64,000 nucleotides of DNA from an uncultured Lachnospiraceae bacterium (GTDB lineage: Bacteria > Bacillota > Clostridia > Lachnospirales > Lachnospiraceae), in assembly GCA_947385425.1 (NCBI GenBank), contig CANDKY010000002.1, positions 53,110 to 117,109 on the forward strand. The letters are read 5' to 3'. Position 1 is the stretch's first letter; the number at the start of each line of letters is the position of its first letter. The position numbers and the translations under genes were made by a program. Shown one piece after another: positions 1 through 64,000 of the stretch. The notes under the pieces are model-generated. The model had not been told where the DNA came from, made no database searches, and saw only the letters and a program-made list of their open reading frames with translations.

Positions 1-903
1 TGTCATAAAGAAATACACATACCCGTTATCCATAATCACCCAGAAATTCGGCACATCCTTCATCCTTGTACCCAGAAAAGTTATCGGCTGGTTCTGTAAA
101 TAATAAGCCGAATAACTCAGCCGTGCCTGCAGCATATCATTCAGCTTCTGCATAACCGGATACTCCAGCAAAAACGGCGCGCCAAAAGAAAAAAGCAGAC
201 ACAAAGGCAGCGGAAACTGACATAAAACCCTCTCCGCGGCACTGATTTTGGCTCCTTCCGCCCTGCAGTACGCCTCCCTCTTCACCGCATAATAATCCAG
301 CAGAAGATAAAACACCGTCACCAACACCCCCGTATAACTCAGCGTATACAGGAATACCAGCAGATTCCCCGCCAGCAGCCCCAGCATCCGTTTCTGGTTA
401 TACCGCCTCCCCCATGTATAACAAAACAACACTGCCAGCATAAAATAAGACACATGGAATATATTCCCCGTACTGTATCCCATCCCCCACCGGATCAGCT
501 CCATTCCTCCCTTTTCATGGACCACCAACGGATTCCCGATTACCCCAAACTTAGCCGCCACCACAGTAAAAGCAAAAGAACACCCGTAAACCAACGCTCC
601 CATCCGGAACAGCTTCCTCACGTCCATACCCTTCAGCCCGATAATTGTCAGCACGCTCAGCACTATGCCAAGCCTCCCGGAATTCCTGTACGCCGCAAAG
701 GCTATGGCACATAACAGCACCATAGCCGCAATTTCCCGCATCCTGTATTGCGTCAAAATAACCTTAATACCCACAAATACACAGGCTGCCCCGCTTAATA
801 TATAATAAAAACGGTTACCGCTGTCTAACCCAATCCCCTTCGCAAATATCATCAATGCAAAAAACAGATAATAAGATAATTCCTTCACCCGGTCTTTCGT
901 CAT
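1..903 (-). CDS. Wzy-like O-antigen/exopolysaccharide polymerase, C-terminus beyond the window
   Basis: Integral membrane protein expected to join lipid-linked repeat units on the outer face of the membrane. The frame is open from ATG at 903 (MTKDRVKELSYYL) to the window edge, 301 codons, so the C-terminus is missing. The product is a series of hydrophobic segments with short charged loops. By eye it aligns along its length with the polymerase at 4554-6113: shared landmarks are YYLFF...FAKGIG near the N-terminus, the KGMDVRKLFRMG loop, IRWGMGYS and LYTLSYTG. Wzy proteins share little sequence, so the call rests on topology and this likeness. Orientation is opposite to the 4.5 kb operon, so it belongs to another glycan unit to the left. 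Confidence 0.75.
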   Translation of the reverse strand, partial: MTKDRVKELSYYLFFALMIFAKGIGLDSGNRFYYILSGAACVFVGIKVILTQYRMREIAAMVLLCAIAFAAYRNSGRLGIVLSVLTIIGLKGMDVRKLFRMGALVYGCSFAFTVVAAKFGVIGNPLVVHEKGGMELIRWGMGYSTGNIFHVSYFMLAVLFCYTWGRRYNQKRMLGLLAGNLLVFLYTLSYTGVLVTVFYLLLDYYAVKREAYCRAEGAKISAAERVLCQFPLPLCLLFSFGAPFLLEYPVMQKLNDMLQARLSYSAYYLQNQPITFLGTRMKDVPNFWVIMDNGYVYFFMT

Positions 904-927
904 GACATATCCTCTGTCTTTCCATCA

Positions 928-1161
928 TCAAATAACCTGATTAAATAATTCTCCTTCCGTCTCACACAATATCTGAACCAGCACCTTGTAATCAAGATAC
1001 TGTATTCCTTCTACCCCTTTGTGTATTTTTTCTGCCAGCACACTACGATAATAAATATCCATCGCAGCTTCCAATGAAATGCTTTTTTGCTCCGACAGAC
1101 AGGCCACTATCCTCTCCTCCAGGCTTTCCTGATACACTTTTTCCAACATTTCCCCATCCAC
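928..1161 (-). CDS. Small protein, third gene of the DUF3791/DUF3990 unit
   Basis: Soluble protein of about 77 residues, unknown function. I place the start at GTG 1161, two bases after the DUF3990 stop, because AGGAGGTG sits just upstream inside the end of that gene; a longer frame starts at 1188 without a comparable site. It is rich in Glu and Leu, with IVACLSEQKSISLEAAMDIY and LDYKVLVQILCE as the most family-like stretches, and is predicted helical. The tight spacing makes it the third cistron of the unit. It could be a second antitoxin or accessory factor; the sequence does not decide. Confidence 0.6.
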   Translation of the reverse strand: MDGEMLEKVYQESLEERIVACLSEQKSISLEAAMDIYYRSVLAEKIHKGVEGIQYLDYKVLVQILCETEGELFNQVI

Positions 1162-1163
1162 TT

Positions 1164-1643
1164 TTACACCTCCTGAATGGATTCCCATACCAATAAATTT
1201 TCTATAGCTTTCTGTGTAATAAAGGCAATCTGATCATAGGCAGGATAAACTTTTATCTCCTTAAGAGCCCGCTCCCTATCCCAGATCCCCGAATGATACA
1301 TATCCACCACCCGGAACACTTTATCATCAGCCACTCGGCCAAATATTAAATCATATTTTTGATATTCTTTCCCCCCAGCCCTACACCTGCATACGAAATC
1401 AATCCATTCCATCAAATCCTCATCAAAACTCTTTACCAGATAACCTTCCACATTTTCCCTCATCTGATAATTATTTATAAATGCACTATCCTTCCCCATT
1501 ATAGCTGCCTTACGCCTTGCCCACCTTTGCGCCTGTTCTTTAACTGTTGTTACATAAAAACCCATACCAAAATCAAGTCTTCGGTAGGAATGACATACAT
1601 CCGGATTTTCTACAATCTCTGTTGAGCCATGATACACAATCAT
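1164..1643 (-). CDS. DUF3990 family protein, possible ADP-ribosyltransferase-fold toxin
   Basis: 159-residue soluble protein of the DUF3990 type. It opens with MIVYHGSTEIVENPD, then has RRLDFGMGFYVTT and DLIFGRVADDKVFRVVD. The YHGS and GFYVTT blocks are spaced like the His and Tyr motifs of ADP-ribosyltransferase folds, and the family is usually found beside DUF3791, as here. That suggests the toxin half of a toxin-antitoxin pair, but toxicity and the target are inference. ATG 1643 overlaps the stop of the upstream DUF3791 gene (ATGA), so the two are translationally coupled, and its 3' end carries the ribosome binding site for the next small gene. Confidence 0.75.
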   Translation of the reverse strand: MIVYHGSTEIVENPDVCHSYRRLDFGMGFYVTTVKEQAQRWARRKAAIMGKDSAFINNYQMRENVEGYLVKSFDEDLMEWIDFVCRCRAGGKEYQKYDLIFGRVADDKVFRVVDMYHSGIWDRERALKEIKVYPAYDQIAFITQKAIENLLVWESIQEV

Positions 1644-1855
1644 ATTATCACACCCCGCACTTCCAGATATTTTTCAATATCGTCCACGATATATCCTGTT
1701 CCCTGCGTATGCAAAATATCATAATACGGTACCAGATAATTTCCAATACATCCCACACTCTGCAATTTCTGATACACTTCTGAAGGCATCAATCCCCATT
1801 TATTGGCACAGGCATGAATGATATACATAACAAATGAAAATGACTCCTTATCCAT
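1640..1855 (-). CDS. DUF3791 family protein, putative antitoxin partner of DUF3990
   Basis: Short protein (about 71 residues) of the DUF3791 type, recognised by MDKESFSFVMYIIHACANKW, then SEVYQKLQSVGCIGNYLVPYYDILHTQG. The start at ATG 1855 is chosen over one 15 bases upstream because GGAGGAGGGG lies at the right distance before it. The stop overlaps the DUF3990 start by four bases. The gene comes first in the unit, the usual place for an antitoxin, but no activity can be shown from sequence. Confidence 0.75.
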   Translation of the reverse strand: MDKESFSFVMYIIHACANKWGLMPSEVYQKLQSVGCIGNYLVPYYDILHTQGTGYIVDDIEKYLEVRGVII

Positions 1856-1912
1856 AAGCCCCTCCTCCACTTAATCGAGTAGGGACGATTCATCTTCCCC
1901 TGCTCGCCGCGC

Positions 1913-1954
1913 GGGGCGCACGTTGCGCAAGCAACAATTTCATCTGTGCGCCCC
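1913..1954. repeat. Nested inverted repeat upstream of the DUF3791 gene
   Basis: A perfect 9-base inverted repeat, GGGGCGCAC at 1913-1921 and GTGCGCCCC at 1946-1954, encloses a second hairpin (GTTGC-GCAA-GCAAC at 1922-1935). The surrounding 1870-2000 stretch, read on the minus strand, has the look of a dispersed palindromic repeat seen between Clostridia genes, but no second copy exists in this window. No T-run follows, so it is not a typical terminator. The rest of 1856-2204 shows no gene. Confidence 0.4.
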
Positions 1955-2204
1955 TGCGCATAAAAAACCGACACAACAGATGTCCTTGTCGGCAACGAAT
2001 TCTTCCAATTTGCCTGTTCTGCACCATTGCCGCGTTAAAATTTTAGCCGATGCACCAAATCACCGCCGAAAATAACACAACCCGAAAGGTACTTGGCTGG
2101 CGGTGTGCCGCCGGGACATACTGTAAATTTAACCAGTGTGCAGTATATATAAAGAATAATATATTTGCCGCATAAAAATCCGAAAATAAGGAAGGAGAAA
2201 AACC

Positions 2205-2416
2205 ATGGCATTACCGCATGAAAAAATCCACACCATCAAGGATGTTTACGCTCTGCCGGTGTCCGCGAATATTGGATCGTGAACCCTCTGACACATACGG
2301 TCAATGTTTATGATTTTGAGCATGAAACCGGAACGAACCAATACCTTTTTCATGACAACATCCCCGTATGTATCTACAGGGATCTGCATATCCATATCTC
2401 AGATCTGCTCACCTAA
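2205..2416 (+). pseudogene. Decayed Uma2-family (DUF820) endonuclease gene
   Basis: A good ribosome binding site (GGAGAAA) precedes ATG 2205. The first 18 codons (MALPHEKIHTIKDVYALP) match the N-terminus of Uma2 proteins, then the frame breaks at about 2258 and stops at 2283. In the next frame the text resumes as GVREYWIVNP...TVNVYDFE...DLHIHISDLL and stops at 2414-2416. This is the C-terminus of the same family: the intact Uma2 protein at 31237-31782 has MALPLREYYT at its start and GVREYWIVNPIDGTVFVYYL near its end. About 100 codons, including the nuclease core, are therefore deleted with a frameshift. It stands alone on the plus strand. Confidence 0.8.
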
Positions 2417-2463
2417 CCCGGATAAACCGGAACCAAAATTTTCAAAATCCTGATGCCCAAGCC

Positions 2464-4365
2464 CTACCGCCTTTGCCATTCCCTTGCCCTCCTCCACTTA
2501 TAAAAAGCCGTCACAGCAGGCATCGTATAAATAATAGGAAACGCATACCTTGGCTGGTTCTGGATCTGAGGCGCCGCCAGGATAATAAGGAACGACAGCA
2601 AAAGCGGCAGCATAACCAGCCATTCCCTCCTGCATTTATCCTTTAACATAAATATACAGATAATGAACAACAATATAATGTAAAACGCCACATTGTTAAA
2701 CATCCCAAGCACAGGCATCCTTGTCAGCAGCGAATAATAACTTACCATTACGGCACAAATCCCATGCATCCATTCAGGCACTTCCAAACGGACCTGCTCT
2801 AACAGCCCGGTATCCCTCACAATCTCCTTCCCCACATCACAATCCTTATTATAAACAATATTGTCAATATTAGGTGCAAATACATAATAATTCTGATTCC
2901 AGGTCGCTTCCACATAACAGAGCGGATGTTTCCAAAACTGCCCGAACCATACCTTAAAATAATCAAACAGTTCGTCCGCCGTTTGCGCATGGTAAGTCGT
3001 CTTGACCGGGTCGGCCGTCAGCTCCAGATACCTTTCAGGCAGAGCCCCGTAATCCAGCACTTTGGATATTGCCTCCCGTTCCTCATCCGTAACCTCATCC
3101 CCATAGTCCCGGACATAACGGGCCGTCTGCTGGAAAGGAAGCGAGAACATCTCCTTCGGGGAATCCTTCTCCACCTGATAAACATAGGATATGGCGCCTA
3201 CCGTCCCTTTCGCAATACCAAAAGGTAGCAATAGACAAATTGCCGGGACAAGGATCTTTTTCACGCCGTCCTTCCGGAGCTGGCGCAAAAGCAGAAACAA
3301 AGCAACGGGAATATAAACATATACCCCATTATTCCTGCATAACATCATAGCGCTCACAGCCGCTGCCCATCCCGCCATTCCACGGTTCCATACCCGGAAC
3401 ATCTCCGGCTCATCCGCCCACTCCATAAGATACAGGACAAACAGCATGAAAAACGCGGTATACAGGAAATCCTTTATAGGAAAAGACGCATACCCCGCAT
3501 AATAAGGCGCTATGCAGTAAACCGCCATGGCAAGAACCCGCAGCCACACCGCCGTCCCCCACCTCCTCATCAGGAGCAGAGAACGGGCAAGCACACCCGA
3601 CATAATCAAAGACTGGAATACAACGAACAAAAACAGGCCGGCATTCGCACTCCCCATCCATAAGCCGATCTTAATGAAACTGCCAAAAAGCCACGTATGA
3701 AAAACGGGCTGGGCCGTTGTATAGGCAAAATATCCGAAATAATACGACAACTGGTCCCAGTTGTCATAAGACATTGTTCCGGGATAACGCAGCAATATAT
3801 GGACCAGCCAGCACCCCATAATCACCGCCCACACGAGCCCGAACGGATGACGCCGGTAAAACAGAACCAGCCTGTTATCCTTTATTTTTATATCAGCGTC
3901 ACTGCATAACAACAAATAAAAAGCATTGATAACCGTCAGATACAAAAAATACATACCCGGTACTAAAACTGCCGTTTTCAGCAGACGGATACTCGAATTA
4001 AACAGAACAGACAGCGTGTTGTTATAAGAAAAACCCACCCCGCCCGTATACATAACGGACAAAAACAGCGACAGCAGCCTGCTGTAACGGACAGGCTCCG
4101 CCCCCCTTTTGCGCCAGAATCCGTAATAAACCGCAAAAATACAAACTGTCAGCACAGTAAGTACAAATCCCCTGTCCGCCAAATCCAGACTGATTTTCTC
4201 CAATATCTTGTATATCCCCCGATAGACGGAATTTGTAATTCCTGCCTCCGCCTCCTCCGCCACATCAAGCCGCATTGTTACAGCCAGCGCAGTCAAAAGA
4301 GATGCAAAAAAAAGCACCCCTTTCTTCCAGATACATTTCTTACCCGCTCCCGCTTTTATCGCCAT
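2464..4365 (-). CDS. Large polytopic membrane protein, DUF6020-like
   Basis: About 633 residues with some 12-14 hydrophobic segments, one signal-anchor-like segment near the N-terminus and a long extracytoplasmic loop in the second half (roughly residues 400-530, including SPKEMFSLPFQQTARYVRDY). The loop after the first transmembrane cluster reads YPGTMSYDNWDQLSYYFGY, typical of the DUF6020 group of Clostridia membrane proteins that accompany glycan loci. A role in sugar transfer or lipid-linked glycan handling is inferred only. ATG 4365 is preferred over an upstream TTG at 4404 because a GGGGG site precedes it. A near-consensus promoter lies at 4419-4447. Confidence 0.6.
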   Translation of the reverse strand: MAIKAGAGKKCIWKKGVLFFASLLTALAVTMRLDVAEEAEAGITNSVYRGIYKILEKISLDLADRGFVLTVLTVCIFAVYYGFWRKRGAEPVRYSRLLSLFLSVMYTGGVGFSYNNTLSVLFNSSIRLLKTAVLVPGMYFLYLTVINAFYLLLCSDADIKIKDNRLVLFYRRHPFGLVWAVIMGCWLVHILLRYPGTMSYDNWDQLSYYFGYFAYTTAQPVFHTWLFGSFIKIGLWMGSANAGLFLFVVFQSLIMSGVLARSLLLMRRWGTAVWLRVLAMAVYCIAPYYAGYASFPIKDFLYTAFFMLFVLYLMEWADEPEMFRVWNRGMAGWAAAVSAMMLCRNNGVYVYIPVALFLLLRQLRKDGVKKILVPAICLLLPFGIAKGTVGAISYVYQVEKDSPKEMFSLPFQQTARYVRDYGDEVTDEEREAISKVLDYGALPERYLELTADPVKTTYHAQTADELFDYFKVWFGQFWKHPLCYVEATWNQNYYVFAPNIDNIVYNKDCDVGKEIVRDTGLLEQVRLEVPEWMHGICAVMVSYYSLLTRMPVLGMFNNVAFYIILLFIICIFMLKDKCRREWLVMLPLLLSFLIILAAPQIQNQPRYAFPIIYTMPAVTAFYKWRRAREWQRR

Positions 4366-4418
4366 ACCTTTACAACCCCCGAATCGATCTTTTGTCCTCG
4401 CCAATCATTTATTGCTAC

Positions 4419-4447
4419 ATTATACCACTGCAAACCCGCCCTGTCAA
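4419..4447 (-). promoter_or_regulatory. Sigma-A promoter for the leftward membrane protein gene
   Basis: On the minus strand TTGACA (4447-4442), a 17-base spacer, then TATAAT (4424-4419): a full consensus match. It drives 2464-4365 leftward and lies back to back with the rightward promoter at 4471-4499. Confidence 0.85.
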
Positions 4448-4470
4448 AAAATGTAAGGATATAATACAAG

Positions 4471-4499
4471 TTGATAAGAAAACGCAATTATGGTATAAT
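4471..4499 (+). promoter_or_regulatory. Sigma-A promoter for the rightward glycan operon
   Basis: TTGATA (4471-4476), a 17-base spacer and TATAAT (4494-4499), with the transcript expected to start near 4506, about 48 bases before ATG 4554. No operator-like repeat is obvious between the divergent promoters. Confidence 0.85.
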
Positions 4500-4553
4500 A
4501 TGTCATTGTTTGAATGATGTTTGAGTAAAATCACACAAATTAGGAGAAACATA

Positions 4554-6113
4554 ATGGGCCGCATATCCTGCTCCAAAAAAGAAATAGCATATTACCTCTA
4601 TTTTTCGGTAATGCTTTTTGCCAAAGGCGTCGGCTGGTACGACGGCATGGCAATTTATAACTTTTGCCTCATATTCTCAACAGGTGTGCTGCTGCTGAAG
4701 ATAGCTATGGACACATATTCCGTCCAGGAAGCTGCATGCATGGCCGCCTTAGTTCTCCTGGGCTTTATTGTATGGCAGAAATCAGGTGAAAAGGGGCCCT
4801 TTTTATATATCCTTCTTTTAATTGGCATGAAAAATATACCTGTCAAAAGGGTCTTCCGATTAGGTTTTGCCGTCTGGAGCGTTGCTTTTATCATGCAGGT
4901 CCTATTGGCCCTGGCAGGAATACGCACCGGAACGGTTATGGCGCATAAAAAACTGGGGCTCGGGCATATCCTGCGCTGGTCCATGGGATATTCGCATCCA
5001 AACGTATACCATATCTCCTTTGTCATCCTGATTGCATTTTTATTATATACCTTCCGTCTGGAAGGCAAAAGGCTGGTTCAGGCTACAATACTTTGTTTTA
5101 TTGGAAACCTTTATATTTTTTTATACTCCGTAAGCTATACGGGATTCCTTTTTGCTTCGGTTTATCTGATAGTGAATTTATACCTGAACCTCAGGAAACG
5201 CCGTACAAAAGCAGAGGACATAATGCTCTATTCCTTATTCCCCTGCTGTGTCCTGTTTTCGGCCGCCGGCCCGCTTATACTGCGCGGGAAATTATTCGAG
5301 CTTTGCGACAAAGCATTGAACAGCCGTTTTTCCCTGTCAAGACGCTATATGCTGGAAGGAACCTGGTCGCTTTTCGGCAGCCGGCAGATGCAGATACGGG
5401 AACAGAGTCTCAATTACACTCTGGACTGCTCCTATACGTATTTACTGATGTACGGCGGCCTTATTATTTTTGCCGTCATGTGCATCGGTTATTTAGGGCT
5501 GATCCACTGTTATATAAAAAAGAATAAAAACAAAGAACTGGCAATTATCTTCGGCCTGATGATTGCGGGTATTTCCGAACCTTTTCTGTTTAATACAGCC
5601 TATAAAAACTTATCCATGATTTTCATGGGCAGCTTTTTCTTTGAAATTCTGGAAAAATATAACAGAACGGATTTTCAGATACACCTTATAAAAACCAGTG
5701 ATAAAGAAATTGATCTTTCTGTCTGCAACAGCCTGGCCGGAACCGCAGGGCAGTTAAGGGATTTTATCAGCCGGAAAAAAATACTCCTGGCCGGAATAGG
5801 GATTGCCGCCGCGCTGGCAGCCGGCGGATTGTATGCAACGTTTGCGGAAAGGCCGGACAGTATTTATATATTAAAGCAGGGCAGCGACAGATACGAAGAA
5901 ATCGTTTATCTGGATATTGACAATCTGCCGGAAAATTTCCGCAGCCGCATCATCAGTTATAAAGATCCCCAGACGCCTATGTATAAATTTCAGGGAAATA
6001 TGCTGACACTGGAATATGCAAGGGGGATTATCAGCAGCGGATTATTTGCGGGTTTCTTCGTTCCCGGCTTATATTCCGCGGCTGCTTATTTGGCAGCACG
6101 AAAAATAAAGTAA
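4554..6113 (+). CDS. Wzy-like polysaccharide polymerase with C-terminal extension
   Basis: 519-residue polytopic membrane protein, first gene of the rightward operon. The start is ATG 4554, with TAGGAG eight bases before; the longer frame from 4521 has no such site. Residues 1 to about 365 form the polymerase-like core with about ten membrane segments and the landmarks shared with the gene at 1-903 (FAKGVG, RWSMGYSHPN, YSVSYTG). A hydrophilic stretch, a membrane segment (KKILLAGIGIAAALAAGG), a small extracytoplasmic domain of about 70 residues (ERPDSIYILKQGSDRYEE onward) and a last membrane segment follow. This tail is absent from the other two Wzy-like proteins as far as they can be seen. 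Expected to polymerise the unit made by the operon. Confidence 0.75.
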   Translation: MGRISCSKKEIAYYLYFSVMLFAKGVGWYDGMAIYNFCLIFSTGVLLLKIAMDTYSVQEAACMAALVLLGFIVWQKSGEKGPFLYILLLIGMKNIPVKRVFRLGFAVWSVAFIMQVLLALAGIRTGTVMAHKKLGLGHILRWSMGYSHPNVYHISFVILIAFLLYTFRLEGKRLVQATILCFIGNLYIFLYSVSYTGFLFASVYLIVNLYLNLRKRRTKAEDIMLYSLFPCCVLFSAAGPLILRGKLFELCDKALNSRFSLSRRYMLEGTWSLFGSRQMQIREQSLNYTLDCSYTYLLMYGGLIIFAVMCIGYLGLIHCYIKKNKNKELAIIFGLMIAGISEPFLFNTAYKNLSMIFMGSFFFEILEKYNRTDFQIHLIKTSDKEIDLSVCNSLAGTAGQLRDFISRKKILLAGIGIAAALAAGGLYATFAERPDSIYILKQGSDRYEEIVYLDIDNLPENFRSRIISYKDPQTPMYKFQGNMLTLEYARGIISSGLFAGFFVPGLYSAAAYLAARKIK

Positions 6114-6132
6114 ATGTGTCAGGAGACAAACT

Positions 6133-7365
6133 GTGAAAATATTAATGGTTAACAAATTCCTCTATCCCAACGGCGGATCGGAAACCTATATTTTTAAATT
6201 GGGGGAGGAACTGCTTCGGAACGGACATAAAGTAGAGTATTTCGGCATGGAACACAACGGCCGGATTGTCGGCAACCGGGTGCAAAGCTATACCGGCGCT
6301 ATGGACTTCCATACCGGGAAATCAGCCAGGCTGCTTTATCCGTTCAAAATCATTTATTCCGCCGAGGCCAGACGCAAAATAAGGAAGGTCCTGGAAGACT
6401 TTAAACCGGATGTAGTCCATCTGAATAATTTTAATTTCCAGTTGACACCTTCTATCATTTATGAAATAAAAAGTTTTGACAAAAAGCATAAAAGGAATAC
6501 CGTCCTCCTGTATACGGCACATGATTATCAATGGGTCTGCCCGAACCATATGTTCCGTATTCCGGGAAACGGACAGTTATGCATGGAATGCGCTGCGGGG
6601 AAGTATGGAAATTGCGCCAAATACCGTTGTATCCATAATTCGAAAATAAAAAGTATCCTCGGAAGCGCGGAGGGAATCCTATATAAAACTTTAAAGACAT
6701 ACCGCAAAGTTGACCGCATTATATGCCCGAGTGAATTTATGGTCAAAGCCTTGTCGCTTAACCCGATCCTTAAGGATAAGACCGTCACTCTGCACAATTT
6801 TATTGACATCTCCCCGGATAAACCGGAATACGAAAAGAAAAACTATGTCTTGTACCTTGGGCGCTATACAGAGGAAAAAGGCGTCCTGACATTGCTGGAT
6901 GTCTGCAAAGAACTGACAGACATTCCGTTCGTATTTGCAGGAAACGGCCCGTTAAAGGAACAGATAACCGGCTGCCCCAATATAGAGGAACGCGGATTTC
7001 TCCAGGGCGCGGAGTTAAAGCGCGTGATCATGGAAGCCCGTTTTATCGTCTTTCCATCCGAGTGGTATGAAAACTGCCCCTTTTCGGTTATGGAAGCACA
7101 AATGTACGGCACTCCTGTTGTCGCGTCAAATCTTGGAGGCACCCCGGAACTGATCCGCCATGGCATAACAGGGGAATTGTTTGAAAGCGGAAACAAAACG
7201 GATCTGAAAAACAAGATTACGAAACTGTGGAACAATAAAGAACTTTGTATGGAATATTCAAGAAACTGTAAAAATATAACATTTGACACCTTAGCAGAAT
7301 ATACGGAAAAAATGGTAAGAATATATAAACAGGAAAAACAGATAAAGGCAAATAAAAGCCAATAA
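6133..7365 (+). CDS. Glycosyltransferase family 4
   Basis: 410-residue cytoplasmic GT-B enzyme that adds a sugar from a nucleotide donor to the lipid-linked glycan. GTG 6133 follows AGGAG at 6121-6125. The N-terminal acceptor domain begins MKILMVNKFLYPNGGSETY; the donor domain has YLGRYTEEKGV and the retaining GT4 motif ENCPFSVMEAQMYGTPVVAS, with the two glutamates that bind the donor. A cysteine cluster (LCMECAAGKYGNCAKYRC, about residues 155-172) follows the WVCPNH loop, as in a GT4 subgroup, and may bind metal. The sugar specificity cannot be read from sequence. Confidence 0.88.
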   Translation: MKILMVNKFLYPNGGSETYIFKLGEELLRNGHKVEYFGMEHNGRIVGNRVQSYTGAMDFHTGKSARLLYPFKIIYSAEARRKIRKVLEDFKPDVVHLNNFNFQLTPSIIYEIKSFDKKHKRNTVLLYTAHDYQWVCPNHMFRIPGNGQLCMECAAGKYGNCAKYRCIHNSKIKSILGSAEGILYKTLKTYRKVDRIICPSEFMVKALSLNPILKDKTVTLHNFIDISPDKPEYEKKNYVLYLGRYTEEKGVLTLLDVCKELTDIPFVFAGNGPLKEQITGCPNIEERGFLQGAELKRVIMEARFIVFPSEWYENCPFSVMEAQMYGTPVVASNLGGTPELIRHGITGELFESGNKTDLKNKITKLWNNKELCMEYSRNCKNITFDTLAEYTEKMVRIYKQEKQIKANKSQ

Positions 7366-7419
7366 AAAACAAACAAAAAGACAAGTCAGAACAGGAATCA
7401 GAACAGATAAATAATTGCA

Positions 7420-7441
7420 CCTGCGGTGGAATAACCGCAGG
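7420..7441. other. Hairpin in the gap before the radical SAM gene
   Basis: CCTGCGG (7420-7426) and CCGCAGG (7435-7441) form a 7-base stem with an 8-base loop in the 99-base gap between the first GT4 gene and the radical SAM gene. No T-run follows, so it is more likely an RNA stability or partial attenuation element than a full terminator. Confidence 0.4.
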
Positions 7442-7464
7442 CCGCGGAAAGGCATGGTCTAAAG

Positions 7465-8463
7465 ATGGCAAAAAGGACATTATACGGGACAGTGATCGTG
7501 ACATACAGGTGCAATGCGCGCTGCAATATGTGTGATTGTTTTAAAGATCCCACAAAACCCGGCGAAGAAATCACTTTGGACGATATAAAGAAATTACCGG
7601 AAATGGCTTTCACGAATATTACCGGCGGAGAACCTTTTGTACGTCAGGATATACCGGATATTGTACGGGAACTGTATAAAAAATCGGATCGTATCGTCAT
7701 CTCTACAAACGGTTACTTTACTGACAGGATTATTAACCTGTGCAAAGAATTTCCCAGCGTCGGAATCCGCATAAGCATTGAAGGGCTGCAGGAAACCAAC
7801 GATAAAATCCGTGGAATCCCGGACGGATTTAACCGGGGATATAATACCTTAAAAACCCTGGTTGACATGGGACATCCTGACGTTGGATTCGGTATGACCG
7901 TGCAGGATATGAACTGTGAAGATCTCGTGCCTTTATATGATATTTCCAATGAACTCGGTATGGAATTTGCTACAGCAACACTGCACAACTCATTTTATTT
8001 CAGGAAAACGGACAACAAAATTGACGACAAACAAAAGGTAGCCGAAAACTTTGAGAAACTGATCAACAAACTGCTGAAAAGCAGTTCACCCAAGAAATGG
8101 TTCCGTGCTTATTTTAACCACGGGCTTATCAATTATATATACGGCAACAAACGGTTACTCCCGTGTGATATGTCAAAAAATGCCTTTTTTATCGACCCGT
8201 TCTGCGATGTCATCCCATGCAACGGCATGGAGAAAAAAGCAGTGATGGGAAACCTGAAAAACCAGACGTGGGAAGAATTGTGGAATTCCAAACAGGCGGA
8301 AGAAGTCCGGAAATGTACGAAAAACTGCGACCGTAACTGCTGGATGATAGGCAGCGCTTCCCCTGCCATGCACAAATACATTTGGGTTCCCGGCTGGTGG
8401 GTACTCAAACACAAATTTTTAAAGGGCGGAAAATACAGTTTAAAAGAAAACAGATTTATATAA
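7465..8463 (+). CDS. Radical SAM/SPASM-type protein in a glycan operon
   Basis: 332-residue radical SAM enzyme. The cluster-binding motif CNARCNMC lies at about residues 16-23, followed by NITGGEPF (the GGE motif that contacts SAM) and RIVISTNG. The C-terminal part has a short cysteine-rich SPASM-like region (FIDPFCDVIPCNGMEKK, then CTKNCDRNCW) for auxiliary iron-sulfur ligands. Such proteins modify peptides, sugars or cofactors by radical chemistry; here the neighbours are all glycan genes, so a modified sugar, lipid carrier or glycosylated peptide is the likely substrate. ATG 7465 has GGAAAGG twelve bases upstream. No small precursor-peptide gene is evident beside it. Confidence 0.85.
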   Translation: MAKRTLYGTVIVTYRCNARCNMCDCFKDPTKPGEEITLDDIKKLPEMAFTNITGGEPFVRQDIPDIVRELYKKSDRIVISTNGYFTDRIINLCKEFPSVGIRISIEGLQETNDKIRGIPDGFNRGYNTLKTLVDMGHPDVGFGMTVQDMNCEDLVPLYDISNELGMEFATATLHNSFYFRKTDNKIDDKQKVAENFEKLINKLLKSSSPKKWFRAYFNHGLINYIYGNKRLLPCDMSKNAFFIDPFCDVIPCNGMEKKAVMGNLKNQTWEELWNSKQAEEVRKCTKNCDRNCWMIGSASPAMHKYIWVPGWWVLKHKFLKGGKYSLKENRFI

Positions 8464-8497
8464 GGGACTGCATAACGGAAAGATATGGGGCTTCTGC

Positions 8498-10249
8498 ATG
8501 AAGAAAATTGCATCACAATTAAATTACATTTTCAATAAAAAGGAAAAAATTAAGATACTGTTTGTGCTGCTTATGGTCATTATCGGCAGTTTTTTTGAAT
8601 TGATAGGAGTTACAAGTTTTATGCCTTTTATCGAAATATTGATGGACGAATCGGTAATAAGGGAAAACGAATATCTCAATTTCTTTTATGAAATATTCCA
8701 TTTTTCTACGAACCAATACTTCCTGGCTGCTTTAACAGGAGTTATTATTTTCATTTATATATTCAAAAATGTTTTTCTTGCTTTGGAAAAGAATATTATA
8801 TATCGTTTTAGCTATAAAACGCAGTTAAATATATCCACGAGATTATTAAAGGCTTATATGGACGAACCATATACCTTCCACCTTGGCAAAAATATTGCGG
8901 AACTGCAGCGAAGTATGCAGGAAGATACGGATTTGTTTGCCAAAGGTATTATCCATATCCTTGAATTGGTTATGGAACTGACCGTATGCGGTGTTCTCGG
9001 TATTTACCTGTTTATCGTCAGTAAATCCATCGCGGCTCTGGTGCTCATCATGCTGCTTGTATGTACAGGTACTTTTGTGATAGTATCTAAGAAATATTCC
9101 GCAAGGATAGGCGCCGAATGCCAGAAATATAAGGGGAAGCTTTATCAGTGGATGAATCAGTCCCTGGGAGGGATCAAAGAGGTAAAGATATTAAACCGGG
9201 AGGAATATTTCATAAACGAATATCAGAAATATTTTCACAAATTTGTCCATGGCCTTAGAATAAACCGCCTCATCGGTGAAATGCCCCGGTATTTTGTGGA
9301 AGCTTCCTGCATGACAGGGCTGCTGGTGGCCATACTTGTAAAAATGTTTTTCGGTTACAATGACATTACCGTATACATCCCTCAGCTAACCGTGTTTGCC
9401 GTCGCGGCTTTCCGCCTGCTGCCTTCCGTCGGGAAAATCAGCGTGCATGTAGCGGATATCCTGTATTCGCTCCCTTCTTTCGAATTAATCTATCACGATT
9501 TAAAGGAAATTGAAGATATACCGGCTAAGACAAAGGATAAAGTCAATGACTGGAAATTCGAAGATGCCATATATATTAAAGAAGTTGCTTACCATTACCC
9601 TGATTCCGAAGATCTGGTCATTAATTGCGCTGATTTTACAATTCCAAAGGGGGCTACCGCCGCTTTTATCGGCTCTTCAGGCGCGGGCAAGACTACTATG
9701 GCAGATATTATTCTCGGCCTGTTGGAACCCAGCGCCGGCCAGGTATTAGCGGACAGGATGGATGTCCATAAAAATCCCAATATATGGCACCGTTCCCTTG
9801 GGTATATCCCACAGGTAATTTATCTTTCCGACGATACTATAAGGAACAATGTCGCATTTGGGATCAGCCAGAAGGGGATAGACGATACGGCAGTTATCGC
9901 TGCACTAAAAAAAGCCCAGTTGTATGATTTTGTCATGGGCCTCCCCGAAGGGCTGGACACTTTTGTAGGAGACAGGGGAATCCGTCTTTCCGGCGGGCAG
10001 CGGCAGCGTATCGGAATTGCAAGGGCGCTTTATCATGATCCTGAGATCCTGGTCTTGGACGAAGCGACCTCCGCGCTTGACAATGAAACGGAAGCGGCTG
10101 TTATGGAATCCATTGAAAACCTCCAGGGGACAAAAACCATGATTATTATCGCCCATCGGCTGTCGACGATAAAAAATGTGGATATCATTTACGAAGTATC
10201 AAACGGAAAAGTAATACAGAAATCATCGGAAGAGGTTTTTGGAAAATGA
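8498..10249 (+). CDS. ABC transporter, PglK/MsbA-type lipid-linked oligosaccharide flippase
   Basis: 583-residue half-transporter with a fused ATPase. Residues 1-330 hold about six membrane segments (start KKIASQLNYIFNKKEKIKIL); the nucleotide-binding domain has Walker A GSSGAGKTT, Q-loop IPQVIYLSDDTI, signature LSGGQRQRIGIARAL, Walker B ILVLDEATSALD and the switch His in IIAHRLST. All catalytic residues are intact. In Campylobacter PglK flips undecaprenyl-linked oligosaccharide, which fits a glycan operon without its own Wzx. It dimerises in the cytoplasmic membrane. Its stop overlaps the next GT4 start by four bases (ATGA). Confidence 0.85.
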   Translation: MKKIASQLNYIFNKKEKIKILFVLLMVIIGSFFELIGVTSFMPFIEILMDESVIRENEYLNFFYEIFHFSTNQYFLAALTGVIIFIYIFKNVFLALEKNIIYRFSYKTQLNISTRLLKAYMDEPYTFHLGKNIAELQRSMQEDTDLFAKGIIHILELVMELTVCGVLGIYLFIVSKSIAALVLIMLLVCTGTFVIVSKKYSARIGAECQKYKGKLYQWMNQSLGGIKEVKILNREEYFINEYQKYFHKFVHGLRINRLIGEMPRYFVEASCMTGLLVAILVKMFFGYNDITVYIPQLTVFAVAAFRLLPSVGKISVHVADILYSLPSFELIYHDLKEIEDIPAKTKDKVNDWKFEDAIYIKEVAYHYPDSEDLVINCADFTIPKGATAAFIGSSGAGKTTMADIILGLLEPSAGQVLADRMDVHKNPNIWHRSLGYIPQVIYLSDDTIRNNVAFGISQKGIDDTAVIAALKKAQLYDFVMGLPEGLDTFVGDRGIRLSGGQRQRIGIARALYHDPEILVLDEATSALDNETEAAVMESIENLQGTKTMIIIAHRLSTIKNVDIIYEVSNGKVIQKSSEEVFGK

Positions 10250-11301
10250 AAATTGTGTTTGTTGTTCCCGACATGGTTGGCGGCGGCACGGAACGGATAG
10301 TATCTCTCCTTGCAAATGAATATGCCCGGAAAGGAATCGATACCGCGGTTCTGATATTTGCCGGAAACACGGTGGAATACCCGCTGGACAAACGGGTGGA
10401 AGTAGTCATTTCCGGAGGCCCCTCGGGCGGTAATCCTATAATAAGATTGAAAAGGCTGCGGTTTATGCGTGAATACTACAGAAAAAACAGAGACTGCGTT
10501 ATTTTTGCCTTCAGCGTTATGGGAGCCGTATTTTCGGCAATAGCCACTTTAGGCGAAAGGCATCGGACTCTGGTATCGGAAAGAAGCAATCCCGATGTAT
10601 ATGACCATAAACGGATACGTGATTTCTTTTACCGAAGAGCCGATAAAGTGGTCCTGCAGACAGAAGATGTATTAAAATACTTCGGCAAAGGAATAAGAAA
10701 AAAGGCTGTCATTATTCCTAATCCGGTTGATCCGGCGCTGCCGCCCGTGTTTACCGGAAAACGAAACAGGAAAATATGTTCCGTGGGCCGGCTGGAACCC
10801 CTCAAGGATCACAGAACAATGATAACCGCTTTTCATGAGTTTCAGAAAGATTTTCCGGACTACACTTTGGAAATATATGGGAAAGGCAGCTTGGAAAAGG
10901 AACTGAAAACCATGGTAAAAAAGCTGTGCCTGGACAATAAAGTAAATTTCCATGGGTTCTGTCCGACAGTCCTGGAAGAAATCCGCGGACATGCTATGTA
11001 TATTTTATCCTCCAAGTTTGAGGGGATCTCCAATGCACTGGTTGAAGCCCTGTCTATGGGTATGCCGGTAATCGCAACAGACTGCCCGGTGGGCGGGACA
11101 AGAATGTGCATAAAAGATCATGAGAACGGTATCCTTGTGCCGGTAGAGGATTCCGGGGCAATGGCAAATGCCATGAGAGAATTGGCTTCCAATGAAAGCC
11201 TGTCACAAAAACTTGCTCAAAATGCTGCTAAATCAAGAGAAAAGTTTTCTATAGAACGGATAGCGGAACAATTCCTGGAATGTATGGAGGACGACGGATA
11301 A
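10246..11301 (+). CDS. Glycosyltransferase family 4
   Basis: 351-residue GT-B glycosyltransferase, coupled by ATGA overlap to the flippase gene. It opens MKIVFVVPDMVGGGTERIVS, carries the donor-domain start SVGRLEPLKDHRTMI, and ends with SSKFEGISNALVEALSMGMPVIATDCP and the GGTRMCI block typical of GT4 enzymes that act on poly- or oligosaccharide precursors. The glutamate pair for donor binding is present. Related to the minus-strand GT4 proteins at 55.0 and 59.5 kb, which share the CPCGGP-like loop (CPVGGT here). Acceptor and sugar unknown. Confidence 0.88.
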   Translation: MKIVFVVPDMVGGGTERIVSLLANEYARKGIDTAVLIFAGNTVEYPLDKRVEVVISGGPSGGNPIIRLKRLRFMREYYRKNRDCVIFAFSVMGAVFSAIATLGERHRTLVSERSNPDVYDHKRIRDFFYRRADKVVLQTEDVLKYFGKGIRKKAVIIPNPVDPALPPVFTGKRNRKICSVGRLEPLKDHRTMITAFHEFQKDFPDYTLEIYGKGSLEKELKTMVKKLCLDNKVNFHGFCPTVLEEIRGHAMYILSSKFEGISNALVEALSMGMPVIATDCPVGGTRMCIKDHENGILVPVEDSGAMANAMRELASNESLSQKLAQNAAKSREKFSIERIAEQFLECMEDDG

Positions 11302-11303
11302 TC

Positions 11304-12413
11304 ATGCGTATCCTGTTAATAAACCCTATTTTATATACATCTGAAACAGATAAAATCCCAAAAGTATCCTCCATAAAGGATACGATGATTTACACCATGT
11401 GCCTCGGCTTCCAGGAAAACGGAGATGTCCCCGTTTTAGTCGCCGCATCGGATTACAAACCCTGCACGGATGAAGAATATCCTTTTGAAGTGGTCTGGCT
11501 GGACACCGCATTAAAAAAAATCTTTAAACCCAGATGCCTGCCATGGATGCCGGGGCTTGGAAAATATATAAAAGAAAACAAAAGCAAAACAGACGGAATT
11601 ATAACAAGCGAAGTTTTTTCCCTCTGTTCCCTTACCGCCGCGTTAATAGCGCCGGAAAAGACCATAATCTGGCATGAACTCGGCTCCCACAATAAAATAA
11701 TGCATTACATCCCGTCCAAAATATGGTATCATATAGTCGCAAGACTTTTTTTCCGGAAAGTTCCGATTGTTGCCAGATCTGAAAATGCAAGACATTTTAT
11801 CAGCAGGTTTTGCCCGCAGGTTGCGAAAACAATTATTGACCACGGAGTAAATATACATCAGATAGAAGCGACGGCGGAAAAAGAAAATCATTTCGTTGTA
11901 GTTTCCCAGCTTATTGCCCGGAAACGCATTGACCGGACAATAAAAGTGTTCGCCGACTTTATAAACCAGGGCGGCGATCGCCGGCATTATTTTCTGGATA
12001 TTGTCGGGACAGGGGATAAAGAACAGGAACTGAAATGCCTGGCGGAAACCTTAAGGATACAGGAAAAAGTAATTTTTCACGGCCGATTATCCCATCCGGC
12101 AATGGCCCCGATTGTCGCAAAAGCAAAAGCCATGTTGGTGTATACGGAAAAGGACAACAGTATGGTGTCTATTGTAGAGAGTATTGCAGCCGGAACTCCG
12201 GTAGTGACGACTCCGGTTCCCTTTAATTCTTCTTATATCAAAGCGGAACGCCTTGGAATTGTTGCCGCTGAATGGGATAAGGAAATTCTGGACAGAATTT
12301 GCGACCAAAACGAAACATTTGTCCAAAACTGTATCGCTTACCGCAGCAGACTATCCGCATCCTATTGTTCCGGGCAGTTTACGGAAATAATTAAAGAGCT
12401 GAAAAATAAATAA
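11304..12413 (+). CDS. Glycosyltransferase family 4
   Basis: About 369 residues. ATG 11304 (MRILLINPILYTSE) lies two bases after the preceding stop, with GGAGG 13 bases before it; a start at 11280 would overlap the upstream gene and add MYGGRRII. The N-terminal domain is atypical; the C-terminal donor domain is clear: VVVSQLIARKRIDRTIKVF, GRLSHPAMAPIV, then KDNSMVSIVESIAAGTPVV with the donor-binding glutamate. The missing usual first glutamate (DNSM where others have EG) suggests a divergent GT4. Next in the same operon. Confidence 0.8.
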   Translation: MRILLINPILYTSETDKIPKVSSIKDTMIYTMCLGFQENGDVPVLVAASDYKPCTDEEYPFEVVWLDTALKKIFKPRCLPWMPGLGKYIKENKSKTDGIITSEVFSLCSLTAALIAPEKTIIWHELGSHNKIMHYIPSKIWYHIVARLFFRKVPIVARSENARHFISRFCPQVAKTIIDHGVNIHQIEATAEKENHFVVVSQLIARKRIDRTIKVFADFINQGGDRRHYFLDIVGTGDKEQELKCLAETLRIQEKVIFHGRLSHPAMAPIVAKAKAMLVYTEKDNSMVSIVESIAAGTPVVTTPVPFNSSYIKAERLGIVAAEWDKEILDRICDQNETFVQNCIAYRSRLSASYCSGQFTEIIKELKNK

Positions 12414-12434
12414 ATTACACGGAGGAAGGTTCTT

Positions 12435-13571
12435 ATGCGCGTATTATATATGTCACATCGATATCATACCAATCAGAATACAATCATGAAAGGCTGGGTA
12501 GAAAACGGGCACAAAATATGTTTTTTAAGCCAATATGCCGGGAAAATAGAGGACTATACCTATGTACAGCCGATCATAGTCGGATATTCTGCCCTTTTCC
12601 GGCTTATCGATTATATTTATGTCCACATTTTATTCCGCAAAAATCCTTATGCCATGGATATGAAATTAAAATGCGGCGTCCCCCCGATATTCAGGCTCTT
12701 TAAAATAATCAAAGAATTTAAACCCGATGTGGCTATTTTACGGGAACGTTCCGTATACACAATCTGCACGACCGCAATATGCCGCCTCCTCCATATCCCG
12801 GCCATTTTATATAATCTCAGCCCTGTCTGGGATAAGCCCCGGAAAATGGATCTGGCACATAAAATCGTATGGAAACTGGTCCCCGAATACCGGATGACCC
12901 CTTCCCTCCTGGTAGGGACTGATTATTCTGGCCTTGTCAAAGATGAAAAAGGATATTTCGCGCCGTTTTTGATGGAACCAAAGGTATCCCCTGAGAATAA
13001 AAGCTACTTCAAAAACGACAGGATTAATATTTTCAGTATCGGGAAATATTTAGAGCAGAAAAATCATTTCATGATGATCAAGGCAGTAGAGGAATTGCTC
13101 AAAAACTATCCTCTTCATCTTACAATAGCCGGGGAAGTTTCCAATAATTTTCACAGGGAGCACTTCCGGAAATTGAAAAAATACATCAAAGAGCATCATT
13201 TGGAAAAGCACGTTACTTTATTGCAAAACCTGAATAAGGAACAGGTTTTTGCACAATATGCCCAGGCAGACATCTATGTGCTGCCCGGCACCCACGAAGC
13301 GGCCTCCGTTACCATGATAGAAGCGATGGCTTTTTCCGTACCTGCTGTCAGCGGCACGGATAACGGGACCGCAAGCTACATTGAAGAGGGAATTAACGGT
13401 TATGTATTCAAAGACTGTTCCCTGGAAGATTTGAAGAAAAAACTTGAACTTATAATATGCGACAGGGAAAATATCCCGAAGATGGGAAAAGCAGGATATG
13501 AACATGTGCTTGCCAATTTCCAGTTCGCCAATTATTATCGTGTAGTAGAAGAAATATTGCGCAATTCATAG
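12435..13571 (+). CDS. Glycosyltransferase family 4, last gene of the rightward operon
   Basis: 378-residue GT-B enzyme. ATG 12435 follows GGAGG at 12421-12425. Key blocks are NIFSIGKYLEQKNHFMMIKA at the start of the donor domain and LPGTHEAASVTMIEAMAFSV, with HEAA and the EAMA glutamate in the positions of the donor-binding pair. The N-terminal half (RVLYMSHRYHTNQNTIMKGW) handles the acceptor. A strong terminator 19 bases after the stop ends the operon. Confidence 0.85.
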   Translation: MRVLYMSHRYHTNQNTIMKGWVENGHKICFLSQYAGKIEDYTYVQPIIVGYSALFRLIDYIYVHILFRKNPYAMDMKLKCGVPPIFRLFKIIKEFKPDVAILRERSVYTICTTAICRLLHIPAILYNLSPVWDKPRKMDLAHKIVWKLVPEYRMTPSLLVGTDYSGLVKDEKGYFAPFLMEPKVSPENKSYFKNDRINIFSIGKYLEQKNHFMMIKAVEELLKNYPLHLTIAGEVSNNFHREHFRKLKKYIKEHHLEKHVTLLQNLNKEQVFAQYAQADIYVLPGTHEAASVTMIEAMAFSVPAVSGTDNGTASYIEEGINGYVFKDCSLEDLKKKLELIICDRENIPKMGKAGYEHVLANFQFANYYRVVEEILRNS

Positions 13572-13589
13572 CTTCACAGCATATGGCAC

Positions 13590-13620
13590 AAAAAGGTCTG
13601 CATATAAGGCAGACCTTTTT
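13590..13620. terminator. Bidirectional intrinsic terminator
   Basis: AAAAAGGTCTGC (13590-13601), a 7-base loop and GCAGACCTTTTT (13609-13620): a perfect stem with A-run and T-run on either side, so it works in both directions. It separates the rightward operon (ends 13571) from the leftward pair that ends at 13646. Confidence 0.92.
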
Positions 13621-13645
13621 ATACGGCAATAAGCATCCGCCCATT

Positions 13646-14854
13646 TCAGGCAATCCCATTAGAATGCGTAATATTATACCAGTAAAAGATACCGCTGACC
13701 AAATGAATAAATAAAAGTATACTTCCGCCATAATAGCAGAGTTTTCTTTTGGCTGTACTGAATTTATCATTGGATAATATATTAAAATATTCAAACAAAA
13801 GCAGCATCCACACAATAAACATGGACAGATATGACCCCCACAGCCAATTCCCATCCATTTCCCTTTTCCCGCTTTCATAGAGCAAAGCACTTTCTCCCCA
13901 GGCGCAGAATTCATAACACAGCGCTACCTGGATATGAATTTTTTTGATCAGGTTCCTGAAATCCAATGCTAATATATATAACGGAAAAGAGAACGCTAAT
14001 AAAAATGAAATAAAAAGGTTCGGCGACCAGTTACCTAAAACGCGCCCGAATCCAATGCCAAACCCGCCGCCGCTATGAATAGCCGTGTCTGCAAAAAAAG
14101 AGAAAAAAAGCTGATATGCCAACAACAATACGGCAGGCACAAATGTGCCGGTTATAAAAAAATACTTGATAATTTTTTCTCTTTTCCCTCTATCCATTAT
14201 AATAGAAATTATAAAATAAAGCCCAAGCCCCGGTATTATCCCCTGCAGAAAAGAAGGTTTAGCAAAAACACTGCATAAATTCAGGAAACACAGAAAAAAA
14301 TATTCCCTTTTTTCATCTTTTACCGTTTTATCGGATTCCAACAGCCGGATAATAAGGACGAAACATAATATAGAAAATCCCTTTACGGCAATGTTCGTCG
14401 GATTATGCCAGACATTTCCGCTCCCCTGTCCCAAATAGTAATATTCACTGAACCACGGTGCATATAAGGGGCCAACTAATAACAAACAGCAAACCCACAA
14501 AGACTTAAGACAGGAAGAAAAGGATGATTTTACAAAAAAATCCCATGCCCAAATTACACACCAATAAGCAAAGCAGTTAAAAAGCGCCGTCGTCGTTGCC
14601 GCCGCATCCAGAAGTTTAAAGCCCAGTACTTTATAAAATATATTTGTCGCAATATGCCATAACGGATATGCGGCGTAATTCTGCATAAAGTGCGGCAAAT
14701 TCCGGAAACTGAGCTGCAATGCCCATACCGAATGCCTTTCATAATCCGTATTGCCGACATGCAATACCACATAATAAGTTATGATAAAAATAAATACTGT
14801 TCCGAAAAAATACGCACTTATGCGGTTCACTGCATCCTCTGTAGTAGATTTCAT
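13646..14854 (-). CDS. Polytopic membrane protein, possible GT-C fold glycosyltransferase
   Basis: About 402 residues with some 10-11 hydrophobic segments. The loop after the first segment reads HVGNTDYERHSVWALQLSF, an acidic extracytoplasmic loop of the kind that carries the catalytic acid in GT-C glycosyltransferases using polyprenyl-phosphate sugars. The start is ATG 14854, which overlaps the upstream stop (TGATG), so the pair is translationally coupled; an upstream GTG at 14881 is less likely. No family could be named with confidence; a transporter or scaffold remains possible. Confidence 0.55.
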   Translation of the reverse strand: MKSTTEDAVNRISAYFFGTVFIFIITYYVVLHVGNTDYERHSVWALQLSFRNLPHFMQNYAAYPLWHIATNIFYKVLGFKLLDAAATTTALFNCFAYWCVIWAWDFFVKSSFSSCLKSLWVCCLLLVGPLYAPWFSEYYYLGQGSGNVWHNPTNIAVKGFSILCFVLIIRLLESDKTVKDEKREYFFLCFLNLCSVFAKPSFLQGIIPGLGLYFIISIIMDRGKREKIIKYFFITGTFVPAVLLLAYQLFFSFFADTAIHSGGGFGIGFGRVLGNWSPNLFISFLLAFSFPLYILALDFRNLIKKIHIQVALCYEFCAWGESALLYESGKREMDGNWLWGSYLSMFIVWMLLLFEYFNILSNDKFSTAKRKLCYYGGSILLFIHLVSGIFYWYNITHSNGIA

Positions 14855-16428
14855 CACAAACCTCCGCCTGCTTCCCACCATACAATCTCCGTTTGCCCCA
14901 TCCTGCCGCCTGCTAAGTTTTCATAAATCACATGCCCTTCCTGCTGCCATATAGACGGGTATTTTTCCGCACATAAATTATTCAGTATACTGTCTTCTTC
15001 AAGATAAATATATTTACTTTTCAATGTATTGGTTTCTATTGCATTTTCCAAATAATCCTCTGTACACATGCCAAAAGCCGTATACGCCGGAAAACAGTAC
15101 AATAAATACAGCTCATCGTTCGGAGGAACTAACGCCACCGTATTCTCCCATCGTCCATTTTCCGAAAACCCCAGGGCTTCTTCCAAAGAGTCCTGAAGAA
15201 ATCTATAGTCTGTCACATTTTCTGTTTTCACCGGCAAAAATAAAGACGGTTCCTTCGATATCGGCAGCAAAAACAGACAAAGGATCTGAAGCCCCAAATA
15301 AACGCTGTTCACTCTTCTTCCAAACATTATACAAATCATATAAGAAAACCCAACTACACAGACCAATAACATGCGGTCCAATTTCCCTGGCAAATATAAA
15401 ATAATTACTGCCTCATAAATCGCAAACCCTATCACAATAGAAGCGGCTAAAAATATCTTTTTCGCCTTATCCTTCTCTTTTATACACATAATTATCAATA
15501 TAATCCATTCAATGATAAAACCCAGTACGACAAATATAATTCCCTCCCCGATGGAAAAACTCTCCCGGATTAATTTTACTGCATCTGCATTACACCGGAA
15601 AACCCATTCCATTATCGGTTTTATCTCTTTATTTTTAAGAAGTTCCCCAAAATATGCCATCCCGTTGCTGTGGAAAAATTTTGCCGAACACGTACTGGCC
15701 AGATAAAAATATAAAAATAACGCCGCTATCGCCAGGAATGCCACCATTACAGAATATACCCACTTCCTGGTTTTATCTTCCCTGCCGAGCCATATCCCTC
15801 CCCATACATACAATAAATAAACAAGCAAAAAAGGCCTGCTGATGCCAAAAAAAAGGATCAAAAACGCAGCTATCCCCAATAAGGGAAAACTCCTTTCCGA
15901 ATCCCGCACTATACGTAATACTATTGCCGTCACGATAATAATCATCGCACATATGCTTCCTTCATTCATACCCGACCATACATGCCGCTCATATGCCAAC
16001 GACAACACGGAAAACATAGACAAAAAGAAAATCTGCCTGCCGTCCGGCCGTACCAGCCGGCAGAAAACACAGTTTGCCAAAACCACCATAATGACATTTG
16101 CTATTATCATGAAACTGTGTGCCTCTGTCCCTGTTATAAAAGAAAACAGCCAATAGGGAATATACGCTGTAATAATCCATGCGCCATAAGACGGGTATTG
16201 TGATTCTACTTCATTATAACTGCATACCCCCGTCGGATAACCATACTCCCGCATTACTTTTACAATTTTATGATAAATCACCTCATCGTTCCATGTCGAA
16301 TTCCACCAGTCAATATCAAATATACTGATTTTTTGTATAATACATAATAACAAAAGCGCAAACACCGGCGTCAGCAAAAAAAGGAAATATAGTATATATT
16401 TTTTGTAATTCTTTCTCTTTCCTATCAT
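14854..16428 (-). CDS. Polytopic membrane protein, possible GT-C fold glycosyltransferase
   Basis: 524 residues, about 11 membrane segments and a C-terminal soluble domain of about 130 residues (from KTENVTDYRFLQDS) that ends with ENLAGGRMGQTEIVWWEAGG. The first external loop, DIDWWNSTWNDEVIYHKIVK, has closely spaced acidic residues as in GT-C enzymes. First gene of the two-gene leftward unit, with its own promoter at 16482-16511. Function in glycan transfer is inferred from topology and neighbourhood. Confidence 0.55.
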   Translation of the reverse strand: MIGKRKNYKKYILYFLFLLTPVFALLLLCIIQKISIFDIDWWNSTWNDEVIYHKIVKVMREYGYPTGVCSYNEVESQYPSYGAWIITAYIPYWLFSFITGTEAHSFMIIANVIMVVLANCVFCRLVRPDGRQIFFLSMFSVLSLAYERHVWSGMNEGSICAMIIIVTAIVLRIVRDSERSFPLLGIAAFLILFFGISRPFLLVYLLYVWGGIWLGREDKTRKWVYSVMVAFLAIAALFLYFYLASTCSAKFFHSNGMAYFGELLKNKEIKPIMEWVFRCNADAVKLIRESFSIGEGIIFVVLGFIIEWIILIIMCIKEKDKAKKIFLAASIVIGFAIYEAVIILYLPGKLDRMLLVCVVGFSYMICIMFGRRVNSVYLGLQILCLFLLPISKEPSLFLPVKTENVTDYRFLQDSLEEALGFSENGRWENTVALVPPNDELYLLYCFPAYTAFGMCTEDYLENAIETNTLKSKYIYLEEDSILNNLCAEKYPSIWQQEGHVIYENLAGGRMGQTEIVWWEAGGGL

Positions 16429-16481
16429 CTATGCTTTAAATTCCTTCCGCAAATTAATCCTCTGAATTTATTTCTTAACAC

Positions 16482-16511
16482 AGAATATCATGGTAGGATA
16501 ATCTTTGTCAA
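16482..16511 (-). promoter_or_regulatory. Promoter for the leftward membrane protein pair
   Basis: On the minus strand TTGACA (16511-16506), 18-base spacer, TATTCT (16487-16482). The expected transcript starts about 47 bases before ATG 16428, and AAGGAA precedes that start codon. Confidence 0.65.
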
Positions 16512-16544
16512 GTTTGCTGTTGCCTAAAAAATCCAAAGCAATCC

Positions 16545-16574
16545 TTGCTACCGCTTACCCTTCTATGCTATTAT
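16545..16574 (+). promoter_or_regulatory. Promoter for the rightward CotH-like gene
   Basis: TTGCTA (16545-16550), 18-base spacer, TATTAT (16569-16574). It is followed by GGAG at 16627-16630 and ATG 16639, so the short leader is about 58 bases. Confidence 0.55.
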
Positions 16575-16638
16575 TTATAAAGACAGACAGAAAATCCGCC
16601 ACTGGCACCGGCCCACCACCATCACAGGAGTTTCCCAA

Positions 16639-17667
16639 ATGCCTATAAAAAGAAAAACCGCGCTCGTTATCATCTTTCTATTTACACTGATATTATTTTT
16701 CTTCCTCACAGGGATTAACACCTGTACTGTCATATACCATAATTTTGACGGTACAGGCGAAATATACACAAAGACATATTTTATCCCCTTTTACAGGCAC
16801 GAAATTTCACTGGATACACCAATGGAACCTGATTCTTTCCTTTTTTCAGGCTGGCATACGGATCAGCGTGGTTTATACCTTCTGTGTGAATTGGTAGAGA
16901 CAGGCATTAACCGTGTAGATATTGAGATCCCTTTTGACACAGAAGATATTGATATCAATTTCTTTCTGGAACTCGGCGGCGAATTGAACGGATTCCCGTT
17001 ATCCCCTGTGGAAGGCGCAGATACTAACTGGGGTGATTATTTTTCCTGCGAAATTATTTATCCTGTAAATAATGTAATTACCAGGCATCAGGAAGAATAC
17101 ATTTATGCATATATGCAGCTTGTCAACGAAGCAATTTTAACCCGGAATTGGGAATCCATCATTGATTTGGTGAACATCCGATCCTTTGCGGACTGGTATC
17201 TGGTAAACGAAATCGTACTCAATGCACATATCGGATGGAGCATGTTCGCATACAAACTTCAGGTAGACAAATTATATCTCGGACCTTTATGGGATTTTGA
17301 CCAGACTTGCGGTGTATCCATATCCTGCGGTCCTGATTATGAAACCTGGTATCCGGCATCAAAAACTCAAAATACCTGGTTCAATACCTTGCTGGAAATG
17401 GACGAGTTCAAAGCATTACTGGCCTCCCGCTGGAAAGAATGTCTGCCGGAAATTCAGCATTTTCTCGCAGAAGAACAGCAAAAATCCATTCTTTATCAAA
17501 AAGATATCGCTGCAAATTTTGAACGGTGGCCTGCACTTGGCACAACCGTATGGCGTATGCGGAAAGAAATCGGAGATTTTGACACTTACGAAGAAAATAC
17601 AGCGTATCTCTTTGACTGGTTGGAAAACAGAATAGAATGGTTAAGTTCGGAACTGGGCAGCTACTAA
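16639..17667 (+). CDS. CotH-like protein lacking its N-lobe, with InlB-type repeat at the N-terminus
   Basis: 342 residues. A membrane anchor (VIIFLFTLILFFFLTG) is followed by one InlB/Listeria-Bacteroides-type repeat (CTVIYHNFDGTGEIYTK to FLFSGWHTD, residues about 30-75). The text then passes directly into RGLYLLCELVETGINRVDIE, which is the middle of CotH kinase domains, and continues through FADWYLVNEIVLN and GPLWDFDQTCG (metal-binding Asp motif) to the end. The usual 200-300 residues before the YLLCE block, which hold the nucleotide-binding N-lobe, are absent. The gene probably arose by internal deletion of a longer InlB-CotH protein; activity is doubtful. It has its own promoter and GGAG site. 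Confidence 0.75.
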   Translation: MPIKRKTALVIIFLFTLILFFFLTGINTCTVIYHNFDGTGEIYTKTYFIPFYRHEISLDTPMEPDSFLFSGWHTDQRGLYLLCELVETGINRVDIEIPFDTEDIDINFFLELGGELNGFPLSPVEGADTNWGDYFSCEIIYPVNNVITRHQEEYIYAYMQLVNEAILTRNWESIIDLVNIRSFADWYLVNEIVLNAHIGWSMFAYKLQVDKLYLGPLWDFDQTCGVSISCGPDYETWYPASKTQNTWFNTLLEMDEFKALLASRWKECLPEIQHFLAEEQQKSILYQKDIAANFERWPALGTTVWRMRKEIGDFDTYEENTAYLFDWLENRIEWLSSELGSY

Positions 17668-17675
17668 GGCTGCCC
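17655..17675. terminator. Shared hairpin at the convergent gene ends
   Basis: GGGCAGC (17655-17661), loop TACTAAG containing both stop codons, GCTGCCC (17669-17675). The stem sits exactly where the rightward CotH-like gene and the leftward frameshifted gene end. There is no clear T-run, so termination strength is uncertain. Confidence 0.5.
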
Positions 17676-18499
17676 ATACTTTACGAATCTTCTCGGAATG
17701 GCATATACTGCTGCAGTACCCTCCTCTTTCCAAAAATAATATTCCAGCTCCAACATCGGATCTGTAATAATCCGGCTGCGCAAGGCTTCTATTTCCGGAT
17801 AATAAAGCGCATCTTTATATTCCCTGCCTGTCAAAATATCGCCGGAAGCAAACCGTTTCCCGTCCACCGGCGCCCGCAACAGATAATCCCCCATATATTG
17901 CCCATCCAAATAAAAGTCCACCGCCTGGAAATGAAGAAGCAAACGTTCCTCTCCCGCTTCGGCGTAAGCCCGTTTTCCACTTCATAGGAAAGTTTTGCCT
18001 CGCTGGACTTAAAAGAATAAGTATCTATTTCATCATCCACAGGAGTGTATAATTTCATTGTCCCGTAAGCATTTTCCCTTTCAAAAGCATCTGTCTGAAA
18101 TTCCATAATAGCTGCCGATGTAAATTCCACCGCTGTCTCAAAGTAAGAAGAGCCATTAACAACATATACCGGAAACGAAGAAAAATCCTGGCTGTCAGCG
18201 GCAATCAAATATATCTGCCCATAGCCCATACACCCTAATTTACCCTCCTGCGGAATTTCTGCCGGGATCAGGAATAAATTGGAATCCTTTCGGAAAGGGA
18301 TAGGCTGCCCCTGATAGGAAAGCAGATCCTCCGGAATTTCCATCGGTTGTTTTTCATTTATGAATACTTCCATTTCTTCCCGGCTGACCAGTGGACAGCC
18401 TAAAAAATGGTTATTTTCCGCTTCGCGGAAAAAAGCAACTGAGCTTCCCAACGCCAGCAAAAAAAGAACAATCGCAAGCGCTTTCCTATGCCGCCTCAT
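17664..18499 (-). pseudogene. Membrane-anchored CotH-like gene with a frameshift
   Basis: ATG 18499 overlaps the DUF4956 stop (TAATG). The first frame encodes a membrane anchor (RKALAIVLFLLALGSSVAFF) and an extracellular part including VEFTSAAIMEFQTDAFEREN, GTMKLYTPVDDEIDTY and LSYEVENGLTPKRE, then runs into low-quality sequence. At about 17945-17955 the sense moves to another frame, which reads ERLLLHFQAVDFYLDGQYMG, DYLLRAPVDGKRF and ends RRFVKYGQP at 17664. VDFYLDGQYMGDYLL resembles the CotH block that precedes the catalytic half, which is missing. So this looks like a frameshifted, C-terminally shortened CotH-like gene of the VTC/DUF4956 group. An assembly error could cause the frameshift; family assignment is moderate. 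Confidence 0.6.
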
Positions 18500-19173
18500 T
18501 ATCCAATATATTCTCCCGTCTGCAATAGCCAATTTACACTTTTAACTCCTGAAATCCCAAGTATGCCTTTCACACTCTCTTCACTGACTGGTGATTTGCC
18601 GGTAATCTCAATGATCATTTCCAGACCCGCTTCTGTATAATTGGAAGTGCGGATACGGCTTCCGGAATACTGTTTTTCAACTAATCCCAGCACCTCATCC
18701 ACAGAAGCTTCACGGCTCCCGCGGATAATTATCAAATATTTTTTTCGCGAATATCCCAAATAAGTAGCCGCAATAACAACAATCCCGATAAACAGGGTGG
18801 ATATAACGGCTATTTTATGCATCTGGGCGCCAACGCACAGACCCTCCACTATCGACCAGAATAAGAAGAGCGTATCGTTAGGATCCTTGATTGCCGTCCG
18901 GTACCGGACTATGGACAACGCGCCGACCATCCCGAGAGAAATTGCTATATTACTGCTGATCATCATCATAAGGACAGCAGCTATCAACAAAATGACAACA
19001 TTCGTTACAGCAAATCTGTTATTATAACTGACACCGGTATAAGTAATACGGTATGTGATGTAGATAATAAGGGCTATCCCCAATGCTGCCATTAGACAAA
19101 ATAATATTCTTCCGGCAGTCAATGAAACTATATATCCATCGAACCATTCTAATATCTTTGTCCTGCTCATAAT
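18499..19173 (-). CDS. DUF4956 family membrane protein
   Basis: About 224 residues. Four membrane segments occupy residues 15-155, including LGMVGALSIVRYRTAIKDP, the hallmark DUF4956 loop, followed by LFLFWSIVEGLCVGAQ. The C-terminal 90 residues form a soluble ferredoxin-like domain (KYLIIIRGSREASVDEVLGL...). The start is ATG 19173, nine bases after AGGAG. DUF4956 proteins are commonly encoded with VTC polyphosphate-polymerase domains and CotH proteins, as here; they may assist polyphosphate synthesis or export. It sits between the VTC gene and the frameshifted CotH-like gene. Confidence 0.85.
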   Translation of the reverse strand: MMSRTKILEWFDGYIVSLTAGRILFCLMAALGIALIIYITYRITYTGVSYNNRFAVTNVVILLIAAVLMMMISSNIAISLGMVGALSIVRYRTAIKDPNDTLFLFWSIVEGLCVGAQMHKIAVISTLFIGIVVIAATYLGYSRKKYLIIIRGSREASVDEVLGLVEKQYSGSRIRTSNYTEAGLEMIIEITGKSPVSEESVKGILGISGVKSVNWLLQTGEYIG

Positions 19174-19191
19174 CCGTCTCCTTTTCATGCA

Positions 19192-19683
19192 TTATATAAT
19201 ATACTTTGCATAGACAGGCCTGCTGAGAGCATATTTACTTACGGATACCTGTGTAAGCTGATATTTCTTTAAAATATCACTGATTACTTTCAGCAAAACG
19301 CCGTTATACTTTACTTCCAATATAACTTTATCATCCATAACCGAAAAATAAGGCAGTCCCTTGCCAAATATATCTAAATCCGATTCTGAGCACCTTATTT
19401 GGCTGTCCAGCGTTATTCTTGTATTATTTTCTACATGCCGGAAAGCAACTCTCTGATATTCAACAATTGTCTTTGGACGATATAAACCAAGAGCAATGAG
19501 AGAATATAATTCCCATGCGACTTCGGCTTTATGGTCCAAAAGAAAGGAATACTCCCCATTCATTGCAAGCCTGATTTCCTCTGCCGAGATAAGCAGGCTT
19601 TTTTTATGGGAAAGATTGCCGCATTTCTGCTTAATTTCAAATTTCCCTTTGGGAGAATCAGGATTATAAATACGGATCCGCAC
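19192..19683 (-). CDS. VTC-domain (polyphosphate polymerase-like) protein, N-terminally short
   Basis: 163 residues starting at GTG 19683 after AGGAGAAAGAAA. It begins at RIRIYNPDSPKGKFEIKQK, which in full-length VTC domains is about 60-70 residues inside the fold, and continues to VILEVKYNGVLLKVISDIL and the C-terminal SVSKYALS. Strand-forming Lys/Glu positions of the tunnel core (KFEIKQK, EVKY) are kept, but the N-terminal basic strands that help bind nucleotide and phosphate are missing, and nothing matching them lies in the 27 bases before the gene. It is either a trimmed domain or a remnant of a deletion next to the gene upstream. Confidence 0.75.
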   Translation of the reverse strand: MRIRIYNPDSPKGKFEIKQKCGNLSHKKSLLISAEEIRLAMNGEYSFLLDHKAEVAWELYSLIALGLYRPKTIVEYQRVAFRHVENNTRITLDSQIRCSESDLDIFGKGLPYFSVMDDKVILEVKYNGVLLKVISDILKKYQLTQVSVSKYALSRPVYAKYII

Positions 19684-19710
19684 TTTCTTTCTCCTCTCAT
19701 CCCAAAATAA

Positions 19711-21099
19711 TCAGCCCCTGTAAAACGAAAGCAAAACCAACGCCAACGGCACTAAAGCCCGGATCCATAACAATACCCTTGTACATAACGCCCCTCCCCA
19801 TTCCTCTTCCTTCAATGCCGGTTTAAACCTGGGGGAATTTATAAACAGCAGTAATACAAAAGCAGCAAAAACCACAGATGATGCTATTACATAAATCGGA
19901 GTGTCATAGGACATTACATTTTCTTTTATGGCATGGAGGCTTTTCAGCCATCCCGGCCCTGTCTTCGGAATAAATTTGCGGACAAAATCAAATACATACC
20001 AGTTAGAAAAGAATCCTCCGTTCGTCACATAAAATTTAACAGCTATCCCTATATTAACCGCACATTCCGCCAATAAATTATAAAACAGCCTGTCCTTATT
20101 CAGCATAAATAGAATATACAAAAAAGGGAGCAGATAGATAACCCGGTAATGCTTATATTCCGTAAACATAAAAAACAAAAGGAAGGGAAGCACTACGGCA
20201 TATATCACTCCCTCTGCTTTCTTATCCCACTGATGTATATAAATAAGAAAATACAGACATATCAGGCATACTAAAAATAAAGAAATACTGATTCCTGACG
20301 GACTGCCAACCGACATACCCAATACAGCCTCCAACTGTCCGCCCCCAGGCCCCAGGCTCATAGATTCTTTATACATCGGCGCCTTCAAATAAAAAAGATG
20401 GAACAAAAACATGGGGCTTATTGTTATCACAATATCCCTTATTATTTTCCACACATTCTTCTGTGTCAAAAGCACAACCGCAGCAACGGCAATCAGGATA
20501 TACGGTTTTGCTCCTACGCTCAAAGCTGCGAATAGTATAAAATATTTCCTTTTCCCGTCCAGAAGTTTATATACGGCTATTACAAATAAACATATGGATA
20601 TAATATCCGTCTGTCCTGCAAAATAGACTGCCGTCATCGCAAAGGGGAAAGAGAATGCCAGATAAACAGCCCCTACCCTTTCCTCCGGCCCTTTCCCCAT
20701 TATTATCATAATCTTATAAGCATAAAAAACTGTGAACATATAAACAGCCGCAACAAATATTTTCGAGTACAGCAAAGTCCATGCGTGCCCCACTGCAGCA
20801 ATACCGAAAAACCTCTGTAGAATCCATATCGGAAGATTCCAGACTGCCCACGGAAGCAGTGCCAGATAATTCGACCCCATATATGCACTGTCCAGATTAT
20901 AAATATTCTCCGCACAATACTCATAATAGTGATACAATTTCCCGTCAAACAAGCAATCCCACAGGTTCAAAGACCATGCTGTCAACGATTTCAAATCTAT
21001 ATATCCATATGAAATAAATATAAGCCCGCTTACGAAAAAGGAAAACAAAAATAATGGAAAGAAATAACTCTTTCTATACTCTGCAATTTTTTTTGCCAT
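19711..21099 (-). CDS. Polytopic membrane protein, possible GT-C mannosyltransferase-like
   Basis: About 462 residues, some 11 hydrophobic segments. ATG 21099 has GGGAGGGACGG just before it; the frame extends to 21219 but that part overlaps the preceding GT4 gene. The loop DGKLYHYYEYCAENIYNLDS between the first segments and the later LPWAVWNLPIWILQRF resemble membrane glycosyltransferases that use polyprenyl-linked mannose-type donors. It overlaps the 3' end of the GT4 gene by 26 bases, so they are coupled. Specific function unknown. Confidence 0.55.
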   Translation of the reverse strand: MAKKIAEYRKSYFFPLFLFSFFVSGLIFISYGYIDLKSLTAWSLNLWDCLFDGKLYHYYEYCAENIYNLDSAYMGSNYLALLPWAVWNLPIWILQRFFGIAAVGHAWTLLYSKIFVAAVYMFTVFYAYKIMIIMGKGPEERVGAVYLAFSFPFAMTAVYFAGQTDIISICLFVIAVYKLLDGKRKYFILFAALSVGAKPYILIAVAAVVLLTQKNVWKIIRDIVITISPMFLFHLFYLKAPMYKESMSLGPGGGQLEAVLGMSVGSPSGISISLFLVCLICLYFLIYIHQWDKKAEGVIYAVVLPFLLFFMFTEYKHYRVIYLLPFLYILFMLNKDRLFYNLLAECAVNIGIAVKFYVTNGGFFSNWYVFDFVRKFIPKTGPGWLKSLHAIKENVMSYDTPIYVIASSVVFAAFVLLLFINSPRFKPALKEEEWGGALCTRVLLWIRALVPLALVLLSFYRG

Positions 21100-22249
21100 T
21101 CCGTCCCTCCCTCTTCTTTCCCTTATATAACATACATGTCCTCTTAAGCACATCCTCCCAATTATACTTGGAACATATATAATCCTGAACCCCGTTTTTG
21201 TAATTCCCCACTTCCTCACCGTGATCCAGAAGGAATTCGAGATTTTTCTTTAAGTCAGGGACACTCCCCTTTTTAAAGGAAACTGCCCTGTCCCCCACCA
21301 CTTCAAGATTCTCCGCAATATCGCTGACCAGACAGCAGTTTCCATAGCTCATTGCTTCCAGCAGGCTGATTGCCATACCTTCCACATCACTCGGCAGCAC
21401 AAACAAATAAGCGTTGGAATAAAGTTCCTCCAGCACTTCCCCCTGCACGAAATCCGTCATAAGAATCCTTTTATCCTTTTGGGCCATCCCCTTTATTTTC
21501 TCAATATATTCCACCGAATGGCTGCTTCCCCCTGCAATCACTAACTTCTTATCCGTAAGGATTTGTCCATATGCCTCTATCAGATAATGCAAACCCTTCT
21601 CAGGCACCAGCCGCGCAAGAAACAGGACATAACCGTCCTTCTCCAGCCCGTACTTCTCCTTTATCAGTTTCACCGGCCTGGGAACGGGCATATTAATCCC
21701 GTTTGGGATATAATGCGTATCCCTGTTGTAAGTCTGCTTAAAATATTTCTGCACATTCTTCGACAGTACAATTACTTCATCTGCATATTTCGCAGCCATT
21801 TCTTCTCCGAACTTCAATACAAAAGAAGCAAACCTTCCCCACTTTGCCCTCTGCCAATCCAATCCATGTATAGTGGCAACCGTCCGTATACCAAATATTT
21901 TCGGAATCCATAACATAGCGCAAGGCCCCTCTGCGTGATAATGGATCACATCATACTTCCCGAACAAAGCCCGCAAAGTCGCCAGAAAAGAATAAATGAT
22001 CGCATTCAGTTTCCCGTTACGGAATGTTGGGACAACAATAATCCGTATCCCCTTATAATATTTCCCCCGCTTCCCTGACGTATCAAATTCCTTTCCGGAT
22101 ACATGATAGCCTGAACGGTTATATGCATCCACAGAATACCCCTTTTCGGCCAGGCGTGTCGCCAGCTCATTAACCACCACCTCAACCCCGCCCTCCCTGG
22201 AAGGTATCCTCTTCTGCCCAATCATTGCCACCCTGAATTTCTTTCCCAT
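21074..22249 (-). CDS. Glycosyltransferase family 4 (WbbL/DUF1972-like N-terminus)
   Basis: 391 residues. The N-terminus RVAMIGQKRIPSREGGVEVV and the THGLDWQRAKWG block are characteristic of the rhamnosyl/fucosyl-transferase-like GT4 group with a DUF1972 N-terminal domain. The donor domain has YVLFLARLVPEKGLHYLIEA and LPSDVEGMAISLLEAMSYGN, with both donor-binding glutamates. The ribosome site GAGGAAGGA precedes ATG 22249. It is followed by, and overlaps, a membrane protein gene. The 124 bases between this gene and the fucosyltransferase end hold nothing recognisable. Confidence 0.88.
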   Translation of the reverse strand: MGKKFRVAMIGQKRIPSREGGVEVVVNELATRLAEKGYSVDAYNRSGYHVSGKEFDTSGKRGKYYKGIRIIVVPTFRNGKLNAIIYSFLATLRALFGKYDVIHYHAEGPCAMLWIPKIFGIRTVATIHGLDWQRAKWGRFASFVLKFGEEMAAKYADEVIVLSKNVQKYFKQTYNRDTHYIPNGINMPVPRPVKLIKEKYGLEKDGYVLFLARLVPEKGLHYLIEAYGQILTDKKLVIAGGSSHSVEYIEKIKGMAQKDKRILMTDFVQGEVLEELYSNAYLFVLPSDVEGMAISLLEAMSYGNCCLVSDIAENLEVVGDRAVSFKKGSVPDLKKNLEFLLDHGEEVGNYKNGVQDYICSKYNWEDVLKRTCMLYKGKKREGRNGKKNCRV

Positions 22250-22373
22250 GAATCTATCCTTCCTCTTCGGAAACCATTATGCCGTGACGGCAAACGCATG
22301 CCTGTACAAAATGCACAAATACCGCTTTCATAATTTGTCTTTTCGGCATAAATCCTCATCACAGCATAACCAA

Positions 22374-23273
22374 TCACACCACATTCCCCTTATGGTCCAT
22401 CAGCACCCACCCCGCCCACAAATCGTGCATCCTTTCCGGGTCAAACTTCTGGGTATTTTTATGAATCCACGGCCTTATCATAACCTTTTCCCGGTTTCCG
22501 TTCAGCCTGGCCCCCCAGAAACTGAACGTGGAATTTGCACATATATTATGCTTACAATTACTCATCAGCCAGATATCATAAAAACTGTCCTTTCCCCTGT
22601 TCACATCCACCACCGTATACTCATCCCCTGCAAACACTTCCCTCGCGTACCCCGTATCATCGGAAAACACATAAAAATGCGCCCTGGGATAAAGCTGCTT
22701 CATCTCCCGGATCGCCCCCTTATAATAATCCTCCGTGCAGATCCCCCCAAACATCGCCGCGTTTTCCGGATCCAGATAATCCCCCCTGCGGACATGGATA
22801 CTGACAGACTCCGCCTGCCGCATCTCCTCTGCCAGCCTTACATTACTGCTGTCCGCACCCGGCGGAAATTTTATCGTCTCCCTCAACTTCCCCAAAATAT
22901 CCGCATAATATTTCTCACAGGCAAAATACCCGCAAAGATACCTATCCCTGTATTCAAAAATTTCCGGATGGTACATATCCGTCTCCTGAAAAACCTTCCT
23001 GGAACCCGGAAACAATTTCCCTTTTATTTTCGCCCCTAAGCTGCCGTCCCCCACCAGCGCTTCCTTTTCTTCCCGCGTACATATTTCATAAGGCAGCCCT
23101 TCAAAATAATCCAGCTCCAACTGCCGTCTGGCATACACCCTGTCCTGCCGGCTGCTCTCCGTAAACCATGAAATATCCAGCCTGGCATCCGCCCCAATAT
23201 TCAAAAACTTCCGATATAGCGCATACTGCTGCATCTGATTGCCCAGCCCGCCTGCAACCTGTATAATAATCAT
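22374..23273 (-). CDS. Alpha-1,2-fucosyltransferase-like, GT11
   Basis: About 299 residues, cytoplasmic. The start MIIIQVAGGLGNQMQQYALY is the GT11 opening; the donor-binding motif is HVRRGDYLDPENAAMFG, followed by GICTEDYYKGAI, FYVFSDD and MSNCKHNICANSTFSFWGAR. All GT11 signature blocks are present. It would transfer fucose (or a related sugar) from a GDP donor to the repeat unit. ATG 23273 is chosen over an upstream GTG at 23303 because the family starts exactly at this methionine. A second close homologue lies at 50342-51232. Confidence 0.92.
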   Translation of the reverse strand: MIIIQVAGGLGNQMQQYALYRKFLNIGADARLDISWFTESSRQDRVYARRQLELDYFEGLPYEICTREEKEALVGDGSLGAKIKGKLFPGSRKVFQETDMYHPEIFEYRDRYLCGYFACEKYYADILGKLRETIKFPPGADSSNVRLAEEMRQAESVSIHVRRGDYLDPENAAMFGGICTEDYYKGAIREMKQLYPRAHFYVFSDDTGYAREVFAGDEYTVVDVNRGKDSFYDIWLMSNCKHNICANSTFSFWGARLNGNREKVMIRPWIHKNTQKFDPERMHDLWAGWVLMDHKGNVV

Positions 23274-23307
23274 TGCTTTCCCGCCTGTTTCTTTCCCTTC
23301 CACTGAA

Positions 23308-24162
23308 TCAAACTGTTTCAGCCTGCAGGTATTCCATTACCTCTTCTTCTGAGAGATGGTATTTCTCCTGTAGCTTTCCGGAAATTTCACCGTCTGATAA
23401 CCCAAAATCCCGGTACGTAGAAATCGCTCCCCAAATTTTACCTTTTTCAATACCTTTTTCAATACCTTTTTCAATACCTTTTTCAATATTCTCCTGATCA
23501 CGCATTAACAATGTCATATATTCGTGCCTCCATTCCCGGTTCCTTTTTGCTTCCTTTACCGCTTCTTCCAGCCTCATGACAAAGGAATCCTCCGATTTTC
23601 TCCCGGCTACATAATCCAAAAATGCTCTCAGTTCCCTGCTTACATCCTCCATCCCGCTTTCCGAATTCAGGAATACTTTTACGGCACCGTCACCCAACCG
23701 GATATCTTTATCTTCCTTACAGAAATTTTCAAAGGTATAGATATGCCTCCCCCCGGAAAATACATCAAACGGGCATATAAAAATAACATAACTCCGGTTT
23801 AGCTGTTTATATGTCTGCCCCCTATCTATCATCTGCAAATCTATCATACTCTGATAATACCTGCTTCTTCCGGGAAGCTCCTTCGTGTTTACCACCTGCA
23901 TTTCAATGTCATAAACAGTCCCTTTGCCGTCTTTTATATATACATCCAGCCTCACGCTTTTCGCATCGGCATCTATCCTGATTCCCTTTTGCAGTTCGGG
24001 ATATTCAATATGGTCTATTTCCAGTTCCGGAAATATCCTCTGCAGCAGCCCTTTGCACAATTCCGGATCCTGCATAACTTTTCCAAACAAAAAATCATTG
24101 GATATCCCCAATCCTTCCCAAATGCTATTAGCTGCTGTTTTATTAACCGCTTCCTCCTTCAC
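23308..24162 (-). CDS. Rpn-family PD-(D/E)XK nuclease / transposase-like protein
   Basis: 284 residues. GTG 24162 follows GGAGG. The core has FGKVMQDPELCKGLLQRIFP, RLDVYIKDGKGTVYDIEMQV (the Asp ... Glu-x-Gln/Lys nuclease motif) and SRYYQSMIDLQMIDRGQTYK, typical of the Rpn (recombination-promoting nuclease) / YhgA-like family. The C-terminal part contains a run of IEKG units (see 23441-23488) leading into a helical tail with DFGLSDGEISGKLQEKYHL. Such genes occur in many copies in Clostridia and are thought to act in horizontal recombination; this one sits between glycan genes. A promoter is visible at 24248-24276. Confidence 0.85.
   Translation of the reverse strand: MKEEAVNKTAANSIWEGLGISNDFLFGKVMQDPELCKGLLQRIFPELEIDHIEYPELQKGIRIDADAKSVRLDVYIKDGKGTVYDIEMQVVNTKELPGRSRYYQSMIDLQMIDRGQTYKQLNRSYVIFICPFDVFSGGRHIYTFENFCKEDKDIRLGDGAVKVFLNSESGMEDVSRELRAFLDYVAGRKSEDSFVMRLEEAVKEAKRNREWRHEYMTLLMRDQENIEKGIEKGIEKGIEKGKIWGAISTYRDFGLSDGEISGKLQEKYHLSEEEVMEYLQAETV
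23441..23488 (-). repeat. Four tandem 12-base repeats inside the Rpn gene
   Basis: Four perfect copies of CCTTTTTCAATA (plus strand) encode successive IEKG units. Because the unit is 12 bases, gain or loss keeps the frame and only lengthens or shortens the helical linker. Repeats of this kind at this position are known from Rpn-family proteins. Confidence 0.9.
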
Positions 24163-24247
24163 GCCGTCACGCCTCCGCCTTTTCCCGTTTGTTTATTTAT
24201 TTTGTCCAGTCAATAAATTTTATCTGTTTTGATGTATAACTACTTTT

Positions 24248-24276
24248 AATATATCATGTAAAATTACTTATAACAA
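24248..24276 (-). promoter_or_regulatory. Probable promoter for the Rpn gene
   Basis: On the minus strand TTGTTA (24276-24271), 17-base spacer, TATATT (24253-24248), in an AT-rich gap of about 240 bases. Apart from this the gap 24163-24401 shows no gene that I can support. Confidence 0.55.
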
Positions 24277-24401
24277 TACAGTTCTTTTTAAAATTTCCTT
24301 TCCTCAGTTAAATTTTCCTACTGGCTCCCCTTGCAGGCATATGGCTGCCCCTGCTGGGATGAAAATATCAGAACCTTTATGAAAGAGGGCTCTTATTCCA
24401 A

Positions 24402-25748
24402 CTAAAAGCCATCCATAACAGCCCACACCTCCAAAGCTGCCCCCAATGCCCACGGATATGCCCCATATACCTGCGGATACTGGGAAAAGCCCATACACTC
24501 CCCCAGACAGTTATATACCCTGCCGTCCCTTTCACTAGCATCCAGGAACCTCACCGCACCCTGCAGCATTTCTTCCCACTTTTCCCTATCCCCGCTGCCG
24601 CCGCACCTGTCCTCTCCCCCTCCGGCTCCAACCGCCGTCATAATTCCCATTCCTTCCGCCCGCGCTGCTCCCTCAGGCACATCCTGCCCGCATTCCAGCC
24701 AAAACTGCAATGCCCGTGCAATCATCGCCGTTGCCGAACTGTCCGCCGGCCCCTCCATTGCCTCCAACTGCCAGGAAAAACCGCCGTCCTCCCTCTGGTA
24801 TGGCCGCACTGCCTCCAATAATGCTCCAAACGCCCTTTTCAGTTCCCGGTATTCCTCCTCATAGACAAACGCACCCCCCATCCCCTTCTCTCCGCCATGC
24901 CCATCCATCCTGTTATTTCCATACGCCTTCCTACCTTCCTGCAGCCAGTAAAGCACACCCTGCATCCCCATAAGAAGCCATCCTACTGCGCGCCCCCATC
25001 CGATAATCCCGTACTTTTCTTTTTTTTCATGCTGAAACCCATGATAAGGCAGGCCGCTTTTTGCATCCATCCCGTACGCCAGCATATTTTTCACCTGGAC
25101 CAGCGCCAGTTCCACCGCTTCCCGCTTCCCGGACTTCACCCCGTACATAGCCAGGAACGGGCACATCATCCCTATCCCATCCACATACACATGCCCGTTC
25201 CCCTGCATCGGCCGGTACGGAATACTTCCCGCCCCGTCCGCTTCCTTCTTCCCCAAAGCCAGTAAATAATCCGCCAGCCTGTCCGCCCCCGCCTTATACT
25301 TCCCCTCATTCGTTGCCTCATACAGCCAAAGCAGCGCCGTCCCGCAAAGCGTATCGTCCAAATAGTAAACCGGCATCCCCCGGTCTATCCACCGGTCGAA
25401 ATACTGCCTGACCGCACCGATTATCCTACTGCCTTCCGCGCCCTTTCCATTTCCTGCAGGTTCCCTGTCCGCCTCACATTCTTTGCTCCCGGCAGGCCCT
25501 TGGCCCTCTGCGCGCTCTTTACTCCCGGCAAACCCCGCGTCCCCTGCAAACTCCCTGCACCTCCACAGCTCCGTCAGCCCATTAGCCAGCAAACCTGTGT
25601 CCCAGAATATACCGTCATCCGGCGGCACATAGCGCCCGGCAGCCTTTTTCAGCCTGTCCTTCCATCTCCGCTTTGCATCTTTATCATAATAATGAAGCAG
25701 TTCATAAACGGCTTCCCTTTCCATCCTATACAGCCTTTCCCGATCCAT
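24402..25748 (-). CDS. GH105/GH88-type unsaturated glycosidase
   Basis: About 448 residues, no signal peptide, so probably cytoplasmic. Alpha/alpha-barrel hydrolase of the unsaturated rhamnogalacturonyl/glucuronyl hydrolase type: WDTGLLANGL, YLDDTLCGTALLWLYEAT, GHVYVDGIGMMCPFLAMYG (acidic catalytic region), GIIGWGRAVGWLLMGM and PADSSATAMIARAL. Two Gly/Ala/Glu-rich stretches look inserted relative to the family (about residues 70-110 and 340-375). ATG 25748 has GGAGAGG before it. In this locus it may trim uronic-acid-containing glycan or be a passenger catabolic gene. Confidence 0.8.
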   Translation of the reverse strand: MDRERLYRMEREAVYELLHYYDKDAKRRWKDRLKKAAGRYVPPDDGIFWDTGLLANGLTELWRCREFAGDAGFAGSKERAEGQGPAGSKECEADREPAGNGKGAEGSRIIGAVRQYFDRWIDRGMPVYYLDDTLCGTALLWLYEATNEGKYKAGADRLADYLLALGKKEADGAGSIPYRPMQGNGHVYVDGIGMMCPFLAMYGVKSGKREAVELALVQVKNMLAYGMDAKSGLPYHGFQHEKKEKYGIIGWGRAVGWLLMGMQGVLYWLQEGRKAYGNNRMDGHGGEKGMGGAFVYEEEYRELKRAFGALLEAVRPYQREDGGFSWQLEAMEGPADSSATAMIARALQFWLECGQDVPEGAARAEGMGIMTAVGAGGGEDRCGGSGDREKWEEMLQGAVRFLDASERDGRVYNCLGECMGFSQYPQVYGAYPWALGAALEVWAVMDGF

Positions 25749-25910
25749 CTTCCCTCTCCATACAATCACTGTGAAAAAGCATCCCTGCCCTCATTTTCAT
25801 TACTGACGATGCCGCATATGCGGGCATGGGAATTTCCTAATTATTGACAATCCGCTCCGTTTCCTGCATCTGGCCGTCCCGGACAGTCCCGCATGGCCTC
25901 AATGATATAT

Positions 25911-25992
25911 CCGCCTGTGCGGTTGGTACACTGTACCCTCCCGATATCCCCTGGCTGCGCAGGAAGATGCAGAGTGCCAACCGCACAGGTGG
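25911..25992. repeat. 23-base inverted repeat next to the AAA-ATPase-like gene
   Basis: Left arm 25911-25933 (CCGCCTGTGCGGTTGG...) and right arm 25970-25992 are complementary at about 20 of 23 positions around a 36-base loop. It lies in the 247-base gap downstream of the AAA-ATPase-like gene (stop 25996), which also has a perfect 12-base palindrome CCGCATATGCGG at 25812-25823. No T-run, so not a plain terminator. Otherwise the gap is empty. Confidence 0.55.
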
Positions 25993-25995
25993 AAA

Positions 25996-27693
25996 TTATT
26001 CCACAGCCACCTTACACCGCTTTTTATAACACGCTATGCCGTATCTGTAAATAGTTTTCATTCCGTCATCCAAAAGGGTTTCCTCATAATTCCGGTCTTT
26101 CATCTGCCGCAATGCCTCCTCACATGCAGCGTCAAAAGCAGTGCCCTCCGCATATTTAAGCTCAATCACAATACCGGTTCCGCTGTCCTCTATTTCTACA
26201 CAAATATCGCTGTACCCCTCTCCGTATTCCACATTGGATTTAACCTTCCAACATCCCATATTCGCAAAGATCCCCAGCAAAATACCGTGATAAAAATTTT
26301 CTTTCATCTCTTTTTTGACATTTGTATCGCGGATGCTGATAGTTTTTCTCAAATACGATGTAAACCCCGCCTCAATGGCAGCTACATCTTTTTCCTCAAA
26401 CGCCCGGCAAAAGCATTCCAACTCCTGACGGTTTTTCAAGGTTTCCTCCCGGAACCACTTTCGTATCTGCCGGATATATTTCCACCGCACTTCCCTGTTT
26501 GGAATTACAAGCCCTGTCCTCCCGTTTTCCGCCTCCCCATCCTGCGTCAGATATCCCGTTGTAAAAAGCAGGCTCCAGAGATTATCCATATCCGAATCCA
26601 AATCCCTGTAAGTCAGCTCCTGGTGAATTTCCTTTTTTACACTTCCCCCGCCAATCAATTTCTCGATTTCATCTCTGGTAACTGCATCAGCCCTGTTTAT
26701 GAACCTCCTGACAATATCATTGCTGCTCGTATTTATCCAATAATTGCACGGACTTACAGAAGACGACATCCGCAATGCATGGCAGTGGCTTATTACATCC
26801 CATGGACAGTAGATCTCCAAACCGCCAAACCGGTAACCGTCATACCATGCTTTTATTTCCCCATACTTATCCATAAGCCCATAATATGCCAGCAAATCCC
26901 TGACCTCTGAGTCCGTAAAACCAAAGTATTCGTTATATGGAACATCGGACACTGTATATACATTAAAATTGTTAAACCCTGTAAAAATACTTTCCCTGGA
27001 AATCCTCAGACATCCCGTAAGTACAGCAAAATACAGGCTGTTGTTCGTTTTGAGCGCCTGGCCGAACAGCCCTCTGATAAACGCAACCATAGCATCATAA
27101 TATCCTGACTGATATGCCTTATCAAGGGGCACGTCATACTCATCAATCAGGATCACTGTTTTCTGCCCATAATGTTTTTGCAAAAAACGCGACAGCATCA
27201 GCAAACTGTTCTCAAGCAGCCCGTCGGGCATAGCAAACATTCCCTTATCATCCAACTCAACTAATTTTTTATACTGCAGGCGATCTGTCTCCGATAACCT
27301 GTCACTTTGTGCAAGAAACAGAAAACGCGATGCCTTATCGCCTATGACGGAACGCATTTTCTCCTTTGCCCCGTCAAAGGTATCACTCTCCACACTTTTC
27401 AGGCTAACCGATATAACCGGGAATTTCCCCATATACTCGTCACAGATCTCCTTTTCCCCCGAAATTTCCAGCCCGTCAAACAGTGTCCTGTCGCTGCCTG
27501 TCTCAAAAAAATTTTTCAGCATGCTCATATTCAAAGTTTTCCCGAAACGTCTCGGGCGTGTAAACAAATTTACATACGCCATATGTTCCAGAAGCCCTTT
27601 TATCAGCCCGGTCTTATCCACGTAGTAAAACCCCTCCCTGCGGATCCGCTCAAAATCCTCCATCCCCATAGGAAGCCTTGCCTTCCCTGCCAT
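25996..27693 (-). CDS. AAA-ATPase-like / PD-(D/E)XK nuclease protein
   Basis: About 565 residues of the family often named AAA family ATPase or DUF1703. Residues 1-60 hold GMEDFERIRREGFYYVDKTG and TRPRRFGKTLNMSML (a variant Walker A), followed by LIDEYDVPLDKAYQSGYYDA (Walker B-like) and YNEYFGFTDSEVRDLL. The C-terminal third ends with the nuclease-like part: YSDICVEIEDSGTGIVIELK, with Asp ... Glu-x-Lys residues. Start ATG 27693 follows AGGAGGAGG. Function is unknown; such genes are multicopy in gut anaerobes. A second member is at 33313-35040. Confidence 0.85.
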   Translation of the reverse strand: MAGKARLPMGMEDFERIRREGFYYVDKTGLIKGLLEHMAYVNLFTRPRRFGKTLNMSMLKNFFETGSDRTLFDGLEISGEKEICDEYMGKFPVISVSLKSVESDTFDGAKEKMRSVIGDKASRFLFLAQSDRLSETDRLQYKKLVELDDKGMFAMPDGLLENSLLMLSRFLQKHYGQKTVILIDEYDVPLDKAYQSGYYDAMVAFIRGLFGQALKTNNSLYFAVLTGCLRISRESIFTGFNNFNVYTVSDVPYNEYFGFTDSEVRDLLAYYGLMDKYGEIKAWYDGYRFGGLEIYCPWDVISHCHALRMSSSVSPCNYWINTSSNDIVRRFINRADAVTRDEIEKLIGGGSVKKEIHQELTYRDLDSDMDNLWSLLFTTGYLTQDGEAENGRTGLVIPNREVRWKYIRQIRKWFREETLKNRQELECFCRAFEEKDVAAIEAGFTSYLRKTISIRDTNVKKEMKENFYHGILLGIFANMGCWKVKSNVEYGEGYSDICVEIEDSGTGIVIELKYAEGTAFDAACEEALRQMKDRNYEETLLDDGMKTIYRYGIACYKKRCKVAVE

Positions 27694-27740
27694 GCCGCAC
27701 CTCCTCCTGCCCATCACCTTCTGCAAACGCAAGCAAAAGT

Positions 27741-29258
27741 TTACGAAGCCCGCCTGCGCAAAACCCCGCAAACATACCGGAACTCCTCGCACCGTCCAAA
27801 CACCGCCAGGAACACACCGTTATACACCGCGGAAATCAAAACCACCATAACCGCAAACACCGGAACGGACACCTCCGCCATCACCAGCCCCTTCAGCCAT
27901 ACCAGCAGTGCCAAAACCCCGGCATTTACCCCTATGTATTTCACCGAATCCTTAAAATATACATAAGCCGTCCTGCCAAAGCAGACCCTATAAATAATAA
28001 AAGGCTTCGTAATATTCGCAATCATTCCCGAAACAATCGTCCCGATATAAATACCCACCAGCCCGATCTTTTGCACCAGCACAATGGAAATAACAAGGTT
28101 CACCGCCCCCTGAATCAACGTCAGATACTTATCCTGTTCAAAAACCCCCGCCGCCGTCTTATAATTCGACAGCACTATCCGCTCCCCCTTAAAATAATAA
28201 TCCACCATGATACACCCAATCACAACATCCGGCAGCACCCTTGCCTCCCCCACCCACAGCGTAATCAGCGGCGTCAGCATCAGATAGAACCCAATAGCGG
28301 AAAACCCGTAAATCCAACAGGCCAGAAAACGATACACCCGGAACATCAGATACTGCTTTTCCGTTTTTTCCGTCGCAATCAGGTTCCCGAAGCTGGAAAG
28401 CACGGAATTAAATATAATATTGACAAAATTGGAAACCGAAGAAATCACATAATTATAAGTCCCGACAAACCCCACCGTCGTAACGTCAATAAAAGCCCCT
28501 ATAATCATCGTATCCGTCTGCAGCCGCGCCATATCCCCCACCTTATGGAACACCAGCGCCTTCGTCTGGCTGACAATCTCCCCTACCTCTTCCCTGGAAA
28601 GCCTCTCCGCCTCCTTCTCCCGCAGATAAGGATACAGCCTGTCCAGATAAAAACTGGCAAAAATCTTCTGCACCAGCTCCACGCCCGCCGCCGTCAGAAG
28701 ATACAGGTAAAAGTTAGGCATAACCAACAGCCCGGCTATCTGCAAAGACACCGTAACCGCCTTCGTAACCGTAATGATATTCGTCTGGATGTAATTCTTC
28801 TGCTGTGCGTTCACCAGGCTGTACTTATAAGATACGAAGTAAGTACTCACCGTATTAAACAGAAAAATAAAATAATATACCGTCAAATCCCTCCAGGAAT
28901 TGCTGCCGGGATCTTCTATCAGATATTTTAAAAACGGGGCAATCATTATCCCCAGCGCCGCAACCACACACCCTATCGTGCGGTACGCCTTTTTATACAG
29001 CCTCATATAAGACTTGATTTTCTCATACTCATCCCTCGCCACCGGCCCGTACAGGCTATAGTTAAAAGCCGTCCCTATCCCCAGCTCCGCCAGCGACAGA
29101 ACCGTTAAAATATTCGTGTAATAATCATTTACCCCGGTCAGCGTATCGCCCAGGCGGCTGATAAAGATCTGGCGCAGCAGCGCCCCAAGCAAAAGCGTGA
29201 CAATATTCCCCAGCCAGCCGAAAGTTATATTTTTTGCCGCATATTTAACTCTTCCCAT
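27741..29258 (-). CDS. Wzx-type polysaccharide flippase
   Basis: 505 residues, 12-14 membrane segments of the MOP/polysaccharide-transport fold. It starts MGRVKYAAKNITFGWLGNIV and LLGALLRQIFISRLGDTLTG, the usual first-helix pattern of Wzx proteins of the capsule type, and includes LGIGTAFNYSLYGPVARDEY. It moves undecaprenyl-linked repeat units to the outer face. ATG 29258 overlaps the end of the pyruvyl transferase gene by 34 bases and is preceded by GGAG, so translation is coupled. Confidence 0.85.
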   Translation of the reverse strand: MGRVKYAAKNITFGWLGNIVTLLLGALLRQIFISRLGDTLTGVNDYYTNILTVLSLAELGIGTAFNYSLYGPVARDEYEKIKSYMRLYKKAYRTIGCVVAALGIMIAPFLKYLIEDPGSNSWRDLTVYYFIFLFNTVSTYFVSYKYSLVNAQQKNYIQTNIITVTKAVTVSLQIAGLLVMPNFYLYLLTAAGVELVQKIFASFYLDRLYPYLREKEAERLSREEVGEIVSQTKALVFHKVGDMARLQTDTMIIGAFIDVTTVGFVGTYNYVISSVSNFVNIIFNSVLSSFGNLIATEKTEKQYLMFRVYRFLACWIYGFSAIGFYLMLTPLITLWVGEARVLPDVVIGCIMVDYYFKGERIVLSNYKTAAGVFEQDKYLTLIQGAVNLVISIVLVQKIGLVGIYIGTIVSGMIANITKPFIIYRVCFGRTAYVYFKDSVKYIGVNAGVLALLVWLKGLVMAEVSVPVFAVMVVLISAVYNGVFLAVFGRCEEFRYVCGVLRRRAS

Positions 29259-30820
29259 AACCGCTCCACTTCTTTACCCGACGAAAGCGCCCTCTCTTTA
29301 TACCCCGGCATCACCCGGCGCAGATCCTGCCGGATGTCCTCCTCATAATCCCTCAGCCATTCAAAAGCGCCAACCAGATCATCCTTTTCCCTAAGCTGCT
29401 GCACCGGTATCACGTAGTTCTCATAACTCCCGAACAAATCCTTCGCTATCCCCTTCGCCTTCACCGAATACCCAACCACCAAAGTCGGCACCAGCGAAGA
29501 ATACGCCGCGATCGTAGCATGGGTCCTTGCCCCGATAAACATACGGCACCTGGCGATATACCCCTTCAGTTCCTCGCAGGAACCATCCCCGGTCCACACT
29601 ACCCGTCCGCTATCCCGATACGTCTCATACAGTTCCTTTAGCGGCTTCCTGTCGTCATTCCTAGCCCAGACCACATGGGGAATTAAGGCAATCTGCATAT
29701 CTGTCGTACGGATCACATGCTCTATCAAAGCCTTATAATTTTCCATCGTAATACCGGCTTTCCCCTCACTTCCCTGAATCATCGGGCTCACATTCAGGCC
29801 CAAGGTATTCCCCTTTGCAAAGCCTTCCGGCAGCGGCAGTTCTTTTACCCCCAAGGTAAATGCCGGATCCGGGATCAGGCGCAGCTTACCCTCAGGCACC
29901 ACTTCCTTCAAAGCTTCATACGTTAACGATTCCCTGGCAATGATCAAATCATAAAGGTTCATATCCATTGCCAGCTTCTTCCTTCTTTCTTCACTGGCCG
30001 CATCCATACTTTCTTTCTTGCGGTATTCCCCTCCCTGCACATATTCCCCTTTCCCCCCGCTTTCTCCGCTTATCAGCAATTCAGGCTCAATGGAACACCC
30101 CAGCAGCACCGTTTTCACTCCCCTGTCATGGAATGCCCGGTTAGCCAGCATCAAATCCTTTACCATCACCTCATAACAGTAATTGTCCCCGCCAATGGAA
30201 ACCGCAAGGGGGTATTGCATCTTCCCCGGCTTCCGCCCTCCTGCCTGCCGCACATTCTGCCGCTGTCCCTCTGTTTGCTGACACACGCTCTTGCGCCACA
30301 TCCCTGTTTGCTGACGCATGCTGTTCCGCTGCATGCTCTGCTGACGCACTTCTGTTTTCTGACGCACGCTGTTCCGCTGCACGTTCTGCTGACGCACTTC
30401 TGTTTTCTGATGCCCTGCCTGCCCCTGCCCGGCCTGCAGTTCCCCTGCCGTCCGGTTCCCGGAAGCGGAACTTCCCCGCGTTTCTTTTCCGCATCTTTTC
30501 CCCGCATACCTGCTAAGCGGCCTTTCAAATACCGCGCGGTAACGATAGCGGATAAAAGACTCCCCATCCCCTGTCAGCTTCCTCCACCCATAATACAACA
30601 CATGGGCAAACTTATGCCTGGAAAAATGCCTTTCCTCCGCCAGCTCGCAAAGCGCGCCGCCATCCCTCCCCGCAAGGGAATACTTCCGATCCTCTTCCTC
30701 ACTGTTCGTTATTACCAGCGGCTTATCCTTTAACATATGGCAAAGGCTGTTCACAATCGCCTCACATCCATGGTTCCCGCTTCCCGCATGCATATACAAT
30801 ACTATTTTCTTTTCCGGCAT
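29225..30820 (-). CDS. Polysaccharide pyruvyl transferase family protein with repeat insert
   Basis: 531 residues, longer than the usual 350-400. It opens KIVLYMHAGSGNHGCEAIVN and has IARESLTYEALKEV, LRLIPDPAFTLG, LIPHVVWARNDDRKPLKELY and ARCRMFIGARTHATIAAYSS, all typical of the CsaB-like pyruvyl transferase family (PF04230), which puts ketal-pyruvate on glycan residues. Residues about 110-205 are an Arg/Gln-rich insert with tandem 16-residue units that ordinary members lack. Outside the insert the domain looks complete. Start ATG 30820 follows GGAAAGGA. Confidence 0.85.
   Translation of the reverse strand: MPEKKIVLYMHAGSGNHGCEAIVNSLCHMLKDKPLVITNSEEEDRKYSLAGRDGGALCELAEERHFSRHKFAHVLYYGWRKLTGDGESFIRYRYRAVFERPLSRYAGKRCGKETRGSSASGNRTAGELQAGQGQAGHQKTEVRQQNVQRNSVRQKTEVRQQSMQRNSMRQQTGMWRKSVCQQTEGQRQNVRQAGGRKPGKMQYPLAVSIGGDNYCYEVMVKDLMLANRAFHDRGVKTVLLGCSIEPELLISGESGGKGEYVQGGEYRKKESMDAASEERRKKLAMDMNLYDLIIARESLTYEALKEVVPEGKLRLIPDPAFTLGVKELPLPEGFAKGNTLGLNVSPMIQGSEGKAGITMENYKALIEHVIRTTDMQIALIPHVVWARNDDRKPLKELYETYRDSGRVVWTGDGSCEELKGYIARCRMFIGARTHATIAAYSSLVPTLVVGYSVKAKGIAKDLFGSYENYVIPVQQLREKDDLVGAFEWLRDYEEDIRQDLRRVMPGYKERALSSGKEVERLWEELNMRQKI
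30243..30420 (-). repeat. 48-base minisatellite inside the pyruvyl transferase gene
   Basis: Two nearly identical 48-base units (one begins near 30310, the next near 30358) plus partial, more diverged units to the left encode KTEVRQQNVQRNSVRQ-like 16-residue blocks. The unit is a multiple of three, so copy number can change without a frameshift. The DNA is C- and T-rich on the plus strand, unlike the flanking gene. Confidence 0.8.
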
Positions 30821-30906
30821 GGCACGATCCTTTCCTTAAAAAGTCCCCATGCCCCGAATGTGTTGCACCACCAGTAATGAAAATGGGAGCAGGGAAACTT
30901 TTTTCC

Positions 30907-31109
30907 AGAGCGTATTTGAAAAATGCTTTCCAGCATATGTGCGTCACAATTTGTGGGAGATTTGCTCCAAATGAAGGGCGCATAGTGGGCTTTGCCCTAA
31001 GGGGGTATCAGAATGGTGGATTCCTTAGGGCTATGTAACCTGAATTTGGAGCAAATATCGCGCAAAGTGGGGCGTGCAGATGCTGGGAATGATTTTTCAA
31101 ACACGCTCT
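30907..31109. mobile_element. MITE-like element, 203 bases
   Basis: Terminal inverted repeats of about 30 bases: left end AGAGCGTATTTGAAAAAT... at 30907 and right end, read inward on the minus strand from 31109, AGAGCGTGTTTGAAAAAT..., both continuing into CCAGCAT. The inside has inverted subrepeats (TTTGCTCCAAAT and ATTTGGAGCAAA; GCCCTAAGG and CCTTAGGGC) and no gene. It fills most of the gap 30821-31236. The end sequence resembles that of the 50014-50187 element. No clear target duplication. Confidence 0.75.
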
Positions 31110-31236
31110 AGTAACTGTATGCAAATAACTTGCGCACCTGCACAGGTTATTTTGCTGCTATCCCTTATGACAATTGAATTTCCGCATTTCTTCCTTCCGC
31201 ATTATATGCGTCATTACATGCATCATCACATGTATC

Positions 31237-31782
31237 TCAGACCATCCGGTTAAAATCAATGCACAAATCCTCATAAATATTCACCTTTATTTTATCCTCA
31301 AACGTATAAACCGTCACCTTAAACTGGCTCTCTTCCAAATAATATACAAACACTGTCCCGTCTATCGGATTTACAATCCAATATTCCCGTACACCGGCAT
31401 CCGCATACAGATTCAGCTTACGGACATAATCATGGCTGGAATTGCCGGGCGGCACAATTTCGATAATCCAGTCCGGCGCCCCGGCACATCCCCTGTCCGT
31501 CAGCTTCCCCGGGTCGCATATCACACTGATATCCGGCTCCACGATAGTATTCCTGTCCTCAAACAGCTTAACTGCAAAAGGCGCCGGATAGATCTCACAG
31601 GAACCGCCCTTTCCGTTCAGATAATTCCCGATACAGATATGCAGATTAGACAAAATTTTCTGATGGATACGGTTCGGCGCCGCCTGGGAATAAAACCTCC
31701 CGTCGATCAGCTCTGCCCTGCTATCCTCCGGCAGATTATAATAATCATCCTCTGTATAGTATTCCCTCAGCGGCAATGCCAT
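31237..31782 (-). CDS. Uma2 family (DUF820) restriction-endonuclease-fold protein
   Basis: 181 residues. Typical Uma2 layout: MALPLREYYTEDDYYNLPED at the start, RAELIDGRFYSQAAPN, VKLFEDRNTIVEPDISVICD (Glu-Pro-Asp of the PD-(D/E)XK core), PDWIIEIVPPGNS (Glu-Ile-Val) and KLNLYADAGVREYWIVNP (the Lys and Tyr helix). The nuclease core looks complete although activity of this widespread family is largely unproven. It shows what the broken copy at 2205-2416 has lost. It sits alone between the MITE-like element and a GT2 gene. Confidence 0.88.
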   Translation of the reverse strand: MALPLREYYTEDDYYNLPEDSRAELIDGRFYSQAAPNRIHQKILSNLHICIGNYLNGKGGSCEIYPAPFAVKLFEDRNTIVEPDISVICDPGKLTDRGCAGAPDWIIEIVPPGNSSHDYVRKLNLYADAGVREYWIVNPIDGTVFVYYLEESQFKVTVYTFEDKIKVNIYEDLCIDFNRMV

Positions 31783-31821
31783 AATACCACCCTTATCCTT
31801 TCCGGTACTGCACCAATGTCA

Positions 31822-32922
31822 TTAACTTAAAAAATCCTTTAACCGGAGGGTTTTCACATGTTGAAGAAAACGGTATAACAGCATATAAAGTTCCGGCACA
31901 CGGCAATATACCTTAACTTTTATCCGGTATCCTCTGTCCAACTCCCGGAAAACCTCCTTCTTCCCGCCATACTTCCTTGCCAGATGCAGGCAGCGGGCTG
32001 CATACTTCCCCTTTTCCTTCCGCTCCCCCCTGGACAGCACCGCCAGTTTCCCCGCTACCAGCATGACTGAAATCAGCAGAATAGCTTCCGCCCGGTTGAC
32101 CAGATCCGCCCTTTCCACTCTTACAATCTTCAAAGCCCTCTGCCAACAGGCAATCTGATCCATAAAGCTGTCCCGGAATGCCTGCAGCATGGCTCCTTTT
32201 TCATTTATATAATAACCATATCCCTCATAACAGCTCCTGCAAAACACCTTCCCCCGCCTTGCCAGTTCCAGCAGGAAAAGCATGTCCTCCCCGACTGTCA
32301 GCCCGGTATCAAACCTGAGTTCCCCCACACTCTCCTTCCGGTACAATTTGCTCCAGCACCGTGTATCGCTGTTAAGAATCCCCTTTTCTATAAATTCCTT
32401 ACCGCTAAGCACTTCGATCCCGGAAAAACCCCTTCTTTCCGGCCCTGCTGCTCCCCCTGCCTGCAAAATACCGCCTTCCGCCTGCCCATCCTCTTTCCGG
32501 CTCTTTCCTCTTTTCCTCTTTGCCTTCTCATCCCGGCTTCCCCCATAAAACGGAAAATAACCGCACCCTGCTACATCTCCCGAAGCCTCTTCTATCATAC
32601 GTACAAGCCGCTCCACCATATCCTCAGCCAAAATATCATCTGCATCCGCAAACATCAGATATTCGCCGCTGCACACCTCCATCCCCAAATTCCTTGCGAA
32701 AGACACCCCTTTATTCTCCGTGTGGAACACCCTCACATTCCCATACCTGCCGGCATATCCGTCACAAATCCTTCCGCTGCCATCCACGGATCCGTCGTCA
32801 ATAAATAATATCTCCAGATTCCCATAGGACTGTCCGGACAGGCTTTCCATACACCTCCCGAGATACGGCGCGGCATTATATACCGGCACAATAATGCTTA
32901 CCTTTTTCCCATCGCTTTCCAT
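31822..32922 (-). CDS. Glycosyltransferase family 2
   Basis: About 366 residues, GT-A fold, with KVSIIVPVYNAAPYLGRCME, ILFIDDGSVDGSG and YLMFADADDILAEDMVERLV (DxD-like donor site). A charged Lys/Gly insert (RDEKAKRKRGKSRKEDGQAE and following, about residues 130-165) interrupts the usual sequence before GKEFIEKGILNSDTRCWSKL. It transfers a sugar from a nucleotide donor to the growing repeat unit. The start is uncertain: ATG 32922 gives the canonical N-terminus, but in-frame ATGs at 32931 and 32934 and a longer frame to 32958 exist with GGATGAGG nearby. Confidence 0.85.
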   Translation of the reverse strand: MESDGKKVSIIVPVYNAAPYLGRCMESLSGQSYGNLEILFIDDGSVDGSGRICDGYAGRYGNVRVFHTENKGVSFARNLGMEVCSGEYLMFADADDILAEDMVERLVRMIEEASGDVAGCGYFPFYGGSRDEKAKRKRGKSRKEDGQAEGGILQAGGAAGPERRGFSGIEVLSGKEFIEKGILNSDTRCWSKLYRKESVGELRFDTGLTVGEDMLFLLELARRGKVFCRSCYEGYGYYINEKGAMLQAFRDSFMDQIACWQRALKIVRVERADLVNRAEAILLISVMLVAGKLAVLSRGERKEKGKYAARCLHLARKYGGKKEVFRELDRGYRIKVKVYCRVPELYMLLYRFLQHVKTLRLKDFLS

Positions 32923-33021
32923 TCCCTGCATCATCCTCATCCAATATGCCAGCCTCACCTGCTACATCTTTGCCAGGCACATACTTCAATTCCTTTTCTT
33001 TCCCTTCTTTTGTTCCGCCCG

Positions 33022-33291
33022 TCATTCCATGCTGTTACATTTCCCCAAAACATCAGCAATACACCCTCTGATGTACCCATCGACTAATTTGTATACATAT
33101 TCCACATTAAGAATCTGTTCTTCCGTATCTTCTCTATTTGCAAGAACCATAATATCAATATCACTGTCCTGCCCGAAATCACCGCGTGCACAAGAACCAT
33201 ACAAAATAATATTTTGTACCGACATACCAAATATACCCTTCACCTCTTCTGCAAACCGTTCTACCACCGTTCTTATCCTTTCTTCATACAT
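33022..33291 (-). CDS. Short MNT-type nucleotidyltransferase domain protein
   Basis: 89 residues with the minimal nucleotidyltransferase signature LYGSCARGDFGQDSDIDIMV (GS-x11-DxD). After this it is short: the third acidic strand of complete domains is not apparent, and the end NVEYVYKLVDGYIRGCIADV looks unlike the family. Such proteins usually pair with a HEPN partner as toxin-antitoxin systems, but no HEPN gene is adjacent, so it is probably an orphan or a truncated remnant. Confidence 0.7.
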   Translation of the reverse strand: MYEERIRTVVERFAEEVKGIFGMSVQNIILYGSCARGDFGQDSDIDIMVLANREDTEEQILNVEYVYKLVDGYIRGCIADVLGKCNSME

Positions 33292-33312
33292 ATCTGTTTT
33301 TCCCTTCGATAA

Positions 33313-35040
33313 TCAAATCCGCATAGCCCCACCGCCAATCAAAACTTTCTTCCCGCAGAAAGCAAACCCATATTTCCGTATCCGCCCCTCCGGAAATCCT
33401 TTTGCCACCAGGTTTGCCTGGTAATCCTTCTCTTCTATCTGCCGGAGCGCCGCCTTCACCGTATCATCCAGCCCTTTTTCGTCCTCATCCTGCACCTTAA
33501 ACTCCAAAATAATAGCATTCCCTGCTGCCGGAAGCATTCCGGGCTCCAACATAACATCATACCTGCCAAAGCCGCTTTCCCTGTTGGATGTAATTACATA
33601 CCTGTCAGCCAGTTCCACCATCAGCCCCAGCACAAAACCATGATAAAAATTTTCCGGCCTTTTCTCCGAGGGCCCCTTCCCCGTATCAAAACTGCTAAAC
33701 ATCTCCAAAGTAATCCTGTTCATATAAATATTCATTGCCTTTAAATCATCCGACAGCAATGCACGGATAAAACCATTGTAATCGTCATTTCCGGAAAACC
33801 AGTCCTGAACCATATTTTCAAACATAATATGGACTTCCCTGTTCGTCAGTGCCAAGTCATAATAGGTGCGCCCGCTCCTTTCCACGAACTCCGTACCGGC
33901 AACCCTCAGATAACCGCAAGCGAGCAGAAAACTCCAGACAGCATTCTTTTTCCTGTACAACTGGTTATAAACAATCTGTTCGTCAATTTCCACATGCAGG
34001 CTCCCTCCGCCCAGCAAATCCTCAAAAGCCTGCTTAATATCAGGACTGCTTTCCCTGACCAGCTTTTCCACCAGGCTGTTGGAACTGGTATTCGCCCAAT
34101 AAGCACCCACCTTCCCCTTATCCAGGAAATGGATGATCGACCAGGGATTATAAATATCCCATTTTTTTCCAAACGAAAATCCGTCATACCAATCTTTTAC
34201 CTGCTGCCCCTGCCCTGACAAACCATACTCTTTCAACGAAGCAAATACTTCACTTTCCGTAAACCCAAAACACTCCGCATACTTTTCGGAAGTTGTCGTC
34301 ACCACTTCCAGATTATTAAGATCCGAAAAAACAGACTCTTTACCGATCCTCGTAATCCCTGTCATAATGGCGCGTTCCAAATAAGGATTAGTTTTGAAGG
34401 TATAGTTAAACAGGCTCCTCGTAAAAGCTGCCATCCTCTCCCAATATCCGCTGACATAAGCCTCCTGCATAGGCGTATCATACTCATCCAGAAGGATAAC
34501 CGTCTTTCTTCCATAATATCTGCCGAGAAAATCCGATAAAGACCGCAGCGATGCCGCAGCCGTACTGTCCGGCATATCCGCGGAAACACTCCCAAAAAAT
34601 GCTTTTTCTTTCGCATTCAGCAGTTCCCCTTTCAAAAGATATTCACACTTATTATACTGCTCCTCTATCATCCGGCAGATACTCTCCCTTGCCCCCGTAT
34701 AAGTATTCTCTTTAATGCCCGCAAAACTTATAAACAGGACCGGGTAAGTCCCCTGCAGTTTTCTGTATTTATATTCCCCGTCAGGGGATTTTTCCTCCCA
34801 TATGCCAAGCCCCTCAAACAAATCCCCCCTGTTTGCGTAATTGACGGAAAGAAAAGCCTCCACCATACTCATATTCAGCGTCTTCCCAAAACGCCTCGGG
34901 CGGGTAATCAGCGTTACACAATCTCCGCTTTCCCACCACTCCTGTATAAATTTTGTCTTATCAATATAAAAATAATCCTTTTTCCGTATTACCTCAAAAT
35001 TCTGGTTCCCAATGCCTATCCCCCTTGCCATCCCTGCCAT
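33313..35040 (-). CDS. AAA-ATPase-like / PD-(D/E)XK nuclease protein, second copy
   Basis: 575 residues, same architecture as 25996-27693: YFYIDKTKFIQEWWESGDCV, LITRPRRFGKTLNMSMVEAF, TVILLDEYDTPMQEAYVSGY, FGFTESEVFASL, WDIYNPWSIIHFLDKGK and the nuclease-like end GRYDVMLEP...NAIILEFKVQ. The two copies are paralogues rather than recent duplicates, since matching blocks are separated by clearly different sequence. Full length. Function unknown. It lies between two GT2 genes and next to the short nucleotidyltransferase. Confidence 0.85.
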   Translation of the reverse strand: MAGMARGIGIGNQNFEVIRKKDYFYIDKTKFIQEWWESGDCVTLITRPRRFGKTLNMSMVEAFLSVNYANRGDLFEGLGIWEEKSPDGEYKYRKLQGTYPVLFISFAGIKENTYTGARESICRMIEEQYNKCEYLLKGELLNAKEKAFFGSVSADMPDSTAAASLRSLSDFLGRYYGRKTVILLDEYDTPMQEAYVSGYWERMAAFTRSLFNYTFKTNPYLERAIMTGITRIGKESVFSDLNNLEVVTTTSEKYAECFGFTESEVFASLKEYGLSGQGQQVKDWYDGFSFGKKWDIYNPWSIIHFLDKGKVGAYWANTSSNSLVEKLVRESSPDIKQAFEDLLGGGSLHVEIDEQIVYNQLYRKKNAVWSFLLACGYLRVAGTEFVERSGRTYYDLALTNREVHIMFENMVQDWFSGNDDYNGFIRALLSDDLKAMNIYMNRITLEMFSSFDTGKGPSEKRPENFYHGFVLGLMVELADRYVITSNRESGFGRYDVMLEPGMLPAAGNAIILEFKVQDEDEKGLDDTVKAALRQIEEKDYQANLVAKGFPEGRIRKYGFAFCGKKVLIGGGAMRI

Positions 35041-35077
35041 TGCCCCCTTTCCGATCCCCTCCCAGGCAAAAACCCCG

Positions 35078-36238
35078 TCACATCCTCATCTTATCCCCCA
35101 ACCGGAAAACCATTCCCATCCCCTTTATCAACACCCAGACCGGATACCGCAATATAAAATAAAGCCCCCGGTTCACCCTGTCCCTCACCTTCACCGGGTT
35201 GCGTTCCACGATCCTGCGGTTCTTCCCTTCCATACAAATATCCCGTACCCGCTTCGCATATCCCCGCCTTCCGCCGCGTATCTCATTCTTCAATGCCATC
35301 AGCAGCAGCCAGACATATTCCCGGTCGGCCTGCCGCCTCCCGTTTCCGCGCCCTTTTATCCGATATATCTCCCGGACCGTACCATCCAGCGACTGTATCC
35401 CGCCATACATCCCCGCATCATACTTGTGTACCATAGATATCTCGTTATAAAAATAATGATAATACAGCGCCCCCTCCATTATCACCAAACGCCTGCAGTC
35501 CAGCAAGGCCGGGAGCGTAATATTCACATCCTCTCCCATTGTAATACCCGGATTGGAATACTTCATATTATCAACAATCAGGCTCCTGGAAAACAGTTTC
35601 ATGCAGCGCGACATAGAAATCTTCCTGTTTTCATGCCCCAACAGATGATCCTTGATCTTCCCTTCCAGATACTTCCCCTCATATACCCCCGGCGCCAGGC
35701 CATGGAAATGTTCTGTCTCTTTATAACCTTCTCCCTCTTTATAATGTTTTGTCTTTTTATAACACTTTCCAGTTTTATAATATATCCCTTTTTCGTTATA
35801 CTTTCTCTTTTTGCAGTATTTTGCCCTGCAACGTTTTGTTTCCTTATCCGGGCGGTCTATGACGAAATTGCAGCACACAATTTCCTTCGCATCCCCCTCC
35901 CCGCCGGACAGCCATACGGACATATCCTCCAGCATATCCGGCTCCACCCAGTCGTCACTGTCCACAAAACACAGATAATCCCCTGTACTGGCTTTTACCC
36001 CTGCCTGCCACGCACTCACCAGCCCGCCGTTTTCCTTATGGACTACCTTTATCCTGCCATCTCCCCTGGCATATTCATCGCATAACGCCGGACAGCCATC
36101 CGGCGAACCGTCATCCACCAGGATAATTTCCAGTTTCTCATAAACCTGCCCAAGTATACTGTCTACACAGCGGTTTAAATATGCCTCCGCTTTATATACA
36201 GGTACAATTACGCTGATTGTCTTCCTTGCTTCTGCCAT
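35078..36238 (-). CDS. Glycosyltransferase family 2 with repetitive insert
   Basis: About 386 residues, GT-A fold: TISVIVPVYKAEAYLNRCVD, IILVDDGSPDGCPALCDEYA, NGGLVSAWQAGVKASTGDYL and CFVDSDDWVEPDMLEDM. Residues about 135-180 are a Lys/Tyr/Glu-rich stretch of imperfect repeats (KTGKCYKKTKHYKEGEGYKE) not expected in the family; the DNA at 35715-35800 shows imperfect tandem units. The domain resumes with GKYLEGKIKDHLLGHENRKI. ATG 36238 has GGAAGGGTGG before it; the GTG at 36247 is less likely. The gap 36248-36420 shows no gene. Confidence 0.85.
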   Translation of the reverse strand: MAEARKTISVIVPVYKAEAYLNRCVDSILGQVYEKLEIILVDDGSPDGCPALCDEYARGDGRIKVVHKENGGLVSAWQAGVKASTGDYLCFVDSDDWVEPDMLEDMSVWLSGGEGDAKEIVCCNFVIDRPDKETKRCRAKYCKKRKYNEKGIYYKTGKCYKKTKHYKEGEGYKETEHFHGLAPGVYEGKYLEGKIKDHLLGHENRKISMSRCMKLFSRSLIVDNMKYSNPGITMGEDVNITLPALLDCRRLVIMEGALYYHYFYNEISMVHKYDAGMYGGIQSLDGTVREIYRIKGRGNGRRQADREYVWLLLMALKNEIRGGRRGYAKRVRDICMEGKNRRIVERNPVKVRDRVNRGLYFILRYPVWVLIKGMGMVFRLGDKMRM

Positions 36239-36420
36239 CCGTACCACCCTTCCAACCCTTTATACCAAAAAGCTCCTTAAAAACCGTTCCCGCAATCTGC
36301 TATAACCTCTCATCCCCATTGCAAACATTTTAAGCATATCTCATCATTGTATCTCTACACAATAGCCTCAATTCATTATACCCCCAATCTCATCCACTGT
36401 AGTTCGCGCAATACCCTATC

Positions 36421-37785
36421 CTACAGTTCCTTACGCAGCAAAGGCAGCACCATCGCCATACAATAGCATAGGGCAAATCCCCATGCAATAGGATTGGCAT
36501 AACAAATCGCCACAAAACCCATTCCTGCCCCCGCGAGCCATGCGCCCAGGCTCCTCCCTGCCAGTTCCCCAAGGCCTGACAGCACCGCCTGCACACTGCG
36601 CCCCATCCCCTGCAGGGTATTCCGGAAAATCATCAGGCTCCCATGGACCGCAAATAAAACGCTGATACGGCCTAAATACTCCATTGCCCCCTGTGCCGTC
36701 AAACTTGCCGATTCCCCCAGCACCAACAGGACAAGCCACCTTTTTGACACAAAAATCACCGCCCATGCCGCCGCACAATACAGATACTGGATGGCCAGGC
36801 CGCTTTTCATCCCGCTTTTGATACGCCCATACTCCCCCGCCCCATAATTCTGGGCCGCATAAGTAGCCATCGCCATACCTACACTTTCCATCGGCAGCGT
36901 GAACATCTGCCGTATCTTTTCCCCTGCCGTCTGGGCGGCAATCATCACACTTCCCAGGCCGTTGATGGCATCCTGCATAATAACCGCGCCGATAGCTGAT
37001 ACCGAATACTCAAACCCCATCGGAATCCCCACCACACACAGCCTTCCCGCATGACCGGGAGAAAAACCAAGCTCCTCTTTCCTCACACGGAAATAGGAAG
37101 TCCTTGCAAAGAGCTGCCAGCCATTCAGCAGGCCGCTGACTCCCTGGCTGATAACCGTCGCTATAGCCGCCCCCGCAACACCCCAGGGCAGGACAGCCAC
37201 AAACAAATAGTCCAGCACAATATTCAGCCCGCAGGAAACCAGCAAAAAGTAAAACGGATGCCTGGAATCCCCCAATGCACGCAGCACACTGGCCGAATAG
37301 TTATACAACACCGGCAAAGGGATACCTATAAAAATAATCCGTATGTAATCCGCCGCCATTCCCAGAATATCTTCCGGCGTATGTATCATCTGCAAAAGCG
37401 GGACAGTCAGAACAACCGTCACTGCCATAAAAGCCACACTGATCACCGCTGACAGCCAAAGCCCGTTCCAGAAATAGCGGTGCACCTCTTCCCTCTCCCC
37501 CGCCCCGAAAGACTGGGAAACCGGCACTCCGAAGCCAACCGCACAGCCCTGCACAAAACCCAGCACCAGAAAATTCAGGCTGTAAGTCACACCTACTGCC
37601 GCCAAAGCGCCCTCCCCCAGGCATCTGCCAATAATTACGGTATCCACAAAGCTGTATAACTGCTGGAACAATGTGCCGAACACTAACGGCAGGGCAAAGA
37701 AAAATATCTGCGGCAAAGGCTTTCCGGATGTTAAATCGCGGGTAGCCTGTTTCTGCTCCTTCTTCCATTGCTTTTGGCTGCTTTT
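36421..37785 (-). CDS. MATE-family transporter
   Basis: About 454 residues, 12 membrane segments in two similar halves. The N-terminal half has LPQIFFFALPLVFGTLFQQL, then YSFVDTVIIGRCLGEGALAA; the second half has MESVGMAMATYAAQNYGAGE. This is the NorM/DinF-like MATE fold, cation-coupled export. In a glycan locus it could be an alternative lipid-carrier or precursor transporter, but most MATE proteins export small molecules, so the neighbourhood is weak evidence. ATG 37785 follows AAGGAG by eight bases. Confidence 0.88.
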   Translation of the reverse strand, partial: KSSQKQWKKEQKQATRDLTSGKPLPQIFFFALPLVFGTLFQQLYSFVDTVIIGRCLGEGALAAVGVTYSLNFLVLGFVQGCAVGFGVPVSQSFGAGEREEVHRYFWNGLWLSAVISVAFMAVTVVLTVPLLQMIHTPEDILGMAADYIRIIFIGIPLPVLYNYSASVLRALGDSRHPFYFLLVSCGLNIVLDYLFVAVLPWGVAGAAIATVISQGVSGLLNGWQLFARTSYFRVRKEELGFSPGHAGRLCVVGIPMGFEYSVSAIGAVIMQDAINGLGSVMIAAQTAGEKIRQMFTLPMESVGMAMATYAAQNYGAGEYGRIKSGMKSGLAIQYLYCAAAWAVIFVSKRWLVLLVLGESASLTAQGAMEYLGRISVLFAVHGSLMIFRNTLQGMGRSVQAVLSGLGELAGRSLGAWLAGAGMGFVAICYANPIAWGFALCYCMAMVLPLLRKEL

Positions 37786-37909
37786 CATGTTCTGTCTCCT
37801 TAAGATCATTTTTGTTTTCTGCACCAATAGTTTTTACTGCAGACAGGGCAACATATTCAAAACATATATACATTTGCTATTGTTTCTGTAGTCCAATCCA
37901 TTCCCCAAA

Positions 37910-39064
37910 CTACTGCCAAAACCCTTCCAGCACCCCATAAACCTTCCGGTTCACAATCCGGTAATCATAAGCCTTTGAATTTTCATACGCATTTTCCGAA
38001 TACACCTCATAACATTTCCCAATCCGCCGGATAGCCGCCCGTATCCCCTCCGCTGTCCCGTCCGTTTCCTCCGAATCCTGCCCGAACCGCAATGTCTCCC
38101 CGATACCTCCCACATTGGTACTGACTACCGGAAGCCCATAACTGACAGCCTCCAATATCGTCATAGGCACCCCCTCAAATGCCGAATTCATAACAAGAAT
38201 ATCCGCCCCTGCCATATACCCCTTCACTTCCTCCGGTGAAACCGCGCCGACAAAATGCACCTGCTCCCCCTCATACCGGATCAGGTTATGGTACTCCTCC
38301 CCATCCCCGACCACCGACAAATGCAGCCGTTCCCCGTCTTCTGCCGCTTCCATCCCCAGCACTGCCTGGATGATCGGCTCCACCCTCTTATCCTTAGACA
38401 GGCGCCCGACAAACAAAACCTCCGCGACCCTGCCCCCCTTAAGCACATGCCGCCCCTCCGGCAATTGGGGGCGGACAATGGAATTGCCCACCCGGATCAG
38501 GTTCGGGTTATAAGGCCTGTAATCCCTCAAACTGTCCTTATCCAATAACAGAATACAGTCCGCATCTCTCAAAATCCATTTCAGGTATGCTGCAAACCCC
38601 TTTTTCACCAGCACATTTTTTTGAAAAAAACGGAACCCCCGCTCCATATTAAAATAACTGCCATGGGAAAAAATCACACATTTCGCCCCTCTGCAGAACA
38701 GCTTTACCGCCCCGTAAGCTTCCGGCGTATGGATATAATTGCAGTCCCTTTCCGTAATTTTCAACAGCCTCCCATACTTCAGCAAACCCTTGACAAACTG
38801 CAGCCGTAATGATTTCGAAGTATTCCCCAAATCTTTCTCCGCACAGGCCACCGGAAGGAACACAATTTCCCTTCCAAAAAGCCGGATTTTCCTCCTCCTG
38901 CCGATTTCCTCCGGACGCAGCGCCACACCCACCAGCACAATGCTTTCCGTCCGCTGCGGATGCTCTTCACAGAGAAACCGCAGGAAATTCCCGATACTGG
39001 TCAACTGCCCCCCGATAGGGAAATCCACAAAATTCGATGTATCATATATTAATAATCTGCTCAC
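37910..39064 (-). CDS. Glycosyltransferase family 4
   Basis: About 384 residues starting at GTG 39064 (SRLLIYDTSNFVDFPIGGQL); the start overlaps the upstream stop by four bases (GTGA), with GGAAGGAA before it. The longer frame to 39106 lies inside the neighbour. The donor domain begins EVLFVGRLSKDKRVEPII and carries MNSAFEGVPMTILEAVSYGL with both donor-binding glutamates and STNVGGIGETL. Acceptor domain includes VIFSHGSYFNMERGFRFF. Coupled to the GT4 gene that precedes it in transcription. Confidence 0.87.
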   Translation of the reverse strand: MSRLLIYDTSNFVDFPIGGQLTSIGNFLRFLCEEHPQRTESIVLVGVALRPEEIGRRRKIRLFGREIVFLPVACAEKDLGNTSKSLRLQFVKGLLKYGRLLKITERDCNYIHTPEAYGAVKLFCRGAKCVIFSHGSYFNMERGFRFFQKNVLVKKGFAAYLKWILRDADCILLLDKDSLRDYRPYNPNLIRVGNSIVRPQLPEGRHVLKGGRVAEVLFVGRLSKDKRVEPIIQAVLGMEAAEDGERLHLSVVGDGEEYHNLIRYEGEQVHFVGAVSPEEVKGYMAGADILVMNSAFEGVPMTILEAVSYGLPVVSTNVGGIGETLRFGQDSEETDGTAEGIRAAIRRIGKCYEVYSENAYENSKAYDYRIVNRKVYGVLEGFWQ

Positions 39065-40437
39065 CTGAATAATTCCTTCCAATACAATTCCGTCCGGCTT
39101 TCCCATGAAAAACGCCGGATATTTTCATATCCCCTGCGGATCAGTTCCTCCCGCAGGCCTTCCTCCGCCGTCACCCGAACCAAAGCCCGTGCCGCCCCTT
39201 CATAATCGTCCGGCGATACCAGCAGCCCTGCATCCCCTACTACCTCCGGCAGCGAACTCCTGTCCGAACAGACTACCGGCACGCCTAACTGCATGGCCTC
39301 CAAAGGCGGGAAACCGAAACCTTCCACATAGGACAGGAAAAGATACGCCTCCGCCTCCGCCGCCATCCGGCACATATCCTCAAATTTCTCAAAAAATTTA
39401 TAACACCGCACATGCGCCGCCGCTTCCCGATCCATCCCCTCCCATGCCGAAGTATCCCCAATTCCAAATACTACCAGCTCCAACGGATTTGCCGCCGTTT
39501 TATAATATGCCTCATAGGTTTTCAGTACACCAGCCGCATTCTTATGCGGCAGCCCCGAGGTCATAGCCGCAATATAACCGCCGCCCCTTACTCCTTTATC
39601 CTCCCTTTCCTTCCCCATATCCAGACCCGCTCCGGATCCTCCTGCTATTCCCCCCTTGAATTGCCTTCTGCCGCTTCCAGCCTCCCCATAATCCCCGCCG
39701 GCTGTACCTTTATCCGCATCCTTTATACCGGCGCCGTTTCCCCCGACCCTCTCATACGCCACATCATTCAGCCCGTTATGAATTACCGTAATCTTCCCGC
39801 CGCATCCCGGCACCTTATCCAAAATATCCTTTTGGGAATATTCGGATATCGTAATAATCCGGTCCGCCTTCTTCATGGATACCTTCAGCCGGTACATTAT
39901 ATACGCATTTTCCAGCTTGTTGAATACCCCCGGGTAATATTTATCATAATAAAAAGGGATCAAATCATGAATCAGTATCGTATCCCGGATTTTCCCGCCG
40001 TCCCTGCGCCGGCCTATACATCCCCTTGCCCCCAAAGGACGGTATCCCCGCGGAAAAAGAACCCTGTCCGCCTGATAAAGCTTTGCATATTTCCTCACAA
40101 GCACCAGCTCCCACAGAATGCAGTACAGCTTATTCATCGGATTCCCATTTACCTCCACGAAAGTCACCCCGGGGACATCAAATTCCTCCCTGTTATAAGA
40201 ATTTCCCAACACAATTATATTATCGGCCTGCATGTTTACGGTCTGTCCCCTTTCCCCCTTAGACCTTCCACGCTGCCCCCGCCGGACATTGCCGCCGCAT
40301 ATACCCTCTCCCTGCCTATCCGCACCAGCCGCCATCCGCTCCCCCAAATGCACGGCAATGCTCTTAGCCAGGTTATAAATCCCGATACTCTTCCCCGACC
40401 CCTTTACCAGCTTAAAACAATCAATCACCAGATTCAC
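39061..40437 (-). CDS. Glycosyltransferase family 4 with glycine-rich inserts
   Basis: 458 residues, about 80 more than usual. The fold is GT4: LVIDCFKLVKGSGKSIGIYN, TILIHDLIPFYYDKYYPGVF, ITISEYSQKDIL and LSYVEGFGFPPLEAMQLGVP, as in mannosyl/rhamnosyl-transferases of the WbaZ/MtfB kind. Two low-complexity inserts, about residues 35-70 (GICGGNVRRGQRGRSKGERG) and 240-285 (Gly/Ala/Asp-rich), add the extra length at loop positions. The start ATG 40437 abuts the sugar transferase stop. The last four bases overlap the next GT4 gene. Confidence 0.87.
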   Translation of the reverse strand: MNLVIDCFKLVKGSGKSIGIYNLAKSIAVHLGERMAAGADRQGEGICGGNVRRGQRGRSKGERGQTVNMQADNIIVLGNSYNREEFDVPGVTFVEVNGNPMNKLYCILWELVLVRKYAKLYQADRVLFPRGYRPLGARGCIGRRRDGGKIRDTILIHDLIPFYYDKYYPGVFNKLENAYIMYRLKVSMKKADRIITISEYSQKDILDKVPGCGGKITVIHNGLNDVAYERVGGNGAGIKDADKGTAGGDYGEAGSGRRQFKGGIAGGSGAGLDMGKEREDKGVRGGGYIAAMTSGLPHKNAAGVLKTYEAYYKTAANPLELVVFGIGDTSAWEGMDREAAAHVRCYKFFEKFEDMCRMAAEAEAYLFLSYVEGFGFPPLEAMQLGVPVVCSDRSSLPEVVGDAGLLVSPDDYEGAARALVRVTAEEGLREELIRRGYENIRRFSWESRTELYWKELFR

Positions 40438-41849
40438 TACTTTGCCCCCTTCCCAAACAGGACGACCCCCACCGTCTGCAGCAAAATCTTAATATCCAGA
40501 CGCAGCGACCAATTGTCTATATACATCAAATCATATTTCACCACATCATCAAAATTCTCAATATTGCTCCGCCCGCTCACCTGCCACATCCCGGTCAGCC
40601 CCGGCGTCATGCTTATACGGCGGCGGTAATACTGATTATATTTCTCAAACTCATCCGCAGTAGGCGGCCTCGTCCCCACCAGGCTCATATCCCCCTTGAA
40701 CACATTGTAAAACTGCGGCAGCTCATCAATACTCGTCTTCCTCAGGAAAGCCCCTACCTTCGTGATACGCGGATCATTTTCCATCTTAAACATCAGGCCC
40801 TGCATCTCATTTTCCGCCTCCAGCTCCTTCTTCCGCTCTTCCGCATCCACATACATCGAGCGGAACTTATAAATTTTAAACCGCCGCCCGTTACGCCCGA
40901 TGCGGATCTGCGAAAACATCACCGGCCCCTTGGAATCCAGCTTAATCGCCGCCGCCACAAACGGCAGGAAAACCAGCGTAATCAACATCCCCGCCAGCCC
41001 GCCGAGGATATCCATCACACGCTTAATCATCATCCTCTTATAACTGCTCTGAAAACGGGTATAAGTAATCACCGTATAATTGCCGAACGTCTCCACCTTA
41101 CTGCAGTTGGCCTCCACTCCCGCCAGCTCCAGATTATAATGGCAGTCCACCCCCATATCCTCAAACCCGTGGATAAGATGCTCTATATTACTCTGGGAAA
41201 TCCCCGGCAGATTCAGGAACACTTCATCCAATGCCATCTGGGTCGCCACCTCAATCAAATCCCCCCGCTCCGCCACCACAGGGATATCCCTTATCACCTT
41301 TCCTTCCAGGTTATAATCCAGACAGGCCAATGCCACTACCTGATAATAAATATCCAGATCCCTTTCCAGCCTGTCCATCGTCTCATCAATCAGGTTGCTC
41401 TGCGTCACCACCATAACCTTCACGGAATTCTGTTCCGAAGAATAAAAAGTATGCATCACTTTCTTAATGAAAAGATGCACAAGAAGAGACAGAATAACAT
41501 TTAAAATAGCAAAATAAAACAAAACCAGGCGTGAAAACACATCCGCCCATTTCATCATTGTCATCAGCAAATTCACCACCAGTATCATAATGGCATTATA
41601 CTGCAGCACTGCCGCCGCTTCCTTATAAATACTCCGTTTCAGGAAATTCCTGTTCCAGTCAAAGAAAAAACTGTATACCGTACAGAAAAGCAGCAAACAG
41701 ATACATACCAGGAAATGTATGCTCTGATCCCCCATATCCCTGAAATTTCCAAACCGAATATAAGTCGCTATCACAAATGCCACAAGAATAACCACCAAAT
41801 CCGCAAACCATAAACCGTAAACTTCAATGATCTTATTTTTCTGTTTCAT
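40437..41849 (-). CDS. Undecaprenyl-phosphate sugar-phosphate transferase (initiating enzyme)
   Basis: 470 residues. Four or five N-terminal membrane helices (from IIEVYGLWFADLVVILVAFV) and a CoA-binding-like middle domain (VMVVTQSNLIDETMDRLERD) precede the bacterial sugar transferase domain: RMMIKRVMDILGGLAGML (the re-entrant helix), IGRNGRRFKIYKFRSMYVDA, RKTSIDELPQFYNVFKGDMS and SLVGTRPPTADEFEKY, MTPGLTGMWQVSGRS. This is the WbaP/CpsE type that transfers a hexose-1-phosphate to undecaprenyl phosphate and so starts the repeat unit. ATG 41849 is preceded by GGAGG at nine bases; the frame to 42026 runs through repeat DNA and is not part of the gene. Confidence 0.93.
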   Translation of the reverse strand: MKQKNKIIEVYGLWFADLVVILVAFVIATYIRFGNFRDMGDQSIHFLVCICLLLFCTVYSFFFDWNRNFLKRSIYKEAAAVLQYNAIMILVVNLLMTMMKWADVFSRLVLFYFAILNVILSLLVHLFIKKVMHTFYSSEQNSVKVMVVTQSNLIDETMDRLERDLDIYYQVVALACLDYNLEGKVIRDIPVVAERGDLIEVATQMALDEVFLNLPGISQSNIEHLIHGFEDMGVDCHYNLELAGVEANCSKVETFGNYTVITYTRFQSSYKRMMIKRVMDILGGLAGMLITLVFLPFVAAAIKLDSKGPVMFSQIRIGRNGRRFKIYKFRSMYVDAEERKKELEAENEMQGLMFKMENDPRITKVGAFLRKTSIDELPQFYNVFKGDMSLVGTRPPTADEFEKYNQYYRRRISMTPGLTGMWQVSGRSNIENFDDVVKYDLMYIDNWSLRLDIKILLQTVGVVLFGKGAK

Positions 41850-41934
41850 ACCTGCCTCCATGCCGCCCCGCGGCACAAACAATAACGAAAGACACCCCCT
41901 TGGGCGGGCACCCAAATCCGGATGTGAAGCTTCC

Positions 41935-41984
41935 GATTTTCTTAGGCAGCGTCTTCCAAGCGCCTTAGAAAATCTCTTCACACT
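41935..41984 (-). repeat. Family 1 repeat, diverged copy (hairpin part only)
   Basis: GATTTTCT and AGAAAATC arms with the conserved CTAAGGC...GCCTAAG inner part (minus-strand reading) form the first hairpin of family 1; a trailing TCTTCACACT equals the TTTTCACGCT end of full copies. The arm sequence differs from copies at 42.1 and 54.8 kb but still pairs. It lies in the gap 41850-42112 together with a full copy. Confidence 0.7.
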
Positions 41985-42005
41985 AACCAACATGCTGCCG
42001 CCCCG

Positions 42006-42154
42006 CAGCAGCACAAACCCAGCCATGAAAAACCTGGAAAAACGCCTCTTTCCCGGCGTTTTTCCGCGTGAAATGGATTTGCAATGCTACGCATGGCAAA
42101 TCCTAGAAGTTCTTAGGCGGCGTCCTTTGACGCCTTAGAACTTCTTTTCACGCT
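42006..42154 (-). repeat. Family 1 intergenic repeat, full copy A
   Basis: 149 bases between the Wzy and sugar transferase genes, starting inside the last codons of Wzy. On the minus strand it forms three hairpins: AAGTTCTAAGGCGTC...CCTAAGAACTT (42107-42143), ATTTGC-ATGC...GCAT-GCAAAT (42076-42104 region) and GGAAAAACGCC...GGCGTTTTTCC (42029-42058 region). It is nearly identical to copy C and clearly homologous to copy B. A short frame MRSIANPFHAEKR runs through it but is unlikely to be coding. Confidence 0.85.
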
Positions 42155-43294
42155 AAACATATCGCTGCTATACATTCCCATCAAAAACAGTATATAATTC
42201 CTTCCTATATAAACGGAAACTATATGCGCTTCCACAACAGTATAAACTGCCAGCGCCGTAATCATTACCAGCCCCATGCCGTCCTTTTTTTTTGCACACT
42301 GCCACAACAGCAATATATTTAAGATCATATATACCGCTCCCGGTAAAATCCCGTACCAGTAAAATACCCTCACAAAGCCCATATCAAAAAAGCGGTCATT
42401 CTCCGGCTCGGAAAACAAAGACCACGTAGCCGTCGTCCCGTGCATATCCACAGAACCGTAATACAACGCCCTGATCCTCCCATTCAGCCGTATATCCACA
42501 GAATCAATAAACTTATTCAGGAACACATAATTAATTGGCCGCGCAAACCTGCTCTCTGCCGCCAGCACGGAAAAACCCATGCAAAACAAAAACACCGCTA
42601 TCCCAATCACATATACCCATTTCATCCCTGAAAGCCTTTTCCAGTAATGAACCAATACTGCCCCCGCTATCCCCAAAACGGTTATAAACATACCCGTATT
42701 GGAATCCGTCAGCCGGTACAAACCATAGTTCAGAAAAAACAAAACAATATACCAATACCACCTCATTTTTTCATTATACAGATATAGTCCCAAAAGTACC
42801 AGCATCATAAACATACAATGCAGCGCATTCGGATGGCCGAGCCCCAGACAATACCTGGTCTGTACATACCCTCTTCCAAAATCTGTCTCCACCGCCACAT
42901 TTCCGTAAATCCCTGTGACCGACAGTCCCGCCAGCAGCAGACATCCAAACAAAGTCATATAAAATACAAACTTCAAAACCTTCTTCATATCCATATGCTT
43001 ACACGCCGCGATAAAAACCACTATCCGCAATATCTCATTGCGCCCTGTCACTTTGTAAGATATAAAGCCAAGGATGCCAAACACCGCTATTGCCGCCCAT
43101 TCCCTCCGAGAGTACTTTGTGAGCAGCACTTTACCTGCCGCCAGAAGAAAGGTGATCCGGAACAACTGCCCTTCGATCGGGTTGATATAATCGCTTTTGT
43201 CAATAATAACAATAATGCATTCCAATGCTACACTTAGATATAACAGCCATGCTCCCGCCTTGTCCCGATTCAGGGCTTTTATTCTCTCTACCAT
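42113..43294 (-). CDS. Wzy-like polysaccharide polymerase
   Basis: 393-residue membrane protein with about 11 segments. It shares with the other two Wzy-like proteins the pattern KHMDMKKVLKFVFYM before the third cluster and LGLGHPNALHCMFMML, and it has the external loop FIDSVDIRLNGRIRALYYGS common in these polymerases. It would polymerise the repeat unit of the large leftward locus. Its last dozen codons (SVKRSSKASKDAA) are encoded by family 1 repeat DNA, so the C-terminus has been extended or replaced by the repeat. Confidence 0.8.
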   Translation of the reverse strand: MVERIKALNRDKAGAWLLYLSVALECIIVIIDKSDYINPIEGQLFRITFLLAAGKVLLTKYSRREWAAIAVFGILGFISYKVTGRNEILRIVVFIAACKHMDMKKVLKFVFYMTLFGCLLLAGLSVTGIYGNVAVETDFGRGYVQTRYCLGLGHPNALHCMFMMLVLLGLYLYNEKMRWYWYIVLFFLNYGLYRLTDSNTGMFITVLGIAGAVLVHYWKRLSGMKWVYVIGIAVFLFCMGFSVLAAESRFARPINYVFLNKFIDSVDIRLNGRIRALYYGSVDMHGTTATWSLFSEPENDRFFDMGFVRVFYWYGILPGAVYMILNILLLWQCAKKKDGMGLVMITALAVYTVVEAHIVSVYIGRNYILFLMGMYSSDMFSVKRSSKASKDAA

Positions 43295-43330
43295 ATCACA
43301 TATCCTCTTTCATGCCGCCCCGGCAAACCT

Positions 43331-45700
43331 CTAATATTGAAATGCCGCTCCATCCACCCCTACTACACTGTCCTTTTCGTAGAAATCCCTCACAACGCCA
43401 TTCGTCCATGCCTCCGGATTATCCGTAACAGGCATATTCATTAACGGCCCCTGGTCATCATTTGTCATAGGAAGTACCGCATCCCTTATACTGTCATCCA
43501 GCAAAACGGACAACTGATATTCCACCTGCTTCTTAAAATCTGCCGCCTGCCCGCTCCTGATATATTCCATACATTTATACGTTGTAGTGTGTTTTATGTC
43601 ACTCCTGAATACCAGCAAACAAGCCGCTGAGGCTAAAACCGCCACCGGAAGAAGCATTCGGATCCGGTCTTTTTTTACATAATATTTCAAAGCACCCTCC
43701 AAATAAATCAAATCACCGAATACCATAAATAAAAACAAATAGTAATTCATATTATATACGCCGCCGGACACCTCCACACCCGCATATATTTCCGGCGCAA
43801 AACCGGCACAATACACACAATAGCTTAATACCGCAAATAAAAGCGGATAAGGATATTTCCTCTCCTCCCCCTCCCTTTGCGGCATCTTCCATAATACTGC
43901 TGCTGCAAGTATAAAAAATAGAAGCAGAAGCGGATGTTCTTTTAAATATTGAAATGCCTGCACTGCCCCTCTTCCAAAACAGGTAAACACCGTCCCGGCA
44001 GCCGCCGATACACTAAAACCAAAATCTTCCCCGCCGCGCACTTTATTTCCAGGCGCTATCATACTGATAACCAGCCCTGTCAGTTCCAACACCAAAGGCA
44101 GGATAAATAACAGGAGCCTTTTTCTTTTCCCCTTTTCTTTCCACTGCAGTGCCGCTGCCAGTACCATCACCAGAGGCGCCAGCAATGCCGCCTGATAATT
44201 GCCTCCTCCCAGCAAAACCATACATATATTCAAACCCGCATAAAAACCAATCCCCTGCCCCGCCTTTGCATCCATAAACCGAAAATACAGGTAAATTCCC
44301 AACAATGCAACGGCAAAAGGAATCGTATAATGCGCATTCCCATTGTACCAAAATATTGACGACTTCGTACTGGGCACAAACTGTATCCCTGCCATAGCGA
44401 ACAAAAGGTAAAGAATTCCCCAATGCATCCTGTCAAAGCCGGCTTTCCGGACCAGCAGATAATAGGTCAGCAAACCGGTACTCCCCAGCCACAATGCCAA
44501 CATCAGTGCCGGCACTATAATATAAGCTTTCGGAGAAAAAACCTCCGGCTGTAAAGTAAAAAGAAATACCGAAAACCAGGTTCCCTGCCATCCATAATAA
44601 TATTGCTTAATAGTCCGCCCTGCCGCCTTTGCAACTTCAACAAGCGAATGTGTATGCTTCCATGCCTCATGTGTAAATCTTCCGTATCCAAAATCATCTC
44701 CTGTGGCATGATTTACACCGGAAAGATACAGAACAGGAATCATGCTTACTATAAAAGCCAGCAGCAATACCCCCAGAAATACCCTTCCGTTACACATATG
44801 GGAAATTTTCCATTTTATCTTGCTTACCAGTCTCCTTTTCTCTTCCATCCGATATTCTTTCTCCTCTATTCCGTAAACAGCCGCCTCGCTGCTGCTTTTC
44901 CCTGCATCTGTCAATACAGAAATCAGTTTATCCCGATATGCTTTCCCTTCTCCACCTTCACCATTTTCCCCCTTTTTTCCCAACCGGTACTTCTCATAAA
45001 TATATCCGTACTCAAAAGCCTTCAGTTCCGGATCATCCTGGCACTGTCCGGTCAGTTGGCCTTTTCCCATCCCTATCGTTACAAGCGGTTCCTTTGTATA
45101 TACAAAGCAATTATTTTCCTTTAAAATGTGCATATAATATTCCATATCCACCAGCCAGGTCAGTTTATCATCGTAAAAAATACCTCCCGCCTTTTCCAGC
45201 GCGCTACGCCTGACAATTACACTGCTGGGCGCTCCTATTGTATTTCCCAGGAAAAGATTACGGTAATCCTCCTTTATTAACCCGGCATCCTCCTCCGCGA
45301 TATGGCGTGTATAATCCGCGCCGTCCCCAACCTGACGGCTTCCGGAAAAAGCAAATGCTGCCTCCGGATTCGATTCCAGCATCCCCACATACTTTCCCAG
45401 ACTGTCTTCCCCGCTGAACCAGTCATCATGATGCATTATTTTCACATACTCGCCGCTGCTTCTGGCGATAGCCTCATTCCAGTTTGCCGCCGCGCCCAGT
45501 TTCTCCGCGTTCTTATAATATTGGACATATTTCTTCCCTTTTACAAGCTCCTTTATCCCATCTGTGTCAGAGTCATCTGTTATAATCACCTCATAATCCC
45601 TGTAACTCTGCTTTTCAATAGAGGAAAGCAGCCGTTCCACTGCCCCGGCATTGTTATATGCGGGAATACAGACAGATACCTTACACCTCTTATTTTCCAT
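43331..45700 (-). CDS. GT2 glycosyltransferase fused to a DUF6056-like membrane domain
   Basis: 789 residues. Residues 1-240 are a GT-A glycosyltransferase: CKVSVCIPAYNNAGAVERLL, VIITDDSDTDGIKELV, MHHDDWFSGEDSLGKYV. A linker of about 70 residues leads to a membrane part of about 11 segments with YLSGVNHATGDDFGYGRFTH after its first helix, the pattern of DUF6056 proteins, and a final soluble tail (AAFQY end). The fusion suggests that one protein loads a sugar on a lipid and transfers it across the membrane, but this is inference. ATG 45700 follows AGGGGG. Confidence 0.8.
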   Translation of the reverse strand: MENKRCKVSVCIPAYNNAGAVERLLSSIEKQSYRDYEVIITDDSDTDGIKELVKGKKYVQYYKNAEKLGAAANWNEAIARSSGEYVKIMHHDDWFSGEDSLGKYVGMLESNPEAAFAFSGSRQVGDGADYTRHIAEEDAGLIKEDYRNLFLGNTIGAPSSVIVRRSALEKAGGIFYDDKLTWLVDMEYYMHILKENNCFVYTKEPLVTIGMGKGQLTGQCQDDPELKAFEYGYIYEKYRLGKKGENGEGGEGKAYRDKLISVLTDAGKSSSEAAVYGIEEKEYRMEEKRRLVSKIKWKISHMCNGRVFLGVLLLAFIVSMIPVLYLSGVNHATGDDFGYGRFTHEAWKHTHSLVEVAKAAGRTIKQYYYGWQGTWFSVFLFTLQPEVFSPKAYIIVPALMLALWLGSTGLLTYYLLVRKAGFDRMHWGILYLLFAMAGIQFVPSTKSSIFWYNGNAHYTIPFAVALLGIYLYFRFMDAKAGQGIGFYAGLNICMVLLGGGNYQAALLAPLVMVLAAALQWKEKGKRKRLLLFILPLVLELTGLVISMIAPGNKVRGGEDFGFSVSAAAGTVFTCFGRGAVQAFQYLKEHPLLLLFFILAAAVLWKMPQREGEERKYPYPLLFAVLSYCVYCAGFAPEIYAGVEVSGGVYNMNYYLFLFMVFGDLIYLEGALKYYVKKDRIRMLLPVAVLASAACLLVFRSDIKHTTTYKCMEYIRSGQAADFKKQVEYQLSVLLDDSIRDAVLPMTNDDQGPLMNMPVTDNPEAWTNGVVRDFYEKDSVVGVDGAAFQY

Positions 45701-45769
45701 TTTATACCCCCTGCGTGCTTTGCACACATACCAATCATTAGTTTATCCATCCTCTGTCTGCGGCGGCAC

Positions 45770-45830
45770 GGGCAATCCATGTGAAAAACCGCTTTCTATG
45801 CGTTTTTCCGTGTAAAATTCAGTTTTTCTT
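45770..45830 (-). repeat. Family 1 repeat, diverged partial copy
   Basis: Minus-strand ACACGGAAAAACGC...GCGGTTTTTCACATGG matches the third hairpin of family 1 (CACGCGGAAAAACGCC...GGCGTTTTTCC). The other hairpins are not recognisable. It lies after the GT11-like gene and extends into its last codons. Confidence 0.5.
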
Positions 45831-46928
45831 AACGGGTGTAATTGAGCCGCTTACACTCCTTCTCACCTTCCCAGCCGCCTTACCTGCCCAATACCACAAC
45901 CTATCTGCCCTTTCCTGCATTCTCACTTCCCTGCCGGAAAAAGGAGTACCTTCCCTCCCCATCCCTTCACATTTTCCCTTATACACTTCCAGCTCTTCCC
46001 TGCACTCCTCCGCACAAAACAGCTTCCCGCTCCTGTCCTGATACCGGAACCCCTCATATATATTCTGCTCCGAAGCCCAATAGCCATCCGAAACATTATG
46101 CCTCGCCCAATATTTCGGTGCAATAACCTCCCGCACCGTCTCACTCGTAAACACCGGGAAAAATGCAAAAGAAGAGTTCGACAAAACCAGATATCTGGCA
46201 TTCTTCAAAGCCGCATAATCCCCTGCGATGCCAAAATCATGCGCCTCCAGCTCAGGCAGCAGCCAGTTCGCCGCCCGCACATCCTCCGTCACAATCATAA
46301 ATTCCATATCTTCCCTGATTTTACGCATATTCCGCATGGCATCGAGCCAGTATTTCCGCCTGAGAAACAACGGGCGGCTGTCCACATATTCCCCTCCCCT
46401 CACATTCAGTATGCAAAGGTTATCCCTTGTATACTCATAGGAATCGTATTCCTCCTTTACTTTCAGCCAGCCCTTAATCTCCTGCCTGTGATGGGCAAAA
46501 TACCTCTCCGACTGCAGATTCCCGTATAGTAACGTATTGTCTGCAATTTTATAAATATCATCATCCGCCCCTGCCACATAACAGCCATGAGTCATATCAT
46601 GCACACAATTCTTCAAATACAGACGTTCTTCCCGCTCATGGTAGCTTGCCAGATCCTTTTTCCAATACTCCCTTTTTCCTGCCTTTTTTCCCTTATCTTC
46701 CCCCACAGCCTGCCCTGCCCCGTCCAGAACAGGTATCCCCAGATCCATATCCATAAAATACATCCCCTTTTTGCTATGGATATTCACTGCCAGTTGTTCC
46801 TGCCCCGCGGTCCCGAACTCATACCCCAGATCCTGCGCAATACACCGGGACGATACATAACAAAACAGTTGGTTTCCCAACCCCTGCCCCTTTATAAACT
46901 CCGTTCCCACCATAACCGCCTGCTTCAC
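45819..46928 (-). CDS. GT11-like glycosyltransferase, divergent
   Basis: 369 residues. The N-terminal GQGLGNQLFCYVSSR is the GT11 opening, and VLSNSSFAFFPVFTSE matches the C-terminal acceptor/donor block, but the family's His-x-Arg-Arg-Gly-Asp is LNVRGGEY here, so it is a divergent branch with altered donor contacts. Residues about 68-85 (AGQAVGEDKGKKAGKREY) are a low-complexity insert. A fucosyl or related transfer is likely but unproven. ATG 46928; the end (SGSITPVKKN) runs into diverged family 1 sequence. Confidence 0.7.
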   Translation of the reverse strand: MKQAVMVGTEFIKGQGLGNQLFCYVSSRCIAQDLGYEFGTAGQEQLAVNIHSKKGMYFMDMDLGIPVLDGAGQAVGEDKGKKAGKREYWKKDLASYHEREERLYLKNCVHDMTHGCYVAGADDDIYKIADNTLLYGNLQSERYFAHHRQEIKGWLKVKEEYDSYEYTRDNLCILNVRGGEYVDSRPLFLRRKYWLDAMRNMRKIREDMEFMIVTEDVRAANWLLPELEAHDFGIAGDYAALKNARYLVLSNSSFAFFPVFTSETVREVIAPKYWARHNVSDGYWASEQNIYEGFRYQDRSGKLFCAEECREELEVYKGKCEGMGREGTPFSGREVRMQERADRLWYWAGKAAGKVRRSVSGSITPVKKN

Positions 46929-46930
46929 AT

Positions 46931-47137
46931 CCCTTCCGGTTTTTCCATCTTTCCCGGTTCTTTCATCTCTTCCGGTTTTTCATCCTTCCCGGTTCTTCCA
47001 TCCCTTCCGGCTTTCCTATCCTTCCCGGTTCTTCCGTTTTTCCATCCTTCCCGGTTCTTCCGTCCCTTCCGGCTTTCCCATCCTTCCCGGTTCTTCCGTC
47101 CCTTCCGGTCTATTCATCCTTCCCGGTTCTTCCATTC
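46931..47137 (-). repeat. Intergenic minisatellite
   Basis: About five to six tandem copies of a unit of about 36 bases, in the plus-strand form CATCCTTCCCGGTTCTTCCG then TCCCTTCCGGCTTTCC. Units differ at a few positions and one is shortened to about 24 bases. On the transcribed strand it is purine-rich. It fills the 248-base gap between the GT17 and GT11-like genes, which contains no gene. Confidence 0.85.
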
Positions 47138-47175
47138 TTTTCCTTCTTCTGGTTTGTCATGCCTTATCAATACAT

Positions 47176-48039
47176 TCATTTCCAAAACTCATACCATTTC
47201 GGCTCCTGATACAATAAATACCGGTATTTTTCAATATTTTCCCTCAAATACGCCGGAAAAGTCTCATCAATCTCTACCTTGGCCATCTGTGCATCCCTGC
47301 CGAAAATATCCTGGTGGGATTTTATGTTCCTCCGCACTTTTGACAGCGTAGAGCGGTTATTATACTCCTGATGGGCCGCGCTTTTGATTTTATATTTCAC
47401 CCGTTCTTCCACCGACTGGTTTCTCTCACCGCCCATGTAGCTGAAATGCCAGCCGCCGTCCGGAACTCTGACCCCCACTTCCTTTTGTTCCTTATTGCGC
47501 AGTTCCTCCGTCGTATATTTGTCCAGCATACTGTAACGGCATATTTTCGTCCCAAGCCACATCGGTTTATCCACACCCTCAAATTCCCCGGTTACGGAAA
47601 GCAGTTTCCCCGATACTTCCTCCATATTCAGGTAACAGTAGAACAACCGCTGCGCCAGCATATAAATTTTCCCGTCCTCTACCTTTGGCAAAAGTTTCCT
47701 CACTGTCTCCGGATTCGGAATCTCATCTACATCACTGAAAATAATAATATCATCCGGTTTACAGCCCGCAACGCCCCTGGCTACCGCACATTTCTGATGA
47801 TGATCCCTCATAAACGCGTCACAGTCCATCGGTGTGTCCTCTACCACATTGTGAATGATCTTGTGTTCAAACTTCCTGAACATCTCTTTGTTTTCCTGGT
47901 AAAACAGCGGCTTCCTGTCTCCGGAAAATGTCACCGTGGACTCACTGATCACAAACCGGTCTACCACATCGTCCAAAATGTTCATCCTTAAAAATAAAAT
48001 ATCCAATTCATTAAAAAACTGAAAACAATCGTAAACCAT
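47176..48039 (-). CDS. GT17-family glycosyltransferase
   Basis: 287 residues. MVYDCFQFFNELDILFLRMN and NILDDVVDRFVISESTVTFS, then DDIIIFSDVDEIPNPETVRK, GVRVPDGGWHFSYMGGERNQ are the signatures of family 17 (beta-1,4-N-acetylglucosaminyltransferase-like). DVDEIP carries the putative DxD donor site. AGGAG lies eight bases before ATG 48039. Just upstream is a family 2 element (48046-48192) that ends in this ribosome site. Substrate unknown. Confidence 0.85.
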   Translation of the reverse strand: MVYDCFQFFNELDILFLRMNILDDVVDRFVISESTVTFSGDRKPLFYQENKEMFRKFEHKIIHNVVEDTPMDCDAFMRDHHQKCAVARGVAGCKPDDIIIFSDVDEIPNPETVRKLLPKVEDGKIYMLAQRLFYCYLNMEEVSGKLLSVTGEFEGVDKPMWLGTKICRYSMLDKYTTEELRNKEQKEVGVRVPDGGWHFSYMGGERNQSVEERVKYKIKSAAHQEYNNRSTLSKVRRNIKSHQDIFGRDAQMAKVEIDETFPAYLRENIEKYRYLLYQEPKWYEFWK

Positions 48040-48045
48040 TCTTTT

Positions 48046-48192
48046 CTCCTATTCCAGTACCGCATGTCCCCCAAACAGTACCACAACCTACGGAAGAATA
48101 TCTGCCTCTAATGCATAGTCAGATATTCTTCCGGGCACTGTTTCCGGCACATGCTGTTTTCCAGTACCGCATGTCCCACAAACAGTACCATA
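48046..48192 (-). promoter_or_regulatory. Family 2 structured leader, copy P (upstream of the GT17 gene)
   Basis: Sits between the DUF5672 gene and the GT17 start. On the minus strand it ends GGTACTGGAATAGGAG, which supplies the ribosome site. Outer arms GCATGT (48062-48067) and ACATGC (48149-48154), middle arms AAACAGT/ACTGTTT and a perfect 14-base inner stem (CGGAAGAATATCTG, CAGATATTCTTCCG) form one extended hairpin. A second, partial direct copy of one half (48157-48192) lies on the far side, so the middle arm could pair with either half. Compare copies at 53349-53570 and 58040-58202. Confidence 0.75.
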
Positions 48193-48211
48193 GTCTGCCC
48201 TCAGCCATGTA

Positions 48212-48895
48212 TCAGGAAAAACGCGGATACTCCGCATTTGTCCCCGCCCATTTGTGGAAAACAAAAGGCCGTATCCCTTCCACCTCCGGTATCATAGACT
48301 CATGCCCAAAATATTTCGCAACCTCGAGGGGCGCATACTTCATGCCTGCCGCCTCGAACAAATGCCGGTTCTTGCAGCAGATAAAACCATCCTCATTAAA
48401 AAAACCGTGATCCGCCTCAAATGGAATCTTTGCCTTAGCCGGGAACTCCAGCAGGCGCCTGCTCCGTATGGATACACTGTTCCCCACCCGGCAGATATTC
48501 CCGTTTATATCCCGGTAGGAAAAGTCGTCCTTCGGAAGCGGGAAGGGGGAGCCAATATAATCGTAATCCAGGAACTCATCCCTCCACATATCAGAATTCA
48601 CCACAAACCCGTCATAATGCACCAACAGCATAAAATCCGTATGGATATATTCATGCATACGGTAAATCATATCATAATTAAACGCATCAATATCCTTCAG
48701 CTTCTCAATGTGCCTGTAAGCAATCCCCTTCGGCAAAAACAACGGCTTCCTGTGCGTCACCAATATCACTTCGCCAAAGTCAATATCCCTCATGCTGTAC
48801 TCCAAAGCCTTTACCGTAGCTCTCACTTTCACACTGTCCATAGCTGCCAGAGTTACATTTGGAAGCTGTAGACGGCCGTCCCTGTATTCACTCAT
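48212..48895 (-). CDS. DUF5672 family protein, glycosyltransferase-like
   Basis: About 227 residues. LPNVTLAAMDSVKVRATVKA, IHTDFMLLVHYDGFVVNSDM, DYDYIGSPFPLPKDDFSYRD and RVGNSVSIRSRRLLEF are typical of DUF5672, a family that resembles GT-A enzymes and is found in glycan loci. HYDGFVVN holds a possible donor-site Asp. ATG 48895 follows GGAGCAGGAAAAGGG; the TTG start at 48922 is less likely. The reaction is unknown. Confidence 0.75.
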   Translation of the reverse strand: MSEYRDGRLQLPNVTLAAMDSVKVRATVKALEYSMRDIDFGEVILVTHRKPLFLPKGIAYRHIEKLKDIDAFNYDMIYRMHEYIHTDFMLLVHYDGFVVNSDMWRDEFLDYDYIGSPFPLPKDDFSYRDINGNICRVGNSVSIRSRRLLEFPAKAKIPFEADHGFFNEDGFICCKNRHLFEAAGMKYAPLEVAKYFGHESMIPEVEGIRPFVFHKWAGTNAEYPRFS

Positions 48896-48934
48896 TCCCT
48901 TTTCCTGCTCCTGTCCTTTCAAAAACCCCTGTCT

Positions 48935-49972
48935 TTATTTCCTCTTCCGCCATGCCTCACCGGTACGGATCGGAATCACATACCGATCATACAATTTCAC
49001 AATATAATAATAAACCCCCGGCAATGCCAGCGCCAGCCGCATCCGTACCTTATCGCCGGCAGCCACATACTCTTTTCTGTAAATCCGGCCAATCTGCCCC
49101 TGCTTTTTATCCTCCCGGAGCTGCTTCACGATTTTCCCTGCAAACTCCCTCGTTTGCTTACTCTCCATAAAATCGATATAATAAAATAACATCCTGCGGT
49201 AAAAATGATAAGCTGCCTTATCGGAAAGCTCCGGCATCCCCGCATCCCTGATATAAGCTATCTGTTCCCTCCAGAAAGGGATTTCATCCTTCAGCCTGCG
49301 CTCCCCCGCCTTTTCATTCATAATACTGCCTTCCCTGTCCAGCACATAATTGTAATATGCCGTGTCGAGATAAACCAGCCTGTCCATCTTACAAAAAGCT
49401 TTTGTGGTAAACATAATATCTTCCGAGTTTTTCCCCACCGGAAACCGCATCCCCCGGATAAGCCCCGCCAGAAAAAGCTTGCTCCAGACCGAATTGTAAA
49501 TCAGATACCTTTCATCCCCGCAGACATATATTTCCATTGCCTCCGCTTTTGATAATAATACACTATTTCCGGTAGAAGCGTCAATAACACCCTTACCTGT
49601 TATTTGCTTATACCTGCATACCGCTATCTGGGCCCTCTCCCACTCACATGCCTCACACATCGCCCCGTACATATCCGGCTCTATCCAGTCGTCCCCATCC
49701 ACAAAACCGATATACTTCCCCGTTGCGGCATCCAATCCCGCATTCCTGGCATCCGACAATCCCCCGTTCCGTTTGTGGATAACCCGGATCCTGCCATCCC
49801 CCGCCGCATACTCATCGCATATCCGTCCCGAACCGTCCGTAGATCCGTCGTCCACTAAAATAATCTCCAGATTCCTATATGTCTGCCCTGAAATAGAATC
49901 TACGCACCGCGGCAAGTATTCTTCTATATTGTAGACAGCTACAATTACCGAAACCAACACATCTTCCACCAT
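48935..49972 (-). CDS. Glycosyltransferase family 2
   Basis: About 345 residues, GT-A fold: LVSVIVAVYNIEEYLPRCVD, IILVDDGSTDGSGRICDEYA, GGLSDARNAGLDAATGKYIG and FVDGDDWIEPDMYGAMCEAC. It matches the WcaA/EpsJ-like enzymes that extend repeat units. The C-terminal part (GDKVRMRLALALPGVYYYIV) is amphipathic and probably binds the membrane. ATG 49972 has GGAG ten bases upstream. Related in plan to the GT2 proteins at 32 and 36 kb but without their inserts. Confidence 0.87.
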   Translation of the reverse strand: MVEDVLVSVIVAVYNIEEYLPRCVDSISGQTYRNLEIILVDDGSTDGSGRICDEYAAGDGRIRVIHKRNGGLSDARNAGLDAATGKYIGFVDGDDWIEPDMYGAMCEACEWERAQIAVCRYKQITGKGVIDASTGNSVLLSKAEAMEIYVCGDERYLIYNSVWSKLFLAGLIRGMRFPVGKNSEDIMFTTKAFCKMDRLVYLDTAYYNYVLDREGSIMNEKAGERRLKDEIPFWREQIAYIRDAGMPELSDKAAYHFYRRMLFYYIDFMESKQTREFAGKIVKQLREDKKQGQIGRIYRKEYVAAGDKVRMRLALALPGVYYYIVKLYDRYVIPIRTGEAWRKRK

Positions 49973-50013
49973 ACCCACAATCTCCTGCCGTCCTTTTCTC
50001 CCCTTTTCCCCTT

Positions 50014-50187
50014 AGAGCCTGTTTAAAAACTCATTTCCACCATCTGTACACGGTGTAACCGTTCACCATTTTGCGGGATCTTTGCCCCTCATTCGGGGGC
50101 GATGTCCCACTACACCTCCCTCGTTCGGGGCAAACCTCTCACAAATGTGGTGCACATCTGGCGAAAAGCAGATTTTAAACAGGCTCT
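50014..50187. mobile_element. MITE-like element, 174 bases
   Basis: Terminal inverted repeats: left AGAGCCTGTTTAAAA at 50014, right (inward on the minus strand from 50187) AGAGCCTGTTTAAAA, followed by less similar sequence (CCATCTGTACAC and CCAGATGTGCAC). There is no coding capacity. The first bases resemble those of the 30907-31109 element (AGAGC, then GTTT/ATTT and an A-run), so both probably belong to one family mobilised by a transposase encoded elsewhere. It lies upstream of the GT2 gene in the gap 49973-50341. Confidence 0.75.
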
Positions 50188-50238
50188 TAGAATATGTCTT
50201 AAAGTAGCTTTCTGTAACTGTGCAATACACGGTTTGAT

Positions 50239-50320
50239 GAGCCTATTGGCTCCCGTTTTTTGTCCAAACCAAGGAATCATGATCCCAAACAGCCAAAATG
50301 CATTTCACAACACCTTGGTT
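50239..50320 (+). other. Terminator-like hairpin plus inverted repeat
   Basis: GAGCC-TATT-GGCTC (50239-50252) followed by CCG and six T's has the form of a plus-strand intrinsic terminator, though no plus-strand gene is near. Beyond it AACCAAGG (50267-50274) and CCTTGGTT (50313-50320) are inverted. The stretch may be the remnant of an inserted sequence. It lies between the MITE-like element and the end of the fucosyltransferase gene. Confidence 0.4.
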
Positions 50321-50341
50321 CATACTCCTGGGCACCACGCG

Positions 50342-51232
50342 TTACCGGATTCTCCCTCCCTCGTCTATCCTTACCATACCCTCTGTAAAGATATCATGGC
50401 ACTCACAGGTATTCAGCCATTTCACCGGGGCTATGACACATTTGTCCGGCGAAGGATTCAGCCAGGCCCCCCACCAACTGAAGCTGCTGTTTGCAATAAT
50501 ATGATGCCTGCATTTACTCATCAGCATCAAATCGACATACCCTGTCTCTTCCGATGCCCCCTTAATCACCGTAAACCGTCCGGCATTCTTTCTGCCGCAC
50601 CACCCTTCCGCCCATTCCTCATCGTTGGTAAAAACAAAAAATTGCGCCCCGGGATACCTTTCCAGCATATAAGCAACCGCCCCGTCATAATAGTCTTCCG
50701 TACATATACCCCCATACACCTGCGCCGCTTCCAGATAATCCCCCCGGCGTATGTGGATACTCACGGACTCCGTCCCGGCAATCTGTCGCCCATACTCCGC
50801 CGCCAGCCTCTCCATCCCCTCCGGTATCTCCATCCTCCGGAACCGGAAAGCATCCCGCACCGCATCCTCCACCCCCTTAAAATACTGCTCGCTCTGAAAA
50901 CATCCGCACAGATAGGCATCTTCCCTTTTCAGGACCTCCTCGTCATAATCACAGGATTTCTCATGGTATTCCCTGCTCCTCCTGCCAAATAACCGCCGCC
51001 TCACCCGGCTGCCAAAATCCAACGCTCCATCCGTCCAGGCCACCACCTCTTCCCTCGATGCCTTTGGATAATCAATCCCAAACACCCACAGCATAATCGG
51101 CCTTGCATTATCCAGCTTATATTCCGTCACATCATCGAACTTTACCTCTTTCCCCAGGGAAACAAGTTTCAGGTAAAGCGCATACTGGAACATCTGATTG
51201 CCAATCCCTCCCGACATTCGGATAATATCCAT
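50342..51232 (-). CDS. Alpha-1,2-fucosyltransferase-like, GT11
   Basis: 296 residues. MDIIRMSGGIGNQMFQYALY, SVSIHIRRGDYLEAAQVYGG, ICTEDYYDGAVAYMLERYPG, FFVFTNDEEWAEGW and MSKCRHHIIANSSFSWWGAW make this a complete GT11 enzyme with the His-x-Arg-Arg-Gly-Asp motif. It is closely similar in layout to the enzyme at 22374-23273 but not a recent copy. ATG 51232 follows GAGGTG; an in-frame ATG-like start at 51241 is also possible. Family 1 copy B lies just upstream. Confidence 0.93.
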   Translation of the reverse strand: MDIIRMSGGIGNQMFQYALYLKLVSLGKEVKFDDVTEYKLDNARPIMLWVFGIDYPKASREEVVAWTDGALDFGSRVRRRLFGRRSREYHEKSCDYDEEVLKREDAYLCGCFQSEQYFKGVEDAVRDAFRFRRMEIPEGMERLAAEYGRQIAGTESVSIHIRRGDYLEAAQVYGGICTEDYYDGAVAYMLERYPGAQFFVFTNDEEWAEGWCGRKNAGRFTVIKGASEETGYVDLMLMSKCRHHIIANSSFSWWGAWLNPSPDKCVIAPVKWLNTCECHDIFTEGMVRIDEGGRIR

Positions 51233-51270
51233 TTCCGTCACCTCTTTTCAAAACCACACAACCCTGAACT

Positions 51271-51453
51271 GCAGCAGCACAAACCCAGCCATGAAAAACC
51301 TGGAAGAACGCCTCTTTCCAAACGATACTTCGCTTTGCGTTCTTCCGCGTGAAATGGATTTGCAATGCTGCGCATGGCTAATCCTGGAAGTTCTTAAACG
51401 GTAGAGAACACCGTTGTGGTGTCTTTTACCACTTTAGAACTTCTTTTCACGCT
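51271..51453 (-). repeat. Family 1 intergenic repeat, copy B (elaborated)
   Basis: 183 bases beginning at the asnB stop. The outer arms are GAAGTTCT/AGAACTTC as in copy A, but inside are two new hairpins (GTGGT...ACCAC and ACGGT...ACCGT), giving a three-way-junction shape. The third stem reads GGAAGAACGC/GCGTTCTTCC where copies A and C have GGAAAAACGCC/GGCGTTTTTCC: an A-T pair became G-C on both arms. This is a compensatory change. Confidence 0.85.
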
Positions 51454-53342
51454 CACCTACTATACTGCATCTCCATCCACGCCTGGAACATTAAAAGGAA
51501 CCATATCTGTATCCGCCAAATCCCCTTCTCCGTGTAATCCCTCCATATCCGCTCCACTACATCCGCATCCAGAATACCCTGTTGATCCACTAACCGCCTG
51601 TCCAACAGATTCTCCGCCCACTCCCGCAGTTCCGGCTTTAGCAGCCACTTATCAATCGGGATACTGAACCCCTTTTTCGGCCGTTCCATCATTTCACGGG
51701 GCACATAACGGTACAGCACATCCCGCAGCACCTTTTTCCCTGTTTTCCCCTCCCGCTTATAGGAAATCGGCAGCGACCAGGCAAATTCCACCACATCCTT
51801 ATCCAGCATCGGCACCCTGGTTTCCAGCGAAACCGCCATTGCCGCCCGGTCAACCTTTACCAGGATATCATCCGGATGGTACATCAGCATGTCCATCAGC
51901 ATCACGTTATGGTTCACCTCTTCCAGGCACCCTTCTTCAAACTCATTGTATTTATAAGGGCAATAATCATGCGTCCTGCTGATCCGCTTCGTCAATGGAT
52001 CTGTTTCATAAGATATTTCGTAAAGCCTCCCCGGCCCCTTCGCCCCCAAAAGCGTACCCTTTGTCCGGTAAACAGGATTTTTCGCCAACGGGCTGTGAAG
52101 CACCAGCCCGCTGCACGGCTTCCGGATAAAATAAGGGATATTTTTCATTTTATTCCAGATCCGGCTTACCGACTCATAAGAAGTGTACCCGCAAAACAAC
52201 TCATCCCCCCCGTCTCCCGAAAGCGACACCGTCACATGCTCCCTCGTCATCCTGCTCACCAGATAAGTCGGAATCTGCGAAGAATCGGCAAAAGGCTCCC
52301 CAAACATATAGGCCAGTCCGGGAACCACATCTATGGCATCCTTCTGCGAGATATACAGCTCCGTATGTTCCGTCCCCAAATGCCTGGCAATCTCCTTGGC
52401 CGCCGCCGCTTCATTATACCCCTCTTCCTCCATCCCGATCGTAAAACTTCTTACCCTGCCGCCATGGAGCGCCTGCATCAGGGCCACCACCGTACTGCTG
52501 TCTATCCCCGCGGACAGAAAAGCACCTACCGGGACATCCGCCGCCATCTGCTCCCGTATAGACTCTTTCAAAAGCCTCTCCAGTTCCTCCGCCGCCTCCT
52601 GTTCACTTCCCTTAAACAAATCCGCCTGCCCCTTTTTCGCCGCTTCCTTCATCGACCAGAAAACCGACACCGAAAGGCTTTCCCTGCCGAACGGGGCCTT
52701 CACTGTCAGCACCGTCCCCGGTTCCAGCTTATATATCCCCTCATAAACGGAATAAGGCGCCGGAATATACCCATGCGTAAAATAAATATCCAGAACTTTC
52801 CGGTTCACCGGATTACGAAAGCCGTCCAGCTCAGCAATTGACCCGATCTCCGAAGAAAAAGCAAAAGTATCCTGCCCGATAAAACCATAATAGAGCGGTT
52901 TTTCCCCCACTCTATCCCTCAGCAAATATAAAATTCCCTCTTTTTTATCATACAAAGCAATTGCAAACATGCCCTTACACATGGAAATCGCCGGCTCCAC
53001 CCCGTAAGCCTCCAGCGCTTCCAACAAAACCTCAGTGTCCGAAGTCCCCCGGAAAGCCCTGACCCTCTTTTCTTCCAGCAGTTTTGCGGCAATTTTCTTG
53101 TAATTGTATATTTCCCCGTTAAATGCAATGACAAACCTGCCGCTATGTGACTCCATAGGCTGTGCCCCATTCTCAGACAGATCCACGATGGAAAGCCTCT
53201 TATGCCCCAACACCACATTTCCGTCGCCGGATGCCCAAACCCCTTCCGCATCCGGCCCTCTGTGATGCATCCGCCTGTTCATCCTGCCAATATTCGCCTT
53301 CCAATCCCCGTTCAAATTGCAAAAACCTGCAATCCCGCACAT
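51453..53342 (-). CDS. asnB: Glutamine-dependent asparagine synthase-like amidotransferase
   Basis: 629 residues, two domains. The N-terminal glutaminase domain starts MCGIAGFCNLNGDWK, so Cys2 is the nucleophile after removal of Met1, with RMHHRGPDAEG and LSIVDLSENGAQPM. The synthetase domain has FLSAGIDSSTVVALMQALHG (PP-loop; the usual first Gly of SGG is Ala here), VSLSGDGGDELFCGYTSYES and VPMLDKDVVEFAWSLP. In glycan loci such proteins often amidate uronic acids rather than aspartate. ATG 53342 is preceded by AGGAGGGGCAGC, the end of family 2 copy Q; the frame upstream of it is repeat DNA. A second, diverged copy is at 56141-58027. Confidence 0.9.
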   Translation of the reverse strand: MCGIAGFCNLNGDWKANIGRMNRRMHHRGPDAEGVWASGDGNVVLGHKRLSIVDLSENGAQPMESHSGRFVIAFNGEIYNYKKIAAKLLEEKRVRAFRGTSDTEVLLEALEAYGVEPAISMCKGMFAIALYDKKEGILYLLRDRVGEKPLYYGFIGQDTFAFSSEIGSIAELDGFRNPVNRKVLDIYFTHGYIPAPYSVYEGIYKLEPGTVLTVKAPFGRESLSVSVFWSMKEAAKKGQADLFKGSEQEAAEELERLLKESIREQMAADVPVGAFLSAGIDSSTVVALMQALHGGRVRSFTIGMEEEGYNEAAAAKEIARHLGTEHTELYISQKDAIDVVPGLAYMFGEPFADSSQIPTYLVSRMTREHVTVSLSGDGGDELFCGYTSYESVSRIWNKMKNIPYFIRKPCSGLVLHSPLAKNPVYRTKGTLLGAKGPGRLYEISYETDPLTKRISRTHDYCPYKYNEFEEGCLEEVNHNVMLMDMLMYHPDDILVKVDRAAMAVSLETRVPMLDKDVVEFAWSLPISYKREGKTGKKVLRDVLYRYVPREMMERPKKGFSIPIDKWLLKPELREWAENLLDRRLVDQQGILDADVVERIWRDYTEKGIWRIQIWFLLMFQAWMEMQYSR

Positions 53343-53348
53343 GCTGCC

Positions 53349-53570
53349 CCTCCTATTCCAGTACCGCCAATATACAATAACCACCCCTATCCTGGAAGAA
53401 TTTCCGGCCGCCCCTGCGTCCTGAAATCCTTCCGGGTGCTTATTGTATATTGGCTGTTTCCAGTACCGCCAATATACAATAACCACCCCCTATCCTGGAA
53501 GAATTTCCGGCCGCCCCTGCGTCCTGAAATCCTTCCGGATGCTTATTGTATATTGGCTGTTTCCAGACCG
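53349..53570 (-). promoter_or_regulatory. Family 2 structured leader, copy Q (two tandem units)
   Basis: Two tandem units of 102 and 103 bases differing by one inserted C and two substitutions, each a hairpin with 14-base outer arms (CCAATATACAATAA and TTATTGTATATTGG) and inner arms GGAAGAATTTC and GAAATCCTTCC. Each unit is followed in RNA sense by GGTACTGGAA; the last ends GGTACTGGAATAGGAG, which is the ribosome site of the asnB gene at 53342. A third truncated unit (CAGACCG) is at 53564. It occupies the entire gap between the SGNH-like gene and asnB. Confidence 0.8.
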
Positions 53571-53576
53571 ATCACG

Positions 53577-54653
53577 CTAATTTTCTTCGCCAACTACTGC
53601 AAAGTCCCCTTCTTCAATTCTTCTTGCAATCGTTTTTTTTGCCTCTGCCAATTCCGTCTGCCACTGCCTGTAAGCCGCATCCCAACTCTCATACCCGGCC
53701 TGTCCGCGCCTGTCCGGAATACCATACTTTCCGGCAAGATATTCTCCCAAAAACCTTGTACACTTCTCCGCCCCCAAAGCGTTGGTATGCCCTCCGTAAT
53801 CGCTGAAATCCGAAGCAAAATCCAACCCGATTTCATCATAATAACCGTTCAGGTTCAGGAACTCATAGCCATACCCGGAAATAATTTCCTCCATATAATT
53901 ATACATCATCTGCTTCTCTTCTTCCATAACAGTCGGCGATAAAATAAACAATGCCTGCAAGCCATTCTCTTTTAAATAATCCAGCAAGCTGTAAAGACAT
54001 TCCTCCTGAAATTCCGGCATCGGTTCTTTTTTCGTAATCCCGGAAGTATCCACTGCCTCGCATGGCCCCACCTCGTCCGTCATCACATACCCCTTCTGCC
54101 CGTCCGGCTTCTCATAACGGAAACATGCCATCTGCTCCGGCAAAACCATCGTCTTCCAATTAGAGTGGTATTTAAAAATATCAAAATAATACGTATACCG
54201 CTCCCCCCGCTCCTCCACCATAGCATTAATTGTTTTTATCCGGTTCCAGGAATACTTCAGATTATCCGTGACCCCCCTTGTATATGCCATATTATTAGTC
54301 AGATCCGTCTCATTTGCCGTATACATACGCATTTCAAACACAAACAACTCCGGCTGCTGTGTTTTCCTGACCTCTTCTACCAAATACGTAGCCGCTACCG
54401 GCCGCTGAAGATTACTGGAAATCGGATATGCAGCAATCCCGTATTCCCCCCACATCATCGGCGTAGCATAATATGGGTACACCGGGCTGGAACCAATCAT
54501 CACCACATCTACCGTATTGTCCCTCTCCGCATAAAACCCCGTAAACCGATCCTTCACATCTCCGTTTGTACGTATAATATAAGTAACCGTCATTAAAATA
54601 TACAAAAAAAGTACAATAAATACGATTGACTTCAACGCCTGCCTGCGTGTCAT
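53577..54653 (-). CDS. SGNH/GDSL-like membrane-anchored protein
   Basis: About 358 residues. One N-terminal membrane anchor (KSIVFIVLFLYILMTVTYII) and an extracytoplasmic domain with VDVVMIGSSPVYPYYATPMM (GSS block), VFEMRMYTANETDLTNN, and DFSDYGGHTNALGAEK, where Asp and His fit the catalytic pair of SGNH hydrolases and O-acyltransferase partners (DltD- or AlgX-like). It could deacylate or transfer acyl groups on the exported glycan. Ser-Asp-His in the right order but with uncertain spacing. ATG 54653 follows GGAGGAA closely. Family 1 copy C lies 100 bases upstream. Confidence 0.65.
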   Translation of the reverse strand: MTRRQALKSIVFIVLFLYILMTVTYIIRTNGDVKDRFTGFYAERDNTVDVVMIGSSPVYPYYATPMMWGEYGIAAYPISSNLQRPVAATYLVEEVRKTQQPELFVFEMRMYTANETDLTNNMAYTRGVTDNLKYSWNRIKTINAMVEERGERYTYYFDIFKYHSNWKTMVLPEQMACFRYEKPDGQKGYVMTDEVGPCEAVDTSGITKKEPMPEFQEECLYSLLDYLKENGLQALFILSPTVMEEEKQMMYNYMEEIISGYGYEFLNLNGYYDEIGLDFASDFSDYGGHTNALGAEKCTRFLGEYLAGKYGIPDRRGQAGYESWDAAYRQWQTELAEAKKTIARRIEEGDFAVVGEEN

Positions 54654-54754
54654 TTCCTCCGCTTCTCCTTTCCCCACAAACTATCCCCACACACATACCG
54701 CATACAAAACCTGCGATAATACAATACCAATTTACTTCCCCCACGCTGCCGCCC

Positions 54755-54903
54755 ACAGCAGTACAAACCCGCCATGAAAAACCTGGAAAAACGCCTCTTT
54801 CCCGGCGTTTTTCCGCGTGAAATGGATTTGCAATGCTACGCATGGCAAATCCTAGAAGCTCTTAGGCGGCGTCCTTTGACGCCTTAGAGCTTCTTTTCAC
54901 GCT
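54755..54903 (-). repeat. Family 1 intergenic repeat, full copy C
   Basis: 149 bases, overlapping the last codon and stop of the GT4 gene at 54897. It matches copy A at almost every position. In the first hairpin the arms read AAGCTCT/AGAGCTT where copy A has AAGTTCT/AGAACTT: a U-A pair became C-G, again compensatory. Confidence 0.9.
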
Positions 54904-55991
54904 AAGATTTGGTGAAAATATGTCTCCCATTTCTTATTTATTAAATCAGGATTTAATTTTTCTCTTATTTTTGAACCATTTTCTCCCAATTTTCTTGCCA
55001 ATTCGACATCATCTATTATCTTTTGCAGTTTTTCCTTCAGCATTTCCCAGTTGTCTGCTTCAGTCAACAACCCATTTTCACCATTTATAATCAATTCTGC
55101 CGGCCCTCCGCAGGGACAATCGGTAGAAATACATGGTATTCCAAGTGCCATAGCCTCGATCAATGTATTTGGCATCCCCTCAGAATTAGAAGACAACACA
55201 AAAACCGAAGCCTTATAAATAGCCCCGGCCACATCATCAATACTCCCCGGCAAATGAACCCTCTCCTGAAGCCCCATCTCCTCCACCTGCCGAATCAATT
55301 CAGAACGCAATTCCCCTTCCCCATATATCACCAATTCATACTCCGGGTACTTCCCGGCCAAAGCAGCAAATGCCCGTATAATCATTCTATGATTTTTGTT
55401 TGCATCCACGCGCCCCACTGCAACAATCTTCTTTTCCCGCTCTCCCCTATAAGGTTCCTTCATAAAAGCCGGATGAATGGAATTAGGCAGAACAACCGCC
55501 TTACGGCGTACTGAAACGCCAAAAAAATCCATACTCCTTCTGCTCTGCAGTACCACTCCATCCGCCAGCGGAAACAATAATTCCGCCGCCATCCGAAGGG
55601 CCTTGGAATAATACTCCTCCTTCGGTTCCCCCCGCACCGATACCACCACAGGAATATGGAGCAGCCGTGAAGTCAGCAAAGCCATCATATTATTCTTTCC
55701 GATAAAAGAAAGGATCAAATCCGGCCTTTTCGCCTTCCATACACCCCGCAGCTTCCGGAACCGCTTTACAAAATTCAAAATACGGCTTCTTCCAATCTCC
55801 CCCTCCGCAATCTCAGAATAAACCCTCTTTATCCCGCTGCTAATCCCATACTCACTTTCCGCCCGGTACTGAGTCACTATCGTAACCAAATAACCCTTCC
55901 CGTAAAAATACTCCGCAAGATTCACCAATACCCGCTCCGAACCACCTTTATTTAAAGAACTGATAAACATAGCAATATGCTTCTTATCCAT
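54897..55991 (-). CDS. Glycosyltransferase family 4
   Basis: About 364 residues. HIAMFISSLNKGGSERVLVN, KIVAVGRVDANKNHRMIIRA, LSSNSEGMPNTLIEAMALGI and STDCPCGGPAELIINGENG are the GT4 signatures for enzymes acting late in exopolysaccharide repeat assembly, and resemble the proteins at 10246 and 59001. Both donor-binding glutamates are present. ATG 55991 has GAGGATTTTGAT before it; an upstream start at 56021 is less likely. The end is framed by family 1 copy C. Confidence 0.87.
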   Translation of the reverse strand: MDKKHIAMFISSLNKGGSERVLVNLAEYFYGKGYLVTIVTQYRAESEYGISSGIKRVYSEIAEGEIGRSRILNFVKRFRKLRGVWKAKRPDLILSFIGKNNMMALLTSRLLHIPVVVSVRGEPKEEYYSKALRMAAELLFPLADGVVLQSRRSMDFFGVSVRRKAVVLPNSIHPAFMKEPYRGEREKKIVAVGRVDANKNHRMIIRAFAALAGKYPEYELVIYGEGELRSELIRQVEEMGLQERVHLPGSIDDVAGAIYKASVFVLSSNSEGMPNTLIEAMALGIPCISTDCPCGGPAELIINGENGLLTEADNWEMLKEKLQKIIDDVELARKLGENGSKIREKLNPDLINKKWETYFHQILA

Positions 55992-56080
55992 ATCAAAATC
56001 CTCGTCGCGACAACCTATCACACACCCGCCTTATCCTCTTTTGCACTATATATCTGCCATTGATATTCCTTGCAACATCA

Positions 56081-56140
56081 CATACTCCGCCATGCAAAAC
56101 CCGGAAAATACCCCCCACGCCTTAGAACATCTTTTCGCGA
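56081..56140 (-). repeat. Family 1 repeat, copy with internal deletion
   Basis: Directly after the asnB-like stop, minus-strand CGCGAAAAGATGTTCTAAGGCG matches the start of family 1, and TTTTCCGGGTTTTGCATGGCG matches its end; the middle, including the second hairpin, is missing. It shows that copies decay by internal deletion. Confidence 0.6.
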
Positions 56141-58027
56141 TCAGCCATGATAGCGCTGATACCACTGTTCAAAAATAAAGAAGGACCAGGAAAGTTTAGA
56201 ATAGTTTTCCCCCGTTGCCGGCCCCCCGTCTCCGGTACGAATATACTCCCGGATCATATCCGACACATATGCCGCATCAAAAATCCCCTGACGTTCCAGG
56301 TAATCCTTCTGGCTGTAATCCAAAAGCTGCTCCTTCAGCGGCCCGCGCAGCCACTTGTCAAGCGGCACACCGAAACCCACCTTCGGCCTGTCCAATAATT
56401 CCTTTGGAATATAATCATAAGCAATATCCTTTAAAATATGTTTCTTATCCCCCTTATAAAACTTAAATTTATGAGGAATCTGATAAGAATACTCCATGAC
56501 ATCCCGATCCAGAATAGGGCATCTGGCTTCCAGCGAATATTTCATACTGGCCCTGTCCACCTTACAAAGAATGTCCCCTGGCAGATAGGTATCCATATCC
56601 AGCAGCATCCTGCGTATCTGCCAGTTTTTCTCCTGATATCCGCTCTCCGTCTCATAATGGCATGGCAGCTCTTTGCCGTCATTGCGCACCATTTTTTTCG
56701 CACGAATAATGTAATTGCTGGCGCCGAACTGTGTCTTTGTCTCTTTCCCACGGTTTTCGGCAATCACACGCACACGGAAAGGAAGCCTGTCCGCCAATCC
56801 AAGCCGGCTGACACCCGGCATGTGGCAAAGCCCATGCACCGCCGCCCCCGCTATATCCAGCATCTGCGCCTGCGCCACATTCTCATAGATATTATAACCG
56901 CAATAAAATTCGTCTCCTCCGTCGCCGGACAGCACCACTGTCACTTTCTCCCTTGCAAGCGCCGCTACCAGCATAGACGGTATCTGGGAACTGTCGGCAA
57001 AAGGTTCATCATAATATTGCGGAATGCTTTCCACCAGATCAAACATCTGCTTCTCGTCAATATACATTTCCGTGTGGTTGGTGCCCAGATAATCCGCCAC
57101 CTGCCTGGCATACTTCGCCTCATTATACCGTTCTTCATGAAAACCTATGGAAAATGTTTTCACCGGCTCCGCAGCACTCTCCTGCGCCATAGCCGTAATC
57201 AGCGAGGAGTCATATCCGCCGCTTAAAAAAGCACCCAAAGGCACATCCGCTATCATCCTCGCCGCTGTCGCTTTTCTCAGGAGTTCTTTCAAATGCCCCT
57301 TCGCCTCTTCATAACTGCCAGCCGGATTCGCCCTCCGCTTCGCATATACCTTCCCGACTTCCCAATACTTCCATTTCTCTGTCTTTCCCTGCCGGAAAGC
57401 AAGAATCCCTCCCGGCTCCAGCTTATATACATTCTCATAAGCCGAATCCGGCGCATTGATATATTGCTGATATAGATATCGTGAAAGCACATCCCGCCTG
57501 ATCCTCTCTTCAAACCCGGAACAGGCCATAATCGGCTTCAGCTCCGAAGCAAAAACAAGATTTTCCCCGTCTGTCCAATAATAAAGCGGTTTTTTGCCAA
57601 TCCTGTCCCGGATCAGATAGACTTTCCCATCCTCCCGGTCAAACAATGCTATGGCAAACATCCCGTTAAACCGCTTCACACAATCAATACCCCATTTTAA
57701 ATAAGCCGCAATAATGACTTCCGTATCGCAATTTGAACGGAACGGATAATCGGAAATCTCTTCCCGCAGCTCCTGAAAATTGTAAATTTCCCCATTATAA
57801 ACGACACTTACCCTGCCGTCCGCCGATTCCATCGGCTGATGGCCCAGAACTGACAGATCCAGAATGGACAGCCTCCTTTGGGCAAATCCCACTGAGTAAC
57901 CTCCGCCAGTCCCGTAAATTTCTTCACCGCTGTCGTCCGGCCCTCTATGGTACATCGTATCATTCATCTCTTTTAATTGCGCCAGACGGATATCCCGCCT
58001 GGATACAAAACCGCATATGCCACACAT
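56141..58027 (-). CDS. asnB: Glutamine-dependent asparagine synthase-like amidotransferase, second copy
   Basis: 628 residues. MCGICGFVSRRDIRLAQLKE (Cys2), MYHRGPDDSGEEIYGTGGGY, LSILDLSVLGHQPM for the glutaminase; FLSGGYDSSLITAMAQESA (complete PP-loop), VVLSGDGGDEFYCGYNIYEN and CPILDRDVMEYSYQIPHKFK for the synthetase. It is a diverged paralogue of the gene at 51453-53342, with the SGG motif intact. Likely amidates a sugar acid of the repeat unit. ATG 58027 follows AGGAGG supplied by family 2 copy R. Family 1 copy F follows its stop. Confidence 0.9.
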   Translation of the reverse strand: MCGICGFVSRRDIRLAQLKEMNDTMYHRGPDDSGEEIYGTGGGYSVGFAQRRLSILDLSVLGHQPMESADGRVSVVYNGEIYNFQELREEISDYPFRSNCDTEVIIAAYLKWGIDCVKRFNGMFAIALFDREDGKVYLIRDRIGKKPLYYWTDGENLVFASELKPIMACSGFEERIRRDVLSRYLYQQYINAPDSAYENVYKLEPGGILAFRQGKTEKWKYWEVGKVYAKRRANPAGSYEEAKGHLKELLRKATAARMIADVPLGAFLSGGYDSSLITAMAQESAAEPVKTFSIGFHEERYNEAKYARQVADYLGTNHTEMYIDEKQMFDLVESIPQYYDEPFADSSQIPSMLVAALAREKVTVVLSGDGGDEFYCGYNIYENVAQAQMLDIAGAAVHGLCHMPGVSRLGLADRLPFRVRVIAENRGKETKTQFGASNYIIRAKKMVRNDGKELPCHYETESGYQEKNWQIRRMLLDMDTYLPGDILCKVDRASMKYSLEARCPILDRDVMEYSYQIPHKFKFYKGDKKHILKDIAYDYIPKELLDRPKVGFGVPLDKWLRGPLKEQLLDYSQKDYLERQGIFDAAYVSDMIREYIRTGDGGPATGENYSKLSWSFFIFEQWYQRYHG

Positions 58028-58039
58028 ACCAGGATCCTC

Positions 58040-58202
58040 CTATTCCAGTACCGTCAATTCCATGTATCGTACCTCCCCAGCGGAACAATACCTGTCCATA
58101 ATGCCGGCCAGGTATTGTTCCGGGCACGCTACATGCAATTGACTGTTTCCAGTACCGTCAATTCCTTATACCGTGCCTCCCCAGCGGAACAATACCTGTC
58201 CT
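58040..58202 (-). promoter_or_regulatory. Family 2 structured leader, copy R (upstream of the second asnB)
   Basis: Minus-strand order: a 57-base half, a middle segment complementary to it, and a second direct copy of the half that ends GGTACTGGAATAGGAGG, the ribosome site. Stems: GTCAATTCCATGTA (58053-58066) with TACATGCAATTGAC (58130-58143), and a perfect inner pair CGGAACAATACCTG (58081-58094) with CAGGTATTGTTCCG (58109-58122). The middle segment can pair with the 5' or the 3' half but not both. Confidence 0.8.
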
Positions 58203-58976
58203 TCATAAAAATGCCTTCTTCACTACCTCATCTTCCAGAAAGCTGTCACGGTATTCTGCAAAATCTTTGCATTCCCTGTCAATACTGTCTATCAGTTCTA
58301 TATATTTCTCTTTCACCAGAGCCTTATAGTTCTCGTAATTATCGTACCCCTTTTTTGTCCATGCAAAAGGATGCGTAAGAATCTGAACTTTGTCATGACC
58401 AAGGATGGTTTTTTCGTCCGGATAGCCATATCTCCATATATGGTTTGCATCTGACATGTATTTTACCCCTAACTCGGAATCCTCGGTCACATTTTCCGCA
58501 AAGGTAAAAAACTCATCCTGATATGCGTTTATAATCCCCGGCAGCTTTATATTCTCTGCAAGCACCGCCGGAGAAGGTCTGTGGACGGAAAACTCTGAGA
58601 TTTCAAATCCAAGCATTTCACTTAACATATGCATTTCCTTTATGATCTGCTTACGCACCTCCTGCATATCCGTTATGCCGTTCAAAGCAAAATGCAGCCC
58701 GATTTCCTGCCCCCTTTCATGCATATCGCAAATCAGATCCCTGTTTTTTCTTGATAATAAATTGTAGGAATTGTTTGTCCACTGAAAAAAGAAAGTAGAT
58801 GTGAAATCCATGCTGGTTTCCACCTTCGCCAACGCATAAGCCCGTTCCACACTGTATTCCACATCATGCCGCATAATAATAAATTTATCCTTATGCAAAG
58901 CATCTGCATAAGTACTCTGTAAACCGGTTGACTTGATAATCCTTATTATCTCCTTATAATCACCATATGAAAACAT
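58203..58976 (-). CDS. Polysaccharide deacetylase-like (NodB-type fold) protein
   Basis: 257 residues without signal peptide. KFIIMRHDVEYSVERAYALA (RHDVE, an acidic metal/nucleophile region), GQEIGLHFALNGITDMQEVR (EIGLHF, metal His) and EISEFSVHRPSPAVL (SVHRP) follow the NodB motif order seen in cytoplasmic glycan-locus deacetylase-like proteins. It could deacetylate a sugar nucleotide or lipid-linked intermediate. Good GGAGTGGAAAA site before ATG 58976. The fold call is firm; activity is inferred. Confidence 0.75.
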   Translation of the reverse strand: MFSYGDYKEIIRIIKSTGLQSTYADALHKDKFIIMRHDVEYSVERAYALAKVETSMDFTSTFFFQWTNNSYNLLSRKNRDLICDMHERGQEIGLHFALNGITDMQEVRKQIIKEMHMLSEMLGFEISEFSVHRPSPAVLAENIKLPGIINAYQDEFFTFAENVTEDSELGVKYMSDANHIWRYGYPDEKTILGHDKVQILTHPFAWTKKGYDNYENYKALVKEKYIELIDSIDRECKDFAEYRDSFLEDEVVKKAFL

Positions 58977-59000
58977 TTTTCCACTCCTGTCCTGCTCTTC

Positions 59001-60113
59001 TCAAGTTCCATGCCTTGTGCAGATATCTTCTATATAATCCCTCCACTGCCCAAAAACTGCCTTCCCGTTTGCAATGTCCGCGATCCTTCTCGCATGCCTT
59101 CCCAACTGCTCCGCATACTCCGGTTCTTCAATCAGCCGGTTTATCCCGTCCTCCAATGCTTTCTGATCCTTGATCGGTATAAGCAGCCCGCTTACGCCAT
59201 CCTCCATTACGGTCCGCGGCCCGCCGCAGGGACAGTCCGTGGCTACAATCGGCAGCCCCAGTGCCATTGCCTCCAGCAACGCATTGGGAAGCCCCTCCCA
59301 GTCTGAAGAAAATGCATACACCGCCGCGTCTGTCAGTTCCTTCTCCAAAGCATCGCTGGCTCCCATCAGATAAATATACCCCTCCGCCTTATTTTCCGCA
59401 ATAATACCTTCCAATATTTCTTTCGTTCCGTCAAAAGAATCCCCGCCGTATATCTTCAGTATATAATCCGGATGCTTCCGGTGCACTTCCACAAAGGCAC
59501 GGAGCAGCATAGGCTGATTCTTGAAGTCCACCAGACGGCCCGACTGTACCACTACCTTTTTCCTCTTCCCAGGCTCCGGCACGCCGATGTATTTGTCATT
59601 CACCGGGTTCAAAATTATTCTGGAATTTTTCTGCAGGAAAGGGGCGAAAAATTCCCTCTGCCCTTCAGTCTGGAACACACATCCCGCCGCCCGCGGGAAC
59701 AGAAGCGGTATCTGTACCTTGTCCGCCCATGCATCATAATGCCCCGCCGGATCCGTACGTATGGAAATCAATACCGGAACCTTCGTTCCCGGCGCGGCCA
59801 TCAGCGCACGGTAATTAGCCCTCTGGGCAAAAGCAATAAGAATATCCGGCTTTTCCGTCTTCATAAAATGCCTTAAATATTTTACCCGTAACAGGAACTG
59901 CACAATCCGGCCTTTCCCGCCATCCCCTTCCCTCAAACCTACATGTACCCTTTTTACCCTGTCGTCTATCTGAAATTCATTTTCCCCGTACCACTCCGTG
60001 GCAATAAGAACCTCATACCCCTCCCTGGCGAACTGATCCGCCAGATTGGACACCACCCGCTCCGCGCCCCCCTGTTCCAGACAATTCAGGTGAAATGCAA
60101 TTTTCCGCTTCAT
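59001..60113 (-). CDS. Glycosyltransferase family 4
   Basis: About 370 residues. KIAFHLNCLEQGGAERVVSN, VVVQSGRLVDFKNQPMLLRA, SSDWEGLPNALLEAMALGLP and VATDCPCGGPRTVMEDGVSG give a clear GT4 enzyme with both donor-binding glutamates, similar to 54897-55991. ATG 60113 follows AAAGGGG; the long frame to 60188 adds residues with no family match. It is transcribed just after the GT4 gene at 60201. Confidence 0.88.
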   Translation of the reverse strand: MKRKIAFHLNCLEQGGAERVVSNLADQFAREGYEVLIATEWYGENEFQIDDRVKRVHVGLREGDGGKGRIVQFLLRVKYLRHFMKTEKPDILIAFAQRANYRALMAAPGTKVPVLISIRTDPAGHYDAWADKVQIPLLFPRAAGCVFQTEGQREFFAPFLQKNSRIILNPVNDKYIGVPEPGKRKKVVVQSGRLVDFKNQPMLLRAFVEVHRKHPDYILKIYGGDSFDGTKEILEGIIAENKAEGYIYLMGASDALEKELTDAAVYAFSSDWEGLPNALLEAMALGLPIVATDCPCGGPRTVMEDGVSGLLIPIKDQKALEDGINRLIEEPEYAEQLGRHARRIADIANGKAVFGQWRDYIEDICTRHGT

Positions 60114-60200
60114 ATGATACCCCTTTCCTTTCCTGAAACAGTCTTGATCAAGATGATACAAACCAGATATTCCAATCCGGCTGTCCAAAAACCGGGATGC

Positions 60201-61337
60201 TTAAGTTAACGACATTGCAATCCAACTGCGCAGGCGCTCCACATAATATTTATCGGAAAAATCATGCGCACGGCGGACTGCCGCCTCGCAATAACCCGCC
60301 CGATACCTCTCATCCTCAAACATCCTCCTTATCTCTTTGGCAAGCCGCTTCTCTTCCTCCGTTATCACATCTGCATCCATATTCTTTTCCGGGCTCATGT
60401 TTTCCAAAAGCACACCGTAATCCTCCCCTTCCCCGCACAGGATTTCACGCGGCCCTGTCAGACAATCCGTGGCAATTACCGGAATCCCTAATGCCATCGC
60501 TTCTATCAGCGCATTGGGAAAACCCTCATGGTACGAAGTCAGCACATACAGGGACGATACACTGAGATAAGGAAACGGATTTCTCTTTAATCCGGCGAAA
60601 TAAACCCAATCCTCCACATGGAGCTGCCAGGCCAGCGTCTTATACTCATCAAAATCCCCCTCACCGATAATCATCAGTTTCGCATCCCGGCACTCCGTCC
60701 TCACCAATGCAAAAGCTTTCAGCAGATGCCAGAACCCTTTCACATCATCCTCCCGTCCCATGGAAACGATGATATGCTCCCGGTCTGCCCATGGCAGTAC
60801 CGGTTCTTCCTCCCCTGCCCGTTCCTTCAGCCTGTCCGCATCCAGAGGATTATACAGCGTCACAGCCTTACTGCAATGATACTTCCCTGCTATTTCCTCT
60901 TCTATCCGCCTGGAACAACAAAGCACCTTATCCGCCCTTTTAGAAAAAAGCCGGATCTTCCTTTCGTTCTCCATGTCCATATAGCTGCGTATACCAACCC
61001 ATATCTTTGCTTCCCTTCCGGAAAACACATTCACAATATTCGCACTGGGTCCGAAACTATATGCGATATCTATTTCCAGCTTATGCTTCAGCTTCCTGAC
61101 CGCCCGGCTCCTTTTCAGAATATTCACTGATTTGCCTGCCAAACTTTCCTTCACTCCCATATGAAGGTCTGTCACATTCAGCCCCCTGATGTCATAAGCG
61201 ATATCCCTTGAGTCAAATATCACAATATAAATATCATAATATGGCTCCAAAAGCCTCGCCGTTTCCACACACACACGCTCAAATCCCCCCTGGTGAAGCA
61301 TAGGGACTATAAGCATAATCCTTTTTTTCCTAACCAT
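60201..61337 (-). CDS. Glycosyltransferase family 4
   Basis: About 378 residues. RIMLIVPMLHQGGFERVCVE, IIVSMGREDDVKGFWHLLKA, LTSYHEGFPNALIEAMALGI and ATDCLTGPREILCGEGEDYG mark a GT4 enzyme. The acceptor domain carries GVKESLAGKSVNILKRSRAV. Start ATG 61337 lies inside the last codons of the preceding GT4 gene (stop 61330) and has GGAGG five bases before it, so the two genes overlap by eight bases and are coupled. Confidence 0.88.
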   Translation of the reverse strand: MVRKKRIMLIVPMLHQGGFERVCVETARLLEPYYDIYIVIFDSRDIAYDIRGLNVTDLHMGVKESLAGKSVNILKRSRAVRKLKHKLEIDIAYSFGPSANIVNVFSGREAKIWVGIRSYMDMENERKIRLFSKRADKVLCCSRRIEEEIAGKYHCSKAVTLYNPLDADRLKERAGEEEPVLPWADREHIIVSMGREDDVKGFWHLLKAFALVRTECRDAKLMIIGEGDFDEYKTLAWQLHVEDWVYFAGLKRNPFPYLSVSSLYVLTSYHEGFPNALIEAMALGIPVIATDCLTGPREILCGEGEDYGVLLENMSPEKNMDADVITEEEKRLAKEIRRMFEDERYRAGYCEAAVRRAHDFSDKYYVERLRSWIAMSLT

Positions 61338-62532
61338 CCATACCTCCGGCCACACGGTTTCCGTTTTTTGCTGCCAGGTAAAATCTCTCTAATTCCTCCG
61401 CCTGTCCCTTCACATCAAAACCGGCTTCCTTTATTCTCCCGCACATATCCTCCCTTTGATAGGACAAATGATTCTCCACATATTCTGCCCATACGGCAGC
61501 CGGTTTGTCAATACTTTCAAAACAAACCAGTCTGCTCACCCCCACTTCCTTCGTGATCCTATCGGAAATCAGACACCGCAGCCCCGCGGCCTGCGCTTCC
61601 ACCACCGTTCCCGGCAGTCCTTCATACCTGGAAGGGAAAAGGAAAAAATCAAAGGCTTGATAATACTCCTCCACATTTTTCCGGTTCCCCATAAAAAAAA
61701 CATCCCCTGAAATCCCCATTGCCTTTGCCTGGCCCTTTACTTTTTCCATCCCGTCCCCTTCACCGAGAAGCACCAGCGCACAACGTTTTCCTGCGGATCC
61801 CAGGCTGCGGTGCAGACAGGCAAATATCTCCAACAGGAATTCATGATTTTTCGCATAGTGAAACCGCCCCACATGCCCCACCACAGCACAGTCCTCTATA
61901 TTCATCTCCATACGGAGCCTGGCCCTTACCGCCTCATTATACCGGAACTTTTCCGCATCAACCGCATTGGGGAACAGGTACGCTTTCGGCGAATTTATCC
62001 AACCGGCACCAAATACAGATTTCCCTGCCTCCCTGGAACAGGCAAAGCAGTAATCAGCCTTTTTTTGCAACGGAAGCCGAAGCAGCCTGGTCGCCAGCCC
62101 TTTCATCCCCTTATCAACCCCCGCGCTTCTGGCATGGGCGCAAACCACCGGCACTCCTGCCCTCTTTGCCTCCGGAAGATAAACGGAAGCAGTACTTGTC
62201 ATATGCCCCTGCACTACGGCAAAGTCATGATACACCCTGAAAAAATCCCTCACTGCTTTTTTATACTGTAAATAATTATATCCGATAAACCTGGGAAGAA
62301 TATATACCTTCCCCCCCAAAGCCTCCACTTCCTCATCATAAAACTCCGGAACCCGCATCATGCCGTCCCCTTTTTCCGCCCCGCCCGGCATTCTCTGATG
62401 TACAAGAAAATCAAACTGAACCTTTTCCCTGTCTATGCAGCGGTACAAATCCATAATACGGCTCTCCGCCCCTCCCAGGCTCAAGCCTCCCAGCACATGC
62501 AGCACCCGTACAGGTTTCTCCATTTCCGTCAT
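61330..62532 (-). CDS. Glycosyltransferase family 4
   Basis: 400 residues. VRVLHVLGGLSLGGAESRIM is the usual GT4 N-terminus with its Gly-rich loop; the donor domain has VVGHVGRFHYAKNHEFLLEI and LFPSRYEGLPGTVVEAQAAG, with both donor-binding glutamates. It belongs to the EpsF/EpsD-like branch. GGATAGGAA precedes ATG 62532. It is the second gene of the long leftward locus. Confidence 0.88.
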   Translation of the reverse strand: MTEMEKPVRVLHVLGGLSLGGAESRIMDLYRCIDREKVQFDFLVHQRMPGGAEKGDGMMRVPEFYDEEVEALGGKVYILPRFIGYNYLQYKKAVRDFFRVYHDFAVVQGHMTSTASVYLPEAKRAGVPVVCAHARSAGVDKGMKGLATRLLRLPLQKKADYCFACSREAGKSVFGAGWINSPKAYLFPNAVDAEKFRYNEAVRARLRMEMNIEDCAVVGHVGRFHYAKNHEFLLEIFACLHRSLGSAGKRCALVLLGEGDGMEKVKGQAKAMGISGDVFFMGNRKNVEEYYQAFDFFLFPSRYEGLPGTVVEAQAAGLRCLISDRITKEVGVSRLVCFESIDKPAAVWAEYVENHLSYQREDMCGRIKEAGFDVKGQAEELERFYLAAKNGNRVAGGMDG

Positions 62533-62563
62533 ATTTCCTATCCTTTATCCGATATCCCGCCTT

Positions 62564-63289
62564 TTATAATTTCACCAGTATACGCTTCACCCTTGCAAAC
62601 AGATACTCCACGCCCCGGCCAAACAATGACCTTCCTGCCGGCGGCTCTTGTAAATATTCCCCGTAAGATATGGTCTTTTGTTCCCGAAATATCCTGCGGT
62701 ACTTTTCCATATCTTTCTCATTTATGGTATTCGTATGCACCACCATCGTCGTAAACCCATGCTTCTTTTTCAGGCTGCTTCCCAACCGGAAGGAAATCGG
62801 GTAGAAAACCATCCCGTCCCAAAGATAAGGACGGTTTCCAAACCCATCCGTAATCTTCCGGAACCCCGCCTGCTTCAACGCTTTTAGCGTATTCCTGTCA
62901 TAAGAATGGGCCGGTGCCATAAAAATATCCGTATAGATGCCATGGGATTCCAGAATCTTCTTTCCCTTTTCCAGCATATCCCTCTGCCGCCCACAGGATA
63001 CACCCGCAAACTCAGAAAAATCATTTAAAGGAAACATGCCGCCCTTCTTCTCCGTATATACATGCCGGAAACCATGCAGGGCAACCACCCACCCGTTATC
63101 CTGGAGTCCCTTCACATATTGCCAGAATTCTTCCTTCTCCATAACCCTGTTCAAATTCTCATCCCGGTTATCCGGCACCACGCCAATCAACGGCTTTATC
63201 CCATATTCCTCCAGAAGCCCCCGAAACATTTCAAACTTCTCCCAATCCATCGCCGGGGTTATATCATCCAAACGAACTGCTATCTTCAT
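62564..63289 (-). CDS. DUF2334-type polysaccharide deacetylase-like protein
   Basis: 241 residues, no signal peptide. KIAVRLDDITPAMDWEKFEM (the Asp-Asp of the deacetylase core), GIKPLIGVVPDNRDENLNRV, GWVVALHGFRHVYTEKKGG (LHGFRH, metal His residues) and IFMAPAHSYDRNTLKALKQA are the DUF2334 motifs. Probably removes acetyl from a glycan precursor; substrate unknown. First gene after the promoter at 63388-63416; GGATGGAAAT precedes ATG 63289. Confidence 0.8.
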   Translation of the reverse strand: MKIAVRLDDITPAMDWEKFEMFRGLLEEYGIKPLIGVVPDNRDENLNRVMEKEEFWQYVKGLQDNGWVVALHGFRHVYTEKKGGMFPLNDFSEFAGVSCGRQRDMLEKGKKILESHGIYTDIFMAPAHSYDRNTLKALKQAGFRKITDGFGNRPYLWDGMVFYPISFRLGSSLKKKHGFTTMVVHTNTINEKDMEKYRRIFREQKTISYGEYLQEPPAGRSLFGRGVEYLFARVKRILVKL

Positions 63290-63387
63290 ATTTCCATCCT
63301 GCTCCGCCGGTTCCTATCCTTCCCAGCCAGTTCCCATCCTTCCTTTCCAGCCTAAGCGCTTCATTTAATTGCATAGGATATGTTTCT

Positions 63388-63416
63388 ACTTTAGCCAAAA
63401 AAACTTATTACGTCAA
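63388..63416 (-). promoter_or_regulatory. Promoter of the large leftward exopolysaccharide locus
   Basis: On the minus strand TTGACG (63416-63411), a 17-base spacer and TAAAGT (63393-63388), a four-of-six match to the -10 box. The leader is about 90 bases to ATG 63289. It lies in an AT-rich gap (63290-63613) that also forms the trailer side of the CRISPR array; nothing else is visible there. Confidence 0.55.
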
Positions 63417-63613
63417 GTTATAGCTGCTACTTTTCTAAATAGATTTACAGTAATTTATCCTTATTTGAAAGCATAGTTATGCGCTTGTAAAATTACATAA
63501 TCATTATGCGATATATACTATAAGTGCTGTATATTCTTGCAGTATCACCTATGATAGCGTTGCTCACATGCACGGAAAACATTAAGTCATTTTCATATAA
63601 TGCCGTTATTCCA

Positions 63614-64000
63614 GGATCACCCCCGCACACGCGGGGAAAACGCCGTCTGTATCTGTCTCCGCACCGTACACGGAGGATCACCCCCGCACACGCGGGGAAA
63701 ACTGCTCTTTTTGCTGCCTCTGTTAGTGCCATATAGGATCACCCCCGCCCACGCGGGGAAAACGCTAACTCCGTATGAAAATAATATCACACTAAGGGAT
63801 CACCCCCGCCCACGCGGGGAAAACTATCATATTCGGTTTTTGACAGGCGTTCTTTGAGGATCACCCCCGCCCACGCGGGGAAAACGTGCTGAGGCGGTGG
63901 AGGGATATTTCCCGGCAGGGATCACCCCCGCCCACGCGGGGAAAACTACTTGGTCTTATGGAGGGTATTTCTGCTGCTAGGATCACCCCCGCCCACGCGG
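63614..64000 (-). CRISPR. Type I-E style CRISPR array, distal end, continues beyond the window
   Basis: Six complete 28-base repeats (63614, 63675, 63736, 63797, 63858, 63919) and a seventh cut by the window edge (63980), with six spacers of 33 bases at an exact 61-base period. Plus-strand repeat form is GGATCACCCCCGCCCACGCG then GGGAAAAC; the minus-strand form with a CCCCGC/GCGGGG hairpin is typical of type I-E, with handle GTGATCC. The two leftmost repeats have A in place of C in the loop (GCACAC for GCCCAC), which marks the leader-distal end, so the leader and probably the cas genes lie to the right. No cas gene is in this window. Confidence 0.95.

Follow-up and report, generated by a model that had tools for sequence, protein, structure and literature searches.

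Three hairpin leaders, P, Q and R, in a 64,000-nucleotide stretch of an uncultured Lachnospiraceae genome (the whole stretch is referred to here as the window) belong to a genome-wide family of structured units of about 105 nt. This family is probably a non-autonomous mobile hairpin that inserts directly 5' of native Shine-Dalgarno sequences (SDs), in the sense orientation, and is kept as an RNA structure. Some gut bacteria carry up to about 200 copies of the hairpin before the ribosome-binding sites of unrelated genes. If this reading is correct, the leaders of many genes in these bacteria, core genes included, came from a selfish hairpin aimed at the ribosome-binding site. A mobile element would then be directed at a signal for translation, and genes that occur in some genomes with a structured leader and in others without one would constitute a natural experiment.

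Hairpin units in the window

The unit consists, 5' to 3', of (A)ACAGC, an outer stem of about 20 bp, an inner hairpin, a bulge of about 8 nt on the 3' side, the returning outer arm and, at the 3' end, GCGGWACTGGAAT, which is followed by the gene's own SD. The arm length of 6-14 bases given in the preliminary description of the three copies was too short for the outer stem and is replaced by 9-14 bp for the inner stem. The claim that pairing, not sequence, has been kept holds for the outer stem, which is paired without sequence conservation, but not for the linker, GGWACTGGAA(A)ACAGC, or for much of the inner hairpin (CCCGGAAGAA / TTCTTCC), which are conserved. Copies at different loci are dissimilar, with a median identity of 61% over 3486 pairwise comparisons of distinct units 90 nt or longer.

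All three arrays are found where they had been described, on the minus strand, and each precedes, at the normal distance reported before, the start codon of a GT17 (PF04724) or asparagine-synthase (PF00733) gene. Their parts are as follows.

48046-48051, minus strand: P, TAGGAG, SD of the GT17 gene (ORF 47176-48039)
48052-48168, minus strand: P, complete unit with linkers at 48052-48061 and 48159-48168, outer stem GCATGT.../...ACATGC and inner hairpin (112.8 bits; the unit itself is in the model's training set)
48169-48192, minus strand: P, 3' remnant of a second, 5'-truncated unit (score 19 over 22 nt)
53350-53355, minus strand: Q, TAGGAG, SD of the asparagine-synthase gene 51453-53342 (start taken at MCGIAGF)
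53356-53467, minus strand: Q, SD-proximal complete unit with outer stem GCCAATATACAATAA / TTATTGTATATTGGC (88.3 bits; the unit itself is in the model's training set)
53458-53569, minus strand: Q, second tandem unit (own-genome match G000:C2:106567-106678, 77.7 bits)
58037-58042, minus strand: R, TAGGAG, SD of the asparagine-synthase gene 56141-58027
58043-58156, minus strand: R, complete unit with linkers at 58043-58052 and 58147-58156 and outer stem GTCAATT.../...AATTGAC (104.4 bits; the unit itself is in the model's training set)
58157-58202, minus strand: R, 3' half of a second unit (score 33 over 45 nt)

Judging from the L340/L364 insertion described below, the first T of TAGGAG in P probably belongs to the element. 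The remnant in P has a 22-nt end resembling that of the complete unit, and the second half-unit in R adjoins the stop codon (58203-58205) of the upstream ORF 58203-58976. Q comprises two tandem units with an 80-nt core that is 99% alike; the second shares its right linker (53458-53467) with the first, and its left linker is degenerate (GGTCTGGAAA). An exact GGTACTGGAATAGGAG is present at 48046-48061, 53350-53365 and 58037-58052. When as many as 3 mismatches are tolerated, chance alone predicts 0.59 matches, and three or more were obtained in 2 of 100 shuffles. Compared with dinucleotide shuffles, folding of P, Q and R gave z-scores of -8.7, -12.7 and -8.3, respectively, matched by 0 of 200 shuffles each. 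A terminator scan of the three arrays returned a single overlapping site, 53486-53501, without a real U-tract.

Spread, ribosome-binding sites and empty sites

A count in the own genome (4.42 Mb) gave 203 occurrences of the 3' end GCGGWACTGGAA and a single one of the reversed control, and the number of model matches there is at least 148, a floor given that 150 of the 3072 candidates were scored. Across the genus, the 12-nt end was counted 203, 116, 96, 85 and 50 times in some genomes and 1-3 times in five others; the exact 18-nt end is present in 3 of 397 genomes of the host's taxonomic family. Three viral contigs contain the 18-nt end, with a model match only in L332, and a single query each for phages and for plasmids as carriers produced no match. 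The preliminary description would have been contradicted if related genomes held no further copies, or if the motif there were not beside a ribosome site; many further copies were found in them, including named isolates such as 1XD8-76 and 526-35, and they adjoin ribosome sites, with an SD, a start codon and an ORF following 54 of 60 distinct array ends in the own-genome sample. Inspected by eye, four of the other six ends run into another unit, one is followed by the SD-like TAAGAAAGGAGG, and one (L071) is a real exception. In the named set, the SD association is built in because TAGGAGG was part of the retrieval pattern. The 53 downstream genes, judged by reading their translations, are unrelated, and the earlier hint that the genes behind these leaders form a class is not borne out. 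Labels such genes bear here, namely, ileS, clpP, rex, yebC, ybaB, leuA, uvrA, gltB, nth, cdsA, yidC, pyrK and spoIIAB, are what we take them to be from their translations.

For 17 genes, 60 orthologous sites in relatives were compared, and 57 of them have no linker directly beside the SD; in this set, the gene labelled 'speE?' is misaligned at the start codon in relatives, which makes its 3 sites doubtful, and nth is without a relative. Linker-like words within 70 nt of the start were detected at 5 of the 60 sites; in 3 cases the word bears on the SD, and in the remaining 2 (yebC in G002 and ACT in G015) it does not abut it; cdsA of G002 (CGAACCGGAATGGAGG) may have a decayed remnant inside. 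Between L340 and L364, from two genomes about 90% alike, a clean 70-nt insertion lies directly 5' of AGGAGG. At this one site, there are no terminal inverted repeats, the ends being AAACACAGC and GCGGAACTGGAAT and the palindrome internal, and no target-site duplication beyond one ambiguous A; the other two empty sites in the comparison are not clean. A further empty pair is L199:1979-2094 versus G009 and G010, and in L345/L361 a tandem duplication has occurred since the two genomes parted.

The 3' end of the element is fixed and the 5' ends are ragged, falling anywhere, which may reflect later erosion given that L137 has a shortened copy in the place where L189 has a complete one. The array finder uses a loose linker, so that the arrays may include a chance pair (L024). 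A TAG target duplication, hinted at by the loci labelled cdsA and spoIIAB, was dropped, the stops next to 18 cut-down copies (stubs of 5-45 nt behind frames of at least 100 codons, a few of which may be chance) being, by eye, TAA in 12 cases, TAG in 4 and TGA in 2. Comparison of genomes shows that the unit is lineage-specific and lies beside SDs that relatives retain in its absence; it also shows one clean insertion, a fixed 3' end, ragged 5' ends and tandem growth in place. Two possibilities had been raised before, a functional RNA and a mobile hairpin family that targets this position; the latter gains support from the location of these units next to native SDs that are unit-free in relatives. 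Elements also persist in place across species: G435 and G436 have 7 of 10 loci in common, and one gene, presumably ybaB, bears the element in several species, so that host selection still has to be reckoned with.

The family could also be a conventional miniature DNA transposon of the MITE or BOX type, which either targets an AGGAGG-like DNA motif or lands in many places and persists only before SDs, its hairpin serving only the transposase; in our assessment, this is possible although doubtful. The repeats are dispersed, patchy and palindromic, and because TAGGAGG is nearly confined to SDs in the own-genome sample (27 of 30 occurrences), a DNA target motif could give the SD pattern. However, unit junctions also fall at TGGAGG, TAAGAAAGG and TAGAAAGG, and only one array end in the own genome truly departs from the SD position. 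Unlike a MITE, moreover, the element has neither inverted ends nor a duplicated target at the one clean site, and its copies are far from alike.

Pairing maintained while stems change

In the units of the own genome, 89.8% of the cells are paired, compared with 65.6% after shuffling, and the covariation is 0.629 versus 0.204; outer stems differ between loci yet pair, with 191 double-changed cells against 71 in the shuffles. In other genomes, the covariation is 0.529 versus 0.160 in the controls. The covariation test that the preliminary description called for thus came out above controls in the own genome and in others; the hairpin structure is clearly under constraint, and the functional-RNA half of the original claim stands to that extent. 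Comparison of the copies shows that pairing is kept while outer-stem letters change, and because the arms keep matching, the family looks like an undescribed mobile element living as mRNA structure.

Since the structure is held while stem sequence turns over, selection on RNA would, on the preferred reading, be separable here from templated palindrome repair, and the latter underlies another reading, which we regard as unlikely: a neutral parasite whose arms are kept complementary by mutation (through template switching or gene conversion between palindrome arms) and not by selection on RNA. Distal stems do change fastest (107 of 408 pairs, versus 23 of 443 for inner ones), neighbouring units with the same core can differ sharply in the distal stem alone (L056), and active recombination is evident in ABAB arrays. 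Against the neutral-parasite reading, at loci shared by two genomes about 90% alike (L334/L344 and L338/L341), compensation consists of scattered single pairs, with 2 double-compensated pairs each; one unit has mismatched arms, so that arms are not always corrected; and a process limited to the palindrome would not account for the strict SD position. The unit with mismatched arms also weighs against the mobile-hairpin reading, as does the loss of pairing, without compensation, in 67 of 168 pairs that changed from one unit to its neighbour. Capture of the outer arms from elsewhere in the genome was rejected: exact 13-mers outside recognised units gave, among the matches listed, apparently scattered chance hits in an informal, uncontrolled check of fetched own DNA, which also took in units with a GGGACTGG linker missed by the filter. 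The family might instead be an RNA class of the host, cis-regulatory or mRNA-stabilising, that selection maintains at its genes and that multiplies through ordinary duplication and recombination. Such a class would fit the strict position at the SD, the compensatory change in place and the loci common to G435 and G436, but is improbable in view of the unrelated downstream genes, the many linker-free orthologous sites, a copy number ranging from 1 to 203 within one genus and the one clean insertion.

Under the preferred reading of a mobile hairpin, the element would insert just 5' of a gene's own SD, in sense, and the inserted unit would become part of the leader or of intercistronic DNA, presumably of the mRNA. 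Selection may act on the hairpin itself, which could be required for movement of the element or could shield or insulate the mRNA, and the linker of about 10 nt may hold the hairpin away from the SD. For the host, the unit would most probably act as a 5' mRNA stabiliser or processing site. We entertain only tentatively, as rather unlikely, a more specific scenario of a bacterial SINE-like, RNA-structured element that is specific to ribosome-binding sites and recognises the region of translation initiation itself, with sense-only insertion at any SD (AGGAGG, GGAGG or AAGAAAGG), possibly via RNA, after which the array stays in the mRNA and the outer stems diversify while remaining paired.

Mobilising enzymes and comparison with known repeats

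The search for mobilising enzymes covered two families, Y1_Tnp and RVT_1, and both were rejected as drivers, given that gene counts do not follow the element. No Y1 transposase was detected in the element-bearing genomes G001, G028, G435 and G436, which could possibly reflect past loss, and no reverse transcriptase in G009, a genome 83% complete with 85 element ends; RVT_1 counts do not track the element. No units were present in 18 fetched loci of Y1 transposase or reverse transcriptase genes, 12 of them reverse transcriptase loci. That neither family supplied a mobilising enzyme weighs against the mobile-hairpin reading. Rfam yielded 0 matches in the window at the gathering score and, for five other element loci, none above threshold, the 12 sub-threshold matches being nearly all miRNA hairpins. 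Among the papers listed by literature searches, none describes the element in its title or abstract.

REP sequences and IS200-IS605 derivatives are hairpin elements without inverted ends or target duplication that lie beside a short target and are moved by Y1 transposases. The element resembles REP in all of these structural traits but differs from REP/RAYT in that no Y1 (RAYT-type) transposase was detected in the four genomes named above and in that stems differ between copies within one genome. Integron attC sites are recognised by their folded structure, with variable stems and fixed short ends, a combination also seen here; the attC core motifs, however, are absent (RYYYAAC in 1 of 29 units and GTTRRRY in 0 of 29).

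The Correia/NEMIS, ERIC and RUP families are likewise small, palindromic, non-coding repeats that fold as RNA, some of them reported to alter mRNA fate, but terminal inverted repeats and target duplications are tabulated for them (PMC2229807), and neither is found at the clean empty site here. The BOX elements of Streptococcus pneumoniae are small dispersed repeats built of tandem hairpin modules in varying number; their array length differs between strains, and they have been suggested to be parasites that can nevertheless change expression (PMC3049150). The variable tandem hairpin units are common to both; BOX has end modules, boxA and boxC, whereas the element described here has one constant and one ragged end, outer stems that share no sequence, and a constant end that abuts the SD.

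The repeat unit and its copies

The three nested-hairpin leaders P, Q and R of the preliminary description, each with the constant end GGTACTGGAATAGGAG ahead of a start codon, are present on the minus strand (around positions 48046–58202 of the window), and the genes 3' of them are, as claimed, one GT17 gene and two asparagine-synthase-like genes. The folding energies of P, Q and R are far below those of shuffled controls, and an Rfam scan of the window at curated thresholds gave no match. Across the same genome, GGTACTGGAA occurs in 56 copies, compared to 8 of the reversed word, and GCGGWACTGGAA in 203 copies, compared to a single copy of the reversed control. Linker pairs 100–110 nt apart bracket units, all of one architecture. 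GGWACTGGAA(A)ACAGC leads into the first arm of an outer stem (roughly 20 bp, in many cases with GCCC at its end), followed by an inner hairpin of GGAAGAA.../...TTCTTCC, whose loop is of the CATGCATTAGG type or the GACGC-AGGA-GCG type; after some 8 nt that stay unpaired and have no equivalent on the 5' side come the second outer arm and GCGGWACTGGAA. Tandem arrays, which repeat every 102–107 nt, reach four complete units. Identity between all units has a median of 61%, and the closest pairs (80–99%) are mostly within one array.

A covariance-model search, of the kind that the preliminary description had proposed, was run with a model (A1) built from 29 units of this genome, including P, R and the unit of Q proximal to the Shine-Dalgarno (SD) sequence, and yielded at least 148 matches in this genome, a lower bound given that 150 of the 3072 first-look candidates were scored. 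Within the genus, counts of the 12-nt end are 203 in this genome, then 116, 96, 85 and 50, down to 1–3 in five genomes; the exact 18-nt end was found in 3 of 397 genomes sampled evenly from the family (47 copies here, 27 in G028 and 12 in G223). Among the matches listed with a taxon name, record titles gave Lachnospiraceae or related genera, and one query each against phage and plasmid collections gave no match. Other repeats were met in the window and at other loci:

window 63604–64000: CRISPR-like array, repeat GGATCACCCCCGC(C/A)CACGCGGGGAAAAC, 61-nt spacing, continuing past the window end
window 51282–51456, 54765–54906, 56083–56144 and 45784–45818, and L206:7748–10087: second repeat family of nested inverted repeats (TTTCACGC, GGATTTGCAATGC), directly 3' of genes, not 5'
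window 50011–50190: inverted repeat, 41-nt arms 98 nt apart, 78% complementary, ends GAGCCTGTTTAAA / TTTAAACAGGCTC; it looks like a separate palindromic element
L199:2822–3011: repeat of about 190 nt, about 70% similar to its own reverse complement, with 17 more copies in this genome at 95–99%
window 46915–47163: tandem repeats of about 18 nt, CTTCCGG- and TTCCCGG-rich

Pairing and change of the stems

In the A1 alignment, which was made without structure and then read against its own RNAalifold consensus minus four pairs, 89.8% of cells are paired, compared to 65.6% after shuffling, and both sides are changed in 191 cells, compared to 71. The covariation test, likewise proposed earlier, came out in favor of conserved pairing, with a score of 0.629 against 0.204 for shuffled alignments and no more than 0.230 when partners were slid; for 74 matches at further loci, which were fitted to the A1 model and almost all come from records of other genomes, the score was 0.529 against 0.160.

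Among 34 pairs of adjacent units within arrays, the distal stem has 107 changed base pairs out of 408, the next part 38 out of 306 and the inner stem 23 out of 443. These 168 comprise 55 with both bases replaced but pairing retained, 46 with one base replaced but pairing retained, and 67 in which pairing is lost, in some cases owing to alignment gaps. Three of the six arrays with at least three units show an ABAB order (lag-2 identity 0.96–1.0, lag-1 0.74–0.80). These higher-order arrays lie at L203:2283–2720, L205:1535–1960 and L207 (reverse strand, 6125–6545), with alternate units 96–100% and adjacent units 74–80% identical. In the second unit of L213 (reverse strand, from 2454), the left and right distal arms are of different types and do not pair, as would be expected from a crossover within the inner part.

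Two genomes that are about 90% alike, G435 and G436, share loci at which the element changes by compensation: at L334/L344, 28 pairs are unchanged, 2 double-changed and kept, and 1 broken, and at L338/L341, 30 are unchanged, 2 double-changed, 1 changed on one side and kept, and none broken. A more distant pair, before ybaB (L132 and this genome), has 17 unchanged, 6 double-changed, 3 single-changed and kept, and 7 broken. At L345/L361, either a whole unit was gained by tandem duplication in one array since the two genomes split or one was lost in the other. Shrunken elements also occur, a small hairpin in L121 against a full unit in L125 and a remnant in L137 against a whole unit in L189.

The 3' end is constant, whereas the 5' end can lie anywhere: some copies retain just a few nucleotides of the right arm, others extend over several units, and the 5' end often directly abuts the upstream stop codon; in some units (L336, L345), the intact 5' end AAACAGC directly follows a stop codon. 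A partial repeat of the first complete unit, called at scores exceeding the 95% level for comparisons across loci, lies just 5' of it in 30 of 48 arrays of this genome and 25 of 40 from named genomes. Copying from a fixed 3' point with a random stop would fit the ragged ends, as would repeated insertion at the SD combined with erosion from the 5' side.

Position at the ribosome site and empty sites

Among 90 distinct model matches sampled from this genome, another unit follows 28 and 2 lie at an edge, leaving 60 array ends; by script, 54 of them precede an SD together with a start codon and open reading frame. We judged the other six: four (L200, L208, L211, L215) run into another unit, L197 has TAAGAAAGGAGG, and L071 is a true exception. 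In named genomes, 63 of 65 array ends pass the SD check, and of the remaining two, one is cut short by N, this set having been retrieved with TAGGAGG in the search pattern so that its SD association is pre-selected. The position may instead reflect a plain DNA target motif rather than the SD as such: TAGGAGG is the SD in 27 of its 30 occurrences in this genome's sample, so that a DNA target could give the same positions, and position alone therefore cannot separate the two. Judging from their translations, 53 downstream genes look unrelated. Most units are flanked by genes of the same direction, with a stop codon no more than 450 nt away (25 of 43 here, 78 of 96 in named genomes); for 15 of the 43 and 15 of the 96, the nearest upstream frame is on the opposite strand.

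In L145, L092 and L126, upstream frames of 266, 338 and 546 codons cross the linker and stop at the TAG of TAGGAGG (GCG GAA CTG GAA TAG), and in one clade (L355, L359, L360, L113), a mini hairpin lies inside the linker, for example, GGAACAAATTGCCGCAAGCGGCAATTGAA. By eye, a different pre-start sequence, CAGAAATGAGG or similar, recurs before several unrelated genes of relatives (L271, L281, L284, L286, L299, L304, L310).

Starting from the starts of 18 unit-bearing genes, we compared upstream DNA for 17 genes at 60 sites in four related genomes. At 57 sites (recounted), there is no linker at the SD; at the three others, a linker is at the SD of clpP in G009, of ybaB in G002 and, in decayed form, of ybaB in G001. 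Where the flanks align, the SD is native to the gene: TAGGAGGAAAGAAA before yidC, AGGAGGGATAAG before pyrK, TAGGGGGCAGC before rex and GAAAGGATGGA before ileS. Compared to G009 and G010, L199:1979–2094 likewise forms a filled/empty pair with the gene's own SD.

The comparison of G435 with G436, to which L110 and L113 belong, resolves the sites best. Of 10 loci with a counterpart, both genomes carry the element at 7 and only one does at 3; an eleventh, L337, has no counterpart and is outside this count. The two states at L340/L364 are ...ATAATATA|AAACACAGC...GCGGAACTGGAAT|AGGAGGAAC when filled and ...CAACATA|AGGAGGAAC when empty. The difference is 70 nt inserted precisely where the SD begins on its 5' side, with neither inverted ends nor a target duplication, apart from a single A of ambiguous assignment. 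The other two empty sites are without linker, their flanks being too diverged to place the left boundary.

Probable mobilization and known repeats

Neither the reverse transcriptase family RVT_1 nor the transposase family Y1_Tnp, searched as candidate mobilizing enzymes, is implicated: their counts do not track element counts across genomes, and 18 retrieved loci of such genes contain no unit. On the most likely account, the element would be mobilized in trans, with recognition of the SD or of its DNA sequence, and after insertion would be carried as an mRNA structure; it might then serve the host as a stabilizer or insulator.

In size and habit, the element is similar to the BOX, ERIC, Correia and RUP repeats; it is set apart from them by its ends, by the SD junction and by stems without a common sequence. 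It is also reminiscent of REP or IS200/IS605 derivatives and of attC sites, yet it did not pass the tests applied to either group, that of Y1_Tnp for the former and that of core-site motifs for the latter. We therefore class the element with the small dispersed mobile hairpins, as a variant, and there is a real chance that it is more than that.
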